64,000 nt of DNA from a bacterium (GTDB lineage: Bacteria > UBA10199 > 2-02-FULL-44-16 > JAAZCA01). The position numbers were made by a program, and so were the translations under genes. The notes under the pieces were generated by a model that saw only the letters and a program-made list of their open reading frames with translations, was not told the origin of the DNA and did no database searches. Below are positions 1-64,000 of this stretch, one piece after another; within the stretch, counting starts at the first letter, position 1, and the number at the start of each line of letters is the position of its first letter. The DNA is taken from assembly GCA_021810905.1 (NCBI GenBank), contig JAJZQH010000005.1, forward strand, positions 1-64,000. The letters run 5' to 3'.

Positions 1-254
1 TTGAACTGCTTCGTATGATTTCGTCGTGGTCTTCTCATCCCTTGCTCCTTTCGGTCCGTGCCTTACACGAACGTGAAAAGCAAGGCTATCACTTAACTAC
101 TTGTCCAATCTTCCGGCTCCGGCTCTCCCGGCCATGTTTTGAGTTTTCGGGACGAGCGGGATGGGTGGAGATTTTATTTCCCTCCTTGATTTTCCTCGGG
201 CACCTCAATAATAGTCCCATCTACCGCCTGGCAAGGTATTGGGATTCGATAAAA
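1..254. other. Left edge of window, no gene supported
   Basis: The frame of the following YhcG remnant stays open back to base 15, but the translation upstream of about base 255 has no resemblance to the family and looks like readthrough of non-coding DNA. I see no RNA gene, promoter or terminator here that I would defend. Confidence 0.4.
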
Positions 255-1083
255 TTGAAGAAAATAAAAAATAGTTTCGTGAAAGTCGCTTCGGCAAATA
301 ACCTCTTTGACCGTGTGGTTTCTATTCTGGAACGGGCCAGGGAAAACGTTGTTCGTTTCGTGAATAGCGAAATGATCGTGGCCTACTGGCTGGTTGGCCG
401 TGAAATCGTTGAAGAAGAGCAAAAGGGTTCAAGTCGTGCGGAGTATGGCAAACAGATCATCGACGATCTTTCCGAAAGATTAAAGAAGGATTACGGGAGG
501 GGGTTCTCCACAACGAACCTCCGATATTTCCGGACCTTTTACCTCGCTTATAGAAGCCGGACCCCCGAGATTCGCCACATCGGATATGGCGAATCGGATG
601 CTTCTGAAATTCGCCACATGTCATGTGGCGAATTGCCGGAAACGGCTCCATTCCACTCAAGCCTTGGCTGGTCCCATTATCGCACGCTGATGAGGGTGGA
701 AAATAAGCAGGCACGTGCCTTTTACGAAATCGAAGCGGCGAAAAATTCTTGGAGCCTCCCTCATCTCCAAAAGCAGATTTATTCCTTTTTGTTCGAGCGT
801 CTCCTCAAAAGCCGTGACAAGGAAGGTATGCTTCAACTGGCAAGTGAAGGCCATGTTCTCAGAAAGCCCGTGGATGCTTTGAAAGATCCGTACGTATTAG
901 ATTTTTTGAATCTGCCCGATTCCAATAGACTTCGCGAGTCGGATCTCGAGTCGGCGATAATCGGCAATCTGCAAAACTTTCTCCTTGTACATGCTTTACC
1001 TGCCAACGGAAGAGGAATTGCAGAGGGAAATAGAGCGTGAACGACGTTTGATCGAAAGTTCAAGCGCATCTGCTCCTGAAAAA
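255..1083 (+). pseudogene. YhcG/DUF1016 family protein remnant lacking the PDDEXK nuclease core
   Basis: The N-terminal helical domain of the YhcG (DUF1016) family is clear: a segment with AYWLVGREIVEEEQ, then a stretch around YGKQIIDDLSERL, the SHYRTLMRV block, and the LRKPVDALKDPYVLDFLNLP block that normally leads into the nuclease domain. Family members continue for about 120 residues with a PDDEXK-type core after FLL. Here the frame instead runs out at base 1040. In the next frame, from about base 988, the usual family C-terminus appears (MLYLPTEEELQREIERERRL). The simplest reading is an out-of-frame internal deletion near base 984 that removed the catalytic core. The start is uncertain (TTG 255 or GTG 279). 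The original stop is not identifiable, because the tail runs into an inverted repeat before aclB. Two palindromes interrupt the N-terminal part. A non-functional remnant is most likely. Confidence 0.8.
569..634. repeat. Two tandem palindromes inside the YhcG remnant
   Basis: Bases 569-595 form an imperfect palindrome with arms GATTCGCCA and TGGCGAATC. Bases 608-634 form a perfect 27-base palindrome with central T621 and arms AATTCGCCACATG and CATGTGGCGAATT. They are read in frame as two related peptides, EIRHIGYGES and EIRHMSCGEL, between the conserved FYLAYRSR and LGWSHYR blocks of the protein. This is the pattern of a small palindromic element that inserted and duplicated within a coding sequence. 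Confidence 0.8.
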
Positions 1084-1087
1084 AAAT

Positions 1088-1182
1088 CGGAACCGGGGAC
1101 CGGGAATCGGGGACCCGGAAAGGCGAATACGAAGGTGAAGGTCAGTTTGACCCGGTTCCTGGTTCCAGGTCCCGGGTCCCGG
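1088..1182. repeat. GC-rich inverted tandem repeat upstream of aclB
   Basis: The left arm (1088-1120) is built of degenerate units of the type GGGGACCGGGAATC. The right arm (1151-1182) carries the inverse type, GGTTCCAGGTCCCGGGTCCC. The two can pair over most of their length with a loop of about 30 bases. The right arm ends against the GGAGGA ribosome binding site of aclB (1181-1186), so folding could affect aclB translation. The layout matches other gaps of this window, although the unit sequence differs. Confidence 0.7.
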
Positions 1183-1190
1183 AGGAATAT

Positions 1191-2459
1191 ATGGCACAAT
1201 GTGGTATTCGCGAATACGACGCAAAGCGCATGCTCGCGGCCGAGCTGCCGAAGTATCTTGGCAGCGGGTTCGGATACGAGGGCAAGGTGGCGCTGGTGGG
1301 GCCGGATGCGGATTACGGGGCGCTCGCGAAAGAGCACCAGTGGCTCGCTAAAGAGCGGCTCGTGGTCAAGCCGGATCAGCTCTTCGGCAAGCGCGGCAAG
1401 CACGGGCTCCTGCTCATCGACGCGGACTGGAACGCGGCAAAGAAATGGATCGGCGAGCGGATGAATAAGCAGACCACCGTCGGCAAGGTCTCCGGAAAAC
1501 TCACCCATTTCCTCGTCGAGCCGTTCACAAAGCACGACGAGGATGAGGAACTCTACGTTGCAATCCGCGACGAACGCGAAAACGATGTCATCTATTTTTC
1601 GCTCAAGGGCGGGATCTTCGTGGAGGAGAACTGGGACAAGGTGATCCAGATCCCTGTACCGATCCTGGGCGATATCGATAAAATAGACATCGCGTCAAAG
1701 CTCTCAGACGCGGGCAAACATCGCGATCAGGTGGCAAGCTTCATCAAGGCTCTCTATCGCTTCTACGCCAACAACGGCTTCGCTTATCTGGAGATCAATC
1801 CCTTCACCTTCGACAAGGAAGGCAATATCGTGCCGCTGGACCTCGTGGCCAAGGTCGACGACACCGCCATGTTCGACTGCCGCAAGGTCTGGGGCGATCT
1901 GGAATTCCCCAAGGCGTTCGGCACGACCTCTTCAAAGGAAGAGGAGTACGTGAAATACCTGGACGAGCAGAGCGGCGCGTCGCTCAAGCTCACGATCTTA
2001 AATCCCAAGGGCCGCGTCTGGACGATGGTGGCAGGCGGCGGCGCATCCGTGATCTACGCGGACACGGTCTGCGATCTCGGTTTTGCGAACGAGCTCGCCA
2101 ATTATGGAGAGTACTCGGGAGATCCTTCGACTGAACTCACGTACCAGTACGCGAAGACAGTGCTCGATCTCATGACGCGGGAAAAAAATCCAAAGGGAAA
2201 ATTCCTGCTCATCGGCGGAGGCATCGCCAATTTTACCGACGTCGCAAAGACCTTCACCGGCATCATCACCGCACTCACCGAATTCAAGCAGAAGCTCGTC
2301 GACAACAAGGTGAAGATCTACGTACGCCGCGGAGGCCCCAATTACAAGGAAGGCCTCGCGAAGATGCGCAAGCTCGGCGAGACGCTGGGAGTGCCGATCG
2401 AGGTGTATGGACCAGAAACTCACATGACCAAAATCGTGTCGCTGGCTTTGAAAGCGTGA
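1191..2459 (+). CDS. aclB: ATP citrate lyase, small (ATP-grasp/citrate-binding) subunit
   Basis: This 422-residue protein matches the N-terminal half of animal ATP citrate lyase and the small subunit of green sulfur bacteria. With the large subunit it cleaves citrate with ATP and CoA to acetyl-CoA, oxaloacetate, ADP and phosphate in the cytoplasm. The N-terminal two thirds is an ATP-grasp fold (succinyl-CoA synthetase beta-like). The C-terminal part is the citrate-binding domain, with GGGASVIYADT near residue 280, NYGEYSG near 305 and the citrate-site motif RRGGPNYKEGL near 380, followed by ETHMT. The start is set by GGAGGA at 1181-1186, four bases before ATG 1191. It is followed by the large-subunit gene, in the order known from Chlorobi. 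The pair is a hallmark of the reductive TCA cycle but could also supply acetyl-CoA from citrate. Confidence 0.95.
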   Translation: MAQCGIREYDAKRMLAAELPKYLGSGFGYEGKVALVGPDADYGALAKEHQWLAKERLVVKPDQLFGKRGKHGLLLIDADWNAAKKWIGERMNKQTTVGKVSGKLTHFLVEPFTKHDEDEELYVAIRDERENDVIYFSLKGGIFVEENWDKVIQIPVPILGDIDKIDIASKLSDAGKHRDQVASFIKALYRFYANNGFAYLEINPFTFDKEGNIVPLDLVAKVDDTAMFDCRKVWGDLEFPKAFGTTSSKEEEYVKYLDEQSGASLKLTILNPKGRVWTMVAGGGASVIYADTVCDLGFANELANYGEYSGDPSTELTYQYAKTVLDLMTREKNPKGKFLLIGGGIANFTDVAKTFTGIITALTEFKQKLVDNKVKIYVRRGGPNYKEGLAKMRKLGETLGVPIEVYGPETHMTKIVSLALKA

Positions 2460-2467
2460 GAAACGTG

Positions 2468-2546
2468 TGTGTCATCGCGAGCCCCGAAGGGGCGTGGCGA
2501 TCCCATGAAAGCAGGGGGATTGCCACGCTTCGCTCGCAATGACACT
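2468..2546. repeat. Dispersed GTCATTGCGAGC-type inverted repeat between aclB and aclA
   Basis: The left arm (2468-2503) begins TGTGTCATCGCGAGCCCCGA. The right arm (2513-2546) is its inverse and ends in CGCTCGCAATGACACT. This is the widespread extragenic element with core GTCATTGCGAGC...GCGTGGCAATCCC, known from many unrelated bacteria. It fills the aclB-aclA gap and is translatable in frame with aclA, which creates a spurious upstream extension from base 2469. As a stem it could reduce read-through or stabilise the aclB message. Confidence 0.85.
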
Positions 2547-2603
2547 TTGAAGGGATCAACGATGAACGCGAAAAAAGGTGCGATAAAGGCAATCGGAGGA
2601 ACC

Positions 2604-4442
2604 ATGAATTCCGCGGAGCTCTTTACTAAAGATACCCAGGCCATCGTGGTAGGCTTCCAGCAGAACGCGATCCAGCGCATGCTGGATTTTGATTACGCGT
2701 GCGGGCGTACGAAGCCATCGGTTGCGGCGATAGTGAACCCTTCGCGCGCCGGGTGGCACAAGGCCTTCTTCGGCGCAAAGGAGACGCTGCTGCCGATGTA
2801 TCGCACCCTCAAGGATGCTACCGCAAAGCATCCGAAGGCGGACGTGGTTGTGAACTTCTCCTCCCAGCGTTCGGCATTCCCCACGACGATGGAGGCGCTC
2901 GACGATCCGAATATCCGCACCGTCGCCGTGATCGCTGAAGGAGTGCCGGAGCGCAAGGCGCGCATCATGGCCGCGGCTGCCAGGGAGAAAGACAAGTGGA
3001 TCATCGGCCCCGCCACCGTGGGCGGCGTGAAGGCGGGCTGCTTCAAGATCGGCAATACCGCGGGTACCATCGACAACATCGTCGAGAGCAAACTCCACCG
3101 TCCCGGCAGCGTTGGATTCGTCTCCAAGTCGGGCGGTCTCTCCAATGAATGCTACAACATCATCGCGCGCAACTCTGACGGGCTCTACGAGGGCATCGCC
3201 ATCGGCGGCGACGCGTATCCGGGCTCCACTCTGCTCGATCACATCATGCGCTACGAGCAGATACCAGAAGTGAAGATGATCGCGGCGCTGGGCGAGATAG
3301 GCGGCACCGAGGAGCTCAAGATCGTGGACGCGCTCAAGGCCGGAAAGATCAAGAAGCCGCTGGTGATCTGGGTCACGGGCACGTGCTCGAAGATGTTCCC
3401 GGCCGGCGTGCAGTTCGGGCACGCGGGCGCAAAGGCGGATTCCGCGCTCGAGACGGCGGACGCCAAGAACTCGGCGCTCAGGGAGGCCGGCGCCATCGTC
3501 CCGAATTCTTTCGACGATTATGGCGACGCGATCCGCACCACTTACGAAACGCTTGTGCAGGCGGGCACGATCAAACCGGCTGCGGACGTGCCTGCGCCGA
3601 AGTTCCCCCAGGACTACGCGCAGGCGCTTAAAGAGGGCGCGATCAGAAAACCCGCATCATTTATATGCACCGTTTCTAACGACAAGGGCGAGGAACTCTT
3701 CTACAGCGATATGCCGATATCAAAGGTGATCGGCGAAGACATAGGCATAGGAGGCGTGATCGGCCTTCTGTGGTTCAAGCGTCATCTTCCAAAGTTTGCC
3801 ACGAAATATCTCGAGACCGTGCTCATGCTCACGGCCGATCACGGCCCGGCGGTTTCAGGCGCTCATAACGCGATAGTTACAGCGCGCGCGGGCAAGGATA
3901 TCATCTCGTCGCTCGTTTCAGGGCTGCTCACCATCGGCCCCCGCTTCGGAGGCGCCATCGACGGCGCGGCGCAGAACTTCAAGCGCGCGTACACATCGAA
4001 ACTCACGCCGGAAGAATTTATCAACGATATGAAGAAGAGGGGCGAGAATATCCCCGGCATCGGACACCTCGTGAAGAGCGTGACGAACCCGGATATGCGC
4101 GTGACGCAGCTCAAGGAATACGTGTTCAAGAATTTCCCGAAGACCGATCTTTTGAGATACGCATTGGAGGTGGAGGCACTCACTACTCAGAAGAAGGGCA
4201 CTCTCATCCTCAACGTGGACGGCTGCATCGGCATCACTTTCGTGGATCTGCTCTGGTCGCTGCCGGATCTGTTCACGAAAGAGCAGGCCGATGAGATCAT
4301 CGACCTCGGCTGCCTCAACGCCCTCTTCGTGGTCGGCCGTTCCATCGGAATCTTCGGTCACATCTTCGACCAGAAGCGCCTCGCCCAGCCGCTCTGGCGC
4401 GTGCCCTACGACGACATCGCGTATATGACCGAGGTGAAGTGA
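2604..4442 (+). CDS. aclA: ATP citrate lyase, large (CoA-ligase/citryl-CoA lyase) subunit
   Basis: With the ATG at 2604 the protein has 612 residues, matching the known large subunits (about 608). GGAGGA at 2595-2600 precedes this start. ATG 2562, with AAGGG upstream, is an alternative that adds 14 residues. The succinyl-CoA synthetase alpha-like part holds the phospho-histidine motif QFGHAGA (His273). The C-terminal citrate synthase-like lyase part has ADHGPAVSGAHN (His413) and GIGHLVKS (His488). In the homologues I recall, the residue after the second lyase histidine is Arg (GIGHRVKS or GIGHRIKS). Here it is Leu, an oddity of unknown effect, because other citrate synthase-fold enzymes vary at that site. 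The gene forms an operon with aclB. Long open frames antisense to it are codon-bias shadows. Confidence 0.95.
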   Translation: MNSAELFTKDTQAIVVGFQQNAIQRMLDFDYACGRTKPSVAAIVNPSRAGWHKAFFGAKETLLPMYRTLKDATAKHPKADVVVNFSSQRSAFPTTMEALDDPNIRTVAVIAEGVPERKARIMAAAAREKDKWIIGPATVGGVKAGCFKIGNTAGTIDNIVESKLHRPGSVGFVSKSGGLSNECYNIIARNSDGLYEGIAIGGDAYPGSTLLDHIMRYEQIPEVKMIAALGEIGGTEELKIVDALKAGKIKKPLVIWVTGTCSKMFPAGVQFGHAGAKADSALETADAKNSALREAGAIVPNSFDDYGDAIRTTYETLVQAGTIKPAADVPAPKFPQDYAQALKEGAIRKPASFICTVSNDKGEELFYSDMPISKVIGEDIGIGGVIGLLWFKRHLPKFATKYLETVLMLTADHGPAVSGAHNAIVTARAGKDIISSLVSGLLTIGPRFGGAIDGAAQNFKRAYTSKLTPEEFINDMKKRGENIPGIGHLVKSVTNPDMRVTQLKEYVFKNFPKTDLLRYALEVEALTTQKKGTLILNVDGCIGITFVDLLWSLPDLFTKEQADEIIDLGCLNALFVVGRSIGIFGHIFDQKRLAQPLWRVPYDDIAYMTEVK

Positions 4443-4479
4443 GCCAGCCGGCGTCGATCTGGAAAATAGGCTGCTGCTT

Positions 4480-5352
4480 TCATTCCACCCAGTTCGCGGC
4501 AACCGTGCGTCGGATGCCGCGCGAGTAGCGTAACGTGGGATATCCGACTATGAGCGATATGAGCACGTTATTCCCGGCTGGAATGCCCAGCTCTTTTTTT
4601 ACGCACGGATTCTTGTTGATGAACGGCGGCGCCATGCCGATCATCGTGGTGCCGAGCCCCTGGGCGTGGGCCGCGATCATGGCATATGTGCAACATATGA
4701 CCGGGTCGAACGTGGCGCCCACCGAACCTGGAGGCGTATGGAAGAGCAGCAGCGACGGCGCCCCCCACGTCATGCAGTCGTTTCCGGTTGCGTCGTAGTA
4801 TTCGACCATCCGCGTCACCATGGGCATGAACTCCGACATGGCTTTGAACATATGCTTTCCCATCATGAGCCTGAAGAGCGGCCTGAACAGGGGACTTGTC
4901 ATCCCCTTGCTGAATTTTCTGTAGAATTCCATCATGGGTGGGATGAGCTTTGCTACGCGCTCGCGTCCGTTGATTACCGTGACCGGCGGCGGATTGCCTC
5001 CGCATGCCACCGGCGTGGTGGCGACTGCCGTGAGTATACGCTCGATCTTCTCGCGTTCGACCGGACGCTCTTCGAATTCCCGTATCGAGCGCCGCCCGTC
5101 GAAGAGCTCCTGCAATTGTCCGATGTTTGCCGCTGCCCCGTGAAGCGTGGGGAACATCTCAGCGGGAAGCTCGGCGATGCAGACTGCATCCTCCGGACAG
5201 GCTGCAATACAATGTCCGCAATAAATGCACAGATCCTCTGCATCGGAAGTGAACGCCGCAGGGCCTTCCTTGCATTTGAGAATTCCCATCGGACAACTAG
5301 TTACGCACCTGCCGCATCGGACGCATCGCTTTACGTCTACGGAACGTGTCAT
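4480..5352 (-). CDS. Ferredoxin-nitroreductase fusion protein
   Basis: The 290-residue protein begins with two 4Fe-4S ferredoxin motifs, CVRCGRCVTSCP and CIYCGHCIAACP, in the first 55 residues. A nitroreductase-like FMN domain follows, starting around RRSIREFEERPV. The C-terminal half keeps the family pattern (MIAAHAQGLGTTMIG, then IPAGNNVLISLIVGYP). Such fusions reduce an unknown substrate with electrons from the attached clusters. No signal peptide is present, so it is cytoplasmic. AAGGAGG lies just before ATG 5352 and overlaps the stop region of yggS, so the two are translated from one message. It is convergent with aclA (37-base gap). The substrate cannot be told from sequence. Confidence 0.88.
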   Translation of the reverse strand: MTRSVDVKRCVRCGRCVTSCPMGILKCKEGPAAFTSDAEDLCIYCGHCIAACPEDAVCIAELPAEMFPTLHGAAANIGQLQELFDGRRSIREFEERPVEREKIERILTAVATTPVACGGNPPPVTVINGRERVAKLIPPMMEFYRKFSKGMTSPLFRPLFRLMMGKHMFKAMSEFMPMVTRMVEYYDATGNDCMTWGAPSLLLFHTPPGSVGATFDPVICCTYAMIAAHAQGLGTTMIGMAPPFINKNPCVKKELGIPAGNNVLISLIVGYPTLRYSRGIRRTVAANWVE

Positions 5353-5361
5353 GTCTCCTCC

Positions 5362-6066
5362 TTATGTTCTATCGCCAAAGATCGCCGTGCCCACGCGCAG
5401 GATAGTGGCGCCTTCCTCAACGGCGACTTCCAGGTCGTGGCTCATGCCCATGGAAAGATCCGCGAGCGGGCGGATGGAAGATAACGCCTTGTTCAGTTCT
5501 TCCAGCGTATGACGCAGCTTGCGAAAGTACGGCCGGCTCTTCTCAGGGTCCGGATCAAAGGGCGGGATGACCATGAGCCCTCTCAGATCTAGGCGTGAGA
5601 GTGCGGCGATGCGAATTGCAAGTTCGGAAACCTCCTCAGGCCGTACGCCGGACTTGGAGGTTTCGTCTCCGATATTCACTTCCATGAGGCAAGGGAGGGG
5701 GATATCCGAGCCCACTGCCCGCCTTTTGAGTTGCCTCACGAGCTCTTCCGCGAGTTCGATTGAGTCGAGCGTTTCGATGACCGCATTCGGCTGCACTGCG
5801 TATTTTGCCTTGTTGCGCTGGAGGTGGCCTATGAAATGCCATTCGATATCGAGGTCCGCCAGTTCGCGTGCCTTGTCGCGCAGCTCCTGGGCGTAATTCT
5901 CGCCAAATATCCTTTGGCCAGCCTCGTAAGCCTCGCGAATCAGGGGTGCAGGCACGGTCTTGGATACCGCCAGTAATTTGATCCCGGCAGGATCGCGATT
6001 CGCTCGCGCAGCTGCTGCCGCAATCCGATCGCGCACCGCCGCAATATTTTCGGCAATGGAACTCAT
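5362..6066 (-). CDS. yggS: YggS family pyridoxal phosphate homeostasis protein
   Basis: This 234-residue PLP-binding protein of the YggS/PROSC family has a single alanine racemase-like TIM barrel. Visible motifs are LLAVSKTVP (the lysine that carries PLP), FGENYAQEL, WHFIGHLQRNKAKY, LMEVNIGDETSKSGV and the C-terminal DLSMGMSHDLEVAVEEGATILRVG block, split here by motif. It buffers PLP and has no known catalytic activity. The start is ATG 6066 with CAGGAG upstream. An open frame continues 16 codons further, but those codons translate the upstream AGCAACGCA repeat (MLALLALLALL) and are not part of the protein. It is co-transcribed with the following nitroreductase gene. Confidence 0.93.
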   Translation of the reverse strand: MSSIAENIAAVRDRIAAAAARANRDPAGIKLLAVSKTVPAPLIREAYEAGQRIFGENYAQELRDKARELADLDIEWHFIGHLQRNKAKYAVQPNAVIETLDSIELAEELVRQLKRRAVGSDIPLPCLMEVNIGDETSKSGVRPEEVSELAIRIAALSRLDLRGLMVIPPFDPDPEKSRPYFRKLRHTLEELNKALSSIRPLADLSMGMSHDLEVAVEEGATILRVGTAIFGDRT

Positions 6067-6082
6067 ACTCCTGACATAAGTC

Positions 6083-6205
6083 AGCAACGCAAGCAAAGCA
6101 AGCAACGCAAGCAACGTTGTGAATACCTTGTCAAAATCAACCTTTCATATCACGCGTTGCTGGCGTTTCTCGCCTTGCTAGCTTTGCTGGCGTTTTTTGC
6201 GTTCG
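6083..6205. repeat. AGCAACGCA-type inverted tandem repeat
   Basis: The left arm (6083-6116) is a run of AGCAACGCA and AGCAAAGCA units. The right arm (6153-6205) holds inverse units (GCGTTGCTGGCG, TTGCTAGCTTTGCTGGCG). The element sits between the divergent yggS and lipoprotein genes. The same unit family recurs before ychF at 27724-27789. Confidence 0.75.
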
Positions 6206-6250
6206 TGTAACTCCTTGTCAACAGTACGGATTGCCGTTATATTCCCTTTG

Positions 6251-6787
6251 ATGCGGGGGACTCGATTAATCATAATAATAGCGATTTTGCTAGTTTTTGC
6301 GGCCTTAGCCGGCTGTCTGTTCAAGCGGCAGCCGTTTAAGGGCGTGATGTACTATGGCCACGGCAAGGTCTACATCTTCCACGACAAATATTACGAGGTG
6401 GGTCAGTTGCCGGCGGGATGGGAGCGCATGAAGACCGGCGCCCGCACCATCAGCTTCTACAATGAGGAGCACAAGGCATCTATTTCAACCGATGCATATT
6501 GCGGCTTGTCCGTGAGCGACCGCACGCTCGATTCCTTCTCCGGCGATATGACGGTGGCGCTGGAGGACAAAAAGGTCACTGATGAGAAGGAATTCACGCT
6601 GGACGGCAGGGGCGCCTTGCGCATGCGCGTGAACGGCAAGGTGGACGGCGTGCCTACAGTCGTCGACCTCGTCATTGTGAGGAAGAACTACTGCGTATTT
6701 GATTTCTATTCCGTGGCTCCGGCCGGAGGGGACCCTGATGTGAATTCTGCATTTGAGGCCTTCTTCAACGGATTCCATTACGAGTAA
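6251..6787 (+). CDS. Putative lipoprotein, first gene before mlaE
   Basis: This 178-residue protein of unknown family starts at ATG 6251, with a short basic start, a hydrophobic segment (LIIIIAILLVFAAL) and the lipobox LAGC. It is therefore probably a lipid-anchored periplasmic protein. The mature part is mixed alpha/beta, with no motif that I recognise. The open frame extends 18 codons upstream, but that part has no signal-peptide character; no clear Shine-Dalgarno sequence is seen for either start. The stop is one base before the ATG of mlaE, so it is probably translationally coupled and may work with the Mla lipid transporter. That role is inferred from position only. Confidence 0.72.
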   Translation: MRGTRLIIIIAILLVFAALAGCLFKRQPFKGVMYYGHGKVYIFHDKYYEVGQLPAGWERMKTGARTISFYNEEHKASISTDAYCGLSVSDRTLDSFSGDMTVALEDKKVTDEKEFTLDGRGALRMRVNGKVDGVPTVVDLVIVRKNYCVFDFYSVAPAGGDPDVNSAFEAFFNGFHYE

Positions 6788-6788
6788 A

Positions 6789-7616
6789 ATGGCCTCCTAC
6801 ACGTTCAACATCCCCGGCAGCGATGCCGCGCAGGGTTTATCGGCTACCTTCTTTGGCGGAATCGGCCGCAGGATGCTCTCCACCATAAAGCAGGTGGGAG
6901 GGATCACAGAACTGGGCATCAGTGCGATAAAGGTAATATTTACTAAGCGCCTGGCCTTCGACGAGTTCTCCAGACAACTCTACGTCATCGGCAACCGCTC
7001 TTTTTCGATCGTCGCCCTGATAGCGCTCTTCACGGGACTTGTGATGGCCCTGCAGCTGACCGTGGGCCTCGGACGGTTCGGGCTCAAGCTCTATGTGGGG
7101 CAGGTCGTGGCGCTCGCGGTCTTCCGCGAGCTTGCGCCGGTGCTCTCGTCGCTCATGATAGCCGCCCGAGTGGGCAGCGGAATCGCCGCCGAACTCGGTT
7201 CCATGGTCGTCACCGAGCAGGTGCTTGCGATTGAGGCCATGGGCGCCAATCCCGTCCAGAAGCTCGTTGTGCCTAGGCTTCTCGCCACGACAATCGCGGC
7301 GCCGATACTTACCATCATGGCCGATATAATAGGGATTATGGGAGGCATGGTCATAGCGGTTCGCGAGGCAGGCGTGACGCCGCAGTTTTACATGGATCAG
7401 GTGCGCACGACCCTGACGCAGGACGATTTCACGAGCGGTGTCACGAAGGCGTTCTTCTTCGGCTTCCTGGTGGCCATCATATCCTGCTTCGAGGGACTTC
7501 AGACGCAGGGTGGAACAGAGGGAGTGGGGCGTGCGACAACGCGGGCCGTTGTTCTATCGTCGATAGCAATCTTTGTGTCGGATTTCTTTCTCACGAAGTT
7601 GATACTGTATTTTTAG
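6789..7616 (+). CDS. mlaE: MlaE-type ABC transporter permease
   Basis: This 275-residue inner-membrane protein belongs to the MlaE/DUF140 permease family. It has several hydrophobic helices and the conserved central block FRELAPVLSSLMIAARVGSG, then AELGSMVVTEQVLAIEAMG. The permease works with MlaF and MlaD in moving phospholipids between inner and outer membranes. The start ATG 6789 follows the lipoprotein stop by one base. The open frame reaches 12 codons further upstream, inside the preceding gene. mlaF follows after 11 bases. Confidence 0.93.
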   Translation: MASYTFNIPGSDAAQGLSATFFGGIGRRMLSTIKQVGGITELGISAIKVIFTKRLAFDEFSRQLYVIGNRSFSIVALIALFTGLVMALQLTVGLGRFGLKLYVGQVVALAVFRELAPVLSSLMIAARVGSGIAAELGSMVVTEQVLAIEAMGANPVQKLVVPRLLATTIAAPILTIMADIIGIMGGMVIAVREAGVTPQFYMDQVRTTLTQDDFTSGVTKAFFFGFLVAIISCFEGLQTQGGTEGVGRATTRAVVLSSIAIFVSDFFLTKLILYF

Positions 7617-7627
7617 CGGACAGAAAA

Positions 7628-8380
7628 ATGGTCTCGATTATCGAATTCAAAAAAGTGAGCAAGGCGTTCGGCGATAACAAGGTGCTGGAAGCCGCCGACG
7701 TCTCAATCTTCAAAGGCGAGACGATCACCATCATCGGCGGCTCGGGCAAGGGAAAGACCGTGCTGCTCAAGCTTTTGCTCGGCGTGCTCCACCCTGATTC
7801 GGGGCACGTATATTTCAAGGGGCAGGCCCTGGATTCCATGAGCGAGCGCGAACTCTCGAAGATGCGGAGCCAGATAGGCATGCTCTTTCAGGGCGCCGCG
7901 CTCTTTGATTCGCTGACGGTGCGCGAAAACGTCGCATACCCTCTGAGGGAGCATTTCCGGGATTATTCAGAGGAAAAGATTTCGCAGATAGTGGCGGAGA
8001 AACTGAAACTGGTGGGTCTACCGGGAGTGGAGTCCATGATGCCGGCGGATCTCTCGGGCGGTATGAAGAAGAGGGTGGGGCTGGCGCGGGCTATCGCTAC
8101 GAACCCCGACGTAATCTTGTACGACGAGCCGACGACGGGGCTGGACCCTGCCAACACCAAAAGGATCTGCATGCTGATAAAGTCGCTTCAGGAAAAGCTC
8201 GGAGTCACCTCTATTGTGGTGACGCACGACATGCAGGCGGCGTTTGACGTTACCGACCGGCTGGCGATGATCCACGACAGGCATTTCGGTTTTGTGGGAA
8301 CGAAAGATGAAGCTCGCTCGTCGCAGGATCCATTGGTCAAGAATTTTATCAGAGGCGAGATGGAGACGGGCGACGGATAA
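7628..8380 (+). CDS. mlaF: MlaF-type ABC transporter ATPase
   Basis: This 250-residue ABC ATPase has Walker A GGSGKGKTVLLK (residues about 37-48), signature LSGGMKKRVGLARA and Walker B VILYDEPTTGLDP, followed by a switch histidine in VVTHDM. The LSGGMKKR form of the signature is typical of the Mla/Ttg2A group. It drives lipid transport through MlaE in the inner membrane. The Walker A of most relatives reads GxSGxGKS; here the last residue is Thr, a normal substitution. It lies between mlaE and mlaD, and a palindromic repeat separates it from mlaD. Confidence 0.95.
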   Translation: MVSIIEFKKVSKAFGDNKVLEAADVSIFKGETITIIGGSGKGKTVLLKLLLGVLHPDSGHVYFKGQALDSMSERELSKMRSQIGMLFQGAALFDSLTVRENVAYPLREHFRDYSEEKISQIVAEKLKLVGLPGVESMMPADLSGGMKKRVGLARAIATNPDVILYDEPTTGLDPANTKRICMLIKSLQEKLGVTSIVVTHDMQAAFDVTDRLAMIHDRHFGFVGTKDEARSSQDPLVKNFIRGEMETGDG

Positions 8381-8397
8381 TCTGGCAAGTGATGCGC

Positions 8398-8501
8398 ACG
8401 TGGTACGTTAGTACGTTGGTACGTTCGTTAATCGTGTGAACTGACACGAAAATATATCACAACGATTTTAACAATCGTACCAACGTACCAACGTACGACG
8501 T
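8398..8501. repeat. GGTACGTTA-type inverted tandem repeat between mlaF and mlaD
   Basis: The left arm (8398-8434) is a run of GTACGTT units 8-9 bases apart. The right arm (8462-8501) is the inverse (ACCAACGTACCAACGTACG). The pair can form a long stem inside the mla transcript, just upstream of the GGGGAGG ribosome binding site of mlaD. Confidence 0.75.
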
Positions 8502-8522
8502 GAAGATACACGGGGAGGAAAG

Positions 8523-9464
8523 ATGCCGCGTAGTGTTATTACGGAATTTCGCGTGGGCGTATTCATGGCGATCGGGCTCTTGCTCGCGATGGCCACTATT
8601 TTCATGATCGGTGGCGAGCATCGGCTCTTCACCAGGCATTATACGCTCTACACGAACTTCCAGAGTATTTCAGGCCTGAGGGTAGGCGCGCCGGTTCAAC
8701 TCGCCGGATTCAGGGTCGGTTTTGTCGACGGCATACGCTTCAACCCGACTCTTGAGAAGCGTGAGATCACTATCAAGCTGCGAGTGCAGAAGCAGTACCA
8801 GGATCGAATCAGGGCAGACAGCATAGCTACGGTGGAGACCCAGGGTCTTCTGGGCGACAAATACATATATGTCACGCTCGGCAGCGAGGCGCAGGCCGTG
8901 ATACCCGACAAAGGGATAGTGCCGTCCAAGGAGACTACGTCTATCTTTGCGCTTGCCGACAAAGCCGGTGCAATCATGGACAATATCAAAGAGGCCAGCG
9001 ATGCGATCAACGATCTGCTGTCGGGATTTAAAGGCAAAAAAGGCGAATCAGACCTGAAGGCCATAGTCTCGTCTCTTAGGGCGACCATGGAGCAGATAGA
9101 GAAAGGCAAGGGGCTCGTCCACGCGTTAATCTACGATCCAAAAGGGGAGCAGGTTGTCTCCGATCTCTCTCGCACGATAAAGTCCGTGGGCGACATCGCG
9201 ACGAAGGCCGATGAAGGCAACGGCAAGGCGGCGGGCCTTTTTGTCAACCTGCGCCACGCCTCCGCTGACCTTCGTGCCATCCTGGAATCCGTGCGCAGGG
9301 GCGAGGGAACATTAGGAAAACTAGTCTCGGATCCCGCGCTTTATAATGATCTTCGGGCTCTCGTCGGCCGCGTCAACCGCAATACCCTGCTCAAGGCCGT
9401 CATACGTTCCACCATCAAGGAGAACGAGAGCCAGGTCGTGAACGAGAGCGAGATGTTGAAATAG
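8523..9464 (+). CDS. mlaD: MlaD/MCE-domain lipid transport protein
   Basis: This 313-residue MCE protein is anchored by an N-terminal membrane helix (VGVFMAIGLLLAMATIFMIGG). The MCE domain follows, with SISGLRVGAPVQLAGFRVG and later VETQGLLGDKYIYVTLGS. The C-terminal half, of about 170 residues, is helical and longer than in the E. coli protein. It resembles the extended MCE proteins whose helices build a periplasmic channel. It is the periplasmic lipid-binding partner of MlaE/MlaF. The start is fixed by GGGGAGG just before ATG 8523. MlaA, MlaB and MlaC are not in the window. Confidence 0.93.
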   Translation: MPRSVITEFRVGVFMAIGLLLAMATIFMIGGEHRLFTRHYTLYTNFQSISGLRVGAPVQLAGFRVGFVDGIRFNPTLEKREITIKLRVQKQYQDRIRADSIATVETQGLLGDKYIYVTLGSEAQAVIPDKGIVPSKETTSIFALADKAGAIMDNIKEASDAINDLLSGFKGKKGESDLKAIVSSLRATMEQIEKGKGLVHALIYDPKGEQVVSDLSRTIKSVGDIATKADEGNGKAAGLFVNLRHASADLRAILESVRRGEGTLGKLVSDPALYNDLRALVGRVNRNTLLKAVIRSTIKENESQVVNESEMLK

Positions 9465-9556
9465 AGTCGGGCGTTTGATATCATTGACGTGATTATAGCG
9501 CTGTCGGCTGATATTGATAGCACCGCAATTTGAAGATGACCAACCCTGGAGGGGAT

Positions 9557-11650
<2,094 letters not shown>

Positions 11651-11658
11651 CTGAAAAC

Positions 11659-11756
11659 CGTGGATCGTGAATCGTGGTTCGTGGATCGTAAACATCTTGA
11701 TTGAACACATGATGCCTTTACGATTCACGATCAACGAACTACGAACCACGATCGAC
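11659..11756. repeat. CGTGGATCGTGAAT-type inverted tandem repeat before yeaH
   Basis: The left arm (11659-11692) is made of CGTGGATC, CGTGAATC and CGTGGTTC octamers. The right arm (11717-11756) carries the inverse octamers (ACGATTCACGATCAACGAAC). The element fills the prkA-yeaH gap completely and ends one base before the yeaH ATG, replacing the place where a ribosome binding site would be. Confidence 0.8.
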
Positions 11757-11757
11757 C

Positions 11758-12861
11758 ATGGCGCAAAAAATTGACCAGGACGTCGGCCGCTTCAAGCAGA
11801 TCGTGCGCGGCTCCATAAAAAAGGAGCTGCGCAAGTTTATTTCTACGGGCGAGCTGATAGGACGCAAGGGCAAGGATCTGGTCAGCATCCCGATTCCGCG
11901 CATCGATATCCCGCACTTCGTCTACGGCGACAAGCAGAAGGGCGGCATCGGCCAGGGCGACGGCGACGAGGGTTCCGCCGTGCAGCCAGGCGATCAGGAC
12001 GGAGCCTCAAAAGCCGGTAATCTACCGGGCGAGCATCTGCTCGAGGTCGAGGTGTCGTTCGAGGAGCTGGCGCAGATACTCGGCGAAGAACTGGAACTCC
12101 CGCGCATCCGCCCCAAAGGGGCCGAAGATCTGGAGAGCAAGACCTACAAGTACACCGGCATGGCGCCTACCGGCCCCGAGAGTCTGCGCCACTTCAAACG
12201 CACCTACCGCAAGGCGCTGCGCCGGCAGATCATGAGCGGCACCTACGACCCGCGGCGGCCGCTGATCATCCCCGTGCGCGAGGACCGCGTCTACCGCACG
12301 TGGAAGGAAGTGGTGAAACCGCGCAGCCGCGCGCTCATCGTCTACATGCTGGACGTCTCCGGCTCCATGGGCAACGAGCAGAAGGAGATCGTGCGGCTCG
12401 AGTCGTTCTGGCTCGACGCGTGGATACGCTCTCAATACCAGGGAGTGGACGTGCGCTACATAATCCACGATGCGGTGGCTCGCGAGGTGGACCGCGAGAC
12501 GTTCTTCCACACTCGCGAGAGCGGCGGCACGATTATATCCTCGGCTTACAAGCTCTTCCTCAAAATTCTGGAGGAGAGCTACAACCCCGAAGAGTGGAAT
12601 ATTTACCCGTTCCAGTTCTCCGATGGAGACAACTGGTCCGGCAACGACACTGAAGAGTGCATGAACATTCTGCAGAAGGAGATACTACCGGTCTGCAACC
12701 TCTTCTGCTACGGGCAGGTGGAGAGCGAGTACGGCAGCGGCCAGTATCTTCGCGACATTGAGGCGAAGTTTCCGAACCATGAGACGCTTATCACCTCGCG
12801 CATTCCCGACAGAAACGCGATCGTGGACTCGATCAAGACATTCTTGGGCAAGGGAAAATGA
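11758..12861 (+). CDS. yeaH: YeaH/DUF444 family protein with von Willebrand A fold
   Basis: This 367-residue DUF444 protein has a flexible Gly/Asp-rich segment (residues about 60-80) and a C-terminal vWA-like domain. The metal-site motif DVSGSMG begins at Asp199. The block [14 protein letters not shown], typical of the family, follows. It is expected to act with PrkA and SpoVR in a stress-related complex in the cytoplasm. There is no visible Shine-Dalgarno sequence before ATG 11758, because an inverted repeat abuts it. The stop overlaps the SpoVR start (ATGA), which indicates translational coupling. Confidence 0.92.
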
Positions 12862-14369
12862 AACAGAATCCGAAAAGTTCATCCAAGTACATGACCTCGC
12901 TTCCGCCCGATCTTGCGGCGCTCAAACGTGAGATCGAAGGCTATGCGCGGGACTACGGACTGGATTTCTACGACGTGATCTTCGAGGTCCTCGACTGGAA
13001 TCAACTCAACGAGGTTGCTGCCTATGGCGGTTTTCCGAATCGCTATCCGCACTGGCGCTTCGGCATGGAGTACGAGGAGCTCTCAAAGAGCTATGCCTAC
13101 GGGCTCTCCAAGATCTACGAGATGGTGGTCAACACGGATCCCTGCTACGCCTATCTGCTCTTTTCCAACGGCACCGTGGACCAGAAACTCGTGATGGCGC
13201 ACGTCTACGCGCACTGCGACTTCTTCAAGAACAACGTCTATTTCGCGCATACCAATCGCAAGATGATGGACGAGATGGCCAATCACAAGACGCGCGTCAT
13301 GAGGTATATAGACGCGTACGGCCATGACGCCGTAGAAGGCTTCATCGACGCGTGCCTCTCGCTCGACACGCTCATCGATTATCACGCTCCGGCGATCAAG
13401 CGCCGCAGCCCGCCGTCGCTGGTCGATGCGGGTGGACGCAGGGCCATACACACGCTCCGCTCCGACAAGCCGTACATGGACAAATTCGTCAATCCCAAGG
13501 AGTTCCTGGAGGAGCAGCGCCGTGCGCTGGAGGAACAGGCGAAGGAAGAAAAGAATTTTCCGGAGAGACCCGAGAAGGACGTGCTCCTCTTCCTGCTGGA
13601 TAACGCGCCGCTGGAGAAGTGGGAGCGCGACGTTCTATCCATCATCAGGGAAGAGGCATACTACTTTGCGCCGCAGGGGCAGACGAAGATAGCCAATGAG
13701 GGCTGGGCCAGCTACTGGCACTCGACGATCATGACGCAGAAGGCGCTTAAGGACTCGGAGCTGATCGACTACGCGGATCATCACTCGGGCACGGTCGCCA
13801 TGGGGCCCACGCGCGTGAACCCGTACAAGATAGGGCTCGAGCTCTATCGCGACATCGAGGATCGCTGGAACAAGGGAAAGTTCGGCAAGGAATACGACGA
13901 GTGCACCGACATGGTGGCCAAGAAGAACTGGGATCGCAAGCTCGGCCTCGGCCGCCAGAAGATATTCGAGGTGAGAAGGCTTTATTCAGACGTAACCTTC
14001 ATCGATGAGTTCCTCACTCCCGAGTTCTGCCAGGAGCACAGACTCTTTGTCTATGCGTACGATCTCTCGCACGAGGAGATGCGCATCGCTTCTCGCGAGT
14101 TCGACAAGATCAAGAAACAGTTTCTCTTCCAGCTCACCAACTTCGGCCATCCGATCATCGACGTGATCGACGGCAATTTCCGCAACCGCGGCGAGCTCTT
14201 GCTCAAGCACACCCACGAGGGAGTGGACTTGAAGGACGATTACGCCGCGGCCACGCTCCAGAATCTCTACAAGCTGTGGCGCCGGCCGGTGGGCATAGAG
14301 ACGGTCTCCGAAGGCGTGCCCACGCGCATCATATTTGACGGCACTGAGGTGAAGGAAGAACGGATCTGA
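12858..14369 (+). CDS. spoVR: SpoVR family protein
   Basis: This 503-residue protein matches the SpoVR/YcgB family along its full length. Recognisable blocks are [31 protein letters not shown] (N-terminal, split here by motif), [26 protein letters not shown], and [17 protein letters not shown]. Histidine and glutamate residues in these blocks suggest a metal site. In Bacillus the family affects spore cortex formation; in non-sporulating bacteria it accompanies PrkA and YeaH, as here. The start overlaps the yeaH stop. It is convergent with the next gene, with a gap of 25 bases. Confidence 0.93.
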
Positions 14370-14394
14370 AAACCAGCCGGACCTCATGCTCACA

Positions 14395-16395
14395 TCACTG
14401 GCAATTCACTGCCTCGCGCGCGCAGAAGTCGGCGGTGGCGGGGTGCAGAGGGGCGGACGGAAAGATCTCGCGGTACTTTTCATCGGTGATGAAGCCGTAG
14501 TCGCGCAGGAGTTTGAGTTTCTCGCGATAGACTTGGGTATACCGGATTTGTTCGGGATGGGTCTTGTAGAATTCCGAATCCGAAGTGATGAGCTGACGAA
14601 AGAGGGCTGGATTGTCCCAGATCATCTCCACATGCGTGGCGACGTCTTCGTAAAAATTCTTCGACCCGTAGGGTCTCACGAAACCGTAGCGAGGGCCGTC
14701 GTTATTACCTTTCTCGTCTAGTGATATCCATTCGAGGTTGAGCGTATCCGATCCTTTTTTTCTACCGACCTTTCCGTAAGGATTTCCGTTCGTTTCGACA
14801 ATTTTCAACCATCGCTCCTCAAAACTGCGGCTCATCTCCTGCATGATGATGGCATTTTCTTCTGCCACCTGAGAAGGGATCAAATAGTCACTTTCGCTCT
14901 GCGCGGGATTGTATCGCGAGAAGTCGATATGAGCCGTCCGACGCTGGATGACGCGTGAAACCACGCTTCGCTGATGGAACGTGAAAATATGCGCTGCTTC
15001 GTGCTGAATCGTAGAAAGATCCAGATAGCTATCAGAGTCTTTCCAGAGGTAGATCGTCATGTTCATAGGGTCCGCATGGCCGGCTTCATCGAGGAGGAAA
15101 TTGGCATTGCTCTCTCTTTTGTAAGAAAGGTTGATGGCCTTTAAGCTTTCCCTGACAGCGGGCGGAAGTCTATCAAGATTCATGATGAGCGTTTCGATCT
15201 CGTGTCGATTATATTTTCCCGAGAGCGTTATGGCGGGATAGAGATGTCTGAAGGCTTCGATGGATCCCTCAACGAGGGAACCGTCTCTTAAGAGAGCGAC
15301 AGATTCGCCGGCACGATGGACGATTCCGCTCCCATACGGGCTTTGCAGGTCCTGTGCGAGTTCGACGCCCGAGACGCTCCCGTCCGGACGACAGAGCATC
15401 GCGCTGACCTTCATGCGGATACCATGAAGCGATATCTCTTCCGTGCTCGCGAAGGTGAGCTCCATGATTTTGGGGCGGCCAGTTATCGTCGCGCTCTGAA
15501 GTCGTCTGCCGCGAAATTGGAGGTGTTCGTCTTTTGGAGGATGCAGTTCAGCGATGGGCATCCCATCGCGGACCTTTGTGTCGAAGTGCGACCCCGCGGG
15601 ACAAAAGATGCCGTTCACCCACAGGGGACCATCGAGAGCTCTTTGAATCGACATCTCTGCGGTCAGCATGACCAGCGCCCCGGCGTGCATGATCGCATCA
15701 AGAGTTATCATCGTTCCCAGCGGGGCGATCGTCTTCCGCGCGAGCGTGCCGACGGCACTGTCGCTCGTAATCAGTGCGAGTTCTTGATACGGAATGCCGT
15801 TCGCCACAAGATGATCGCGTTCAGCAGAAAAGATCAAACAGTCGGCGTCTCTTCGGACGGTCGTGCCTGCAGGCACGGCGATGTGATTGATCACTGCGGC
15901 CTTATCGATCCGCGCCTCCTTAAAGAATCCCCATTGATCGAGAAGGATCGTCGTGCCGGCAGGAAGCGTGCATCCATGGCCGCAATTCCACGGCTCCTCA
16001 AGGACTGCCTGGGCCACCCTGCCGTTCGGATGAAATGCAAGGCGCGTTCCGATCTTGCAGATGATGCTTACGCTTCGCGTGACAGGGACCCCGTAACTTC
16101 TTTTCATCTGTTCGATATCCTCGAACGTCCGCCCGAAGATCTGATTCGCGATCCGAAGCGGTTGAACATCCTCCGGCTTGAAGCCGCGCATCTGCGCCAC
16201 TTCCCAGGGAGAGAGAAAACCGTCTTTTCTGTTTTGCTTCGCAAAACCGACGCCGCCCCGGTCGCCTTTTGCGATTTCCACGATCGACACTTCGTGTGGT
16301 CCGAGCAGTCCATCTCCATCGATATCGAGATTCTGATACAGGTCGATCAGGTCGTAGAGGCCTCGGATCTTAGATATGGACTTGGTGCCAGGCAC
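14395..16395 (-). CDS. EF-hand and HEAAH metallopeptidase-like protein, unknown family
   Basis: This 666-residue protein has a textbook EF-hand loop near its start (residues 24-35, D-x-D-x-D-G ending in Glu35). A second, degenerate EF-like segment follows (KDGFLSPWEV). The middle, residues about 100-330, contains repeats of the type GTxLxFHPNGRVxxAxL and PAGTTxxLD, which look like short beta-hairpin repeats. Near residue 465 lies HEAAHIF, a zinc-metalloprotease (zincin) motif. No signal peptide is seen. The start is a GTG with AAGGGG upstream. The zincin motif suggests a peptidase, but no family could be named. It is convergent with spoVR. Confidence 0.75.
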   Translation of the reverse strand: MPGTKSISKIRGLYDLIDLYQNLDIDGDGLLGPHEVSIVEIAKGDRGGVGFAKQNRKDGFLSPWEVAQMRGFKPEDVQPLRIANQIFGRTFEDIEQMKRSYGVPVTRSVSIICKIGTRLAFHPNGRVAQAVLEEPWNCGHGCTLPAGTTILLDQWGFFKEARIDKAAVINHIAVPAGTTVRRDADCLIFSAERDHLVANGIPYQELALITSDSAVGTLARKTIAPLGTMITLDAIMHAGALVMLTAEMSIQRALDGPLWVNGIFCPAGSHFDTKVRDGMPIAELHPPKDEHLQFRGRRLQSATITGRPKIMELTFASTEEISLHGIRMKVSAMLCRPDGSVSGVELAQDLQSPYGSGIVHRAGESVALLRDGSLVEGSIEAFRHLYPAITLSGKYNRHEIETLIMNLDRLPPAVRESLKAINLSYKRESNANFLLDEAGHADPMNMTIYLWKDSDSYLDLSTIQHEAAHIFTFHQRSVVSRVIQRRTAHIDFSRYNPAQSESDYLIPSQVAEENAIIMQEMSRSFEERWLKIVETNGNPYGKVGRKKGSDTLNLEWISLDEKGNNDGPRYGFVRPYGSKNFYEDVATHVEMIWDNPALFRQLITSDSEFYKTHPEQIRYTQVYREKLKLLRDYGFITDEKYREIFPSAPLHPATADFCAREAVNCQ

Positions 16396-16574
16396 CGTTA
16401 ACCCCTTGGTATTAAACGCAATTTGGCATGACGGAGCAGTTTTTCACGCCCCGGCCGATCCCTTCATCATTGTTATCGGCAGGTCGGGGAAGAAGTTGTG
16501 GGGTTTATTGTCTGCCGTCCGTCGCGTGAGATAGCGGATAGACGATCCGCGGACGCGATGGACTCTCAGAAATT

Positions 16575-17438
16575 TCAGACTGTCTGATGGCCTACCGCTT
16601 GAGCGCGCGAGGCTGCATAATCGGCAAGCTGCATCAGGGATTCCTTTGCAGCCGAGCTGTCGAGCGGGGCAAGGCGGGACTTTGCGGCCCGGGCGTATTC
16701 GTGCGCGAGTGCGAGCGCGGCTGCCGTGCCGCCCGTTGCATCCACTCCGGATCGAGCGAAGCTTTTCGCGGCCTCATGGGGATAGTCGGCCACGTCGTCG
16801 GCGAGCTGGAACGCGATTCCCAGGGATCTTCCGTAGGAGGCGAGCGCTTCCTCGACCGGCTCATCCGATGCGGCAAGTATAGCCGCGGCGCGACCAGATG
16901 CTGCAAAGAGCGAGGCGGTCTTGCCATCAATGATCTTGATGTAGGAGTCGCGGTCGATATCCAGGGAATCCTCCATCATCTCGCCGATGGTGGTCTCCCT
17001 CGCGGCCTCAACGAGAGCCTCGATCAGCCTGCAGTTCTTTGTGCCGACAATGATTGCAGAGGCGATGCACCAGAGCAGATCGCCCGCCAGTACGCTCGTG
17101 CGGATACCGAAAGAGGCGTTGGCAGAGGGCAGGCCGCGACGCTCCGCGGATTCGTCCACAACGTCGTCGTGCAAAAGACTCGCGGTATGGACGAGTTCGA
17201 TGGCCGCGGCGATTGAGGCCATCTCCTCGCTGCTCTTAGGAGGGCCGCCGTTCTGAATCGCCCGCGCGGCGAGGAGGAAGAGCGCCGGCCGCATCCGCTT
17301 GCCGCCGCCCGCGGATATGTGTCGCATGACGCCGTCTATCGCGCTCAGGCCGCACGCGGATTTGCTGGCCATGATTTTCTCCATCATGGCGAGCTGTGCG
17401 GCGACAGGACTGATTATGTCTTCCAGCATGGGGCGCAC
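16575..17438 (-). CDS. Trans-polyprenyl diphosphate synthase family protein
   Basis: This 287-residue protein belongs to the isoprenyl diphosphate synthase family, which extends isoprenoid chains from allylic diphosphates and IPP. The first Asp-rich motif is LLHDDVVDESAERRG, preceded by GGGKRMRPAL. The second Asp-rich region is reduced to FQLADDVADY, where DDxxD is usual (the last Asp is kept). Product length cannot be deduced; candidates are farnesyl, geranylgeranyl or a long-chain quinone precursor. The start may be GTG 17438 or ATG 17429, and neither has a good ribosome binding site. It stands alone, with a 179-base gap on its downstream side in which I see nothing specific. Confidence 0.87.
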   Translation of the reverse strand: MRPMLEDIISPVAAQLAMMEKIMASKSACGLSAIDGVMRHISAGGGKRMRPALFLLAARAIQNGGPPKSSEEMASIAAAIELVHTASLLHDDVVDESAERRGLPSANASFGIRTSVLAGDLLWCIASAIIVGTKNCRLIEALVEAARETTIGEMMEDSLDIDRDSYIKIIDGKTASLFAASGRAAAILAASDEPVEEALASYGRSLGIAFQLADDVADYPHEAAKSFARSGVDATGGTAAALALAHEYARAAKSRLAPLDSSAAKESLMQLADYAASRAQAVGHQTV

Positions 17439-17514
17439 TCTATGCGGCGCGGATGAGGCTTGTCAATGCGGCAGAGAACGGCGCGGGATCAAAAGAAGCT
17501 TCGATGGGCGTGGA

Positions 17515-17541
17515 GAAAAAAGGCCCTGCGTTTGCAGGGCC
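17515..17541 (-). terminator. Rho-independent terminator of the 17565-19100 gene
   Basis: On the minus strand the hairpin GGCCCTGC-AAAC-GCAGGGCC is followed by six T residues, 24 bases after the stop of the lipoprotein gene. Confidence 0.9.
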
Positions 17542-17564
17542 TCGGGGATTGCTCGATGCGGGGG

Positions 17565-19100
17565 TCAGTTCACCTTATTCCGTTTCCAGATGGTGAGCCT
17601 GGGATTGGGTGCACCCGGATCATAGCCATTGAGATACTGGGTGGCATCATCGTAATATTGGAGATATTGAGAATTCCCGAAGGCCGGACAATCTCTTGCG
17701 TTGCAGGCGAGGGCGTGGGGAAGAGATGCCGTCCAGTACTTGGAACTAATGGAGACATAGTCGATGCCTTGGAGGGGCACGATGCCGATGTAGATTCCTT
17801 TGATGTCCTTGAGAGTCACATCGAGTGTATCCGTATCAGTCGAGTCGCCGAACCGATGGCCGTTGCAGGAATTCTCATCGCATGTCTCACCACTGAGAAT
17901 CACAGTAATGGATCCTTGGGCCGATCCCTTACAGGCGCCGCTGCAAGGCGCGCTGGTGGTAAAATCGGTGATGTATTCATCAGGGTACTTTGCGACGAAC
18001 TTGATGACCTGTTTCACAACGTTGGATCCGTTGGCATCGTCGATAACAAGTTGCAACTCCGCATGGGGGTCAGTGTTTTCATCGATAAATTTTGCCATGA
18101 ATTTATTGACCGTAAGGATCAATTTCTGACCTATGGCCTGCACCTTCATATACACACCATCTATGGTGCAGTCGTCATTCTCATTGCCACTGGAGACCGT
18201 GCAGGTTTCGGATCCCGATGAAGATGAAAGAGTAAACGTGTATTTGGCCCCTGTGTTGTCTGACGAGGATGTTTGCAACGCAAGGGTAATGGCACTGTTT
18301 TCTGGAGTCTTCCATTTCGGGCTGCTCTCTATCAGGTCCTTGAACTTATATGATACGGTGAAATCCGATCCAGACTGCTTCAGCGTACTCTTGAGGGTCA
18401 GGCTGTAACCCGGGGCTGTGTAACCAGTGTCTGAATGTGGAGCAAGAACATCTGTACGTGCGGATTTATTCCCGCCGTTGAGCTTGTCGATCAATTTGGA
18501 GAACTTACCAGTGTCATTGCCATTGTTCACGACGGGCTGGGTTTTGCCCTTGACCTTCATCGCGAGCGTCTTCGTCGCGGAGTTAGTGGAATCGCTCGCG
18601 TCCGTGGCCGTGATGGTGACATCCGAATCAGTTGCTTTATCAGAGGGAGTGCCCTCTATGCATGCCTTGCTGCCGGTGAAGGTAGTCTGATTGTTCTGGT
18701 CGCAGTCGGTAAGGTGCAGTCCATCGGGCAGCCCGGTTATTTCCCAAACATAGCTGCCGCTCCCACCGGTCGCTTGAAGGGGCTTTTTGTATACCGTGCC
18801 CTCGGTCGCATCATTCAGCTTTGCAGTATATATCTTCACATTTGATACACTATTATCAACGGCACTGCCCTGCGAATCAGAGCTGGAATTATCTGTCTCC
18901 GTTGTATCCGTGTCATCACTCTCCGTGAGGTCGGCCGAGCTCTCCTCGTCTCCTCCGGGCACATTGGCAACTTCACTGTCATCCTGCGAGGGCAATGCGA
19001 CCTGGCCTTCGTCTGTTGAGAACGAGCAGCCCGAGAGGGCGAGCAACGCAAATGATAAAACGATGGCCGTGAATGCGAAGTTTCGAACGAGTGTCTTCAT
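17565..19100 (-). CDS. Lipoprotein with acidic linker and Ig-like domain
   Basis: This 511-residue protein has a signal peptide ending in lipobox LSGC. An Asp/Ser/Thr-rich linker follows (residues about 30-90). A segment resembling a bacterial putative-Ig repeat comes next (TEGTVYKKPLQATGGSGSYVWE, quoted in part, then ITGLPDGLHL). The remaining 300 residues are Ser/Thr-rich and beta-like with several Cys, and no family is recognised. It is probably anchored in the outer membrane or exposed at the surface. ATAGGAG precedes ATG 19100. A strong terminator follows. Upstream, bases 19101-19398 hold no gene. Confidence 0.8.
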   Translation of the reverse strand: MKTLVRNFAFTAIVLSFALLALSGCSFSTDEGQVALPSQDDSEVANVPGGDEESSADLTESDDTDTTETDNSSSDSQGSAVDNSVSNVKIYTAKLNDATEGTVYKKPLQATGGSGSYVWEITGLPDGLHLTDCDQNNQTTFTGSKACIEGTPSDKATDSDVTITATDASDSTNSATKTLAMKVKGKTQPVVNNGNDTGKFSKLIDKLNGGNKSARTDVLAPHSDTGYTAPGYSLTLKSTLKQSGSDFTVSYKFKDLIESSPKWKTPENSAITLALQTSSSDNTGAKYTFTLSSSSGSETCTVSSGNENDDCTIDGVYMKVQAIGQKLILTVNKFMAKFIDENTDPHAELQLVIDDANGSNVVKQVIKFVAKYPDEYITDFTTSAPCSGACKGSAQGSITVILSGETCDENSCNGHRFGDSTDTDTLDVTLKDIKGIYIGIVPLQGIDYVSISSKYWTASLPHALACNARDCPAFGNSQYLQYYDDATQYLNGYDPGAPNPRLTIWKRNKVN

Positions 19101-19398
19101 TGGTTCTCCTATATCGGTTTGACTTGAATATATGCAATGTTTATGCCGGTTTTTGCTCCTATAAACTTGTTTTATTTTAATGGGTTAAGCGATGAGGTCT
19201 CTGAGAAATGGGGGAGGTTAGCGGGCCAAACGGTGATCGGAGTCACCAGGGTTAAGGATCGTCATGGTCGGCTCGGATCGCAATTCGAACAAGCCATTCT
19301 CGCATCACATCGCGATTACCGGACATAATGATCGTTGAAATATCGTGCGCGGCGTCATATGAGGCCTGTTTCAACCCTTATTCAAAATGGAGGTCCTT
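19101..19398. other. Divergent intergenic region, promoters expected
   Basis: This roughly 300-base gap lies between the divergent lipoprotein and aminotransferase genes. It is locally AT-rich near 19150-19190 (GTTTTATTTTAATGGG). I see no stable hairpin, repeat or small gene. Promoters for both genes are expected here, but no hexamer pair is convincing enough to place. Confidence 0.4.
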
Positions 19399-20580
19399 GT
19401 GACCGTGAAGATATCAAAGCGGTTGTCTGAACTCACCGGCTACCCGTTCGCAGAGATAGATAAAAAAGTTGCACGGCTGCGGAGCGCGGGCACGCACGTC
19501 ATAGACTTCGGCGTAGGCGACCCCACCGAACCCACGCCGGAAATAGTGCGCGCGGCGATCAAGGAGTACGTGGACGTGCGCGCGACGAGCGGTTATCCCT
19601 CGTACATCGGCTCGCATGAGTACCGCACCGCGATCGCGGCGTGGACCATGCGGCGCTTCGGCGTGGCGCTCGATCCTGAGAAGGAGATTTCCGCGTCGGT
19701 CGGCTCCAAGGAAGCGGTCTTCAATTTTCCCGAGGCGATCATCGACCCGGGCGACGTGGTCATCGTCCCAAATCCCGGCTATCCGCCGTATGCGCGCGGG
19801 ACTCGCTTTGCGGAGGGGCAGGTGCATTTCGTAAACCTCCGCGCGGATCGCGGCTTTCTGCCCGATCTCGATTCGATTCCCGCAGACGTGCTGCGCCGCG
19901 CGAAGCTCATGTGGGTGAATTACCCCAACAACCCAACGGGCGCTGTCTGCGACCTCTCGTTCTACAAAAAAGTCGCGGAGTTCGGCCGCAAGCATGACAT
20001 CATCATAGCCTCCGACGAGGCGTACACGGAGAACTACTATGGAGATGCGCCGCACTCCATGCTCGAGGTTGCAAAGGAAGGAGTGATCGCATTCCAGTCG
20101 CTCAGCAAGCGCAGCTGCATGACCTGCTACCGCGTGGGCTGGGTGGCGGGCGACGCGGAGATCGTCTCCGCGTTCAAGAAGCTAAAGACCAACATCGATT
20201 CCGGCACGGCGACCTTTATCCAGGACGGCGCGATCGCCGCGCTCTCCGACGAGACGCACGTGGCCTCGCTGCGCGAGCTGTATAAGAAGAAGCGCGACAT
20301 CATCGTGGACGCGTTCGTGGCGGCAGGGCTCCCGGAGTGCCGCTCGGCCGCCACGCTCTACATCTGGCAGCGCGTGCCAACGGGCATGAGTTCGCTTGAA
20401 TTCGCCGAGAAGCTGCTCGATCCATCCATCGCCGTTGTGGCAACGCCCGGCAATTGGATCAGCGAATCCACACCTGAAGGCAACCCGGGCGAAGGCTTCG
20501 TGCGCCTGGCGCTCGTGCCGACGATAGAGGAGTGCGAGCAGGCAGGGGAGAGGATTCGGAAGAAGCTGAAGACGATTTAA
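19399..20580 (+). CDS. dapL: LL-diaminopimelate aminotransferase-like class I/II aminotransferase
   Basis: This 393-residue PLP enzyme resembles LL-diaminopimelate aminotransferase (DapL), which converts tetrahydrodipicolinate to LL-diaminopimelate for lysine and peptidoglycan. The N-terminal block IDFGVGDPTEPTP, the PNPGYPPYARGT block, YPNNPTGAV and the lysine motif SLSKRSCMTCYRVGW (Lys237) are present. The usual lysine-site sequence in the family is SxSKTYNMTGWRIG, so this is a diverged member and another substrate is possible. GTG 19399 is preferred because TGGAGGT at 19389-19394 sits five bases ahead; the ATG at 19387 overlaps that ribosome binding site. Confidence 0.75.
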   Translation: MTVKISKRLSELTGYPFAEIDKKVARLRSAGTHVIDFGVGDPTEPTPEIVRAAIKEYVDVRATSGYPSYIGSHEYRTAIAAWTMRRFGVALDPEKEISASVGSKEAVFNFPEAIIDPGDVVIVPNPGYPPYARGTRFAEGQVHFVNLRADRGFLPDLDSIPADVLRRAKLMWVNYPNNPTGAVCDLSFYKKVAEFGRKHDIIIASDEAYTENYYGDAPHSMLEVAKEGVIAFQSLSKRSCMTCYRVGWVAGDAEIVSAFKKLKTNIDSGTATFIQDGAIAALSDETHVASLRELYKKKRDIIVDAFVAAGLPECRSAATLYIWQRVPTGMSSLEFAEKLLDPSIAVVATPGNWISESTPEGNPGEGFVRLALVPTIEECEQAGERIRKKLKTI

Positions 20581-20700
20581 TTTCTTGATAACGATAAGTA
20601 TTTACGGCTAGACATATTTTTTTTCACAACTTTTTTCTATGGCTGCCGATAATGAAATATGACAAGGGCATGAGTACGAAATTATACGCTGGAGGAAGAT

Positions 20701-20964
20701 ATGATTATGAATCGAGATTCGATGTTACGTGAACTGCAAAAGACGATCGACGAGCTCTACAAATGTTGCGGGTGTACTTCCGATGTTGGCAGTGCCGACG
20801 AGCTGCCAAAGGTCAATGATGGCAGCGACCTCATGTGCGTGGATCCTTCCTCCCTCCCGCCCGAAGACCCGAACGATCTGGTGTGCATGGAGTTCATGAA
20901 ATCGCTCATGAATTCTTCTGAAATAATGTCGGAGTGGCGTTTGAAGTTACTGTCGAGAACGTAA
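20701..20964 (+). CDS. Small Cys-containing protein of unknown function
   Basis: This is an 87-residue acidic protein with a CCGC motif near residue 22 and two further Cys in repeated-looking segments (LMCVDPSSLPPEDPNDLVCMEF). There is no signal peptide or membrane helix. GGAGGA at 20691-20696 serves ATG 20701 or ATG 20707, and a terminator follows directly, so it is a credible small gene. The four Cys could bind a metal or form disulfides; that is a guess. Confidence 0.6.
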   Translation: MIMNRDSMLRELQKTIDELYKCCGCTSDVGSADELPKVNDGSDLMCVDPSSLPPEDPNDLVCMEFMKSLMNSSEIMSEWRLKLLSRT

Positions 20965-20997
20965 AGTCGAAGCTGTTCCACGGATGAATTAACGCAA

Positions 20998-21028
20998 TAA
21001 AAAGCCGCCCTCGTCGGGCGGCTTTTTT
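20998..21028. terminator. Bidirectional rho-independent terminator
   Basis: The hairpin GCCGCCC-TCGT-CGGGCGGC is flanked by AATAAAAA and TTTTTT, so it can end transcription from both the small Cys protein gene and the opposing membrane-protein gene. Confidence 0.92.
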
Positions 21029-21051
21029 GTGACTTTCTTGAGATGCGTTTC

Positions 21052-21480
21052 TTACGCCGTTGCCGCTGCCTTCGGTTTCTCGAACACGAGTATCAGGAAG
21101 AGCACGATGTTGACGATTGGCACGAGCGCGATGACAACTCCCCACCACGCCGGCTTGCCGAGTCTTTCCACGAGCGACATCCACATGAGGATCATGATCA
21201 CGAAGTTTACGATCGGGATCAGCAACAGGATGAACCACCACATGGGACGCGCTGCGAGCTTCAGGAGCAGGAAGATGTTCGCGATTGGAATCAATGCCCA
21301 GATAAACGACTTGCCGAACTCCATGCCGAGCTTTTGGGCCAGCCTTGCCAGGCACCACGCCCAGAAGACGTAGAACGCCAGGCCTACGATCAGCGACCCG
21401 ATGCCCATGCCCGCGAACATGGCGGGCATTTGCTGCTCTACCTGCTGCATCTGCACCACAGCCTCTTCATTCATATCCAT
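21052..21480 (-). CDS. Small multi-pass membrane protein, DUF5684-like
   Basis: This 142-residue protein has an acidic, Gln/Met-rich N-terminus (MDMNEEAVVQMQQVEQQ) and about four hydrophobic helices. They contain the repeated pattern WALIPIANIFLLLKLA, LLLIPIVNFVIMI and VVIALVPIVNIVLFL. The P-I-[AV]-N pattern is typical of DUF5684 family inner-membrane proteins of unknown function. GAAAGGGGG precedes ATG 21480; ATG 21474 is equally possible. A shared terminator lies downstream. Confidence 0.8.
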   Translation of the reverse strand: MDMNEEAVVQMQQVEQQMPAMFAGMGIGSLIVGLAFYVFWAWCLARLAQKLGMEFGKSFIWALIPIANIFLLLKLAARPMWWFILLLIPIVNFVIMILMWMSLVERLGKPAWWGVVIALVPIVNIVLFLILVFEKPKAAATA

Positions 21481-21573
21481 CCCCCTTTCAGTTGATGATT
21501 CGATTATTCCCCTGAAACAGGGCGATAAAATAGCAGCAAAGCTGCCACAAGTCATCAGCTATTGATGGGGAGT

Positions 21574-22452
21574 TTAATCTTCCGGAACGATCGCCTTTGG
21601 CCTCTTGCCGGGCCTGATTTTCGCGACTCCAAGGGCTATGACGGTGGCGAGATAGGCGGCGCCGGCGAGTATCACGATGGTCGAGCCCGCGGGCAGGTCG
21701 GGCCCGTAGGAGAGCCCGAGGCCCAGAGCCGTGAAGACCATGCTGATTGCTATCGCGAGCATCATCATCTGCCAGAGCCGCCTCGCAAAGAAGCCGGCGA
21801 TCGCCACGGGCAGCGTGAGCAGCGCAATCACCATGATGATGCCCACTACGGTTATGAGCAGCACGACCGTCGCCGCCGTGAGACAGAGCAGCAGCAGGTA
21901 ATAGAACTCCACGTTCAGGCCGCGCAGCCGCGCGAACTCCTCGTCAAAGCATACCGCCTGAAGCTGCTTGAAGAAGAGCAGCCCCGCCGCCACGACGGCC
22001 GCGTCCAGGCCGATGAGTAGCTTTATGTCGTGCGACGAGACCATGAGGATGTTGCCGAAGAGATACCCCATCAAATCTTCGCCGTAGCCGGGCGTCTTCG
22101 AGATAAAGAGCACGCCGGCCGCCATACCCACGGCCCAGAGCGCGCCGATCACCGTGTCCTCGCGCTCCTTCGCGCGCAGGCTTACGAGCCCGATGATGAT
22201 TGCGGCCGCAAGCGCCGCTACGAGGGCTCCGTACATCGGGTGCGCCCACGCGAAGCCGTGCACGACCTGCAGGTAGCGCGCGGCGCCCATGCCTCCGAGC
22301 ACGCAGTGCGATATGCCGCCCGCGATATATGTGATGCGCCGCACCACAACGTAGGTGCCCACGATTCCGCATGCCACCGAGGCGAGCAGTCCCGTGATGA
22401 GGGCCAGCTGCAGAAAGTTGTACTGCATGAGTGCGCCAAAAAATTCACTCAT
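21574..22452 (-). CDS. znuB: Metal ABC transporter permease, ZnuB/MntB type
   Basis: This 292-residue inner-membrane permease of the zinc/manganese ABC-3 family has eight or so hydrophobic helices. The family block RRITYIAGGISHCVLGGMG lies near residue 50. The conserved region NVEFYYLLLLCLTAATVVLLI and the LLTLPVAIAGFFARR loop lie further on. It passes metal from ZnuA into the cytoplasm. The start ATG 22452 overlaps the last 8 bases of znuC (ATGAGTGA), indicating translational coupling. The metal (zinc or manganese) is not determined. Confidence 0.9.
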   Translation of the reverse strand: MSEFFGALMQYNFLQLALITGLLASVACGIVGTYVVVRRITYIAGGISHCVLGGMGAARYLQVVHGFAWAHPMYGALVAALAAAIIIGLVSLRAKEREDTVIGALWAVGMAAGVLFISKTPGYGEDLMGYLFGNILMVSSHDIKLLIGLDAAVVAAGLLFFKQLQAVCFDEEFARLRGLNVEFYYLLLLCLTAATVVLLITVVGIIMVIALLTLPVAIAGFFARRLWQMMMLAIAISMVFTALGLGLSYGPDLPAGSTIVILAGAAYLATVIALGVAKIRPGKRPKAIVPED

Positions 22453-23215
22453 GGTGCACCCCCAGCTTGTGAACGCCATGCTTCACCGCCAGCACGTCAT
22501 CGCCGTACAGATGGCTCATGATATCGCCGCTAAGATCGTGCACCGAGTGTTCGAGCACCCCGCGGTTTACGCAGAGCACGCGATCTACGTATCGGGTGAC
22601 GAAGCCGACGTCGTGCGACACGAGAAGGATCGTGAGCCGCTCGTTGAGACGTTTGAGCAGATCGAAGAGCCGCGTGCCCACGGCCTGATCGAGGTTTGCG
22701 GTCGGCTCGTCCAGCATGAGGATTCGCGGCTCGCACGCCAGCGCCCGCGCGAGGAGCACGCGCTGCCGCTGCCCGCCCGAGAGCGAGGAAAAGGATCGCC
22801 CGGCCAGCGGCAGGAGTTCCACTTCCCCGAGGACGCGCCGGGCTATCGTGCGATCTTCGGCGCAGTAACGCCCACCATGGCAGGTCTTGCTGCCGAGCCT
22901 GCCCATGAGCACCACGTCCATCACGGAGATGGGAAAATGCGGGTCGAACTGCGCGTTCTGCGGCATGTAGCCGATGAGCTTGCGCGCCTCGCGCGGAGTG
23001 CGGCCGAAGATCCGGACGCTGCCCGAGGTCGGCTTGAGTATCCCCAGCATGAGCTTGAGAAGCGTGGTCTTGCCGCCGCCGTTGGGGCCGATGATGCTGA
23101 CGAAGCTTTGTTCCTTTAAGCAGAGGTCCACGCGATCGAGCACAGGATCGACGTCGTACGAAAATGATACGTCGTGCATGCAGACTGGCGGCTCTTGTTT
23201 CATAGTAGAATTCAT
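22445..23215 (-). CDS. znuC: Metal ABC transporter ATPase, ZnuC type
   Basis: This 256-residue ABC ATPase has Walker A GPNGGGKTTLLK, signature LSGGQRQRVLLARAL and Walker B ILMLDEPTANLD, with the switch His in LVSHDVG. It powers the importer formed with ZnuA and ZnuB. The ATG at 23215 overlaps the znuA stop (ATGA); ATG 23203 is a possible later start. The C-terminus is His-rich (VHKLGVHHE), which may bind metal but could be incidental. Confidence 0.93.
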   Translation of the reverse strand: MNSTMKQEPPVCMHDVSFSYDVDPVLDRVDLCLKEQSFVSIIGPNGGGKTTLLKLMLGILKPTSGSVRIFGRTPREARKLIGYMPQNAQFDPHFPISVMDVVLMGRLGSKTCHGGRYCAEDRTIARRVLGEVELLPLAGRSFSSLSGGQRQRVLLARALACEPRILMLDEPTANLDQAVGTRLFDLLKRLNERLTILLVSHDVGFVTRYVDRVLCVNRGVLEHSVHDLSGDIMSHLYGDDVLAVKHGVHKLGVHHE

Positions 23216-24093
23216 TTTTTGCCGAGACCTTCATTGATACGCGATGCAATCGTTTCCAGATTATTGAGATAGTCGCGCGAGAGATCGTCTATCTTCACGA
23301 CGCTGCCGTCTATCGCGGCGGCAACCGCCTCCGCGCTCTTTGCCGGAAACTGCGGCTGCACGAAGATGACGTGCACGTCCGCCGCCTTTGCTCGGGCGAT
23401 AAGCGCCGCCAGCTCTTTTGCGGACGGCTCCTTGCCGAGCTGCTCGACCGGCACCTGCTTGAGCCCGTAGGCATCGCCAAAATACCAGAACGCGGGGTGA
23501 TAGACAAAGAACTGTTTGCCGCGCAGCGGGGCGAGCGCTAGAGCGATCGATGCGTCCACGCGGTCGAGATCCGCCGTGAGCGCGTCGAGATTTTTTCGGA
23601 ACTCGGCCGCGTGCGCTGGATCCATGCTGCTGAGCGCGTCGCAGGTATTTTTCGCAAGTATCTTTGCGAGCCTGGGAGAGAGCCAGACGTGCGGGTCCGG
23701 AATGCCCGCCGCGCCCGCGTGTTCATCAGCCTCTTCCATCTGGTGAAGCGCGATGCCCGCTCGGGTGTCAAATAACTTCAGTCCGGGGTTGATCTCGCGC
23801 GCCTTAGCCACAATCCGCTGCTCGAACGGCAGGCCGATCTCGAAATATGCATCCGCCTGTGAGAGTATGGCCACCTGCTTGGGCGTAGGTTCGAATGAGT
23901 GGGGCGATTGGCCGGGCGACACCATCACGTCTACAGCAACGTAAGGCCCGCCTATGCGCTCCACAAAATATGCCTGCGGCGGGATGCTGACAAAAACGTG
24001 CAGCGCCTTCTGGGCTTGATCCTGGGGCTTTGGCTGGCAGGCGGCGATAAACAGCAGAATCGCCGTCATCATGAAAAGATGCTGGATGCGCAT
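23212..24093 (-). CDS. znuA: Metal-binding lipoprotein of ABC importer, ZnuA type
   Basis: This 293-residue solute-binding protein of the cluster A-I family has signal peptide and lipobox IAAC. Metal ligands are visible in PGQSPHSFEPTP, DPHVWLSP and VYHPAFWYFG, and an acidic ligand is likely in KIDDLS. A short His/acid segment (HQMEEADEHAG) between the first two histidines resembles the His-rich loop of zinc-specific members, although it is short. It is the first gene of znuA-znuC-znuB, with overlapping starts and stops. No Zur or MntR site was recognised upstream. Confidence 0.92.
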   Translation of the reverse strand: MRIQHLFMMTAILLFIAACQPKPQDQAQKALHVFVSIPPQAYFVERIGGPYVAVDVMVSPGQSPHSFEPTPKQVAILSQADAYFEIGLPFEQRIVAKAREINPGLKLFDTRAGIALHQMEEADEHAGAAGIPDPHVWLSPRLAKILAKNTCDALSSMDPAHAAEFRKNLDALTADLDRVDASIALALAPLRGKQFFVYHPAFWYFGDAYGLKQVPVEQLGKEPSAKELAALIARAKAADVHVIFVQPQFPAKSAEAVAAAIDGSVVKIDDLSRDYLNNLETIASRINEGLGKK

Positions 24094-24222
24094 AGTGGCC
24101 TCGACCGGGGCTTTATTGCCTTGCGCATGACAAGTGTCAACATCAGGATTGCAGAATTGACAATGCTTGATTCAGAGCCGTTCTTCTGTTACACGCATGA
24201 TACACAATCACCAGGAGGCGAT

Positions 24223-24807
24223 ATGAAGAAATTTGCGGCGATCGTTTTCTGCGGGCTCTTTTTCATCGCGCTCGCGGGATGTGAGAAGAGCGGTACCGGC
24301 ACGAGCGAAGAAACGAACGTAGGCGCCAACGAAGAGACCGACGCTCAGCAGGCAGGTACAGCAGCAGCCAAGAACTACGATCCGTGCGTTCTGGTCACGC
24401 AGGCTGAGGCAGAGACAGTGCTCGGCGGCCCGGTGACGATAAAGACGCACCAGACTGTGCCGCCTTCCAACAATCCCCTCGGTCAGAAGATATGTTTCTA
24501 TGACGGCGATACAAAGGGATACGTTCAACTCTCCATCAACGAGCAGGCGCTCTTTGCCACTCAGAATGGAGAGACGGTGGAGCAGCTCTATAACGATTCA
24601 AAAGCCGGACTCGGCGATGCGGTTGTGGTTACCGGCGTAGGCGACGAATCCTTCTACAGCCCCACAGCCACCGGCGCCGGGCTGTATACTCTCGTGAAGG
24701 ACAAGGGCGTGATGTTCATGACGAGCGTCTTTATCCCGGGTGCAGCGCTGAGCACTCGCATCGATAACGACAAGCAGCTCGTGACCACGGCGATCTCAAG
24801 GCTGTAA
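24223..24807 (+). CDS. Lipoprotein of unknown function
   Basis: This 194-residue protein has a signal peptide and lipobox LAGC, a Gly/Thr/Glu-rich linker, and a globular part that starts DPCVLVTQAEAETVLGGPV. That opening resembles DUF3558-like lipoproteins. Two Cys (in DPCVL and KICFYDG) could form a disulfide. AGGAGG at 24213-24218 fixes ATG 24223. The frame is open further upstream but crosses the znuA promoter region. It is followed by an octamer repeat and a terminator. Confidence 0.82.
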   Translation: MKKFAAIVFCGLFFIALAGCEKSGTGTSEETNVGANEETDAQQAGTAAAKNYDPCVLVTQAEAETVLGGPVTIKTHQTVPPSNNPLGQKICFYDGDTKGYVQLSINEQALFATQNGETVEQLYNDSKAGLGDAVVVTGVGDESFYSPTATGAGLYTLVKDKGVMFMTSVFIPGAALSTRIDNDKQLVTTAISRL

Positions 24808-24838
24808 TATCCAGCGGGGCTACAGCCTCTATAACGGC

Positions 24839-24876
24839 GTGACTCGTGAATCGTGAATCGTGATTCGTGATTCGTA
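24839..24876. repeat. CGTGAATC octamer tandem repeat
   Basis: Four and a half degenerate octamers (CGTGAATC, CGTGAATC, CGTGATTC, CGTGATTC) lie just after the lipoprotein stop and before its terminator. The first two units are close to the inverse of the last two, so the repeat can fold on itself. It shares its unit with the elements at 11659 and 35244. Confidence 0.8.
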
Positions 24877-24903
24877 AAACCGGCAACTTCACTCATCGGA
24901 ATA

Positions 24904-24938
24904 ACAAAGGCCCTCGGAATCCCGAGGGCCTTTGTTTT
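24904..24938. terminator. Bidirectional rho-independent terminator
   Basis: The hairpin CAAAGGCCCTCGG-AAT-CCGAGGGCCTTTG (in two arms of 13 bases) is followed by TTTTC. It lies between the convergent lipoprotein gene and radical SAM gene, with A-rich sequence on its left side. Confidence 0.88.
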
Positions 24939-24949
24939 CGGTGCGTCAT

Positions 24950-26500
24950 CTACCTTGCCGCCCTTTCCGTGCGCCACTGCCTGATCCTCTCCTGCTTGAG
25001 TTGGCGGATGTGATCGATGTTCAACTTGCGGATGAGATCCTTTAGGTCGTCGGTGGTGCGGCGCGCCCTGAAGTGTATGCCATGCCGCGCGGAGTTGATG
25101 TTGCTTCCCGCGTGCTGGTAGATTTCCTTCAGATGCGCCACAAAATCGCTGAGGTTGCTGCGCGACTTGCGGGTGAGTCTCCAGCCGTACGCGCGGATCA
25201 TCATGGTCCAGATGCTGAAGCGGTTGAGGCGTGCGAGTATCCGGTGCAGCGAATAAAATTTTAGCATCGCTTTGATCGTAAGCGTCTGCAGCTGCAGCGG
25301 GCTCATACCCTTGGGTTCGAAGACCACGTGGTGCGCGTCGTAATAGCCCCAGTCGCGCGACAAGAGCCTTCCTTCTTCAGCCATTTTTTCAAAGACGTGC
25401 GTGCCGGGAAGCGGCGTGAGTATCATGAACTGCACCGAGAGGAGCTTGTTCTTCTTAGCGAATTTTACGGTGGATCGAATCGTGGCCGGGTCGTCGTGAT
25501 CGGCGCCGAAGATGAACATCCCATGGATGCCGATGTCGTAGGAGTTGATGATCCGGATGGCCTCCTCGATCTGTTCCGGCGTCTGTCCCTTGTTGAGCGC
25601 CTCGAGGGTTTTTGGATTGATCGATTCGAGCCCGATGTAGACGATGGTGCAGCCGGCTTTCTTCATGAGTTCGAGCAGCTCCGGGTCGCGCGCGACGTCG
25701 ATGCGCACCTGAGCGCTCCACTTCGGAGTGATCTTTTCGTCGATCATCCTGCGCAGGAGTTCCTTTGTGTGCGCCGGCCGCGCGGCGAAGTTGTCGTCAT
25801 AGAAGAAGACCCAGCCGGGCTTGCGGAACCTGAGTTCCTCCATCACGTTGTCCACCGAGCGGAAGCGATAGCGCCTGCCGAACATGGCCGTGACGGAGCA
25901 GAAGTTGCAGCCGAATGGACAGCCGCGCGAGGTCATGATCGGCGTGATCGAGAGGTCGCCCTTGAACTTCTTCTTGCCGGCAACGAGCGAGAAGTCGGGG
26001 AAGGGCAGTTCGTCCAGGTCCATCACGTGGCCGGCGAGTTCGTTCTTTTTTACTGAATGACCGTAGCGCCAGGCGAGGCCCGGTATCGCTTCAAGCCCCT
26101 GGCCGCAGAGCAGCGCCTCGACAAACGGTACGATCGCCTGCTCCGCCTCACCGCAGAGCACATAGTCGCAATGCGAGAGCGCTTCCTCAACCAGGAACGA
26201 CACATGCGGGCCGCCCATGAAGACCGGGATGCCGGCCTTGCGCACGATGGAGGCCATCTCGTATGCGCGCGGCGCAGTGGACGTGATTGTCGATATTCCC
26301 ACGAGGTCCGCGTCCAATACGTAATCCCAGTCGACGCCCTTGATCTCTTCGATGAAGACCTTAACTTCATAGCCCGCGTTCTTGAGGATCGCGCCGAGCG
26401 TGAGCGTGCCGAGCCGAGGCAGGCCCCACTTCGAGTAGACGTGATTACCCGGCGCCTTTGGTTCGATGAAGACGATCTTGCGGATTGGAAGAGAAGTCAT
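24950..26500 (-). CDS. B12-binding domain radical SAM protein
   Basis: This 516-residue protein has an N-terminal cobalamin-binding-like domain (residues about 1-140, with GPHVSFLVEEAL and YVLCGEAE) and a radical SAM domain. The cluster motif GCPFGCNFCS lies near residue 196, followed by FYDDNF and GLESINPKTL. The C-terminal 120 residues are helical and basic. Such proteins are often methyltransferases or tailoring enzymes acting on lipids or natural products; the substrate here is unknown. It has no Shine-Dalgarno sequence that stands out and is flanked by a terminator downstream. I did not assign it to the hopanoid methylases. Confidence 0.87.
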   Translation of the reverse strand: MTSLPIRKIVFIEPKAPGNHVYSKWGLPRLGTLTLGAILKNAGYEVKVFIEEIKGVDWDYVLDADLVGISTITSTAPRAYEMASIVRKAGIPVFMGGPHVSFLVEEALSHCDYVLCGEAEQAIVPFVEALLCGQGLEAIPGLAWRYGHSVKKNELAGHVMDLDELPFPDFSLVAGKKKFKGDLSITPIMTSRGCPFGCNFCSVTAMFGRRYRFRSVDNVMEELRFRKPGWVFFYDDNFAARPAHTKELLRRMIDEKITPKWSAQVRIDVARDPELLELMKKAGCTIVYIGLESINPKTLEALNKGQTPEQIEEAIRIINSYDIGIHGMFIFGADHDDPATIRSTVKFAKKNKLLSVQFMILTPLPGTHVFEKMAEEGRLLSRDWGYYDAHHVVFEPKGMSPLQLQTLTIKAMLKFYSLHRILARLNRFSIWTMMIRAYGWRLTRKSRSNLSDFVAHLKEIYQHAGSNINSARHGIHFRARRTTDDLKDLIRKLNIDHIRQLKQERIRQWRTERAAR

Positions 26501-26605
26501 GCGTGGCTTAGACCCTATTTACGCCTGAAAGGCAAGAATATCGGCTGATGCAGCGCGTCAGAGAGCGTGAGATCGGGAAGGCGATGGCAGGTAATTCCAG
26601 TGTCG

Positions 26606-27700
26606 CTAAACGTTAAACCTGAAATGCACGATGTCGCCGTCCTTTATTACGTACTCGTGTCCCTCTACTCGCATGTGCCCCAGTTCCTTCAACTTTTGCT
26701 CGGAGCCTGCCTTCATGAGTTCTTCGTACGCGTAGACCTCGGCGCGCACGAAGCCCTTTTCGAAATCAGTGTGGATCTTTCCCGCTGCCTGCGGCGCCCT
26801 GGTACCGCGCTTTATTGTCCACGCGCGCACTTCAGGTCCGTCTTTGGTGAAGAACGTGATGAGATCCAGCAACCGGTACGCGGCGTGGATCAGCCGCGGC
26901 AGTCCCGGTTCTTCGAGGCCGAGATCGTCGAGGAACGCGCGTTTCTCTTCGTCTGACAGATCCGCGAGTTCGTCCTCGATGGAGCCGCAGATCTCGACCG
27001 CCGCGGCTCCGTCTTTTTGCGCGAAATCGAGCGCCTGCTTCACGCGCGCGGACGGCGCCTTCACGTCGCTCTCGTTCACGTTGAGCACGTAGAGCACCGG
27101 CTTATCGGTAACGAGCCCGAGTTTTGGAATGGATTCCCACTCTGCGGCGGTGAGCCCCGCCTTGCGAGCGGGCAGGCCTGCCTCGATCGCGGCCTTCAGT
27201 TTCTCGAGCGCCGGCAGCTCCTTCCTTGCCTCAGCGCTGCCGGTTTTTGCCGCGTGTGCGGTCTTCTCGCAAGCCTTCTGCACGAGCTCCAGATCCGCCA
27301 GCGCCAGTTCCGTATTCACGACCTCGATGTCGTGCACGGGATTGAGCTCCGGATATGAGTGCGCCACGTCCGGCGCGTCAAAGCAGCGCACGACGTGCGC
27401 GATCGCATCCACCTCGCGGATGTGGCCCAGGAAGCGGTTGCCCAGTCCCTCGCCCTTGTGCGCGCCCTCCACGAGCCCAGCTATGTCCACGAACTCGACC
27501 TGCGTGGGTATGACGCGTTCCGGCTTGAACATGGCGGCTATGTCGGTGAGCCTCTTGTCCGGTACCGCCACCATGCCCGTATTCTGGTCCTTGGTGCAAA
27601 AAGGGTATTTTTCCGCCGGGACATGCGCCGCGGTCATTGCATTGAAGAGCGTGGATTTGCCTACGTTGGGGAGTCCTACGATTCCGCAATTTATCGCCAT
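26606..27700 (-). CDS. ychF: Redox-regulated ATPase/GTPase YchF
   Basis: This 364-residue Obg-family P-loop protein is near the length of E. coli YchF (363). The motifs are GLPNVGKSTLFN (G1), DIAGLVEGAHKGEGLGN (G3 region) and VLYVLNVNESD (modified G4), and a C-terminal TGS-like domain ends GDIVHFRFNV. YchF binds ATP or GTP and associates with ribosomes. ATG 27700 is the family start. The 19 upstream in-frame codons translate the AGCAACGCA repeat (MLAFLALLALL) and are excluded. No Shine-Dalgarno sequence is visible. Confidence 0.95.
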   Translation of the reverse strand: MAINCGIVGLPNVGKSTLFNAMTAAHVPAEKYPFCTKDQNTGMVAVPDKRLTDIAAMFKPERVIPTQVEFVDIAGLVEGAHKGEGLGNRFLGHIREVDAIAHVVRCFDAPDVAHSYPELNPVHDIEVVNTELALADLELVQKACEKTAHAAKTGSAEARKELPALEKLKAAIEAGLPARKAGLTAAEWESIPKLGLVTDKPVLYVLNVNESDVKAPSARVKQALDFAQKDGAAAVEICGSIEDELADLSDEEKRAFLDDLGLEEPGLPRLIHAAYRLLDLITFFTKDGPEVRAWTIKRGTRAPQAAGKIHTDFEKGFVRAEVYAYEELMKAGSEQKLKELGHMRVEGHEYVIKDGDIVHFRFNV

Positions 27701-27723
27701 ACGCACATGGTGCCAAAATCGGG

Positions 27724-27789
27724 CAAGCAACGCAAGCAACGCGAGAAACGCCAGCAACGAAAAGCAAGGCGCACAGGGTAAACAACGCG
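27724..27789. repeat. AGCAACGCA-type tandem repeat before ychF
   Basis: Degenerate units (AGCAACGCA, AGCAACGCG, AGAAACGCC, AGCAACGAA, AGCAAGGCG) lie in the gap upstream of ychF, which is transcribed leftward. The same unit family lies upstream of yggS at 6083-6205. A clear inverse arm is missing here, except for a short TTGCT-type match further right. Confidence 0.7.
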
Positions 27790-27894
27790 ATAAATGCTAC
27801 ATGATCTGATGAAAAAAAAGTACGAGGTACGCAACTTTGACTACCCAGGCAACCGATAAGCTTATTGCAGGAATTAATTAAAAGGGAGACATCC

Positions 27895-28650
27895 ATGAAA
27901 AAGGCAATCTTGGCGGTTATATTGACAGTGGCGGTTGCGGGCTTCTGCCGGACGGCGACGGCGGCGTTCAACGGCGGCGTGTCGGCGGACAAAGCGATGG
28001 ATAACGACATCGAAAAATTCTCCGTCGAGAGCAACGTCGATCTCCAGATACAGGATTGTTCCTGGGTCGATCTGAGCGGCTATTATTCGCTCAACTATAT
28101 CTATGAAGACGACGTGATTGAGGATGCGCAAGTGGCCCTTGACGGACCTGCGAAGCCGTTTCCGGGTTCGACCTGCGCACGGGTGGATGACCAATGCCGC
28201 GTTCGCTGCACTGGCGCGGTGAATGACTGGGAAGATATCAAGAGCGCATCCACCGATCATGTCATCCTTTTCATTCGTGATACAGGCGACGGCGATGCGA
28301 CCATAGATCTGAGCGCCATAGTGGATGGCGTGCCGAGCGCGTACGTTGAACCCGTGGAGGAGGTCGATCAGTCGGGAGACGAATCGGACGAGTCGAGCGA
28401 TGAGTCGCTTGCCGATACCGACGGCGACGGCGTTTCTGATATCGACGACCAGTGTGCCGCAACTCCCGCGGGCGTGACGACTGGTTCGGATGGCTGCCCC
28501 GTGGATACGTCGAAGTCCGACAATTCATCCCTGCAGGGTTTTGATGATGGGGCAAGCTGCACGCTGCTGCCGTCCGCAGGCGCCAATTCTTCCCTCTACT
28601 TCCTGCTTTTCGGAGCCTTCCTGCCGTTCGTCCGCAGCAAAAAGGATTGA
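27895..28650 (+). CDS. Exported protein with thrombospondin-3 repeat and Cys-type C-terminal sorting tail
   Basis: This 251-residue protein has a signal peptide (AILAVILTVAVAGF) and a Cys-containing beta-rich mature region. A Glu/Asp/Ser-rich linker and a calcium-binding thrombospondin type 3 repeat (DTDGDGVSDIDDQC, then GSDGCPVDTS) follow. The end has the three-part form of a sorting signal: Cys (GASCTLLPSAG), a hydrophobic helix (SLYFLLFGAFLPFV) and a basic tail (RSKKD). The form resembles MYXO-CTERM-like tails, which are cut and anchored at the surface; that assignment is inference. AAAGGGAGA precedes ATG 27895. A terminator follows. Confidence 0.82.
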   Translation: MKKAILAVILTVAVAGFCRTATAAFNGGVSADKAMDNDIEKFSVESNVDLQIQDCSWVDLSGYYSLNYIYEDDVIEDAQVALDGPAKPFPGSTCARVDDQCRVRCTGAVNDWEDIKSASTDHVILFIRDTGDGDATIDLSAIVDGVPSAYVEPVEEVDQSGDESDESSDESLADTDGDGVSDIDDQCAATPAGVTTGSDGCPVDTSKSDNSSLQGFDDGASCTLLPSAGANSSLYFLLFGAFLPFVRSKKD

Positions 28651-28682
28651 GCGCAACGGTTGATCTTTCAGGATATCTCTCA

Positions 28683-28711
28683 AGCCCTGCCTCTGGCAGG
28701 GCTTTTTTTTG
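28683..28711 (+). terminator. Rho-independent terminator
   Basis: The hairpin AGCCCTGCC-TCT-GGCAGGGCT is followed by eight T residues, about 30 bases after the stop of the thrombospondin-3 protein gene. Confidence 0.93.
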
Positions 28712-28807
28712 GCCGGAAAATCAATGAAATCAATATTAAGCCGTTGCCTTCGTCGTATAACCGCAGTATATGGGCTGCTTACGGCTATCTCTGATAAGGA
28801 GGCATCT

Positions 28808-30199
28808 ATGAGGTTAATGGACTTAGCAGCTCTTTCTCCGTTTGTGCTGGCGTCTTGCGGAGGCGATGCGTTTATGGAGGCGTCCTCTATTAACGATTCA
28901 GGAGCCGACGTTGCTTCTGACGCAGGCATGGATGCGGAGGCGGCAACATCGGACGGATGGCCGACTTTGGATTCCAATGCGGATCATGACGCGGTCATCG
29001 ACGGGGACGCCAATCCCTTCGCTGATGCTGGAGATGCTTCCGAATCCGGGCCCGTAACGCCTCCCGCGCCGGTGGCGCAGTTCTATTCCGATGCAGCCTG
29101 TCCGTTCCCAGCGAGCATTTCTTATGATGCGCCCACCAACACTCTGCTCATGGCGTGCGGCGCAAACGGCTCGCAGCCGAACGGACTCTTCAGGTCGCAG
29201 CCGCTGGGACAAGGTAATACATGGACTCTCGTGGGACAGGCAAAGGGTTATCCATCCTATCACATCGCGCTCAATGATTCATATTACCTCATCACCCATT
29301 CAGCCCCACACGGATTCAGCATCATCGACGGCAAGACGGGGATAACGACCGGCAGTGTTGACTTCTCTGCAATTTCACCGCTCGATCCGCTCTATGCGCA
29401 GATCAAATCCAACATCAATAGTCCAGCCGGGGCAGTGCTTGTCGGCGGTCAGATCTGTGTTGCGACGTCCAACCTGGATCAGATAGACCCGAACGATCCT
29501 TCCAGCACCACGTTCCATCAGGGCAGCGTCATCTGCATGCCATACAATTATGACGGAACGGTCAGCGTGGCGTATGCCACGGCGCTTCTCACCTCCGGAC
29601 TCAACCCTACGGCTATGGCGCTTATCGACAGCGATCCCGTGTCCGTTGAAGGCGGCTCGATTCAGCGATTCGCCGTGCTCTCCTCGAACTCTTACGCGAA
29701 CGATCCTGCCGACGATGCGAAGCTCGACGTGATCGATATCAACTCCGGCAGCATGAACTCGATCACGCTCGGCAAGGTGACTGCGCAGACGACGCCCGCG
29801 CTCGCGATGACTGAAGACGGGGCGTCGTTTATCGTGGGCGTGCAGAAACCGTCATCGCAATTCCTCGGAGTCAACTGGTCGGACGGCAACATTTCTTATC
29901 CGCCCGTGCAGCTCGTGACCAACGGCTATGTCTATGGAGCGAGCGTATTCGGCAAACTCGCGCTCGTCACGGATAGTGGCGTGTTCGGCGATCCTTCCAG
30001 GAACGGCGCGCTGTTTATCAGCAATGTCGATCCAGCCGGGTGGCAGGGCACGCTGGTGACGAAGATGCCCGGACTGGTAGGCGCGGGCGTTGCCGTAAAC
30101 GGAAAATACTACGCGACCGTGACGGTTCCTGAAAATTCGGATGCAGGCAACGATAAGAAGGGCGAGATTTACGTTACAGACCTCGGCGGGCTTCAGTAA
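28808..30199 (+). CDS. Surface lipoprotein, paralogue A, with Asp/Ala-rich linker
   Basis: This 463-residue protein has a signal peptide with lipobox LASC and an Asp/Ala-rich linker (residues about 20-85). A globular part of about 350 residues follows that is nearly colinear with the next gene: YDAPTNTLLMACGANGSQPN, ALFR/GLFRSQPLGQ, GFSIIDGKTG, ISPLDPLYAQIKSNI, VICMPYNYDGTVS, FAVLSSNSY and TAQTTPALAMTEDGASFIVGVQKPS, named by motif. The fold is probably a beta-propeller-like domain, but no family was recognised. AAGGAGG precedes ATG 28808. The open frame extends 33 codons upstream without signal character. Confidence 0.85.
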   Translation: MRLMDLAALSPFVLASCGGDAFMEASSINDSGADVASDAGMDAEAATSDGWPTLDSNADHDAVIDGDANPFADAGDASESGPVTPPAPVAQFYSDAACPFPASISYDAPTNTLLMACGANGSQPNGLFRSQPLGQGNTWTLVGQAKGYPSYHIALNDSYYLITHSAPHGFSIIDGKTGITTGSVDFSAISPLDPLYAQIKSNINSPAGAVLVGGQICVATSNLDQIDPNDPSSTTFHQGSVICMPYNYDGTVSVAYATALLTSGLNPTAMALIDSDPVSVEGGSIQRFAVLSSNSYANDPADDAKLDVIDINSGSMNSITLGKVTAQTTPALAMTEDGASFIVGVQKPSSQFLGVNWSDGNISYPPVQLVTNGYVYGASVFGKLALVTDSGVFGDPSRNGALFISNVDPAGWQGTLVTKMPGLVGAGVAVNGKYYATVTVPENSDAGNDKKGEIYVTDLGGLQ

Positions 30200-30250
30200 A
30201 AAAACGAGCAACATTGTTCGATGCAAGGAATCGGGGAGCGGGAGAAAGCC

Positions 30251-31825
30251 ATGACGAACTGGATGATAGCAGGCGGCGTTGCATTTGGACTCGGTGTCTC
30301 CGGCTGTACGCTCGATACTATGGGCGAGGGCGCGTACGCGAGCGCTCCTGACGGAGGATATTTTACGGAAGGCGGTTCTGGTTCCGGCGGCATTGAGGAC
30401 GATGTATCTCTTCCTGATCAGAGCGCAGGCGGTTTTGCAGGCGAGGCTGATACTGGCGGCGTAGGCGGGGCAGGGGGGAGCGGAGGTCTGGCTGGGACAG
30501 GCGGAACCGGTGGTTACGCGGGGACTGCGGGAAACGGTGGAGCAGGCGGTACTGCGGGTACAGGTGGAGATGGTGGAGCCGGAGGAATTGCAGGCACAGG
30601 CGGCGCCGGTGGTACGGGTGGCGCTGCTGGGACAGGCGGTGCGGCAGGCGCAGGCGGCACTTGTCCCACGGCTCCGATCGCCGATTTTTTTATGGATGCG
30701 CCGTGTCCCTGGGCAGCGAGCCTTGGCTACGAGCCGGCGATAAATGCATTCATTATGGCGTGCGGCGCAAACGGCGGCCAGCCTAACGCACTCTTCCGGT
30801 CGCCTGCGCTCGGACAGGCTGGTGCGTGGGCCAAACTCGGCAACGTCAACGGATATCCCTCTCATCACAGCGCTCTCAATGAACAATACTATGCGGTCAT
30901 GCACTCGGCGGTCGAGGGCTTCACCATCATCGACGGCAAGACCAGCAAGGTAACGACCACCATAAACTTCACGACGATCAACCCGCTCGATCCTCTCTAT
31001 GCGCAGATCAAAGCGACGATCAACAATCCTTCGGGTGCGGTGCTCGCGGGCGGCAAATTCTGTATTGCTACGTCAAATCTCAATCACGCGGATGCGGACC
31101 CCGCCAAGACGTCGTTCTATCCCGGCAGCGTGATCTGCGTGCCATACAACTACGATGGAACCGTGAGTTCGGCGTACATGACGGCCATGCTCACCTCTGG
31201 AATGAATCCAACCGGCATGGGGCTCATCGACAAAGACCCCGTGCCGGTGGACGGCGGTTACATGCAGCGCTTCGCGGTATTGTCGTCGAACAGCTACGGA
31301 TGGAACCCGAGCGACGCGGGGACGCCAAGCGCCATGCTGGACGTGTGCGACGCGATGAGCGAATCCGCGTGCGAGCACATAGACCTGGGAGAGATAACCG
31401 CGCAGACTTCTCCTGTGCTTTCCCTTACAGAAGATGGCGCGTCATTCCTTATCGGCGTGCAAAAGCCTTCCAACGGGTTCTTCGCCGTAAACTGGGACAA
31501 TGGATCCGTCACGTATCCTTCAACAACACTGACTCAGGTGAACAACTACGTAGCGGGGAGCAGTGCGCTGGGGAGCATTGCGCTGATAGTCGATGCTGGC
31601 AAGTATGGCGATGCGTCGAAGAAGGGCGGAATACTCTTTCATAGTATGGATACGATATCGCCTTGGTTCGGGACGACTCTTACAAGCGAGCTGCCAGGTG
31701 CTGCAGGCCCGTCGGTCGTTGCTGGTGGCAAGATATATGTGGTGGTAACCGAAAGCGGTGGCGGCGATGCCGGTACTGAACCTGTTGGCAAGATTTATGC
31801 GATCGACCCGAGCGGTTTACAGTAA
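30251..31825 (+). CDS. Surface lipoprotein, paralogue B, with Gly-rich repeat linker
   Basis: This 524-residue paralogue of the preceding gene has a signal peptide with lipobox VSGC. Its linker (residues about 50-135) is almost entirely GGxGG, AGTGG and GGAGGT repeats, whereas the neighbour has an Asp/Ala linker of similar position. The globular part keeps IMACGANGGQPNALFRS, GFTIIDGKTS, INPLDPLYAQIKATI and IGVQKPSNGF. Two extra Cys (DVCDAMSESACEH) form an insertion not seen in paralogue A. GGGAG lies before ATG 30251; ATG 30221 is an alternative. The two genes are 51 bases apart and end in a terminator. Confidence 0.85.
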   Translation: MTNWMIAGGVAFGLGVSGCTLDTMGEGAYASAPDGGYFTEGGSGSGGIEDDVSLPDQSAGGFAGEADTGGVGGAGGSGGLAGTGGTGGYAGTAGNGGAGGTAGTGGDGGAGGIAGTGGAGGTGGAAGTGGAAGAGGTCPTAPIADFFMDAPCPWAASLGYEPAINAFIMACGANGGQPNALFRSPALGQAGAWAKLGNVNGYPSHHSALNEQYYAVMHSAVEGFTIIDGKTSKVTTTINFTTINPLDPLYAQIKATINNPSGAVLAGGKFCIATSNLNHADADPAKTSFYPGSVICVPYNYDGTVSSAYMTAMLTSGMNPTGMGLIDKDPVPVDGGYMQRFAVLSSNSYGWNPSDAGTPSAMLDVCDAMSESACEHIDLGEITAQTSPVLSLTEDGASFLIGVQKPSNGFFAVNWDNGSVTYPSTTLTQVNNYVAGSSALGSIALIVDAGKYGDASKKGGILFHSMDTISPWFGTTLTSELPGAAGPSVVAGGKIYVVVTESGGGDAGTEPVGKIYAIDPSGLQ

Positions 31826-31852
31826 CAAAAAATAGTGACTGAAGACGCGAAA

Positions 31853-31893
31853 GAAAAAATCGCCGAGGCCTGTTGGCACCGGCGATTTTTTTT
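31853..31893. terminator. Bidirectional rho-independent terminator
   Basis: The stem AAAAAATCGCCG pairs with CGGCGATTTTTTTT around a 15-base loop. It lies between the convergent paralogue B and FN3 lipoprotein genes. Confidence 0.85.
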
Positions 31894-31918
31894 GCATGTC
31901 TCTTAATATGTCTACATG

Positions 31919-33727
31919 TCAGTAGAAGTACACCGCTCCTGCGTCTGCAGCACCCACGAGATCTGCCAGGTTCGCGCCGATGGCAATAAGATCGCCGTCG
32001 ATTCCAACTGAAAAGCCAAACTGATCGCTGCCTGCACCGTCTGAAGCGAGGAGCTTTGCCTCCTCAGTCCAGTCCGTTCCATTGAAGTTGTAGACGAATG
32101 CTGCGCCCGCGTCGGCGGCCTTGTCGTCGTTGAGATATGCACCCACCAAGGCGTAGTTGCCGCTGATGGAGACGGATGCGCCGAACTGGTCGTTCACGGA
32201 TGTGGATGAGGGGGTTAGAACCTTTTCCTCATTCCACGTCGCGCCGTCGTATCTGAGGATGATGGCGGACCCAGCCTTACTGCCGTCGCTCGGCGCTCCT
32301 ACGATGGCCACGTTGCCGTCGACGGAGACGCTCGAGCCGTACCAATCGTTTGCGGCGAAGTTGGTGGCATTGATCGTTGCGACCGGCGCGAGGGGATTCA
32401 GAGTGTAGAGATAAACGGCGCCGGCATCTGCAGCCTTGCTATCGTTATAAGGAGCGCCTACGAGGACCGTCACCCCGTTGAGAGCGACGGAATAACCGAG
32501 CTGATCGCCGGCTAAAGCCCCGACGGCGAATTTTGTTTCCGGAACGACTAGGTTCGTTGTAGACCAGTAGTAAAACGTTCCGCGATCATTTGTGCCTTGA
32601 TCGTATCCCGGCGTTCCAACCACCACATAGTCGGCGCCGATCGCTACTGATTGACCAAATTTATTGCCTGCGACTCTAACAGGCTCAACCAGGAGCGTAC
32701 CCGTATCCCATGTCGTCCCTGTTCTCTTGAAAACAACAGCAGCCCCGAAGACATTTGCAGGATTCGCGTCCGCAGCGGTTGGATCGCCGACTATTGCGAA
32801 ATCGCCGCTTATAGCTACTGCCTTACCAAAAGTTCCTTTTGTATCCGTGAGCGCTGCAGGCGGTAGAAGTACGGCCTCCTGTGTCCAAATACCACTTGCG
32901 TACCTAAATACGAAGGCGGCGCCTCTCTTTTTGAGATCAGCATTAAAATATGAGGGCACTCCCACTATTGCCGTATCGCTGCTTACAGCGACTGCCCAGC
33001 CTGCGTTCTCGCCGCCCTTTGCAGCTGAATCGGCAATGCTCTGGAGCTCGTTTCCTGCAAATATGGGCTTTGCCGATTTCTCATCCGAGAGCGGTCCCTC
33101 GCACACGGAGTTCACTGCTGCTACTCTGTAATAGTACGTGTTGAGATTGCTGAGATTCGCGTGCGCAAAATCATTTGTGGAAGACGTCTGTGTGTTCGGC
33201 GTGTTTGTGTCGATGCCCGCGGCGGTGTTCCAGTAGATCTTGTACGATGTCGCGCCGCTCACCGCATCCCATGCGAGCGTGAGACTTCTGTTGCCGACCG
33301 TTACCGCAAGACCCGTGGGTGTGCCAGGGAGACCGAGCTGCGGTGTGGCCGTCACTTCATCCGAGAGCGCTCCTTCGCCAGCGGCGTTCACCGCAGCGAC
33401 CGCGAAATAGTAGGGGATTCCGTTGGTGAGCCCGGCGCACGTGTATGGGGCAGTGGCGCTGTCAGCTTTTGCAGGCGTCGCAGCCGCCTTTGATATCGCG
33501 GCCGAGATGCCGGCGGCATCCCAGTAATAGACGACATACGAATCCGCGCCATCTACGGCTGTCCAGTTGATGACCGCCTGTGTGTCGCCAGCGGTCGCAG
33601 AGACGCCGGTGGGCGCCGCAGGCACCGCTACTACAGCGTCATCGCTACCCCCGCACGCGGCAAGTAACACCGCAAATGAGAGTGCCGCGATCGCGGCTAT
33701 ATAGCTCATTTTCCTGTTTATCGACAT
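31919..33727 (-). CDS. Lipoprotein with two fibronectin III domains and FG-GAP-like repeats
   Basis: This 602-residue protein has a signal peptide with lipobox LAAC. Two fibronectin type III domains follow (residues about 35-130 and 133-220; PAAPTGVSAT, WTAVDGADSYVVYY, then GTPTGLAVTVGNRSLTLAWD). Five or six FG-GAP-like propeller repeats of about 55 residues follow, each with a pattern such as FGxSVAIxGxxxxVGxP and DAGAVYLY. It is probably an outer-membrane or surface-exposed adhesion or matrix protein. GGGAGG precedes ATG 33727. Bases 33728-33909, upstream, separate it from the divergent TIG/propeller gene. Confidence 0.88.
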   Translation of the reverse strand: MSINRKMSYIAAIAALSFAVLLAACGGSDDAVVAVPAAPTGVSATAGDTQAVINWTAVDGADSYVVYYWDAAGISAAISKAAATPAKADSATAPYTCAGLTNGIPYYFAVAAVNAAGEGALSDEVTATPQLGLPGTPTGLAVTVGNRSLTLAWDAVSGATSYKIYWNTAAGIDTNTPNTQTSSTNDFAHANLSNLNTYYYRVAAVNSVCEGPLSDEKSAKPIFAGNELQSIADSAAKGGENAGWAVAVSSDTAIVGVPSYFNADLKKRGAAFVFRYASGIWTQEAVLLPPAALTDTKGTFGKAVAISGDFAIVGDPTAADANPANVFGAAVVFKRTGTTWDTGTLLVEPVRVAGNKFGQSVAIGADYVVVGTPGYDQGTNDRGTFYYWSTTNLVVPETKFAVGALAGDQLGYSVALNGVTVLVGAPYNDSKAADAGAVYLYTLNPLAPVATINATNFAANDWYGSSVSVDGNVAIVGAPSDGSKAGSAIILRYDGATWNEEKVLTPSSTSVNDQFGASVSISGNYALVGAYLNDDKAADAGAAFVYNFNGTDWTEEAKLLASDGAGSDQFGFSVGIDGDLIAIGANLADLVGAADAGAVYFY

Positions 33728-33909
33728 GATACCTCCCTGGGACTTAGGCGATTTAACGATTTGAGAGTTGTCTTACTATGAGAGGGGCACGATTCTCAAG
33801 GTAAAAAAGCTTTTGCGGGAGGGGCTGTCGATCGATACGGCATCTTTCTACGAGCTTGGAATCCGTACGCCAAGATGCTATTAGATATCGCTCTGACCGG
33901 AGGATCTGA

Positions 33910-35247
33910 ATGCGCAATATCTGGCTCACCCTCGCCGTCTTCATGGCGGCCCTCGTCTGCAGTTGCGGTATCGTCAATACGGCCATCAGCATCAGCTCCA
34001 TCTCGCCGTCGGGAGGCACCACCCTCGGTGGGACTGAAGTGACGATAACCGGGCAGAATTTCGGCAGCGCCGCCACCGTTGAGTTCGGCAGCGTCCCTGC
34101 AGTCGTCACCTCTTCCGAATCCACAAAGATAGTCGTAATATCCCCGCCTTCCGCTGACGCGACAGGAGCCGTAGATGTCACCGTCACGAACGCCAAGGCG
34201 GATACGGTGACGAGGAAGGGCGGCTTCACGTACGTGAGCATGCTGGCCTGCGTGGACAGGGATTCGGGTGACGTGGCGCTGTTCGATGTCGACAGCGCGA
34301 ATAATACGTTCGCGGCCTTTTCCAAATCGCCGTTCGCGGCCGGGGGAAACGCGCCGCGCGGAATCGCCGCGGACAGGTCGAACCAGTTCCTCTTCGTCAC
34401 AAACGGCAACAGCTCCACGGTATCTGTTTTTGAATATTCCGCAGAGGAAGGTCTCTTGACCGCAGTCAGCGGTTCGCCGTTCGCCGCAAACGCGGTGGGT
34501 CCGGTCGCAGTAGCCCTTGATGTGATGGCGCAGCTGGCCTTTGTGGCAAATTTCACTTCCAACAGCGTGTCGGTTTTTTCGTATGACGCGGCCACTGGTG
34601 CAATGACCCTTGATGGTACTACTCCGACAGGGGCAAGCGGAATTCAGCCCGTGGACGTTGAAGTGGACAGCGGCGCGAGGCTTCTGTTCGTGGCGAATTC
34701 AGGCAGTAACACCGTTTCGGTCTTCGACTATGCGACAGATGGCGTATTGACCGAGGTCGTGGGTTCGCCCTTTGCTGCGGGAGGTTTCGCCCCCAACGCG
34801 CTCGCGGTCGATACCGCATTGAGGGTTCTGTTCATCGCCAACTCCACTTCCAATACGATTTCGGTAATGCAGTACGACGCAAACGGAAAACTCACCGCGA
34901 CAGCGGGCTCGCCGTTTGCCGCCGGAGGCGCCCAGCCTTTCGACGTGGCGCTGGACCGCACCAGGGCTTTTCTGTTTGCTGCCAATGCAGCGAGCAGCAC
35001 TGTGACGTCGTTTTCCTACGACACCGCGGGATTTCTCACGCCATCGCCCGGCCTGGCGCCTAGCTCGGGCGGGTTGTCCCCGACTGCGCTCGCCGTGGAT
35101 GAGACGAACAGCGCCCTGTACGTGTCGAACTCGGGCTCCAATGACGTGCAGGCAATGACTTACGACCTTGCAGGCACCTTGACGACTGTCGGAAACACCG
35201 TGGCCAGCGGCGGACGCGCTCCGTATGGACTTGTATTTATTCCGTGA
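33910..35247 (+). CDS. Lipoprotein with TIG domain and lactonase-type beta-propeller
   Basis: This 445-residue protein has a signal peptide with lipobox VCSC. An IPT/TIG immunoglobulin-like domain follows (residues about 28-105, SISPSGGTTLGGTEVTITGQNF). A six- or seven-blade propeller comes next, of the 6-phosphogluconolactonase-like kind, with repeated units of about 50 residues: LTAVSGSPFAAN, LFVANSGSNTVSVFDY, LTEVVGSPFAAGG. No lactonase active-site assignment is made. It is probably a surface protein. CGGAGG precedes ATG 33910. The stop is followed at once by an octamer repeat. Confidence 0.88.
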   Translation: MRNIWLTLAVFMAALVCSCGIVNTAISISSISPSGGTTLGGTEVTITGQNFGSAATVEFGSVPAVVTSSESTKIVVISPPSADATGAVDVTVTNAKADTVTRKGGFTYVSMLACVDRDSGDVALFDVDSANNTFAAFSKSPFAAGGNAPRGIAADRSNQFLFVTNGNSSTVSVFEYSAEEGLLTAVSGSPFAANAVGPVAVALDVMAQLAFVANFTSNSVSVFSYDAATGAMTLDGTTPTGASGIQPVDVEVDSGARLLFVANSGSNTVSVFDYATDGVLTEVVGSPFAAGGFAPNALAVDTALRVLFIANSTSNTISVMQYDANGKLTATAGSPFAAGGAQPFDVALDRTRAFLFAANAASSTVTSFSYDTAGFLTPSPGLAPSSGGLSPTALAVDETNSALYVSNSGSNDVQAMTYDLAGTLTTVGNTVASGGRAPYGLVFIP

Positions 35248-35349
35248 CTCGTAAGTCGTAAATCGTAAGTCGTAAGTCGTAAGTCGTAAGTCGTAAGTGG
35301 AAGACCGACCCCTTAGGTTGTTTCGATTCACGATTCACGATTCACGTGA
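35244..35349. repeat. CGTAAGTC octamer repeat with inverse CGATTCA arm
   Basis: The left arm (35244-35299) has six or seven CGTAAGTC octamers. After a 24-base loop the right arm (35323-35349) has three CGATTCA-type units. The arms pair imperfectly. The element fills the gap and ends six bases before the rimO ATG, leaving no room for a clear ribosome binding site. Confidence 0.82.
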
Positions 35350-35355
35350 CCTTGC

Positions 35356-36678
35356 ATGAAGACCTTGCACTTGATTTCCCTTGGCTGTCCCAAGAACCTC
35401 GTGGATTCAGAGGTTATGCTGGGCGCGCTCGTACGCGAAGGCTATTCGCTCACCGAGAAGGCGGACGAGGCGGATATCATCATCGTGAACACGTGCGCCT
35501 TTATCGAGGATGCGAAAAAAGAAGCGATCGACACCGTGCTTGAGATGGCGCGCCACAAAAAGGATGGGCGATGCAACATGCTCGTCGTGGCGGGTTGCCT
35601 GCCTCAGCGCTATAGCGCAGAAGTCGAAGGTCTCTTTCCCGAGGTCGATCTGTTTGTCGGCGCGGGCGAATTCCCGCGGATCGCGGAGCTGATTGCGAAG
35701 TGGCAGGGAGGGCAGAAGACAGAAGTCGATCGCCCTTCATATATATACGATCACGAATCGCCGCGCATGCTTTCGACTCCATCGCATATGTCCTATATAA
35801 AGATCGCCGAAGGCTGCTTCCATCCGTGCTCCTTCTGCATCATCCCGAAGATCCGCGGCGGATACCGCTCCCGTTCGATGGATTCCATCTTAAAGGAGGC
35901 GGGGGTGATGCTCTTGAGCGGCGTGCGTGAATTGAATCTTATTGCCCAGGATTCGACCGCCTACGGGCGGGACGCCGGAGCCACACTCGCCCAGCTGCTC
36001 ATCGAATTGAGTGAACTCCCGGGCGAGAAATGGATACGCATGATGTACGCGTATCCGCACGATTTTCCCGATGCGGTCATCGAGGCGATGAAAGAGCATC
36101 GGGATATCTGCCGGTATCTCGACATACCGATACAGCACATAAGCGAGAAGGTGCTAGCGGCCATGCGGCGCAAGGGAGAAGGCCGCGAGATCCGCGCACT
36201 CATCGAAAAGCTGAGAAGAGAGATCGAAGGCGTCTCGCTCAGGACGAGCCTGATCGTAGGATTCCCGGGCGAGACGGACAAGGACTTCGAAGAGCTCAAG
36301 TCGTTTGTGAGAGAGGCCGAGTTCGAGCACCTGGGCGTGTTCGTATTCTCGCCCGAAGAAGGCACGCCCGCTGCAAAGCTCAAAAAACGCGTCCCACGGC
36401 GCGTGGCGCAGGAGCGGCAGCAGGAGATCATGGAGCTGCAGCGAGGGATCTCGCTGAAGAAAAACACCGCCCTGGTCGGAAAAAAGATGCGCGCGCTGGT
36501 GGAAGGACCTTCAGCAGAAACCGAGCTGCTTATTCAAGCGCGCCACGAAGGTCAGGCGCCCGACATCGACGGCGTCATCTACATCAACGAAGGCGAACCG
36601 CGCACAGGCGAATTCGCCACAGTAGAAATCACGGAAGCGCACGAGTACGACCTGGTGGCAAGCGCGGTCAAACCGTGA
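35356..36678 (+). CDS. rimO: Ribosomal protein S12 methylthiotransferase RimO
   Basis: This 440-residue radical SAM methylthiotransferase adds a methylthio group to Asp of ribosomal protein S12. The N-terminal UPF0004 domain has SLGCPKNLVDSE, NTCAFIEDAKKEAID and VVAGCLPQRY (three cluster Cys). The radical SAM motif is GCFHPCSFCIIPKIRG, followed by SLRTSLIVGFPGETD and a C-terminal TRAM-like domain. The length fits the family. ATG 35356 has no visible Shine-Dalgarno sequence because an octamer repeat abuts it. Confidence 0.95.
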   Translation: MKTLHLISLGCPKNLVDSEVMLGALVREGYSLTEKADEADIIIVNTCAFIEDAKKEAIDTVLEMARHKKDGRCNMLVVAGCLPQRYSAEVEGLFPEVDLFVGAGEFPRIAELIAKWQGGQKTEVDRPSYIYDHESPRMLSTPSHMSYIKIAEGCFHPCSFCIIPKIRGGYRSRSMDSILKEAGVMLLSGVRELNLIAQDSTAYGRDAGATLAQLLIELSELPGEKWIRMMYAYPHDFPDAVIEAMKEHRDICRYLDIPIQHISEKVLAAMRRKGEGREIRALIEKLRREIEGVSLRTSLIVGFPGETDKDFEELKSFVREAEFEHLGVFVFSPEEGTPAAKLKKRVPRRVAQERQQEIMELQRGISLKKNTALVGKKMRALVEGPSAETELLIQARHEGQAPDIDGVIYINEGEPRTGEFATVEITEAHEYDLVASAVKP

Positions 36679-37068
36679 AAAGAGCTACGTGCCACGGAGT
36701 ACGCGAACTCCCCGCCGCTCCCGGCGATGTTCCGAAACAGACGCCCCCGGAACGCCTTCGATGAGACCGCGTCGATGGCGCACTCTCATTTATCTGGAGT
36801 TTTTTTTACGTAAATCAATTTGCGGAGTGGTACGCAGCAAGCACGGATTCCGCCCTCCCGCCGAATGAACGGGAACGCGGTGGCGCGTGTTCGATCGTTA
36901 GCCGTAGAAGTTAGAATTATTCGGTGTCGACTCATTCGCCGGGAGGGCGGGAGCCGTGCGTCCTTCGTGGTACGGAGCCGGCGCGCTGGCGTGGAGCGAG
37001 GTTCGCTCCGTGCACCCGGAGCATTATACCGCTGCCTCTCTGTTCGCTAATGTGCTATAGATGAGCGC
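36679..37068. other. Structured intergenic region with a long inverted repeat
   Basis: This 390-base gap follows rimO. Bases 36829-36868 (starting GGTACGCAGCAAGCACGG) and 36933-36972 (ending TCCTTCGTGGTAC) are about 40-base imperfect inverse copies enclosing a 64-base loop, with both arms containing a CGCCCTCCCG-type core. Before it, short stems (CGCCG-CTC-CCGGCG, GTTCCG with CGGAAC) and a weak terminator-like stem at 36760-36789 followed by eight T residues are visible. An Arg-rich open frame across the arms is not credible as a gene. The region may encode a structured RNA or be a degraded mobile element; neither is shown. Confidence 0.6.
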
Positions 37069-38409
37069 ATGGTTTCCTTCCTCAGAATTATTGTCTGGAT
37101 TTTTGCCGCGGTGATCGGCCGGCGGCGGCGCGCCTGGCAACCCGGCTCGCCGATAGAGTGCCTCGTCGTGGGCTTTGGAGGGATCAGCAATGCGGGCGCT
37201 GAAGCGCGCACAGCCGGCGCCGTGCGGCAGATGCTGGACGCTGACCCGCGGGTTCGCGTGACGCTCACCTCAATGGATCGTCTACGTTCGCTGCGTTATC
37301 TCGAAGAGAACGAGCGGCTCCATGTAGCTCAACTTCATCATGTCTTCGTGTGGAGCGTGGCCAGGCTCGCGGCGCGTGCGGATATCGTAGTGCTCGTGGA
37401 GGGCAGTTGTTTCAAGGAGATATTTTCTCCGGCGCTCCTGTGGTTCTTTCTCTTCGTCGCGGAACTCGCGCAGCGCGCGGGCGTGCCTACCGTCGCGTAC
37501 GCGGTCGATGCAGGGATGCTGACGCCGCGCAATGCCCGGTGGGCGCGCGACGTTGCGCAGAGAATGGATCTGCTCACAGTGCGCACGGAATCAGCGGCGC
37601 AGATCCTGCGCACCATGGGCGTGACGCGCGAGATCGTTGTGACGACCGACACGGCCTTCTCTCTCGTTTCCGAAGCCAGGGTATGGGCCAAAACCGTACT
37701 CGCCGGCAGTGGCATAGATTTCAAGAAACCGATCATGGGAATCGTGTTTGAGGAGTTTTTCTGGTGGCCGGTCGTGCCGCGCATCTGGCGAGCTCTCCTG
37801 GGGATCAAGAAGGATCGCTACAGGTCCATCTATTATCATTCATGGCCGGGAAACGCGCGCGAGCAGAGCAGCGCTATGAAGGACGCTCTCGCCTCTTACG
37901 CTGACTGGGCGGCCACGGAGCTCGGCGCGCAGGTTGTCTTCTTTGCGATGCAGGGCATCGACGTTGCGCCGTGCCGCGAAGTCGTGGAACGCATGGCGGC
38001 GCCGTCCGTGCTTTTCGATGCCGAACATGCAAGCGCCGCGCAATTGGAGACCTTGCTGAGAGAGCTCGACTGGCTGGTGACATGCCGGTATGACGCGCTG
38101 GTGTTTTCAATGGGAGGCGCCGTTCCGCCAATCGGACTGGCGCATGACGAGCGCATAGCGTCGATCATGGACGAGCTGGGGATGCTGAATGATTACCTGA
38201 TCTCGCACGAGGAAGAACGATTGCTTATTCATCTGAAGGAGAAGACCAGTCTGCTGCGTTCTTCGTCCGATCGCATCCGACGCCGCATCGAGTCCGCAAT
38301 GCCTCGTTATCTTGCGCGGATGGACGAGAACAAGGTCCGCTTCGCGCAGCTCATCGCAACTCAGTTCATCGAAGAAAAACCGCAGGACAGAAATCAACCG
38401 TCATCATAG
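37069..38409 (+). CDS. Polysaccharide pyruvyl transferase family protein
   Basis: This 446-residue protein resembles the polysaccharide pyruvyl transferase family (PF04230, CsaB/WcaK group), which adds pyruvate ketals to surface sugars. The typical early motif is GFGGISNAGAEA (residues about 36-47). VLVEGSCFKEIFSP and VAYAVDAGMLTPRNAR follow, then LLTVRTESAAQILRTMGV. The N-terminus has a hydrophobic stretch (FLRIIVWIFAAVIG), possibly a membrane anchor. No good ribosome binding site is seen. Its last 6 bases overlap the end of the convergent giant gene. Confidence 0.8.
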   Translation: MVSFLRIIVWIFAAVIGRRRRAWQPGSPIECLVVGFGGISNAGAEARTAGAVRQMLDADPRVRVTLTSMDRLRSLRYLEENERLHVAQLHHVFVWSVARLAARADIVVLVEGSCFKEIFSPALLWFFLFVAELAQRAGVPTVAYAVDAGMLTPRNARWARDVAQRMDLLTVRTESAAQILRTMGVTREIVVTTDTAFSLVSEARVWAKTVLAGSGIDFKKPIMGIVFEEFFWWPVVPRIWRALLGIKKDRYRSIYYHSWPGNAREQSSAMKDALASYADWAATELGAQVVFFAMQGIDVAPCREVVERMAAPSVLFDAEHASAAQLETLLRELDWLVTCRYDALVFSMGGAVPPIGLAHDERIASIMDELGMLNDYLISHEEERLLIHLKEKTSLLRSSSDRIRRRIESAMPRYLARMDENKVRFAQLIATQFIEEKPQDRNQPSS

Positions 38410-41400
38410 GACGGGCAGGGCGGCAGGCATCCCGGCAGCGAAGGGCGACGTCATCAATTCCGCGCTCGATTCCATCGCTTCCACGGCTGAGGCCTCGTCA
38501 TCATCAACCGGGGTTTCTTCGCCAGCGGCTGATAAGCCGGAGATCACCGCGGTATCGCCCGCATCGATATTCAACTGTAAGGCTCCCATCGGCATCGCCG
38601 CGACGGGGGAGGCGCCTCCTGCCGCTGGAGTCGGCGGCATCGGCGGCGCAGACGGCGGCGGGGGAACGGAGCTGCCGCCTCCACCGCTGGATCCGCCGCC
38701 TGCCTGCGATCCCTTCGCGGCCGAAATGATCTCCGCGCGGCGTTCGACCATGAATCCATAGGCCAGGCGGAGCAGGTCCGATGCATCGACAACCCCGCTC
38801 GCGAGGGCCCTCTGCTTGAATATATTCACGAGTCCCTTATCGACGTGTTCGAGCACGAGTATCATCTTTGCGAACGCCGTGCTGGAGGCTTCGTTCCCGG
38901 AGAGCACGAGCGTGTTGTTTTCGCACCTCCCTATCAGTTTGCGGAGATGGGGATCCTTGCACTGGCGATCGACGATGAGTACGGCGCCGCGCCCCTCTCT
39001 CGCGTTTTCCTCATGGAGCGCCTGCCACATCCCGATCATGTGTTGCAGCGGATCGCCTCTCTGAAGTCTCTTCGCTTTCGAGGAACTCCGCCGCCTGGCC
39101 GCCTGCTGCAGCACGCCGAGTTCTCCTGCGCGCGCATCTATGCGGGCCGCGAGCTGGCCTTCTTCCATGGAATATATATCCGCCAGATCCGACGGCGGGA
39201 GCAGCGCTGATTCTGCGTGCTGATAGAGCCAGGGTTTGCTGCCGCCGAGAAAAATCTCCGCGGTCGTGGGCGAGCTCATTCCGGGCAGCGGCTGCTGCAT
39301 GGCGTCTCTCAATACTTTGAGTATCAAAGGATTCGTGACGATGTCGACGAAAGCTTCGGCCGGATCAAGGCGCGGTGCATCGGACTCAATCATTGCGGCC
39401 GCGAGCGCCGAATTATTCCACGGCCCGTTTTCGCCAGTAAAGAAGTTGTATATTACGCCGTAGCGAATCCCCGTCGGGAGGTTTTCCAGAACGAGCGCCA
39501 GGAGCGCTATGGTCTTTGCGAATTCAGGGCGCGCCTTTGCAAATTCCAGCATCCATCTCACGTGATGTCTTTCAGGCCCCAATTCGCTCTTCATGCCGTC
39601 AGCCGCTTCGGAGAATTTTGCGAGGGTGGCTTCAGCGTTCCTGTCGCTCATGGCTGCGAATTCAGGCGCGATCGTCACGAGGCGTGTATGAGGCGGATAG
39701 CTCTTCCAGTCGTTCTGCCCGTCGCTGAAATCCTCGGTGCCCGTCATCCATTGAGCGAGGCTCATTCCGTCCGCGCCTCTTTTGACGAGCGCGTCCCTGA
39801 TCGCCTGCGCGTGTCTGCCGTAGATTTCGATGAATTTTTCGCGATGCGATTCAATGAGATGATTCCCCGCAGCTTGCTGCGGGGTTTCCGCCACCCTCTC
39901 CCTTGAGGGGAGAGGGAAGGGTGAGGGTGATCGGAGATGTTGCCGGTGATACCCCGCGGCTTGCCGCGGGGAGCATTCATTATCAGTCTTCGACCCGGTC
40001 CCTGCACGCGCGTCGCATTCCTGTACGAGGCGGCCGAGCTCATCCATCAGCTGCGGCCCAAGCCGTTCGTGCACGACGGCCATCAGGGCGATCGCGCCGG
40101 AGAACGTCGGAAATATCTCCATCAAGCGCACGAGCACGCGGGACGACGCGATTGTTCCATCCTCCAGATGCCGCATTACCGACCAGAGCTGGCTGCCTCC
40201 GGCCATCCCGGTTTCCCGGAATTTCATTGCGAGCTCTACATCGGCTGGTGCAAACGGTGCTGCATATTCTGATTCTCCCGGACCCTGCATCGTGCGTCGC
40301 ATGAACTCATGGAAGGCGGCCCTTGTTTCGTCCTGCAGCAATGCGAGGTCCGGCTGCCGCATCAGCGGGTTCATCGCCGAGCGCACTGCGGTCATGACGC
40401 TGCTGCGGAGAAAATTATGGAAAGGCGAATCCGCGTGCGTATGTGAAATCGCATACCCCAGGTCCATCAGCGCCTCGTCGCTGCAAATGCGGTGCATGAG
40501 ACGCATGAAATTGATGATGTCCGGAGTCGCTCCCCGATTGGGACGTTCGAGCGATTCAGCGTATCCGCCGGCCTTCTCCGTGTGCTCGCGCAGCGTGTAT
40601 TCAGGGGAGCGGATCGGCTTATTTGCTTCCGCGATCCCGCGGCCTTTCACGAAGAATCTCTCGCTTGCGCCCCCTGTCTCCCTTGCAAGCTCCGCGCGAT
40701 GTTCCATCGCCCACCGGCGTACGAGCGCCCGTGCATCTGCGCTGCCGCCGGCAATATCGGCGCGCGCCATCGTGGCATAGAGGTCCTGGAGCAGAAGTTT
40801 CTGCGGCGAGCCTGGATACCTCGCCTGTCGTGACATTCCGATCGCAGAAAGAAGCGCCGCTTCGTTGCCGGGCTCGCTCACCGCATCGCGGAGCGTGCGG
40901 ATCAATTTTGCGAACGGATGTGTTTCCGGTAATTCGGCATCGGTCGCGGCGAGTCTTATTCCTATTGTATCCTGTGTGAGTTTTATCTGGTTGTCGAATA
41001 CGTCCGTGAGGATGATCGGTTGAGTACGTCCGGCCTTGAACCACGTCTCGAGGCCCTTCGCCTCTATGCCGGGGAGCAGCAAGCTCTTGCCCTGGATCGT
41101 AACTGCTCTCGCGGTTAGCACACTGTCGAGCGCCTTCTGCGCCTCGACGTGAGACTTCCTTTCGGCAGCAGAATTCACGAATGCATATCGGAAGTCGTCG
41201 ACGCCTTTCGGTCTGGCCTCCGATGCAGCGGGCATTCCGGTCGCGGGGCCGAACTGTATTGAACGCTCCGCAGCGGCGAGAGATACGGCGGTATTTTTCT
41301 CGATTTCCTGCATTCTCCTTATGATGTTATCGATCTTTTCGCGAGCAACAGCCCCTGCATGCTTCGCTTCGGACAGGCGCGCCATGACGTCGTCGCACTG

Positions 41401-44400
41401 TTTTCGCTGTTCTTCGTCGACCGAAGCAGCGGCCTTTTCAAGCTGCGATGCAATCGCTGCCAACGCACTCTCTTTTGCATCGGCGGAAGGCCTGTCGATC
41501 GACGCCGCGATGTTTTTGCGGATTTCTGCCGCCTTTTCGGAAATGGATTGCGCGGACGCAATTACTTCTTCCACGGCGTGGGCGCGCGTGAGGAAGGCCG
41601 CGTAATCCAGGTTTCCCCCCCTCAGCGCAGCCGAGACCTGGTTGAATTCGGACTCGATCGTGGCCGAGTCTTTAGCGCCGATATCTTCCGCCGCCGCAGC
41701 ATTCTTTTCCAGCGCGCTCGAGACGTTGTTTGCGGCGGCCATCGCGTCGCGGGCGCGTGCCGCGTTCCGTTCCTGCACGCGCGCTCGTTCGAGCTCCGCA
41801 TGACGCGCCACGCCCGCGTCGTGCGCCGCGAAGAGTCTTTCCGTGGCATTATCGATATTCGTCCTCGCCGCGTCGATATTGCTCTGGATGCTATCGAGCG
41901 ATTCATGATTCTGCGGCGCCTTTTCGTCCGCCCTCGTCGCCTCGGCATGGAGCCCCACGACGGCGCCCAGTTCCGTATCTAATCCGGTCAGGATATTGAG
42001 GCCCGCAGTCGCCCTGGAGATGAAATCAGCGGTCGCTCTCTCGTCCATCCCGGAGATATCGGTGACTGCGCTCCACTCGTGCAGCAGGGCGGAAGACTGC
42101 TCTGCGACTGTGGCTGCGCGGTTGGCTATATATTTGATCGCCTCTTTCAGGCGCGCGGCCGATTCCGCATCCGATGCCCTGCGCTGTTCGATGAGTGGAG
42201 CGATTTTTTCATCGAATGCCTTTGCAGCTGCGTCGGCAAGGGGTTCTCCCTGCGGCGCCAAGTTGGGAACGAACTCGCGAAGGAGGGCGAGGTCAGTCTG
42301 CGAGCTCTCAAGCTCGGCAAATTTCTCGGCACCCATGATGTCCGCCGCAAACGCCTTGAGCTCTTCTGCTGTTTGAGGAAGACGATCCGTCTGAGCGGCG
42401 GCGATATCTATGGCTGTTCTCGCATTCTGCACGTCGACCGAAAGGGTCGTTCCGAGGTGCTGGAGCCAGCGAGAGAAGAGGGCGCGGTAGTTACCCGCCA
42501 TCATATCGGCGATCTCGGGGTAGGGGGCAAACGTATCGCCGACGGCCTGCGCTGCTATGGCGTCCGTATCGACGTCCCTTGCGGAAGTGAGGCGGTGCGC
42601 CGCGTATCCGATCGCAAACGCTTCAATGCCTTGCTGCGTGACGTAGGGGGCATTGAATCCATCTCTCACAAATCTCCAGGCGCCCAGCTTAGTATCGGAG
42701 ACGATTTCGCGCCATCTTGCAATGTCCGCCTGCTGCCGCCTGACGAGACGCGCGAGAAGTTTCGTCTCGACTCCGTTTGTGCGGGAGCCGGCGCCGTTCG
42801 CGCGGGCATTTTCCGATGCAGTCTTTATCGCGGAAGAAATATCATCGTCGTTTATCGCATCTCCCGCCGCTATGCGCTCGCGCAGGACAAACCAGCCGTT
42901 TCTGACCGCGGCCTCGTTGAATGCGATCCTCTCATTGCCGTTTGCGCGCCGCCATTCGTGGAGAGCCACGATGAAGCGCGGTTCAAACAGCCCGCTCACC
43001 GGCAGGATCGGGTCGTTCGGAGCGAGTGCGGCAATGGCGGGAGCCCGGCGATCGCTGTTGTAGCGCGCGAGGAGGTCCGCTGCCGCTGCCAGCGCGAGGC
43101 GGCGGTTCGCCTTTGGATATGCTTCAGATTCTATCTCCACGAAGAGTTTGAGCAGTCGATCGTCCGCAGGGATGCGGGATTTCGAATCGCGCGCTTCCGG
43201 AAAGAGCGCTGCGTAGGACATGAGCGCACGTTCCGCGATCCGCGGTTCGAGCTGCGCGTTTTCGGCCGACCCGCGCGAGGCGTCGGAGCTCCCTGATGAG
43301 GCGCGCATTTCTTCAAGCGCGCGCGCAGTACTTCCGTCGTGTTTCTTCCTCACCTCTCCGACAGGATCGCGCAGGGGGATATGAAGGCCCTCTGACTCCA
43401 GCCTGACAAAGTCGCGCGCGGCCTGATCCCATCCCGCTGTCTCGTCCGTGAGAAATTCGCGCGTGACCCTCTCGACGGCGATCGGGTCGCCGGCGTCCTG
43501 CGCGCCGAGAAGCCCGCGTTCCATCGCGTGCCATGCATAGACGCGCATGTGGATGAGATTCTGGACGCGGCCCTCGTCCCATCCAGGTTCTTCATTCGCG
43601 ATTTTTGCTATGTCATTGAGAAAGAGAATCGCGGCTCCGTCGGAGCTGGGTCTTCTGCCCTCTATCCGCGCCGTAGCTATAAACGGCAACGCCCCTGCGG
43701 CTGAGGCGATGCTGCCCGTGGCGCGCGTGAAGAAGAAGACGCGATCCGCCATCTCGCGCACGTCTGAATAGAAGCGTTCGACCTCGGTCCTGTCTTTGCT
43801 CCCCTCGGGAATTTCATCTCCAGCGAGTCTGGCGTCCACGCCGTCGATGCGCGATGCGAGGTCACGGGTATGCCCGATTTGCGACTCAAGGCCCTGCCCC
43901 GGCGGAGTGAGGGTGATGCCCGCCCCCATCGAGGAGTCGACGAATTCGACGAGCCTCAGGAATCCCCGCGTGAGCTCGAGCCTCGAGCGGTACATGCCGC
44001 GCCGCACGTCCACGCGGAGCGCCAGCCACCTGTTGCTTGAAGGGGCGCGAAAATCTGTGGGATATTGCACGCCGTCGTCCGCAAGTTTTACTTTCGGTGC
44101 ATCATCTGCGGGCGTAGTTGCGCCGTTGATCCGGCTCGAGTTCGGCGCGAAGAGGTTCGTGATTTCGGCGAGCGCGCCGATGACGCGAGGAAGAGATGCG
44201 ATGAAGAGGTAGGTGCCGCGCTCTTCATCCGGAGAGGCATGCACGCTTGCGGCCAACGCCTCGGCGTGGCGCGCCACGCTCTCGTACGTGGCGATGCGCT
44301 CGCGGCGCCTCGCCTGATCGCCTAGGGTGTCGGTGAGCACGAGGGTGGGGAAGCCCCTGTCGCCGATCCGCTGCGCGAGGCGTTGATACGAGAAATCGTC

Positions 44401-45273
44401 GAGCGAGAGGTCGCCGAACAGGTCGTCGAAGAGCACCGAGAGCGGCCCTGGTATCGGTATCGAGCCGTCGTCGTTGTCCGCGCGCCGAGCATTCGCCAGT
44501 TCTCCGAAGAGGGGATAGATCGCGGAGAGATATTCCACGGGATCGAGCTCCACGCCTTCGGAGCGCAAGAACCGATATGCAGGAACTATCGCTTCGCGCT
44601 GCTGCTTTGTTATCGGCTCGGCCACGACGTTCTCGGGATGATGCGCGCCGAGGTTGATTCGGACGTATTTTTCCCAATCCGCGTTTGTGATATTTGCGGG
44701 GGTATACGTCGACGCGAGCGTGCGGAGTTTGTGATTTGCCGCTGCGCGTTCGACCTCGTCCTCCCACTGTTCTGAGGAGCCCGCTTCTTTCTTGCGAGGA
44801 TGTTCGCGCAGCAGTGCGGCGAGTTCTGATTCCGATTCAGCAGTGTCTGTAAGCGTCAGCCAGATGTGTTCGCCCATCTTCGGCGGTCTTTCCCTCACCT
44901 CGCCCAGGCGCATGAAGCGATCGAGGCCATAGTTGACGGCGGCCTGGAATCGTTCCGCAAAATCCGTGCTGGAGGGGATCCTGCCCGCAAGAAGGCCGCG
45001 AATGCCTTCGGGCAGACTTGCAACCTCTCCACCAGCCGGCGCGGTCGCGGCAGAGCCCCGTGAAAATATGCTCATCCGGGTCGCAGTGGTGCGTGCAGTT
45101 TGTGCCGTTGCGTTCGGCCGGGAACTTTCGTCTGGTACGTAGACGGATCGGCCGGATGTATCGGATGCAGTGGCGTCCTGCGGTTCGTCGCTGCGCTCAG
45201 CGGGGAGGTCTGAACCGTTGGATCTGCTGATACCTTTTGCTCCGCCGCCTGACGGAGGATTGAGTGGCGCCAT
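38404..45273 (-). CDS. Giant protein 1 (2289 residues), cluster paralogue with one C-terminal module
   Basis: I do not recognise the family. Residues 1-75 are low complexity. From about 130 to 1100 it is mainly helical and alignable with giant protein 2 (for example ADWEKYVRINLGAHH against ADWNLLVDYHARHH, and ALPFIATARI against AIPFVTALRR). Residues about 1100-1390 are Ala/Glu-rich and coiled-coil-like. Residues about 1395-1540 are the domain shared with giant proteins 2 and 3 (IILTDVFDN, ELPETHPF, ALVRRWAMEHR). Residues about 1555-2020 are one copy of the C-terminal module, ending SKPWL, interrupted at about 1768-1804 by a three-hairpin repeat. The tail is Gly/Pro/acid-rich. No signal peptide, membrane helix or enzyme motif is seen. 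The promoter is at 45306-45333, and GAGG precedes ATG 45273. Confidence 0.85.
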   Translation of the reverse strand: MAPLNPPSGGGAKGISRSNGSDLPAERSDEPQDATASDTSGRSVYVPDESSRPNATAQTARTTATRMSIFSRGSAATAPAGGEVASLPEGIRGLLAGRIPSSTDFAERFQAAVNYGLDRFMRLGEVRERPPKMGEHIWLTLTDTAESESELAALLREHPRKKEAGSSEQWEDEVERAAANHKLRTLASTYTPANITNADWEKYVRINLGAHHPENVVAEPITKQQREAIVPAYRFLRSEGVELDPVEYLSAIYPLFGELANARRADNDDGSIPIPGPLSVLFDDLFGDLSLDDFSYQRLAQRIGDRGFPTLVLTDTLGDQARRRERIATYESVARHAEALAASVHASPDEERGTYLFIASLPRVIGALAEITNLFAPNSSRINGATTPADDAPKVKLADDGVQYPTDFRAPSSNRWLALRVDVRRGMYRSRLELTRGFLRLVEFVDSSMGAGITLTPPGQGLESQIGHTRDLASRIDGVDARLAGDEIPEGSKDRTEVERFYSDVREMADRVFFFTRATGSIASAAGALPFIATARIEGRRPSSDGAAILFLNDIAKIANEEPGWDEGRVQNLIHMRVYAWHAMERGLLGAQDAGDPIAVERVTREFLTDETAGWDQAARDFVRLESEGLHIPLRDPVGEVRKKHDGSTARALEEMRASSGSSDASRGSAENAQLEPRIAERALMSYAALFPEARDSKSRIPADDRLLKLFVEIESEAYPKANRRLALAAAADLLARYNSDRRAPAIAALAPNDPILPVSGLFEPRFIVALHEWRRANGNERIAFNEAAVRNGWFVLRERIAAGDAINDDDISSAIKTASENARANGAGSRTNGVETKLLARLVRRQQADIARWREIVSDTKLGAWRFVRDGFNAPYVTQQGIEAFAIGYAAHRLTSARDVDTDAIAAQAVGDTFAPYPEIADMMAGNYRALFSRWLQHLGTTLSVDVQNARTAIDIAAAQTDRLPQTAEELKAFAADIMGAEKFAELESSQTDLALLREFVPNLAPQGEPLADAAAKAFDEKIAPLIEQRRASDAESAARLKEAIKYIANRAATVAEQSSALLHEWSAVTDISGMDERATADFISRATAGLNILTGLDTELGAVVGLHAEATRADEKAPQNHESLDSIQSNIDAARTNIDNATERLFAAHDAGVARHAELERARVQERNAARARDAMAAANNVSSALEKNAAAAEDIGAKDSATIESEFNQVSAALRGGNLDYAAFLTRAHAVEEVIASAQSISEKAAEIRKNIAASIDRPSADAKESALAAIASQLEKAAASVDEEQRKQCDDVMARLSEAKHAGAVAREKIDNIIRRMQEIEKNTAVSLAAAERSIQFGPATGMPAASEARPKGVDDFRYAFVNSAAERKSHVEAQKALDSVLTARAVTIQGKSLLLPGIEAKGLETWFKAGRTQPIILTDVFDNQIKLTQDTIGIRLAATDAELPETHPFAKLIRTLRDAVSEPGNEAALLSAIGMSRQARYPGSPQKLLLQDLYATMARADIAGGSADARALVRRWAMEHRAELARETGGASERFFVKGRGIAEANKPIRSPEYTLREHTEKAGGYAESLERPNRGATPDIINFMRLMHRICSDEALMDLGYAISHTHADSPFHNFLRSSVMTAVRSAMNPLMRQPDLALLQDETRAAFHEFMRRTMQGPGESEYAAPFAPADVELAMKFRETGMAGGSQLWSVMRHLEDGTIASSRVLVRLMEIFPTFSGAIALMAVVHERLGPQLMDELGRLVQECDARAGTGSKTDNECSPRQAAGYHRQHLRSPSPFPLPSRERVAETPQQAAGNHLIESHREKFIEIYGRHAQAIRDALVKRGADGMSLAQWMTGTEDFSDGQNDWKSYPPHTRLVTIAPEFAAMSDRNAEATLAKFSEAADGMKSELGPERHHVRWMLEFAKARPEFAKTIALLALVLENLPTGIRYGVIYNFFTGENGPWNNSALAAAMIESDAPRLDPAEAFVDIVTNPLILKVLRDAMQQPLPGMSSPTTAEIFLGGSKPWLYQHAESALLPPSDLADIYSMEEGQLAARIDARAGELGVLQQAARRRSSSKAKRLQRGDPLQHMIGMWQALHEENAREGRGAVLIVDRQCKDPHLRKLIGRCENNTLVLSGNEASSTAFAKMILVLEHVDKGLVNIFKQRALASGVVDASDLLRLAYGFMVERRAEIISAAKGSQAGGGSSGGGGSSVPPPPSAPPMPPTPAAGGASPVAAMPMGALQLNIDAGDTAVISGLSAAGEETPVDDDEASAVEAMESSAELMTSPFAAGMPAALPVL
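39865..39971. repeat. Three-hairpin repeat inserted in frame into giant gene 1
   Basis: The hairpins are CCCCGCAG-CTTG-CTGCGGGG (39865-39884), CCCTCTCCCTTGAGGGGAGAGGG (39894-39916) and CCCCGCGG-CTTG-CCGCGGGG (39952-39971). The middle one belongs to the widespread CCCTCACCC...CTCTCCC extragenic type. The element is translated as RQAAGYHRQHLRSPSPFPLP and SRERVAETPQQAAGN. Both copies of the same module in giant protein 2 lack these residues, so this is an insertion that kept the frame. Confidence 0.85.
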
Positions 45274-45305
45274 CGTCTTCGCCTCAGAATATGGGTGTGC
45301 GTAGG

Positions 45306-45333
45306 CTTATCGGTCGGCTGCTAAAATGGTTGC
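45306..45333 (-). promoter_or_regulatory. Shared promoter-like signal of giant gene 1
   Basis: The minus strand reads GCAAC (45333-45329), 17 bases, then GATAAG (45311-45306), preceded by C. The last base is 33 bases before ATG 45273, which leaves a leader of about 25 bases with GAGG. The same layout precedes the other cluster genes. Confidence 0.65.
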
Positions 45334-45371
45334 TATCTTTTTTTGACGGGCAGGGGCAAGGGAAATGCGCA

Positions 45372-48300
45372 TCAAACTAAGGTCGGGGAGACGAAGAGGG
45401 GCGCAAGTCCAGTAGTGGCAATAGTGTCAGCCGACAGCCCTTCTGCATCAACGCTCTCTTCGGCATCAGCGGCCTCATCCGCAGGCACGAACGTCGATTC
45501 GCCGCCTTCAATGATCACGTCTCCGCCACGAGATGGCGAGGAGAACTCCATCAAACCGCCCGTGATAACCGGGTGCCCGCCAATCGCGTGGCTCAGGTGA
45601 CGGCCTGTGGCCGGGAAGGGTGAGGCAGATGGCGTGGCGGGTGCAGCGGACGGCGGCGCGCCCGCGGGGCTAGCGGGCGCGGGCGCTGCCGGGACGCCGG
45701 GGATTCCGCCTTGTCCTTCATTGCCGCCGTTGCCTTTCTTCTCCGAACCTATCTGCTGCATTGTTTCATACAGCGTTTTGAGCGCTGATAATGTTTTCGA
45801 AGTATCCACTGATGGCAGGGCGCCGCTCGCGGGCAGCCACGGCGGCGTGGAGTCGCCGGTGAGCCATTGTAATCTCGTGATGCTGGTGTCACCCGCGAAT
45901 GGCTGCAGAAGGGCGGTGTGGATGCGTCGCAACATCGCGGGTTCGGTGAAGAGATCCACAAAACGTTCGCACAAGGCCTCTTCCCCTGACGATTCTATTT
46001 GATTCAGGAGATCCCCGAATCGTTGGGCCTCCGCGTCCGTGAGATCGGGTGCGATGAGGCCGAGCGTGACGTAAGCCTCCTTCAACTGAGGTATGAAATG
46101 TTGGAAGCCGAGGAGACACGCTGTCCACGTCCACCGGGTTTGATCCCTGGGGGTCTCCTTGCCGCTTGCCCAGCGCATGATTTTGAGGGCGCGCGCCTCG
46201 ATGATCCTGGAGAGAAACGGCGCCTTGATGCGCAGCCGCGCGGTCGGCGTCAGCCGATCCCAGGTGAGTCCGCCGTTCCATGGTTCATCGAGCCCGGTGA
46301 CGCGGCGCGCGAGCGTCATGCCCGGCTCGACCTCCTCCATGAGCGCCTCCCTGATCGGGCCCTCGGCGTACCGGTCATAGAGAGCCCTGAAGCGATCGAG
46401 GATCTCTTCCCTTTTTTCCATCGGATCGGATGCAATCATCGGCGTCTTTCTAGCTCCGACGATCGATTCAAGCTCCTGCCAGAACGATTCCGGAAGACGG
46501 CTCGATGCCATGCTGATGATGCAGATCGCATTGAAAAAACGCGGGAAGACATTCATCGCCCAGTTGACGATGCTCGACGCGCCCTTGCGCCGTGCATCAT
46601 CGTAGATCGCAAGTTTCACATCCGCTCCCAGCACGTGCGGCCCCGTCTCGGGGTGCGCAAGCGGCAGAAAAGGATCCTGACGTGAAAAGGTGATTTTTCG
46701 GAATACCGGACCGATCTGGTAAATATCGATTGCCGTCTCCTGCACCTCTTCAAGCGAGAGCGGAGGCTTCTGCCCTTCCGGCGTTCGCGCGATCGGGAGG
46801 AGGAGTTCAAAGAGCGCATTCTCCATGCAGGGATCGTGTTCTTTCATGGACTGATCGATGATCCACGCGAGGTCCGGATACTTCTGAGAGCTGAAGATTT
46901 CGTAAAGGAGACGGTTGAATGAGGCAGTCTCCGGATCATCGACGCCCACATCATGCGATCGAATGTCGTTTGAAGTATCGACCGCGGTCGCGCGCATCGC
47001 CCATTGCCCGGGAAAGAGATCAAACATGTTGCGCCCGGAAGATCTCTTCCATTTTCCGTTACCACGCGTGGCATCCTGCGTTGATTGCCCTGTGCAATAG
47101 TGAAAAATTTGACTCCAGTTGCTGTCCGTGCGGCCGATATCCACCATGGCGATTTCCGGGTGGCTCAGCAGTTCCGCATATTCGCGCGCCCGTTCGGCTT
47201 GATCTTTGGGCCCATAGGATGAGGGCGCGACCCGGGGGACGTAGGACGCTTGCGTCGCCGGGGTCTCTTCAGCGCGCGATGTCCGAGATATCGTCAGCCA
47301 CGGCGGCGTCGGATCGCCGGTGATCTTTTCCGTCCGCGTCACAAGGCGCGTGCCGTCATCGGACGGTTCTTTCTTTTCCAGCTCCTCGTAGATGATGCGG
47401 AGGTTGACGGGATCGGTCACCAGCTCCACGAGTTCGTTTTCAATCGTGGCATTATCGGAATTTGCACAGATGTCATTGAGTCTTGTGATCGCCGCGCGTT
47501 TCTCCGGCGTTGATCCGCCTTCGAAACAGGCCGTTGCGATGAACATGACACTTCTGAGTTCCGGGAAACTCCGAGCCACCGTTTGGAAATTTTCAAAGTG
47601 TTGGAGCTGAATCGAGTTGGCGCCGCTCGAGGCGATTTTGTCGTTGATCGCTGCGAGCGTCTCCTCGACCCACGATGACGTCACGCGCCCGAACACCGGC
47701 GCCTTCATTACGAGCCGCTGCATGGGCGTGAGGCGATCCCAGGTGAGCTCGCCCTTCCACGGTTCGTCGAGGCCGGTGAGGAGGCGCGCCCTGGTCAGGC
47801 CGGGTGCCAATTCCTCCCGGAGCATCTCCTGAATCCTCACGGCATACTTGTCATAGAGCTTACGGAAGAGCTGCCGGAACTCCTCCCGGTCGTACGACGC
47901 GCTCCGGGCGCTTTCTTCATGAAGCATACAGATGCCCGCGAACTCCTCCATGTAATCCTCGCCGATTGAGCTGCCAAGCAGGTCCAGTATGGCATAGACG
48001 CCTTCGAATTCAGGAAAGGTCCCTCTGAAGCTTGCGAGCATGCTCGCCGTGGGCAGCGCTGTGATGCGGGCCGCAGATTCCAGCAGCGCGATGGAATTCA
48101 CAAGCGCCGTCTCAGGATGCCGCCCCGCGAGTTCAGGGTCAGGGTCGCAGAAGATGCGTTCGAACTGTTTCACGAACTCAGGGTATTTTTTTGAGTGGAG
48201 AAAGACCTCGCGCGCGGTCTCCTGCGCCTCTTTGAGCGAATAGGACGGCGCTATGCCCGGGAGGGTGCGAGCGATCGGATCCAGGAGGCCTTGAAAGAAT

Positions 48301-51300
48301 TTGTCAATTGCCGGAGTCCGATGAGCGAACATCTGTTTGCTCGCATATCCAAGGTCCCTGAGATTCGGATTCGCGGCGATCTCCCGTACGAGTCGTCGTC
48401 CGGCCATTTCTTTGTAGCTGGACGAGAGAGTCGGAGGGCGTTCGAAATCCACAGTTGAGGGATCAGCGTCGTCGGGAAGAGATGTCGTCTTCCATTGCCC
48501 AGTGAGTGGATTGAATTCCCTGAATTCTGGCAATTCACGGAAACCGCACTGTCTGGCCTGATTGATGCTCTCCCGCGCCTGGAAGTAATCGACAGCCATT
48601 CTTACCGTGCGTCCGTTGCGAAGAGTAAAGACGACAACTCCGACTTCGGGATGTGACAGGAGTTGATCGCGGTAAGCCACCGACTTCGCATGCTCCTTCG
48701 GCGTATACGACGGCGGATAGATGTGTTCGATCTTCTTCCTTCCCTCCGCGGGCGCGCGATCGCTCGCTGCTGGTTTCTCGGCGGGGAAGAACTTCTCCGC
48801 GTCGGCTTCGCCTATGGCCGCGCAGAACGCCTGGCGATGCGCGAGGATCCAGCACCTGACCGCGGCGCGTGCGGAGGCGGAGTCACGGACCTCCGTGCGT
48901 GCGAGGGTTGCTGCGAGGTCCTGGAGAAGCGCCTCCGCTGCCGGCCTCCTGGCGAGCATCGAGATCGCGCGCGCCTCAGTGCACGAGCCGCCGAGCGCGA
49001 GGGAGAGATTCCGGACGAGCGCGAAGAGCGCGCTGGATTCCGGGAGCTCTCCTCGTGATACGAGCCGCGATCCGCGCTCTCCCTCCGCGAGCGTGAACGC
49101 GCGGCCGAAGAGGTCGAAGAGCACGATCGAGTTCACGCGGCCGGATTCGACCCACGCGTTGTAGCGCGCAGATTCGCTGCTGGAGATGAACCGCGATTGA
49201 CCTCTGAGCGGCATCGAGATGAGGCTGGCGGCGAGGACCGGCGCGAGCGCTCGCTGCGCCTCGGCGTGATATTTTCCAGATGAGCTCGCCTTGAGCGCCG
49301 CGTCGGCAGCTTCGTCGAGCTCTTCCTCCGGAATCGGATCCGGCATGGGTGCGTCGGGTGCGATCGTGAGCGCGGCCTCGGCGGCGGCGATCGCGGGCGC
49401 GATGCCGGCGGAGGCGGCGTTTATTCGTCCGATGAGCGCGTCGATTTCTTCGATGGTCGCCACCGCGTCCGTGATCGCCTTGTCAAGGGCTTGCCATGCT
49501 TCCGACAGTTCCTCTTTCCCTTCTTCCGAAAGCCCTTTGCCTGCTCCGCTGAGATCCGCGAGCGCCGTTCGAGCTGGAGACATGGTGAGGTTTATTCCTG
49601 ATTCGATCTTCTCATCTGATTTACCCAGGAGACGGTGAACTCTCTCGGCGAGAAAATCGGCGTGCCTCGTGAGCGTTTGGCTTTCTTCCTTCTGTTCCGC
49701 CACCTCATGCATCGCGGTGCGGAAGGCATCCGGAGTGATGTCGTTCTTACGCAGCTGATCGGAGACGGTCTTCGACCTGGTTTCGTGTACCTCCACCGCG
49801 GGGGCCAGAGACCTGGATTCGATGATCGCCGCGTCGATCTCCGTGGCCACGTCTTTCGCATTCTCGATGGCGGCGCGTGCCCGCTCAAGGGCTATGCGCT
49901 CTCGCTCTTCCGCGCGCAGCTTGTTGAGGCGGGTGGAAGCCGCGTCCTGCGTCTTGGTGATCGCTTCTTCCAGCGTCGTAAGATGTGCCCGCGCTCCTCC
50001 GAGTAATGTCTCTACGGCTTCGGCGGTCGTCTCGCCGGAACTCAAAACGCCCAACGATGTGATGAGTTGCCTTGCGCGCGCGGGCAGTGCCTCGGCTTCG
50101 CCCAGCTCCGTCTCGATATCCGCCATCGAGGCGTATCGGGCGTCGCATTCGCTGACGAACGTGGCGAGATCGATGATATTCATCGCCTGAATCGATGCGA
50201 GCATGGAGTCGATCGCGCCGTCCATGAGCCTCGTGCCGGTGCGCGTCACACGATCCCATCCCAGGAGGAGCTCCGCGGAGCGGCGTTCGATATCAGCGGC
50301 ACGCGCGGCGATTTTGTCGAGTTCGTCCCTGCGCTCGCGCACGAGTTTCAGAAACTCCTCCCGCGCCTGCGCTGCGTCGGCGGAATGGAAGAGTCGCGTT
50401 GCATGCCCCTCCACATTCTCGTACGCAGGCGAGCGCGGATAGAGGCCGCGCAGCAAACCGAGTTCCTCTTCCCGTGCGTGGAGCGCATCGAGCGACGGAG
50501 CGCCTTCCACGGACTGAATCGCACTGCCCATCAGCTCTTCCACGCTCATCGGTGGCGGAATTCCATCGATCGCCTCTTCGATCGCCGCGTGGATCGGCGC
50601 GAGTTCGCGCGCGATACGTACATCCTCCGCGCTCAACCATCGGTGCAATAAGGTGCGGTAATATGCAGCGAAGCGCTCGCGCACCTCAACTGAGGGAACG
50701 AATCCTGCGGGCTGCCCGATGATGGATGCCGCGATGGAATTGATGTCCGCGGGCGAGCTCGACGCGAGACGCGCCGCGAGATATTGAAGCGCGAATTCGC
50801 GAAGCTGCGAATCGCTCATGGCAGTCGCCTCGTAACCCTCGCGCACAAAGGCTGTGAAGCCGTGCTGCTGGTCGTCCACCATGCGTTCGAAGATCTCTCT
50901 TGCCCTCTCGGGCCGCATGAATCCTGAGAGGCCGGAAGAGGGGAGCAGTTTTCCATCCTCAGTCGATATCCCGGAGGCCGTGCGCTGAGAGTTGAACGCC
51001 TGCAGCCGAGCATACGCGAGAGCCAGCACTGTGAGCGGCCGCGCGTTCGCATCTGACTCGCATGCCGCGGCCACGCAGGACTTGAGCAGGTCCATGTCGA
51101 TCTCAACCCGCGCGTCGACGCCCCTTTCACGAGGCATGCCGTCGATGTAGCGGTTGAAGGCCTTGTCGGCGAGCTCGGTCTGGAGCGCGGCCGCCGCGTC
51201 CAGCGCGTTCGCCCGGCTCGCCATGCCGACGGCCGCGAAGAAGGATTGGATCGCCCGCTTGATCGGCTCAGGTGGCAAGCCGCCGCACCTCTGGCCGATC

Positions 51301-53924
51301 GCGCGGCCGAGCGCCTGGCCGTTGTAGTCCACGAGATAGGAGCGTGCGTTCTCGAAGTAGTCCATCATCGCGTCGACGGCCCTCTCCCGGGCGAGCATGG
51401 GCAGCCCTGCGCGCCCTGCGTGCGCCATCCACTGTTCGCGCCACGGGGGCGAGAGCCTGCGCAGCGGCAGCATCGGGCCTTTTTCGATGATCTCGCGAGC
51501 CGTGGAAGTATCGATGCCGTTGCGGGATACGGAGGGTGTCGCCGCGCCGACGTCCGCGGGAAGCGCCTCCGCCTCCATGCGGGCCAGGTCGCCTGCAGCC
51601 TGATCGAGCGCGGAGGCATCGCCTTGCCAGTACGGGCGCGCGGCTGCCGCGATGGCACCGGCGTTCGTGACGTCGCCCGGATTCAAGAGCCCGCTTCGAA
51701 ACACCTGGCCGACGATGATGCGCAACCTGATCGCGTCGCCGGCTCGCGCTCCTTGCCAGCCTTCGGCCTGTGCCCTGTCGAGGACGTCGTCGAGATAGAT
51801 CACCGTGGCGCTCTGCGTATCGAAATTCTGCCGCGCCCTTCTGAGCGCCGTGACAAAGGGGATGGCCCCGAGCGGTGTGGCGAGCTCAGCGTTTGCCTGA
51901 GACCAGAATATCACCTCTTCCGCGGCCTCGTGCAGCCGCGAGTAGAAACCGCGGATCGCTTCCTGGGGATGTGATGCGCCGCCGGGAATCCTGCGCACCG
52001 CGTCGTCATACTCCTGTTTTTTCTCCGCCGCGGATTCGAGCCGTGCGCCCATCTCTGCAGGCGAGAGCGACGATCCATTCGCGAGCGAAACGCGCACGCC
52101 GGAGATGCCGTCCACGCCTTCCAGATACGAATAGTGGTCGATCTGTCCGCGGGCGAGGGCCAGGCGCGCGTCATAGTATCCCCTGCGCACCTTCGGCTCG
52201 ATCTCGTCGCGCTTTTGATGCTCCGCCGTTGCGTATTTACGGGCGTCGCTTGCGGGCATGAGCGTCATGCGCGTGTCCGCCCGCTGTGCGGTCGGAACGG
52301 TCTTGTCGATCTCCCTGCCGGGCAAGGGATCCAATCTGTCCAGGACGGGAAAGACGCGGAAGAGGCCGGCTATCAGCAGGTAGAGATTGCGTTCAATCGT
52401 GGCCCTCTGCTCGGGTTTCTCTTCGCTCGCCATGGCCAGCGGTCCGACATATTGCCGGATCGTCGAATGCTCCGGATGTTCGACCCGTTTTTTAGCGTGT
52501 CCATCCACGGTGGATGGGTGCACGCCCGAGACAAAGGAGCCGTCCCACACCCTCTGCGCGAACGTGCTGAGCCCGAGGTTGGTCTCCGCATCGAGGCCGC
52601 CCAGGATCCTTTCCGGGAGATGAAATTGAACCGTCATGAAGTCAGCTGCGCCGAGCTTCTTTATCTCCTCATCCGTCAGCTCTTCCCGCACGAGCATCCT
52701 GCGCACCACCGGATAGATCGCGGCGAGGTAGTCCCAGAGATCCAGGGCCCTGCCCGGACTCTGCGAGCGGAGAAAGCTGTTGAGAAAGGTGTAGGCGTTG
52801 ACCACCGCGTTGACAGATGCTTCGCCACGCGCGGGCTCGATGCTCACGTCTTCCAGCTGATGATGACGCGCATGATAGTCGACGAGGAGATTCCAATCGG
52901 CACTGGAAATTTCATCGGGAAGGGCCTCGGCCGCAAGCTCCCGGAACATGCCGCGTTCGCGCGCGATGGCGATGCGCCCTTCCCAGACGTCGGCAGGGAC
53001 TGAGTGAGGGCGATGCGAGCGCAGCAGCGGCTCGATGCGCGATTCCTCGATCGCCTGATCCGCGAGCGCATTCCAGGTGCGCCTGATGCCGTCGGAGTCG
53101 GTGCGGGAGGGGGGCCTGCGTATCGAGCCCCATCTTGAAAACGCGTCGAAGGTGATGCCCGTGGTTTCGTAAAACTTGAGCTTGAACTGCTCGAAGGCCC
53201 TCGCGCCGCGCGGGATATCCATATCGCCGAGGAACGTGGAGAGGTCCGTTCCGCCGTAGGGCACGTAGCTACGGCCGTCGCGCGTCTGTTTCGGGAGTGC
53301 GTCGTAGCGCGCCCGCCATGCGGGATCGCTCTGCGCGGACGGCGACTTCTTTCGCGTGGTCGTCCTGCGCACAGCTTCCCTGGTGCCCACAAGTCCGAGC
53401 GTCTCCGCATGGTGTTCGATCAGCACGGTGAACGGCTTGATGAAGATGAATATCTCATTATCCCATTTGTCCACGCTCGAGTGCATGACGGCGGTATAGG
53501 CCTTGCGCAGGGCTTTTTTGATCTGAAGTTCGGTCGGCTTCACTCCGGGATCGGTCTTCGCGGGTTTGAAATCCGCTTGCAGGTTTTCAACGGCTTGCTC
53601 CAGGATCCTCAAGATCGTATTGCCGCCGATAGTCTTTGCTGTTTCCGATTTATTGAGGAGTTGAGCGACTATGCCCTGCCGCTCTTCGAGAAATGATTGG
53701 CGTGCGGGATCTATTGCAGGCAACGGCGGCGAGGTCCTCGCGGCGATGCTTTGCGGCGCTGCACCCGACCGAAGAGTCGAAGGCGGGGCTTCTTCGGCAT
53801 ACGAGTCCTCGTGCGCATCCGCGCCTGTTCCCTGAGGCGCGGCCGCAGGGCCTCGCTCGGGTGCATGTACAGGCGCATTGCCGCCCGCAGGCAGGCCTTC
53901 TCCTGGTGGTCTTATGCTTCCCAT
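45372..53924 (-). CDS. Giant protein 2 (2850 residues), cluster paralogue with two C-terminal modules
   Basis: This is an unrecognised family, paralogous to giant protein 1 over most of its length. Residues 1-75 are low complexity; 76-1300 are mainly helical; about 1300-1550 are Ala/Glu-rich helices. Residues about 1569-1713 are the shared domain (IVLFDLFGR, ELPESSALF, AAVRCWILAHR). Two tandem C-terminal modules follow, about 1734-2208 and 2233-2691. Both start with P-S-Y-x-P-K and HPE, carry LTGLDEPW and LTWDRLTP, and end TGDPTPPWL or TGDSTPPWL. The tail (2692-2850) is Pro/Ala-rich, then acidic. No signal peptide or catalytic motif is seen. The promoter at 53932-53959 ends eight bases before ATG 53924, so translation may be leaderless. 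Confidence 0.85.
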   Translation of the reverse strand: MGSIRPPGEGLPAGGNAPVHAPERGPAAAPQGTGADAHEDSYAEEAPPSTLRSGAAPQSIAARTSPPLPAIDPARQSFLEERQGIVAQLLNKSETAKTIGGNTILRILEQAVENLQADFKPAKTDPGVKPTELQIKKALRKAYTAVMHSSVDKWDNEIFIFIKPFTVLIEHHAETLGLVGTREAVRRTTTRKKSPSAQSDPAWRARYDALPKQTRDGRSYVPYGGTDLSTFLGDMDIPRGARAFEQFKLKFYETTGITFDAFSRWGSIRRPPSRTDSDGIRRTWNALADQAIEESRIEPLLRSHRPHSVPADVWEGRIAIARERGMFRELAAEALPDEISSADWNLLVDYHARHHQLEDVSIEPARGEASVNAVVNAYTFLNSFLRSQSPGRALDLWDYLAAIYPVVRRMLVREELTDEEIKKLGAADFMTVQFHLPERILGGLDAETNLGLSTFAQRVWDGSFVSGVHPSTVDGHAKKRVEHPEHSTIRQYVGPLAMASEEKPEQRATIERNLYLLIAGLFRVFPVLDRLDPLPGREIDKTVPTAQRADTRMTLMPASDARKYATAEHQKRDEIEPKVRRGYYDARLALARGQIDHYSYLEGVDGISGVRVSLANGSSLSPAEMGARLESAAEKKQEYDDAVRRIPGGASHPQEAIRGFYSRLHEAAEEVIFWSQANAELATPLGAIPFVTALRRARQNFDTQSATVIYLDDVLDRAQAEGWQGARAGDAIRLRIIVGQVFRSGLLNPGDVTNAGAIAAAARPYWQGDASALDQAAGDLARMEAEALPADVGAATPSVSRNGIDTSTAREIIEKGPMLPLRRLSPPWREQWMAHAGRAGLPMLARERAVDAMMDYFENARSYLVDYNGQALGRAIGQRCGGLPPEPIKRAIQSFFAAVGMASRANALDAAAALQTELADKAFNRYIDGMPRERGVDARVEIDMDLLKSCVAAACESDANARPLTVLALAYARLQAFNSQRTASGISTEDGKLLPSSGLSGFMRPERAREIFERMVDDQQHGFTAFVREGYEATAMSDSQLREFALQYLAARLASSSPADINSIAASIIGQPAGFVPSVEVRERFAAYYRTLLHRWLSAEDVRIARELAPIHAAIEEAIDGIPPPMSVEELMGSAIQSVEGAPSLDALHAREEELGLLRGLYPRSPAYENVEGHATRLFHSADAAQAREEFLKLVRERRDELDKIAARAADIERRSAELLLGWDRVTRTGTRLMDGAIDSMLASIQAMNIIDLATFVSECDARYASMADIETELGEAEALPARARQLITSLGVLSSGETTAEAVETLLGGARAHLTTLEEAITKTQDAASTRLNKLRAEERERIALERARAAIENAKDVATEIDAAIIESRSLAPAVEVHETRSKTVSDQLRKNDITPDAFRTAMHEVAEQKEESQTLTRHADFLAERVHRLLGKSDEKIESGINLTMSPARTALADLSGAGKGLSEEGKEELSEAWQALDKAITDAVATIEEIDALIGRINAASAGIAPAIAAAEAALTIAPDAPMPDPIPEEELDEAADAALKASSSGKYHAEAQRALAPVLAASLISMPLRGQSRFISSSESARYNAWVESGRVNSIVLFDLFGRAFTLAEGERGSRLVSRGELPESSALFALVRNLSLALGGSCTEARAISMLARRPAAEALLQDLAATLARTEVRDSASARAAVRCWILAHRQAFCAAIGEADAEKFFPAEKPAASDRAPAEGRKKIEHIYPPSYTPKEHAKSVAYRDQLLSHPEVGVVVFTLRNGRTVRMAVDYFQARESINQARQCGFRELPEFREFNPLTGQWKTTSLPDDADPSTVDFERPPTLSSSYKEMAGRRLVREIAANPNLRDLGYASKQMFAHRTPAIDKFFQGLLDPIARTLPGIAPSYSLKEAQETAREVFLHSKKYPEFVKQFERIFCDPDPELAGRHPETALVNSIALLESAARITALPTASMLASFRGTFPEFEGVYAILDLLGSSIGEDYMEEFAGICMLHEESARSASYDREEFRQLFRKLYDKYAVRIQEMLREELAPGLTRARLLTGLDEPWKGELTWDRLTPMQRLVMKAPVFGRVTSSWVEETLAAINDKIASSGANSIQLQHFENFQTVARSFPELRSVMFIATACFEGGSTPEKRAAITRLNDICANSDNATIENELVELVTDPVNLRIIYEELEKKEPSDDGTRLVTRTEKITGDPTPPWLTISRTSRAEETPATQASYVPRVAPSSYGPKDQAERAREYAELLSHPEIAMVDIGRTDSNWSQIFHYCTGQSTQDATRGNGKWKRSSGRNMFDLFPGQWAMRATAVDTSNDIRSHDVGVDDPETASFNRLLYEIFSSQKYPDLAWIIDQSMKEHDPCMENALFELLLPIARTPEGQKPPLSLEEVQETAIDIYQIGPVFRKITFSRQDPFLPLAHPETGPHVLGADVKLAIYDDARRKGASSIVNWAMNVFPRFFNAICIISMASSRLPESFWQELESIVGARKTPMIASDPMEKREEILDRFRALYDRYAEGPIREALMEEVEPGMTLARRVTGLDEPWNGGLTWDRLTPTARLRIKAPFLSRIIEARALKIMRWASGKETPRDQTRWTWTACLLGFQHFIPQLKEAYVTLGLIAPDLTDAEAQRFGDLLNQIESSGEEALCERFVDLFTEPAMLRRIHTALLQPFAGDTSITRLQWLTGDSTPPWLPASGALPSVDTSKTLSALKTLYETMQQIGSEKKGNGGNEGQGGIPGVPAAPAPASPAGAPPSAAPATPSASPFPATGRHLSHAIGGHPVITGGLMEFSSPSRGGDVIIEGGESTFVPADEAADAEESVDAEGLSADTIATTGLAPLFVSPTLV

Positions 53925-53931
53925 TCGTTTT

Positions 53932-53959
53932 CTTGTCGGCTCAAGTCATGGAAAGTTGC
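53932..53959 (-). promoter_or_regulatory. Shared promoter-like signal of giant gene 2
   Basis: GCAAC (53959-53955), 17 bases, GACAAG (53937-53932), preceded by C. Transcription would begin at or next to ATG 53924. There is no ribosome binding site between them, so a leaderless message is likely if this is the promoter. Confidence 0.65.
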
Positions 53960-53998
53960 TAGGAAATTTTACGGTATTTCACTCGAAATTTGCTGCCT

Positions 53999-56900
53999 TC
54001 ATCTCGCCGGTATGGTGCTGGACAAGGCGACGCTTGCGCCGCGGAGTTGCACATCGTCTTCGTCTTGTGACGTGCCCTCATCCGCTGCGGGATCGACGAT
54101 CGCATCAGGTGGGTCGGCCGGCCTCTGCGGCACGAGCATGTCCTCACTCGCAACATCAGTGGCCCCGATCTCCTCAAACAACGGCCTTGCATCCGCAGCT
54201 GGGAAATGCTGCCGCATCGCATTCGAGTCGCTCGTTGCCGGAGCCGCCGGGACCGTGAGATTCTCGCCGCTTTTGCCTCCGCTTTGGCCTGTTTTTGCAG
54301 GCGCTTTCGTCCGCTCGATGTAGTGCTTCGCTGCTTCCCCATCGCCCGCCATCAGGATGGCCTGGCGATGGGTTACGGCCCAGCGCCGCACGATGAGCCG
54401 CGAATGGTCGGCGTCAAGGGGCGATGGAGAGCGAGCCATCCACGCAAAGAGAGTGCGCAACAGCGCGCCGGGGGAGTTGGGATTGCGCTGCTCGATCGCC
54501 GCGCGCGACAGTTCTTTAGAGGAACCCGCCTTCATCATGAAGATGAGGAGGTCGGTCTCCTCGGAAAGATGTGAGATAGCGTTGGCAAGATGGACGAGCA
54601 GCGTTCTTAAGGGGTGCGCCTCCGGCAGCTCGTCGTGTTGCGCCAGCCTGACGCCGTATTCCCATTTTGGAAGAGGGATGAGGTTGCCGAAGATATCCAT
54701 AGCGATCAGATCTTTGCTTCTGTCCTTCATCCACCTTTGTACATTGTCGATCTGCGATCGTGAGAGCAGATAGCTCTCTTTTCGAAGAGTCAGCGACAGG
54801 ATGCGGCCATGCATGACCTGATCGAAGATCCTTCTTTGCGCATCCGTCAGCTCGCTCCCGGGAATCGACGGCTTGAACTCATAGGTCTCGCCGCTAGCTG
54901 GCTTGAGGCGAAGTTTCACGCGGGGGATTCTCGCCGCGTCGGCAATGGGCAGGCCCGATTCCGCCGCCATCAACGCGTTCTCGATCGCATTTAATGAGAG
55001 GCCCAGGCCGTCGATAAGATCGTCGATCTCGGTGCGGGCGCGGCGCGTCCTCCTGGACGCGCTTTCCAGACGGTCGATCGCCTGGAGGATCGGCGCTGCG
55101 AGCTCCGTCGAGAGACCTTGCATGGTTTCACAGAGTGCATCGTGTTGCACCCAGATCGGCGCCGGTATCGTGGAATCGCCGGATGCGTCGAGGACGGCGC
55201 CAGACGTTTTGTCGAATTCCCGGAGCCCGTTGCCCGTCTCCTCCGCGGATTTGAATTGAGTGTGCGCATCCAGCACCGCTCGTTCAAATGCGGCGACATC
55301 CGCGCCGATCAGCAGGATGGATGCCGCCATCAGGCGTCCGTTATCGGCCAGCATCACGGTCATCGCCTTGAGGGATTCGAATTCGGCGAGCTGGCTTGCC
55401 AGCTGCCCGCTGAGCTTTCCCGCCTCCTCGATCTCGATGCGAGCGCTGACCGGAAGCTCGGACGCGAAAGCCGCCTTCGACAAACTTTGAAGCCTCTCTT
55501 CGGAGATCGCGAGCGCGCTTTTCATGACGTGCTCCGCTTTGGTAAGCTTTTGATCGATGGCGGACAGGCGAGCCTTCGCCCTTTTGTTGAGCAGCCAGAC
55601 GCGAGCGCTGGCATCGGAGAAGATGAACGCGCTCTGGTTGGGAACGATCTGCGATCTCGCCAGTTCCAGTTCATCCGCGCTCTCTCGCAATTTTGCGATA
55701 TCGGCGAGGCCATAATACAATCCATCGATAAATGACGTGAGCTTTTCTCTGGTCATTGATGAGACCGCGGCTGTGATGCGGCTCAAGATATCATCGAGTC
55801 CCATCGCGTCAAAACTGGTGGAATCCCGAACGTCGCCGAGATCGACGTAGAGCGCGACGAGCTGGTCCGAGAGATCTTGGATGCGCTTTGAAACAACCAG
55901 GATGTCCCCACGTTCACGCGACATTCGCATTCCAAAGGCAGCGCGCGCCTTCCGTGCCTCCCTTGAATCAAAGGCGCGCTGCGCCTCTGCATGCAGGTCG
56001 AGTTCCTCCACATCGAGCCCAAGCATGCGCCTCGCGAGCGAGAGCCTCTCCGTGGCGACGAAGACGGCATGATCCGCAGCCAGGTTCGCCCTCCTGATAA
56101 TTTCGTCCGCGGAATGAGCGGGGCTGGCATCGCTCGTCGCTATCCGATGCAGTTTAAGCCTCGAGGTCTCTGCCTGCCCGGGGAGGGAGCCTATCAGCTC
56201 AATGAGCCAGTCAAGGAGGATGTTCAGGTGAAAGGCGACCATCTGATCCGCGAGTTCGGGGAAGTCGGCAACCGCCTCTTCCACGACGGCCCGCGCGAGC
56301 CAATCCACCGATAGCGGCGCATCATTGATGATGCGCTGGACGCCGTATTCAAGGGCCAGCGCGCTCAGGGCGGCGCGCGTTCTTGGCGAGAGCTCGAAGA
56401 TTTTCTCGGCGTACGTTCCGATGCCGAGTTCGTGATCCATGACCATGGCACGCCACAGGAGCGCATCACGGGTTGCTTGTCCGCTATCAGCTGCAGTGGG
56501 GAAGAGAGGGTCGCCGGGAAGAGCGCTTGCTGCGAGCGAGGCGGCGGACGCTCCGCGAGGGAATCCTCGATCCGTCATCTTTTCGTTGAATTGGAGAACG
56601 ATTCCTTTGCTCGAGTCGAACAGCTGCTCCCTGGTATGCGTATCAGCCAACGCACTTGCGAATTCCGCGCATTCGCTGCAATGAAGCCTCACCAGCCGCT
56701 GGATCAATTCATCTACCACAGGTACTGCGGAGCCATCGGATTTTCGTTGCGGAAAGAGGCGCAGATAATCCTCGGCTACCCTGGCGGACAACAGCGCGAT
56801 GAGCTCTGGGTTGCTGATCGGCCGTGAAGGATACTCCATCCGCTCGTTCTCTGCGCCGATCTGCGGCAGGAAAGCGATGATCGCCTTCAAGACCTGCGCC

Positions 56901-57313
56901 TCGGAAATTTCCTCGCGAAGAGCCGGCTCCAACGCCTTCATCCCTTTTTCGATGACGCTGGATAGCAGCCTGCTCCAGAGACGGTATGTGAATCCTCGGG
57001 CAATCACCAGATAATCCGCGAGCGCGCCTTCCACGAAATCAATATGACGTTCCTCGATATGATTTCTCCTGAGGTAGCTTCTCAACGGAGTTTTCCACCA
57101 CCCCGATGCCAGCGAGGTCGGGGAGTGCGACTTTTGAAATCCGTGCCTCTCGCCGGCTGTGGCTGCGCCTTCGTCGCTCGGCGCGGGAGGAATATAACAG
57201 TCCTGCTGAGGAGGACTTTGAAAAGGGCATCGCGGCTGCGCTCGATCGGTCGCCGGCAATTCGGCATTGCCACGCAGGCGCACGCTGCTTATCGGTCCTT
57301 GTATAGAAGACAT
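53999..57313 (-). CDS. Giant protein 3 (1104 residues), cluster paralogue without the C-terminal module
   Basis: This is the shorter paralogue. A Ser/Pro-rich N-terminus (MSSIQGPISSVRLRG) is followed by helical regions. Near residue 330-370, LALEYGVQRI and FPELADQMVAFHLNILLDWL align with giant protein 1 (FAIGYAAHRL; YPEIADMMAGNYRALFSRWL). A long helical part follows, then the shared domain at about 839-996 (DLIAMDIFGN, ELPEAHPLRTLL, RLIVRRWAVTHR). The tail is acidic, with no C-terminal module. No signal peptide is seen. The promoter-like signal (57340-57367) leaves a leader of about 20 bases with GAAGGG, rather far from the ATG. The next gene starts 74 bases after its stop. Confidence 0.82.
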   Translation of the reverse strand: MSSIQGPISSVRLRGNAELPATDRAQPRCPFQSPPQQDCYIPPAPSDEGAATAGERHGFQKSHSPTSLASGWWKTPLRSYLRRNHIEERHIDFVEGALADYLVIARGFTYRLWSRLLSSVIEKGMKALEPALREEISEAQVLKAIIAFLPQIGAENERMEYPSRPISNPELIALLSARVAEDYLRLFPQRKSDGSAVPVVDELIQRLVRLHCSECAEFASALADTHTREQLFDSSKGIVLQFNEKMTDRGFPRGASAASLAASALPGDPLFPTAADSGQATRDALLWRAMVMDHELGIGTYAEKIFELSPRTRAALSALALEYGVQRIINDAPLSVDWLARAVVEEAVADFPELADQMVAFHLNILLDWLIELIGSLPGQAETSRLKLHRIATSDASPAHSADEIIRRANLAADHAVFVATERLSLARRMLGLDVEELDLHAEAQRAFDSREARKARAAFGMRMSRERGDILVVSKRIQDLSDQLVALYVDLGDVRDSTSFDAMGLDDILSRITAAVSSMTREKLTSFIDGLYYGLADIAKLRESADELELARSQIVPNQSAFIFSDASARVWLLNKRAKARLSAIDQKLTKAEHVMKSALAISEERLQSLSKAAFASELPVSARIEIEEAGKLSGQLASQLAEFESLKAMTVMLADNGRLMAASILLIGADVAAFERAVLDAHTQFKSAEETGNGLREFDKTSGAVLDASGDSTIPAPIWVQHDALCETMQGLSTELAAPILQAIDRLESASRRTRRARTEIDDLIDGLGLSLNAIENALMAAESGLPIADAARIPRVKLRLKPASGETYEFKPSIPGSELTDAQRRIFDQVMHGRILSLTLRKESYLLSRSQIDNVQRWMKDRSKDLIAMDIFGNLIPLPKWEYGVRLAQHDELPEAHPLRTLLVHLANAISHLSEETDLLIFMMKAGSSKELSRAAIEQRNPNSPGALLRTLFAWMARSPSPLDADHSRLIVRRWAVTHRQAILMAGDGEAAKHYIERTKAPAKTGQSGGKSGENLTVPAAPATSDSNAMRQHFPAADARPLFEEIGATDVASEDMLVPQRPADPPDAIVDPAADEGTSQDEDDVQLRGASVALSSTIPAR

Positions 57314-57339
57314 GGAGGTTTCCGCCGCCCTTCTGCGCG

Positions 57340-57367
57340 TTGTCGATGATCGTAAATAACGTTTGCT
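57340..57367 (-). promoter_or_regulatory. Shared promoter-like signal of giant gene 3
   Basis: GCAAA (57367-57363), 17 bases, GACAAC (57345-57340), preceded by C. It is the weakest of the five matches (A for C in the upstream box, C at the last position), but with the same spacing and a TA before the upstream box as in three others. Confidence 0.55.
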
Positions 57368-57414
57368 ATCGCTATTTTATCCGACGTGGCAAGCAAAAGT
57401 TGCGCATGCCAAGG

Positions 57415-58632
57415 CTAATGCTGCATCAGCTGAGCGCCCAGCGCGATGTTCGCGGCTGTAAAATCGGCGCTTGCAGCGAATGGACCCGGCATGTCAGGCG
57501 TCTCGTCCATCGTAGCTTCCACGGCGTAATCGACCCCATCGTCAAAATAAACCGCGCGCGCAACCCTGGCGCGATCGAACTCATATGCGAGGATGTTGGT
57601 CGGCAGCGTGGGGGCCAGCACGCGGCATTGCAGAAAGATGTTCGCGAGCGAGTTCGCGACGTTGAGTATGGCGCTGCGGCCGCCGCCGGCTCCGCAACCG
57701 CGCACAGATAACACGGAGAGCAGCGCAAGGAAATTGCGCATCCTGAAGAGCTCGGCTGCAATTCCCCTGGTGGTATCGGTGGAGTCAAAGCTCCTGTCGG
57801 GATCGACCTGTGCAACGAGCGTCGGATCGGCTCCGCCGAACGAACTGCTCAGTATGCTTGAGTGCGCCGCCATCTCAAAAAACGGTATGCTCCCCTCGAT
57901 GCCGGGGATCGTGCCGAGCTCGCGCCGCATGCTGCTAAAATCCAGGGCGCTCGCGGATTCGTAGTACAGGGCAAGATACCCCATCTCAATGAAATCGGCG
58001 ATGTTGTGATGAGTGAATGCCCTGTTCCAATCGTAGGTCGGAAAGGCGAAGAGTGCGATCCGGGTCGGGTCGATTCCATGCAGGTTCTCGCGGTTTCGGA
58101 TGATCTCAGACGCTGTGCGCGTGTTGAGCCTCTCGGGAAATTCTATTCCCAGTTCGCGAAGGCGCATCACCATACGCGAATATTCCGTGCGCATATTTTC
58201 CGTTGGATTTTTTATGAGCGGAAGGACGTTGAAATTGAGTGCGAACGCCTCTTCGGCAAAGCCGCGATCCAGAGAGAGCGAATCGTGAGCATAATAATAC
58301 GCGCCGTGCCATCTTCCGATTGCGGCGAGTGTGATTTTCCGATCCTCCTTGAACTGGGGATCGACGTATCGATAGACGCGGCCGCAGCGCGCGACGGTCC
58401 TCTGCACGTAATCTCTGTTGAATCTCCTCTCGTCTCCCAGGAAGAGGCCCTCGAGATCCATATCCCCTGATATCGCGTAGTAGTCCTTCCACGCGGCTTG
58501 TGCGATACAAAGCTCTTCGGGCGTGCTGCAGAATTTCGCCGAAACGGCGACGCTCTGTCGCAGCCGATCCATGACGGAAATCCCTTCAGACCGTAGTTCA
58601 GGACGAGTAGATGTAGTTGCGATTGGCGGCAT
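57415..58632 (-). CDS. Cluster protein 4 (405 residues), unknown family
   Basis: I do not recognise this protein and see no convincing similarity to the three larger ones. It is mixed helical, with Tyr/Arg-rich segments (RWHGAYYYAHDSLSLDRGF, WNRAFTHHNIADFIEMGY) and a Gly-rich turn (SVRGCGAGGGRS). There is no signal peptide. ATG 58632 gives an N-terminus (MPPIATTSTRP) like the other cluster proteins, eight bases after the promoter-like box, thus leaderless. ATG 58572, with GAAGGGA upstream, would give 385 residues and a normal ribosome binding site. It is the first gene of the minus-strand cluster, 101 bases before giant gene 3. Confidence 0.72.
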   Translation of the reverse strand: MPPIATTSTRPELRSEGISVMDRLRQSVAVSAKFCSTPEELCIAQAAWKDYYAISGDMDLEGLFLGDERRFNRDYVQRTVARCGRVYRYVDPQFKEDRKITLAAIGRWHGAYYYAHDSLSLDRGFAEEAFALNFNVLPLIKNPTENMRTEYSRMVMRLRELGIEFPERLNTRTASEIIRNRENLHGIDPTRIALFAFPTYDWNRAFTHHNIADFIEMGYLALYYESASALDFSSMRRELGTIPGIEGSIPFFEMAAHSSILSSSFGGADPTLVAQVDPDRSFDSTDTTRGIAAELFRMRNFLALLSVLSVRGCGAGGGRSAILNVANSLANIFLQCRVLAPTLPTNILAYEFDRARVARAVYFDDGVDYAVEATMDETPDMPGPFAASADFTAANIALGAQLMQH

Positions 58633-58639
58633 TCACACC

Positions 58640-58667
58640 CTTATCGTCAGGATGCGCCGCGGGTTGC
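58640..58667 (-). promoter_or_regulatory. Shared promoter-like signal of cluster gene 4
   Basis: GCAAC (58667-58663), 17 bases, GATAAG (58645-58640), preceded by C. It precedes ATG 58632 by eight bases. An AT-rich block (GAAATATTTCTTTTTCT) lies directly upstream, which suits a promoter. Confidence 0.65.
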
Positions 58668-58733
58668 TAAGAAAAAGAAATATTTCAAAAATGACGTCAG
58701 ATACAGGTGCCAGGCAGCGATTGCCAGGCGCTC

Positions 58734-59957
58734 TTAAAACAAATCCCACGCGGAGATCAGTGCGGTATCATTCGCCAGCGGCGTATTCCTTTCGGTCGTA
58801 CAGATGATCCTCTTGAAACCGACGTTCAAACCTTTGAGCTTTTTGACCGCGGAGATGACATCGATGGACGGCGAACGCGCGAGCTTGATCTCAGCCGGCA
58901 GAAGCTTCGCCCCTTCATGGAGCAGATCGATTTCATCGCCGTCTTTCGTTCTCACGAAAAAGAGATTGGCATCGAGCCCGCGATGCCAAAAACTCTTGAT
59001 CGTTTCGGAAATCACCCATGTCTCGAAGAGCTTCCCGTTGAAGTGATGCTCCAACGCAGCTTCCCCATCGTGGATATTGAGCAGATACGAGAGAAGTCCG
59101 GTATCCAGAAAATATGCCTTCGGCGTCTTCACATACCTCTTCGTATGACCGCGGTAGTAGGGTCGCAACAGAAAGACCTGGTAGCTCCTCTCCATGACGG
59201 TCAGCCATTGGGCGATGGTCGGTTGTGTCACGCCAACCTCGCTGGCGAGGGCGTTGAGATTGAGGAGGTCGGCGCTGCGCACGGCCAGAAGCCTCATGAA
59301 TTTTTCAAACAAGCCCAAGTCTCTCACGCCGAGCTGACTTCGGACATCCCTCTCCAAATACGTCTGAATATAAGAGGAGTAAAAGGTTCTCCTGTCGAGA
59401 TCGGGATTCGTCCATATCTCCGGGCGATCGCCATTGACGATGAACCGAAAAATCTCGCTTAAAGTTCTCTTTGTCTCGAATGGCTCATCGACTGGAGCGA
59501 GGAGATACGGCGGGCGCTTGAACTCCTCATGAGCATCGTCGACCTCGGGCCTACTGAAGCCGAGCAGTTGAAGGATGGCCACACGGCCTGCGAGCGATTC
59601 GGAAACGTGCTCCATCATCGTGAAATTCTGCGAACCCGAGAGCCAATAATCACCGTTTGCGCTCCGCGCGCGCGTTCTCTTCTCATCGACGGCCATCTTG
59701 ATGTACGGCAGGATATTGGGCGCATATTGAAATTCGTCGATAAAGACCGGCGGCTGGAATTGATGAATAAATCCTTTCGGGTCCTCATTCGCAAATCGCC
59801 TCAATTGAAGATCATCGAGGGTGACAAAGGGGCGGTCTGGATCAAGCATTCTGAGGGTCGTCGTCTTTCCGGTCTGCCGGCTTCCCGTCAACATGACGAC
59901 CGGAAAGGTGTGTGTAGAATTGAGAATTATTTGTTCTATAAGCCTTTTCTTATACAT
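58734..59957 (-). CDS. AAA ATPase with DUF4143 C-terminal domain
   Basis: This 407-residue protein belongs to the AAA_14/DUF4143 family. The Walker A motif GSRQTGKTTTLRML, Walker B VFIDEFQYAPN and sensor-like WLSGSQNF are present. A winged-helix-like segment follows (LASEVGVTQPTIAQWLTVMERS), and the DUF4143 region ends with FVRTKDGDEIDLLHEGAKLLPAEIKLA, a nuclease-fold-like D-x-E-x-K pattern (DEIDLL...EIK). Roles are unproven, often in mobile or defence-like neighbourhoods. A sigma-70-type promoter lies seven bases upstream of ATG 59957. It separates the large-gene cluster from the divergent caspase-like gene. Confidence 0.88.
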   Translation of the reverse strand: MYKKRLIEQIILNSTHTFPVVMLTGSRQTGKTTTLRMLDPDRPFVTLDDLQLRRFANEDPKGFIHQFQPPVFIDEFQYAPNILPYIKMAVDEKRTRARSANGDYWLSGSQNFTMMEHVSESLAGRVAILQLLGFSRPEVDDAHEEFKRPPYLLAPVDEPFETKRTLSEIFRFIVNGDRPEIWTNPDLDRRTFYSSYIQTYLERDVRSQLGVRDLGLFEKFMRLLAVRSADLLNLNALASEVGVTQPTIAQWLTVMERSYQVFLLRPYYRGHTKRYVKTPKAYFLDTGLLSYLLNIHDGEAALEHHFNGKLFETWVISETIKSFWHRGLDANLFFVRTKDGDEIDLLHEGAKLLPAEIKLARSPSIDVISAVKKLKGLNVGFKRIICTTERNTPLANDTALISAWDLF

Positions 59958-59963
59958 ATGGCT

Positions 59964-59992
59964 ATTTTAAAGTAACAACTTGTTATTGTCAA
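59964..59992 (-). promoter_or_regulatory. Sigma-70-type promoter of the AAA/DUF4143 gene
   Basis: The minus strand reads TTGACA (59992-59987), 17 bases, TAAAAT (59969-59964). The -10 box ends seven bases before ATG 59957, so this message also appears leaderless. Confidence 0.75.
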
Positions 59993-60059
59993 AGTTATAT
60001 TTTGGAAAAAAAGGACGTCAATTCGCCATATGTATCGTTCTCTCTTTCGCTCAAACAGG

Positions 60060-60087
60060 GCAACTTCGTGTCGTTTCTGCCGATAAT
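60060..60087 (+). promoter_or_regulatory. Shared promoter-like signal of the caspase-like gene
   Basis: GCAAC (60060-60064), 17 bases, GATAAT (60082-60087), preceded by C. ATG 60094 follows seven bases after the downstream box. The match lies inside a frame that is open further upstream, so it could be a chance match in coding DNA if the protein begins earlier. Confidence 0.55.
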
Positions 60088-60093
60088 GAATAC

Positions 60094-62028
60094 ATGAGGC
60101 CTGTTGAGGCGTCTCGGCAGGGGGAGCGCGGCGGGGCTCGGGTCTCAACTGGGGAGGCGGAGAACGAGATGGGCGACGGAAGGGTCCAGCGATTTGCAGT
60201 CGTCATAGCAGGTACGGGACACGTCAACGATCTCGATCGCCTTGCGAGGGAAGGCTACGTCGTCTACGACGCTTCCGAAGGGGATTCGCGTGTCGCCCAT
60301 GCAAAACTCCACACTTCTTTTGATTCTGCCGGGGTCAACAAAATCGCGGATGCCCTTCTGGAGGCCAGGATCGATGATGATGACGAGCTGCTCATCTTCA
60401 CCTTTACGCACGGATCGAAAGAAACTATCTGTCTCAATGATGGATGCGTTCGATTCGATAACGACGCCTTCAAGAAACTCCTCTCCCTTCCGCATGGAAA
60501 GCGCACATTTGTCTTGAACCAATGCTTCAGTGGAAGCTGGATAAGGACGGCATCGGGGCCTCGCACTCTCTTCATGAGTTCCGGAACAGAGGACGAAGTG
60601 ACCTCCACTCGAGACCTCATCCATACCATTGTCAAACCGGACGAGGAGATAACGGACGCTGACCACAATGGCAGCGTCACGTGGCAGGAGCGATTCGGAC
60701 AATCGCTCATCAATGACTGGGGAGCGACGTCCACCTTTCTTGCTGGCGACGAATATGCCGACACGGGCATTGATGGAACGAGAGCGGAGCCTCCTCACTT
60801 TTCCACCTCCCTTCGTCGCGTGAGCACGGCGGATGATTACGAGAAAGAAATGGAAAACCTCCGGCCAGGAGACTTTGCCGTGGTCGCGGTGGATCCGTCC
60901 GCGGACTACGCGCAGAAGCTCGAGAGCCTCGCGAAAAAAACAGGCGGAAGAGCTCTCTTCATAGCCGTCTCCGGCATGAGCGCCGAAGACTCTCAGAAGG
61001 TGGATCTTCCTCCCGGCCAGGCGGTCTACGTCGTCGATTTTCGCGGGCTGAAGGCCGCCGTGGAGAACACGGCTGATCCGCTCAGCGAGCGTCCGAAGAT
61101 CTACGACGACATCGTCTCGCAGCGCGCTTACTGGGCCGACGGGATGTCCGTGCACCCGGATCTGACCAAAGGCCGCTTGCCAGAAAAATATGCTCAGGAT
61201 CCTTATTTTCGTCTCGACGTCGAACGCAGGGTGAGGCGATATTGGGCGAGGAAGATCGAAAAGGATCCGCAATTGAAATGGGATGCGATGCCGTTATGGC
61301 TTCTTGAGGATCAGACGTTCATTGCAAGGTACCGAGATGCGATAAAACGCTACTGGCTTCGTCTGAATCAGGACGAACCGCGATGGGCCTGGGAGAACAT
61401 GCCGACCTGGCTCCAAGGAGATCAGGAGATTGAGGCGACGTATCGAGACGCGATGAGACAGCGTTGGGAAAAGGCAGTCCCACCGTTTCGGGTGCATCTC
61501 CTGGATCTCTCGCTCGTTCGTTTCTGGAACATCGGCGCGCCCGATCATTCCATCAGCAGCACGGGCGTTGGAGGATCACTCGGTTTTTCGTTGTCACCTT
61601 TGCGCACTGGAACAGAGAGTTTGTCCACGCTGGGCATCTACGTCGGGGGCGTGGCAGCGATCAGTGGCGATGGGTCTGAAAGTTCTTCGGGCAGAGAGGA
61701 AATTTCGTTCCAGTACGCGGCGGCAAAATTAGGAATCCCTGGCGAGACCACGATCTCCGACCACCTGCTTTTCGGCGCGATGCCGTACGTGAGCGGAACG
61801 CACGTGAGCATGGAGAGGAACGATTTTACAGCAGGGAATGAAAAAATAAACTCCGAACGGATCTATTCCGGCAGCGCAGTAGCATGGGGCATCGACCTCT
61901 CGCTCAGATACTTTCTGCCACGGGAGGTCAGCAGCTACAACCTGGCCATCGGCTACGAGAGGATTGGCTCCCTGCGCGACGGGGGAAACATGCTGCGCGT
62001 GAGCATCGGGCCGCATCTGTCGTTCTAG
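60094..62028 (+). CDS. Caspase/legumain-like (clan CD) protease with 37-residue repeats and beta-barrel-like C-terminus
   Basis: From ATG 60094 this protein has 644 residues. A clan CD cysteine-protease domain is visible: FTFTHGSKE carries the catalytic His (106) and FVLNQCFSGSW the Cys (144). Three tandem 37-residue repeats follow (residues 344-454), with RYW at the start, P-x-WL in the middle and YRDA at the end. The last 190 residues are beta-rich, with alternating hydrophobics (GGSLGFSLSPL, LRYFLP, LRVSIGPHLSF) and a terminal Phe, like an outer-membrane barrel. The start is uncertain: the promoter-like box and N-terminal pattern support 60094, ATG 60169 has GGAGG-like sequence nearby, and a TTG near 59980 would add a signal-peptide-like segment. 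Confidence 0.75.
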   Translation: MRPVEASRQGERGGARVSTGEAENEMGDGRVQRFAVVIAGTGHVNDLDRLAREGYVVYDASEGDSRVAHAKLHTSFDSAGVNKIADALLEARIDDDDELLIFTFTHGSKETICLNDGCVRFDNDAFKKLLSLPHGKRTFVLNQCFSGSWIRTASGPRTLFMSSGTEDEVTSTRDLIHTIVKPDEEITDADHNGSVTWQERFGQSLINDWGATSTFLAGDEYADTGIDGTRAEPPHFSTSLRRVSTADDYEKEMENLRPGDFAVVAVDPSADYAQKLESLAKKTGGRALFIAVSGMSAEDSQKVDLPPGQAVYVVDFRGLKAAVENTADPLSERPKIYDDIVSQRAYWADGMSVHPDLTKGRLPEKYAQDPYFRLDVERRVRRYWARKIEKDPQLKWDAMPLWLLEDQTFIARYRDAIKRYWLRLNQDEPRWAWENMPTWLQGDQEIEATYRDAMRQRWEKAVPPFRVHLLDLSLVRFWNIGAPDHSISSTGVGGSLGFSLSPLRTGTESLSTLGIYVGGVAAISGDGSESSSGREEISFQYAAAKLGIPGETTISDHLLFGAMPYVSGTHVSMERNDFTAGNEKINSERIYSGSAVAWGIDLSLRYFLPREVSSYNLAIGYERIGSLRDGGNMLRVSIGPHLSF

Positions 62029-62039
62029 TTTTGAGCTCG

Positions 62040-63218
62040 TTATTTGGAATTTGGAGCTTGCTGGATCGGATAGCTCGCGTAAAACGTCGTTCCTGATTCC
62101 TCCGTGGATTCGAACCATACTCGCCCGTGCAGGTATCGCTCGCTGATCAGCCTTATGCTGTAGGTGCCAAGGCCGCGCTCCTTTGCCTTTGTGGAGAAGC
62201 CGCGCATGAATATGTGATGCCGCACGTCCTCGGTGATGGAGCCACTGTTGTGCACGCGGAATTCTACGGAACCGTCATTCCTTCTGCATCCCAGCGTTAT
62301 CACGTCCTGTTTCCCGCTTGCCTCCAGCGCGTTCTTCAGCATGTTTTCAATGACCCTTCGCAGCAGTTTCAGGTCGCTCTTGAACGCGATGTTCTCCGAG
62401 GCGGGATCGATTTCTATCGTCTTGTTCGCCCGCGCGCCATAGTCCTCATAGAGCGAGACGCATTCGCGCATGATAGATAACGATTCGACGGGCTCCATCC
62501 TCGCGACGAGCTGGTTGTTTTCCGCCCATATGAGGTTTCGCTGCGCCTCTATGTCGCTTATCAGTTTGCGCGTTGCACCGAAGATCCTGGCGCCTATACG
62601 ATCCTGCCCCTCTTTTTTTCCCTCCGCGAGCAGAGACGCCAGATTCCATATCACGCTGGAGGTGTTGAGCACGTCGTGAAAAAAGACCTGTTCCAGCGAT
62701 TGCATGCGCTTTCGGTCGCTTATATCCTTGATTATGAAGAGGACGAAATGTTCGTTTCCGATCAGAAGCGGCGCAGATGAAATACCCAGTTCCACGCTGC
62801 TTCCGTCTTTTTTCGTGATATGGCACTCCCTGACATCGACGTTGCCGTGGAGCCCTGCCTGTATCGCCCTCTGTGCTTCGCACACGGTGCAGGCGCGCGT
62901 TGTACCGCAGCCCGTGTCCGTCTCCCACGCGTGAACGCAGTCAAATATTTCGCCCGGACGGCGGCCGAGCACGGATTCCGGTTTTTTAAGTTCGAAATAT
63001 TTGAGAAGCGCTTTGTTCACGAATACGGCCTGCCGATTTACGTCCAGGATCATCACTATGTCGAAGAGCGAATCGAGTATCTCTTTCGTGGGGTGATTAT
63101 AGAATACGTTGTCGTAGAGGAGCTGGCTTCGGCCGCTTATCTCGTCGGCGTTGCTCCTGTCCAATGACGGTTCGTCGCCGTAATAAGATTCGAATTCCGG
63201 TGGGAGTTTATTGTTCAT
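62040..63218 (-). CDS. PAS-domain histidine kinase with four-Cys motif
   Basis: This 392-residue soluble sensor kinase has a PAS domain (residues about 45-170) that contains four Cys (94, 104, 110, 113) in the arrangement C-x9-C-x5-C-x2-C, which suggests a bound metal or cluster. The phospho-acceptor region is EQVFFHDVLNTSS (His181). An ATPase domain follows with NMLKNALEAS and RGFSTKAKERGLGTYSIRL. It lacks a membrane segment and a receiver domain, and no response regulator is in the window. The ATG overlaps the stop of the upstream epimerase gene (TAATG), with GAGGCG before it. Convergent with the caspase-like gene, 11 bases apart. Confidence 0.9.
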   Translation of the reverse strand: MNNKLPPEFESYYGDEPSLDRSNADEISGRSQLLYDNVFYNHPTKEILDSLFDIVMILDVNRQAVFVNKALLKYFELKKPESVLGRRPGEIFDCVHAWETDTGCGTTRACTVCEAQRAIQAGLHGNVDVRECHITKKDGSSVELGISSAPLLIGNEHFVLFIIKDISDRKRMQSLEQVFFHDVLNTSSVIWNLASLLAEGKKEGQDRIGARIFGATRKLISDIEAQRNLIWAENNQLVARMEPVESLSIMRECVSLYEDYGARANKTIEIDPASENIAFKSDLKLLRRVIENMLKNALEASGKQDVITLGCRRNDGSVEFRVHNSGSITEDVRHHIFMRGFSTKAKERGLGTYSIRLISERYLHGRVWFESTEESGTTFYASYPIQQAPNSK

Positions 63219-64000
63219 TATCCAAGCGCCTCCACGAGCCGCTTGATGCCCGACGTCAGATCGGTCGCGGGCTCCTCGCCCAGGATATTGCGGGCGAGTT
63301 CCACGTCGGCCACGGATCTTCTGATATCGCCTTCGCGCCAGGGCCTGAACTCAGGCCTCACGTCGCGGCGATACGCCTCTCTCAGGGCATCGATCAGATT
63401 GAGAATGCTCGTCTCCCGGCCCGTGCCGACGTTGATCGCGAGGCCTTTTCCGCAGGCGTCGGAGAGCGCCGCGCGCACGTTCGCGCGCGCGACGTCGCCC
63501 ACGAAGATAAAATCGCGGGTCTGATTGCCGTCGCCGTAGATCACGGGATTTTTCCCCGCGCAGATCGCCTCCGCAAACCTCGAGACGACCCCCGAGTATT
63601 CGGACGACGGGTCCTGTCTCGGACCGAAGACGTTGAAGTAGCGCAGACACACGGTCTCAAGGCCCCAGTACTTCGAGAACATCCTCGCGTGATATTCGTT
63701 GCATACTTTGGAGACCGCATAGGGGCTCTCTGGCCTGGGCAGCATATCCTCCCTGTTGGGCAGGCGGGATTCAGTGCCGTAGACCGCGGCCGAAGAGGCG
63801 AGCACGACGCGCTTTGCGCCGGCCTTCCTGGCCGCCGCGAGCACGTTGTAGGCGCCTCCGATGTTCGCCTCATTCGTCAGGAGCGGCTTGTTGTACGAAT
63901 CGAACGCGGATACGAAAGCCGCCTCGTGAAAGACATAATCCACGCCGTCCATCGCGGCCTCGATTTCGGCTGTTTGTCTTATATCGCCCTTTATGAATCT
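63218..64000 (-). CDS. NAD-dependent sugar-nucleotide epimerase/dehydratase (5' part beyond window)
   Basis: The last 260 codons of an extended SDR family protein are visible; its start lies beyond base 64000. Motifs are VFHEAAFVS, VLASSAAVYG, the active-site YAVSK (in SPYAVSKVCNEYH), YFNVFGPRQDP, YGDGNQTRDFIFVGDVA and NVGTGRETSIL. This is the pattern of UDP-glucose 4-epimerase-like enzymes, which act on NDP-sugars for surface polysaccharide. The exact substrate cannot be told. Its stop overlaps the histidine kinase start, so the two are translated from one message. Confidence 0.92.
   Translation of the reverse strand, partial: RFIKGDIRQTAEIEAAMDGVDYVFHEAAFVSAFDSYNKPLLTNEANIGGAYNVLAAARKAGAKRVVLASSAAVYGTESRLPNREDMLPRPESPYAVSKVCNEYHARMFSKYWGLETVCLRYFNVFGPRQDPSSEYSGVVSRFAEAICAGKNPVIYGDGNQTRDFIFVGDVARANVRAALSDACGKGLAINVGTGRETSILNLIDALREAYRRDVRPEFRPWREGDIRRSVADVELARNILGEEPATDLTSGIKRLVEALG

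What the first reader, a model, noticed from the sequence alone, without database searches (positions are those of the whole stretch)
45306..60087. Five genes share an exactly spaced GCAAC-N17-GA(T/C)AA promoter-like signal
Upstream of giant genes 1, 2 and 3, cluster gene 4 and the divergent caspase-like gene, GCAAC (GCAAA once) lies exactly 17 bases from GATAA or GACAA, always with C just before the GA. Four of five have TA before the upstream box. The boxes end 7-33 bases before the starts. The GCAAC box recalls the AAC-type -35 element of ECF sigma factors; the CGATAA box also recalls flagellar sigma-28 promoters, whose -35 differs. One regulon under an alternative sigma factor is the inference.
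Basis: partly seen in the sequence, partly recalled or inferred. Interest (0 to 1): 0.87.

Follow-up and report, generated by a model that had tools for sequence, protein, structure and literature searches.

The report
Secretion-linked sigma factor's promoter code
The repeated DNA signal is a real promoter used about a hundred times in this genome and throughout its uncultured phylum; it is most likely read by a relative of the flagellar sigma factor that sits inside a protein-secretion (type III) gene cluster, so it may mark in one stroke the proteins these unstudied bacteria deliver through that machine.

Summary
In detail: GCAAC-N17-GAYAA occurs 5 times in the window (0.11 expected). Genome-wide it occurs 98 times; 82 of 91 CGA-type sites lie within 80 bp of a gene start. 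All 46 genomes of the phylum have it (median 15.8/Mb, against 0.7/Mb in a Myxococcota sample). Consensus: A/T-run, GCAACTTTTT-N9-GCCGATAA, purine 8 bases after the box. The -10 and spacing are those of flagellar sigma-28 (TAAA-N15-GCCGATAA); the -35 is new.

The likely reader is not an ECF sigma but a FliA/WhiG-like sigma encoded inside a non-flagellar type III secretion operon, in 42 of 46 genomes of the phylum and in Myxococcaceae. Its -10-reading segment resembles FliA; its -35-reading helix is rewritten. In Myxococcaceae a GCAAC-N16-CGANAA site precedes the same operon.

The regulon is mostly orphan proteins with lysine/arginine-poor N-termini and few Sec signals, as expected of secretion substrates. 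Direct proof (transcript ends, sigma deletion, secretion) is missing. Giant gene 3's site is doubtful; two ACAAC sites in the window were missed. Verdict: new variant of a known kind.

The parts
45307..45333 (-). Promoter of giant gene 1: GCAACCATTTTAGCAGCCGACCGATAA
   Evidence: matrix score 29.1
38404..45273 (-). Giant gene 1, 2289 aa; no Pfam match over cut-off; homologous to giant gene 2; carries a ~50-aa module shared with two other motif-driven proteins
53933..53959 (-). Promoter of giant gene 2: GCAACTTTCCATGACTTGAGCCGACAA
   Evidence: score 29.8
45372..53924 (-). Giant gene 2, 2850 aa
57340..57403 (-). Two weak, non-overlapping candidate promoters of giant gene 3 (GCAAA..CGACAA at 57340-57366; GCAAC..GGATAA at 57377-57403)
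   Evidence: scores -0.8 and 11.9: not above chance
53999..57313 (-). Giant gene 3, 1104 aa, no Pfam match; membership in the regulon uncertain
58641..58667 (-). Promoter of gene 4: GCAACCCGCGGCGCATCCTGACGATAA
   Evidence: score 20.6
57415..58632 (-). Gene 4, 405 aa, DUF4116 repeat; paralogue of motif-driven L187 protein
60060..60086 (+). Promoter of the caspase-like gene: GCAACTTCGTGTCGTTTCTGCCGATAA
   Evidence: score 25.0
60094..62028 (+). Caspase/legumain-like gene (weak Peptidase_C13 match, below cut-off); similar to motif-driven L181 protein; true start may be ATG 60169
16473..16499 (-).
   Evidence: score 33.5
14395..16395 (-). 666-aa gene whose N-terminus (MPGTKSIS.) belongs to the family of motif-driven genes in tandem on contig 3
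20626..20652 (+).
   Evidence: score 32.4
20702..20964 (+). Small orphan gene (about 87 aa) behind the 20626 promoter
   Evidence: read

Best explanation
The motif is the promoter (-35 GCAACTTTTT, -10 GCCGATAA, probable initiation at a purine 8 bases downstream) of a dedicated alternative sigma factor: a FliA/WhiG-like sigma with a rewritten -35-reading helix, encoded inside the operon of a non-flagellar type III secretion system (G000 contig 15:207435-208355, outside the window). Shown: the promoter signature, its genome-wide and phylum-wide use at gene starts, and the sigma gene with its conserved secretion-operon context. Inferred: that this sigma reads the motif. Inferred more weakly: that the roughly 100 driven genes, including the window's giant and caspase-like genes, are mainly substrates or partners of that secretion system, so that the sigma, made together with the machine, switches on its cargo, as FliA does for late flagellar genes.
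For: Motif 98 times in the genome against 7 for the backward control, strict form 85 at spacer 16 against a few at most other spacers; 82 of 91 within 80 bp of an ORF start; unsearched flanking positions carry information; purine 8 bases after the box in 83% (own) and 88% (relatives); all 46 genomes of the phylum have it, 20-fold above a Myxococcota sample. -10 and spacing identical to the flagellar-clade consensus (PMC8325347). FliA/WhiG-like sigma in 42 of 46 genomes, inside the T3SS operon between sctJ and sctI in the loci read, best solved-structure relatives WhiG and FliA; -10-side segment kept, -35 helix changed. Myxococcaceae orthologue has the same helix, and GCAAC-N16-CGANAA lies before the first gene of its operon in 13 of 14 loci. 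Regulon products mostly orphan, charge-poor N-termini, few Sec signals; homologous gene pairs share the promoter between genera.
Against: No experiment links sigma and motif. Four genomes have the motif without the sigma in the assembly (G006, G024, G025, G041); the number fits stated incompleteness (about 3.7 expected) but is unproven. The phylum's own T3SS operon generally lacks the motif. Part of the regulon are lipoproteins or Sec-exported proteins, more so in relatives, and the N-terminal charge signal is weaker there. No anti-sigma found; FlgM absent. Start codons were assigned by longest ORF. SctU, SctV, needle and secretin genes were not located in the stretch read.
Confidence: 0.72

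Rival explanations
1. The regulon is real but is read by another sigma factor of the genome (five others exist), or the motif is a combined -10 and activator site.
For: No direct link between sigma and motif; four genomes have the motif but no T3SS sigma in the assembly; the T3SS operon itself mostly lacks the motif.
Against: The -10 is that of the FliA clade and this is the only FliA-like sigma in most genomes; an RpoD relative and an RpoH-like protein are the other recurrent sigmas, and they are not expected to read GCCGATAA (own knowledge); the Myxococcaceae operon site goes with the same helix; spacing and initiator are those of a sigma promoter.
Confidence: 0.15
2. The sigma and promoter are as described, but the regulon is not secretion cargo; it is a general surface or lifestyle regulon that happens to be run by a sigma housed in the T3SS operon.
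For: Lipoproteins and Sec-type proteins are among the targets and among the most conserved ones; weaker N-terminal signature in relatives.
Against: Most products in the window's genome lack Sec signals, are orphan and have strongly charge-poor N-termini.
Confidence: 0.3
3. ECF sigma regulon, as the reader suggested from the AAC-type -35.
For: GCAAC resembles the AAC core of ECF -35 elements; one small ECF-like sigma exists (L035).
Against: The -10 and the spacing are sigma-28 type; no ECF protein was seen to track the motif across the phylum.
Confidence: 0.03
4. An ordinary flagellar sigma-28 regulon.
For: Same -10 and spacing as flagellar promoters (PMC8325347).
Against: G000 has no FliA above the curated cut-off and no FlgM; true FliA and FlgM occur in only a few members of the phylum, as separate genes, whereas all have the motif. 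TAAA-N15-GCCGATAA is almost absent except in G025. The true FliAs form a separate branch.
Confidence: 0.02
5. Chance or coding-sequence artefact.
For: Short motif; a few sites lie inside ORFs on either strand.
Against: Expected 0.11 in the window; strong spacing and position preference genome-wide.
Confidence: 0.005

Closest known systems
FliA (sigma-28) flagellar late-gene system, and WhiG
   Same: Sigma of the same clade by profile; -10 GCCGATAA and spacing; sigma made with a type III export machine, targets scattered over the genome.
   Different: -35 is GCAAC not TAAA; sigma below the curated FliA/WhiG cut-off and on its own branch; no FlgM; sits in a non-flagellar T3SS operon; targets mostly orphan genes.
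HrpL and the hrp box of plant-associated bacteria (own knowledge)
   Same: A sigma factor of the T3SS gene cluster that directs effector genes scattered over the genome through a bipartite promoter.
   Different: HrpL is an ECF sigma with the hrp box GGAACC-N15/16-CCAC; the present sigma is FliA-like with a sigma-28 -10.
Myxococcus 'needleless' T3SS* / early-branching Myxo NF-T3SS (PMC12075869, PMC3459982)
   Same: Orthologous operon genes and orthologous sigma in Myxococcaceae, with the same promoter boxes before the first operon gene.
   Different: Only a few motif sites in the genomes carrying it against dozens in the phylum. The two papers do not mention a sigma factor. Identity of these loci with the mxan_2434-2464 cluster itself was not checked.
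Chlamydia sigma-28
   Same: A sigma-28 in bacteria that (own knowledge) carry a T3SS and have no flagella.
   Different: The targets hctB and tsp are compared with the standard sigma-28 consensus (PMC12282069); a link to the T3SS operon like the one here is not known to me.

Membership tests
FliA/WhiG sigma factors (TIGR02479) | Curated score cut-off of 189.6 bits | tested here: not met
   137-138 bits over the whole model
FliA/WhiG sigma factors (TIGR02479) | Closest solved relatives are FliA/WhiG | tested here: met
   6pfv/6pfj (a WhiG, by own knowledge), then FliA entries 9wsm, 6pmi, 1rp3
FliA/WhiG sigma factors (TIGR02479) | Promoter -10 GCCGATAA with -35 TAAA 15 bases upstream | tested here: not met
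   -10 and distance met, -35 is GCAA(C); TAAA form almost absent
FliA/WhiG sigma factors (TIGR02479) | FlgM as anti-sigma (FliA only) | tested here: not met
   FlgM in 4 of 46 genomes, not in G000
ECF sigma factors | Only regions 2 and 4, with an ECF-type -10 | tested here: not met
   Match spans the whole FliA_WhiG model (positions 1-219 of 224); -10 is sigma-28 type
Non-flagellar type III secretion system | Export gate SctR over the non-flagellar cut-off | tested here: met
   yscR 238.6 over 208.6; FliP 201.5 under 217.45
Non-flagellar type III secretion system | ATPase SctN over cut-off | tested here: inconclusive
   Passes both the III_secr_ATP and the FliI_clade2 cut-off
Non-flagellar type III secretion system | Inner ring SctJ over cut-off | tested here: not met
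   136.5 under 161.95, though SctJ is the best family
Non-flagellar type III secretion system | Secretin, needle and translocon | not tested
   Not searched
Type III secretion substrates (for the regulon products) | Uncleaved, charge-poor N-terminus and no Sec signal | tested here: inconclusive
   K/R halved in the first 40 residues, 6 of 82 Sec-like; weaker in relatives
Type III secretion substrates (for the regulon products) | Secretion dependent on the T3SS | not testable with these tools
   Needs an experiment

The most novel reading that the evidence does not exclude
A FliA-clade sigma was captured by a non-flagellar type III secretion operon, acquired a new -35 code, and became the phylum-wide master switch for a large, almost wholly unknown cargo set, with its activity tied to completion of the machine by an anti-sigma yet to be found (an injectisome counterpart of the flagellar FliA-FlgM checkpoint). 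The promoter alone would then read out the effector repertoire of each uncultured member.
Probability: 0.35. Interest if true: 0.9.

Novelty: new variant of a known kind. Interest (0 to 1): 0.8.

Why it matters
It gives a sequence-only key to the likely secreted arsenal of a whole uncultured phylum, in which most of these proteins match no known family. It shows a sigma factor that kept the flagellar -10 code and changed the -35 code, a natural experiment on how promoter specificity evolves. And it makes a direct prediction in tractable predators, the Myxococcaceae, where a T3SS-like machine is needed for prey lysis: the sigma gene found next to sctI and the promoter before that operon can be tested at once.

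Tried and rejected
ECF sigma as reader: rejected on the -10 and on the candidate's domain span. Ordinary flagellar regulon: rejected (no FliA over cut-off, no FlgM, TAAA -35 almost absent). Chance: rejected. The tool's backward-read control was not relied on alone, because it does not keep dinucleotides; alternative spacings and another phylum served as further controls. Autoregulation of the T3SS operon within the phylum: looked for with the matrix and generally not found, although Myxococcaceae have a site there. The second Myxococcaceae site, at the 3' end of the sigma gene, overlaps coding sequence and was not used as evidence. FlgM-type control: not found. Literature precedent for a FliA-type sigma in a T3SS operon: none found in the searches made; subscription papers are not covered. 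A first tree held three mistranslated Myxococcaceae rows and was rebuilt without them. One regex script timed out.

Full report
OBSERVATION. Four of the five genes have a strong site; giant gene 3 has only weak ones. Two further strong sites carry ACAAC (16499 minus, 20626 plus). The gene behind the first shares its N-terminal family with a run of motif-driven genes on another contig.

GENOME-WIDE. The genome (2.98 Mb, 21 contigs) has 98 sites against 7 for the pattern read backwards. The backward control does not keep dinucleotides, so spacing is the better control: the strict form GCAAC-N16-CGATAA occurs 85 times, while spacers 10-15 and 19-22 give only 0 to 6 each among the places listed. 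Spacers 17 and 18 are also raised (at least 11 each) and look like real variants. With the 98 sites read in context, 82 of the 91 with CGA lie within 80 bp of the start of an ORF of at least 60 aa. The starts are by longest ORF and therefore approximate.

ANATOMY OF THE PROMOTER. Positions not fixed by the search also carry signal: A or T at -7 to -5 before GCAAC in 97-99%, A or C directly before it in 98%, a T-run after it, and G and C before CGATAA. Eight bases after the box there is a purine in 83% of own sites and 88% of sites in six relatives, preceded more often by a pyrimidine. That is what a transcription start at a fixed distance would leave. The whole is in register with the flagellar consensus TAAA / GCCGATAA (consensus from PMC8325347; the 15-base distance is own knowledge): same -10, same distance, different -35.

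DISTRIBUTION. All 46 genomes held of the phylum have the motif, median 15.8 per Mb. In a Myxococcota sample (146 genomes; 144 rows transcribed for the computation) the median is 0.7 per Mb, with three genomes above the phylum's minimum. Public records of relatives are mostly 'Deltaproteobacteria bacterium' MAGs. From own knowledge the phylum is probably GTDB UBA10199; the tools did not name it.

THE CANDIDATE READER. Of six sigma-70-type proteins in the genome, one is clearly FliA/WhiG-like (137 bits, under the curated cut-off of 189.6). Orthologues are in 42 of 46 genomes, whereas the true FliAs of three members score only 60-70 bits with the same query and form a separate, well supported branch. 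The gene lies between sctJ and sctI-fliG-sctL-sctN in a type III secretion operon; the order is the same in the relatives' loci that reach far enough. SctR passes the non-flagellar and fails the flagellar cut-off. Myxococcaceae have an orthologue (34-42% identity) next to sctI, sctJ, sctL and sctN.

MATCH OF SIGMA AND PROMOTER. Against FliA, the segment around RI.G.I.D.LR....PR is kept and the helix of region 4.2 is rewritten: KSWTSRLHARA for ESRVSQIHSQA. An unchanged -10 and a changed -35 would be expected from this; that these segments read the -10 and the -35 is established knowledge of sigma structure, not tested here. The Myxococcaceae orthologue has nearly the same helix (SKSWASRLHARA). 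In 13 of 14 loci GCAAC-N16-CGA(T/G/A)AA lies roughly 80-105 bp before the first gene of the operon; the boxes are conserved while the spacer differs between subgroups. A second site at the 3' end of the sigma gene overlaps coding sequence and is not counted.

EXCEPTIONS. Four genomes show the motif without the sigma (G006, G024, G025, G041). Three of them also lack any FliP/SctR, and the fourth, G025, has only one, the flagellar-type copy near its true FliA. Summing the missing fractions from the stated completeness values gives about 3.7 expected absences in 46 genomes, so incompleteness is enough to explain them, though unproven.

THE REGULON. Of 80 products scanned, 18 Pfam families were matched in total, against 174 for 80 neighbouring control genes. 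Their first 40 residues hold 2.6 lysines plus arginines against 5.0 in controls, with more acidic residues, Ser and Pro (p 1.5e-15 for net charge). Six of 82 have a Sec-like N-terminus. Such N-termini are general traits of type III substrates (own knowledge). In relatives the depletion is weaker (3.6 against 5.0, p 0.006) and lipoprotein-like starts are more frequent. Seven pairings of motif-driven genes, covering six genes of the window's genome, are homologous between it and other genera, including a lipoprotein of about 1,070 residues shared by three genera. Giant genes 1 and 2 are homologous to each other; gene 4 and the caspase-like gene have motif-driven paralogues elsewhere.

HOW IT MOST LIKELY WORKS. 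The secretion operon, which in the phylum usually lacks the motif, is transcribed by other means and yields both the machine and the sigma. The sigma then starts transcription at the scattered GCAAC/GCCGATAA promoters. By analogy with the flagellum its activity may be held back until the machine is complete; no anti-sigma was identified, and FlgM is absent. In Myxococcaceae the operon itself carries the promoter, suggesting self-amplification. In M. xanthus a T3SS-like machine is essential for prey lysis (PMC12075869), so delivery into prey or host cells is a plausible use here; that last step is speculation.

NOVELTY. T3SS control by an ECF sigma (HrpL, own knowledge) and FliA-clade sigmas outside flagella (WhiG; Chlamydia) are known. 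I found no report of a FliA-type sigma embedded in a non-flagellar T3SS operon with its own -35 code; the searches covered open-licence papers only. It is filed as a new variant of a known kind, and not as a member of FliA/WhiG, because the curated cut-off, the TAAA box and FlgM control were tested and not met.

Noticed in passing
G000 sites in L276-L294 (e.g. L276, L285, L287): The same two boxes also occur with spacers of 17 and 18 bases, upstream of orphan ORFs; the spacers often begin TTTG or TTCG with C-rich stretches, and the 18-base class often lacks the A/T run before GCAAC. Possibly spacer composition compensates for length.
   Followed up: partly
Window 38404-45273 and 45372-53924: Giant genes 1 and 2 are homologous over about 800 residues; residues ~1761-1814 of giant 1 are 80-90% identical to a module in motif-driven proteins L171 and L190 on other contigs, suggesting recent module exchange.
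   Followed up: partly
L140 and L141 (G000 contig 3:51883-72523): Tandem run of motif-bearing genes with near-identical promoters and first ~70 residues (MPGTKSISEV.) but divergent bodies; the window gene 14395-16395 shares this N-terminus.
   Followed up: partly
L189, L260 (G005), L267 (G007): A lipoprotein of about 1,070 residues conserved at 55-58% identity between genera, each copy behind the same promoter; a candidate core part of the system.
   Followed up: partly
G101, G097, G088 (Myxococcota): Three Myxococcota genomes have raised counts of the strict motif (59 in 6.3 Mb, 44 in 6.4 Mb, 25 in 4.0 Mb); they may carry an expanded regulon too.
   Followed up: no
G043, G044: A second, more divergent copy of the T3SS-type sigma is present in each.
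   Followed up: no
L117-L130 sigma proteins: The Myxococcaceae orthologues lack the W.PR segment after DGLR, and their sites lack the conserved GC before CGATAA; the two losses may be linked.
   Followed up: no
Window 58734-59957: An AAA_14/DUF4143 ATPase gene sits between gene 4 and the caspase-like gene without a motif of its own.
   Followed up: no
L109 (record SBBF01000105.1): A public MAG titled 'Nitrospira sp.' carries this phylum's sigma and 35 motif sites; it looks mislabelled.
   Followed up: no
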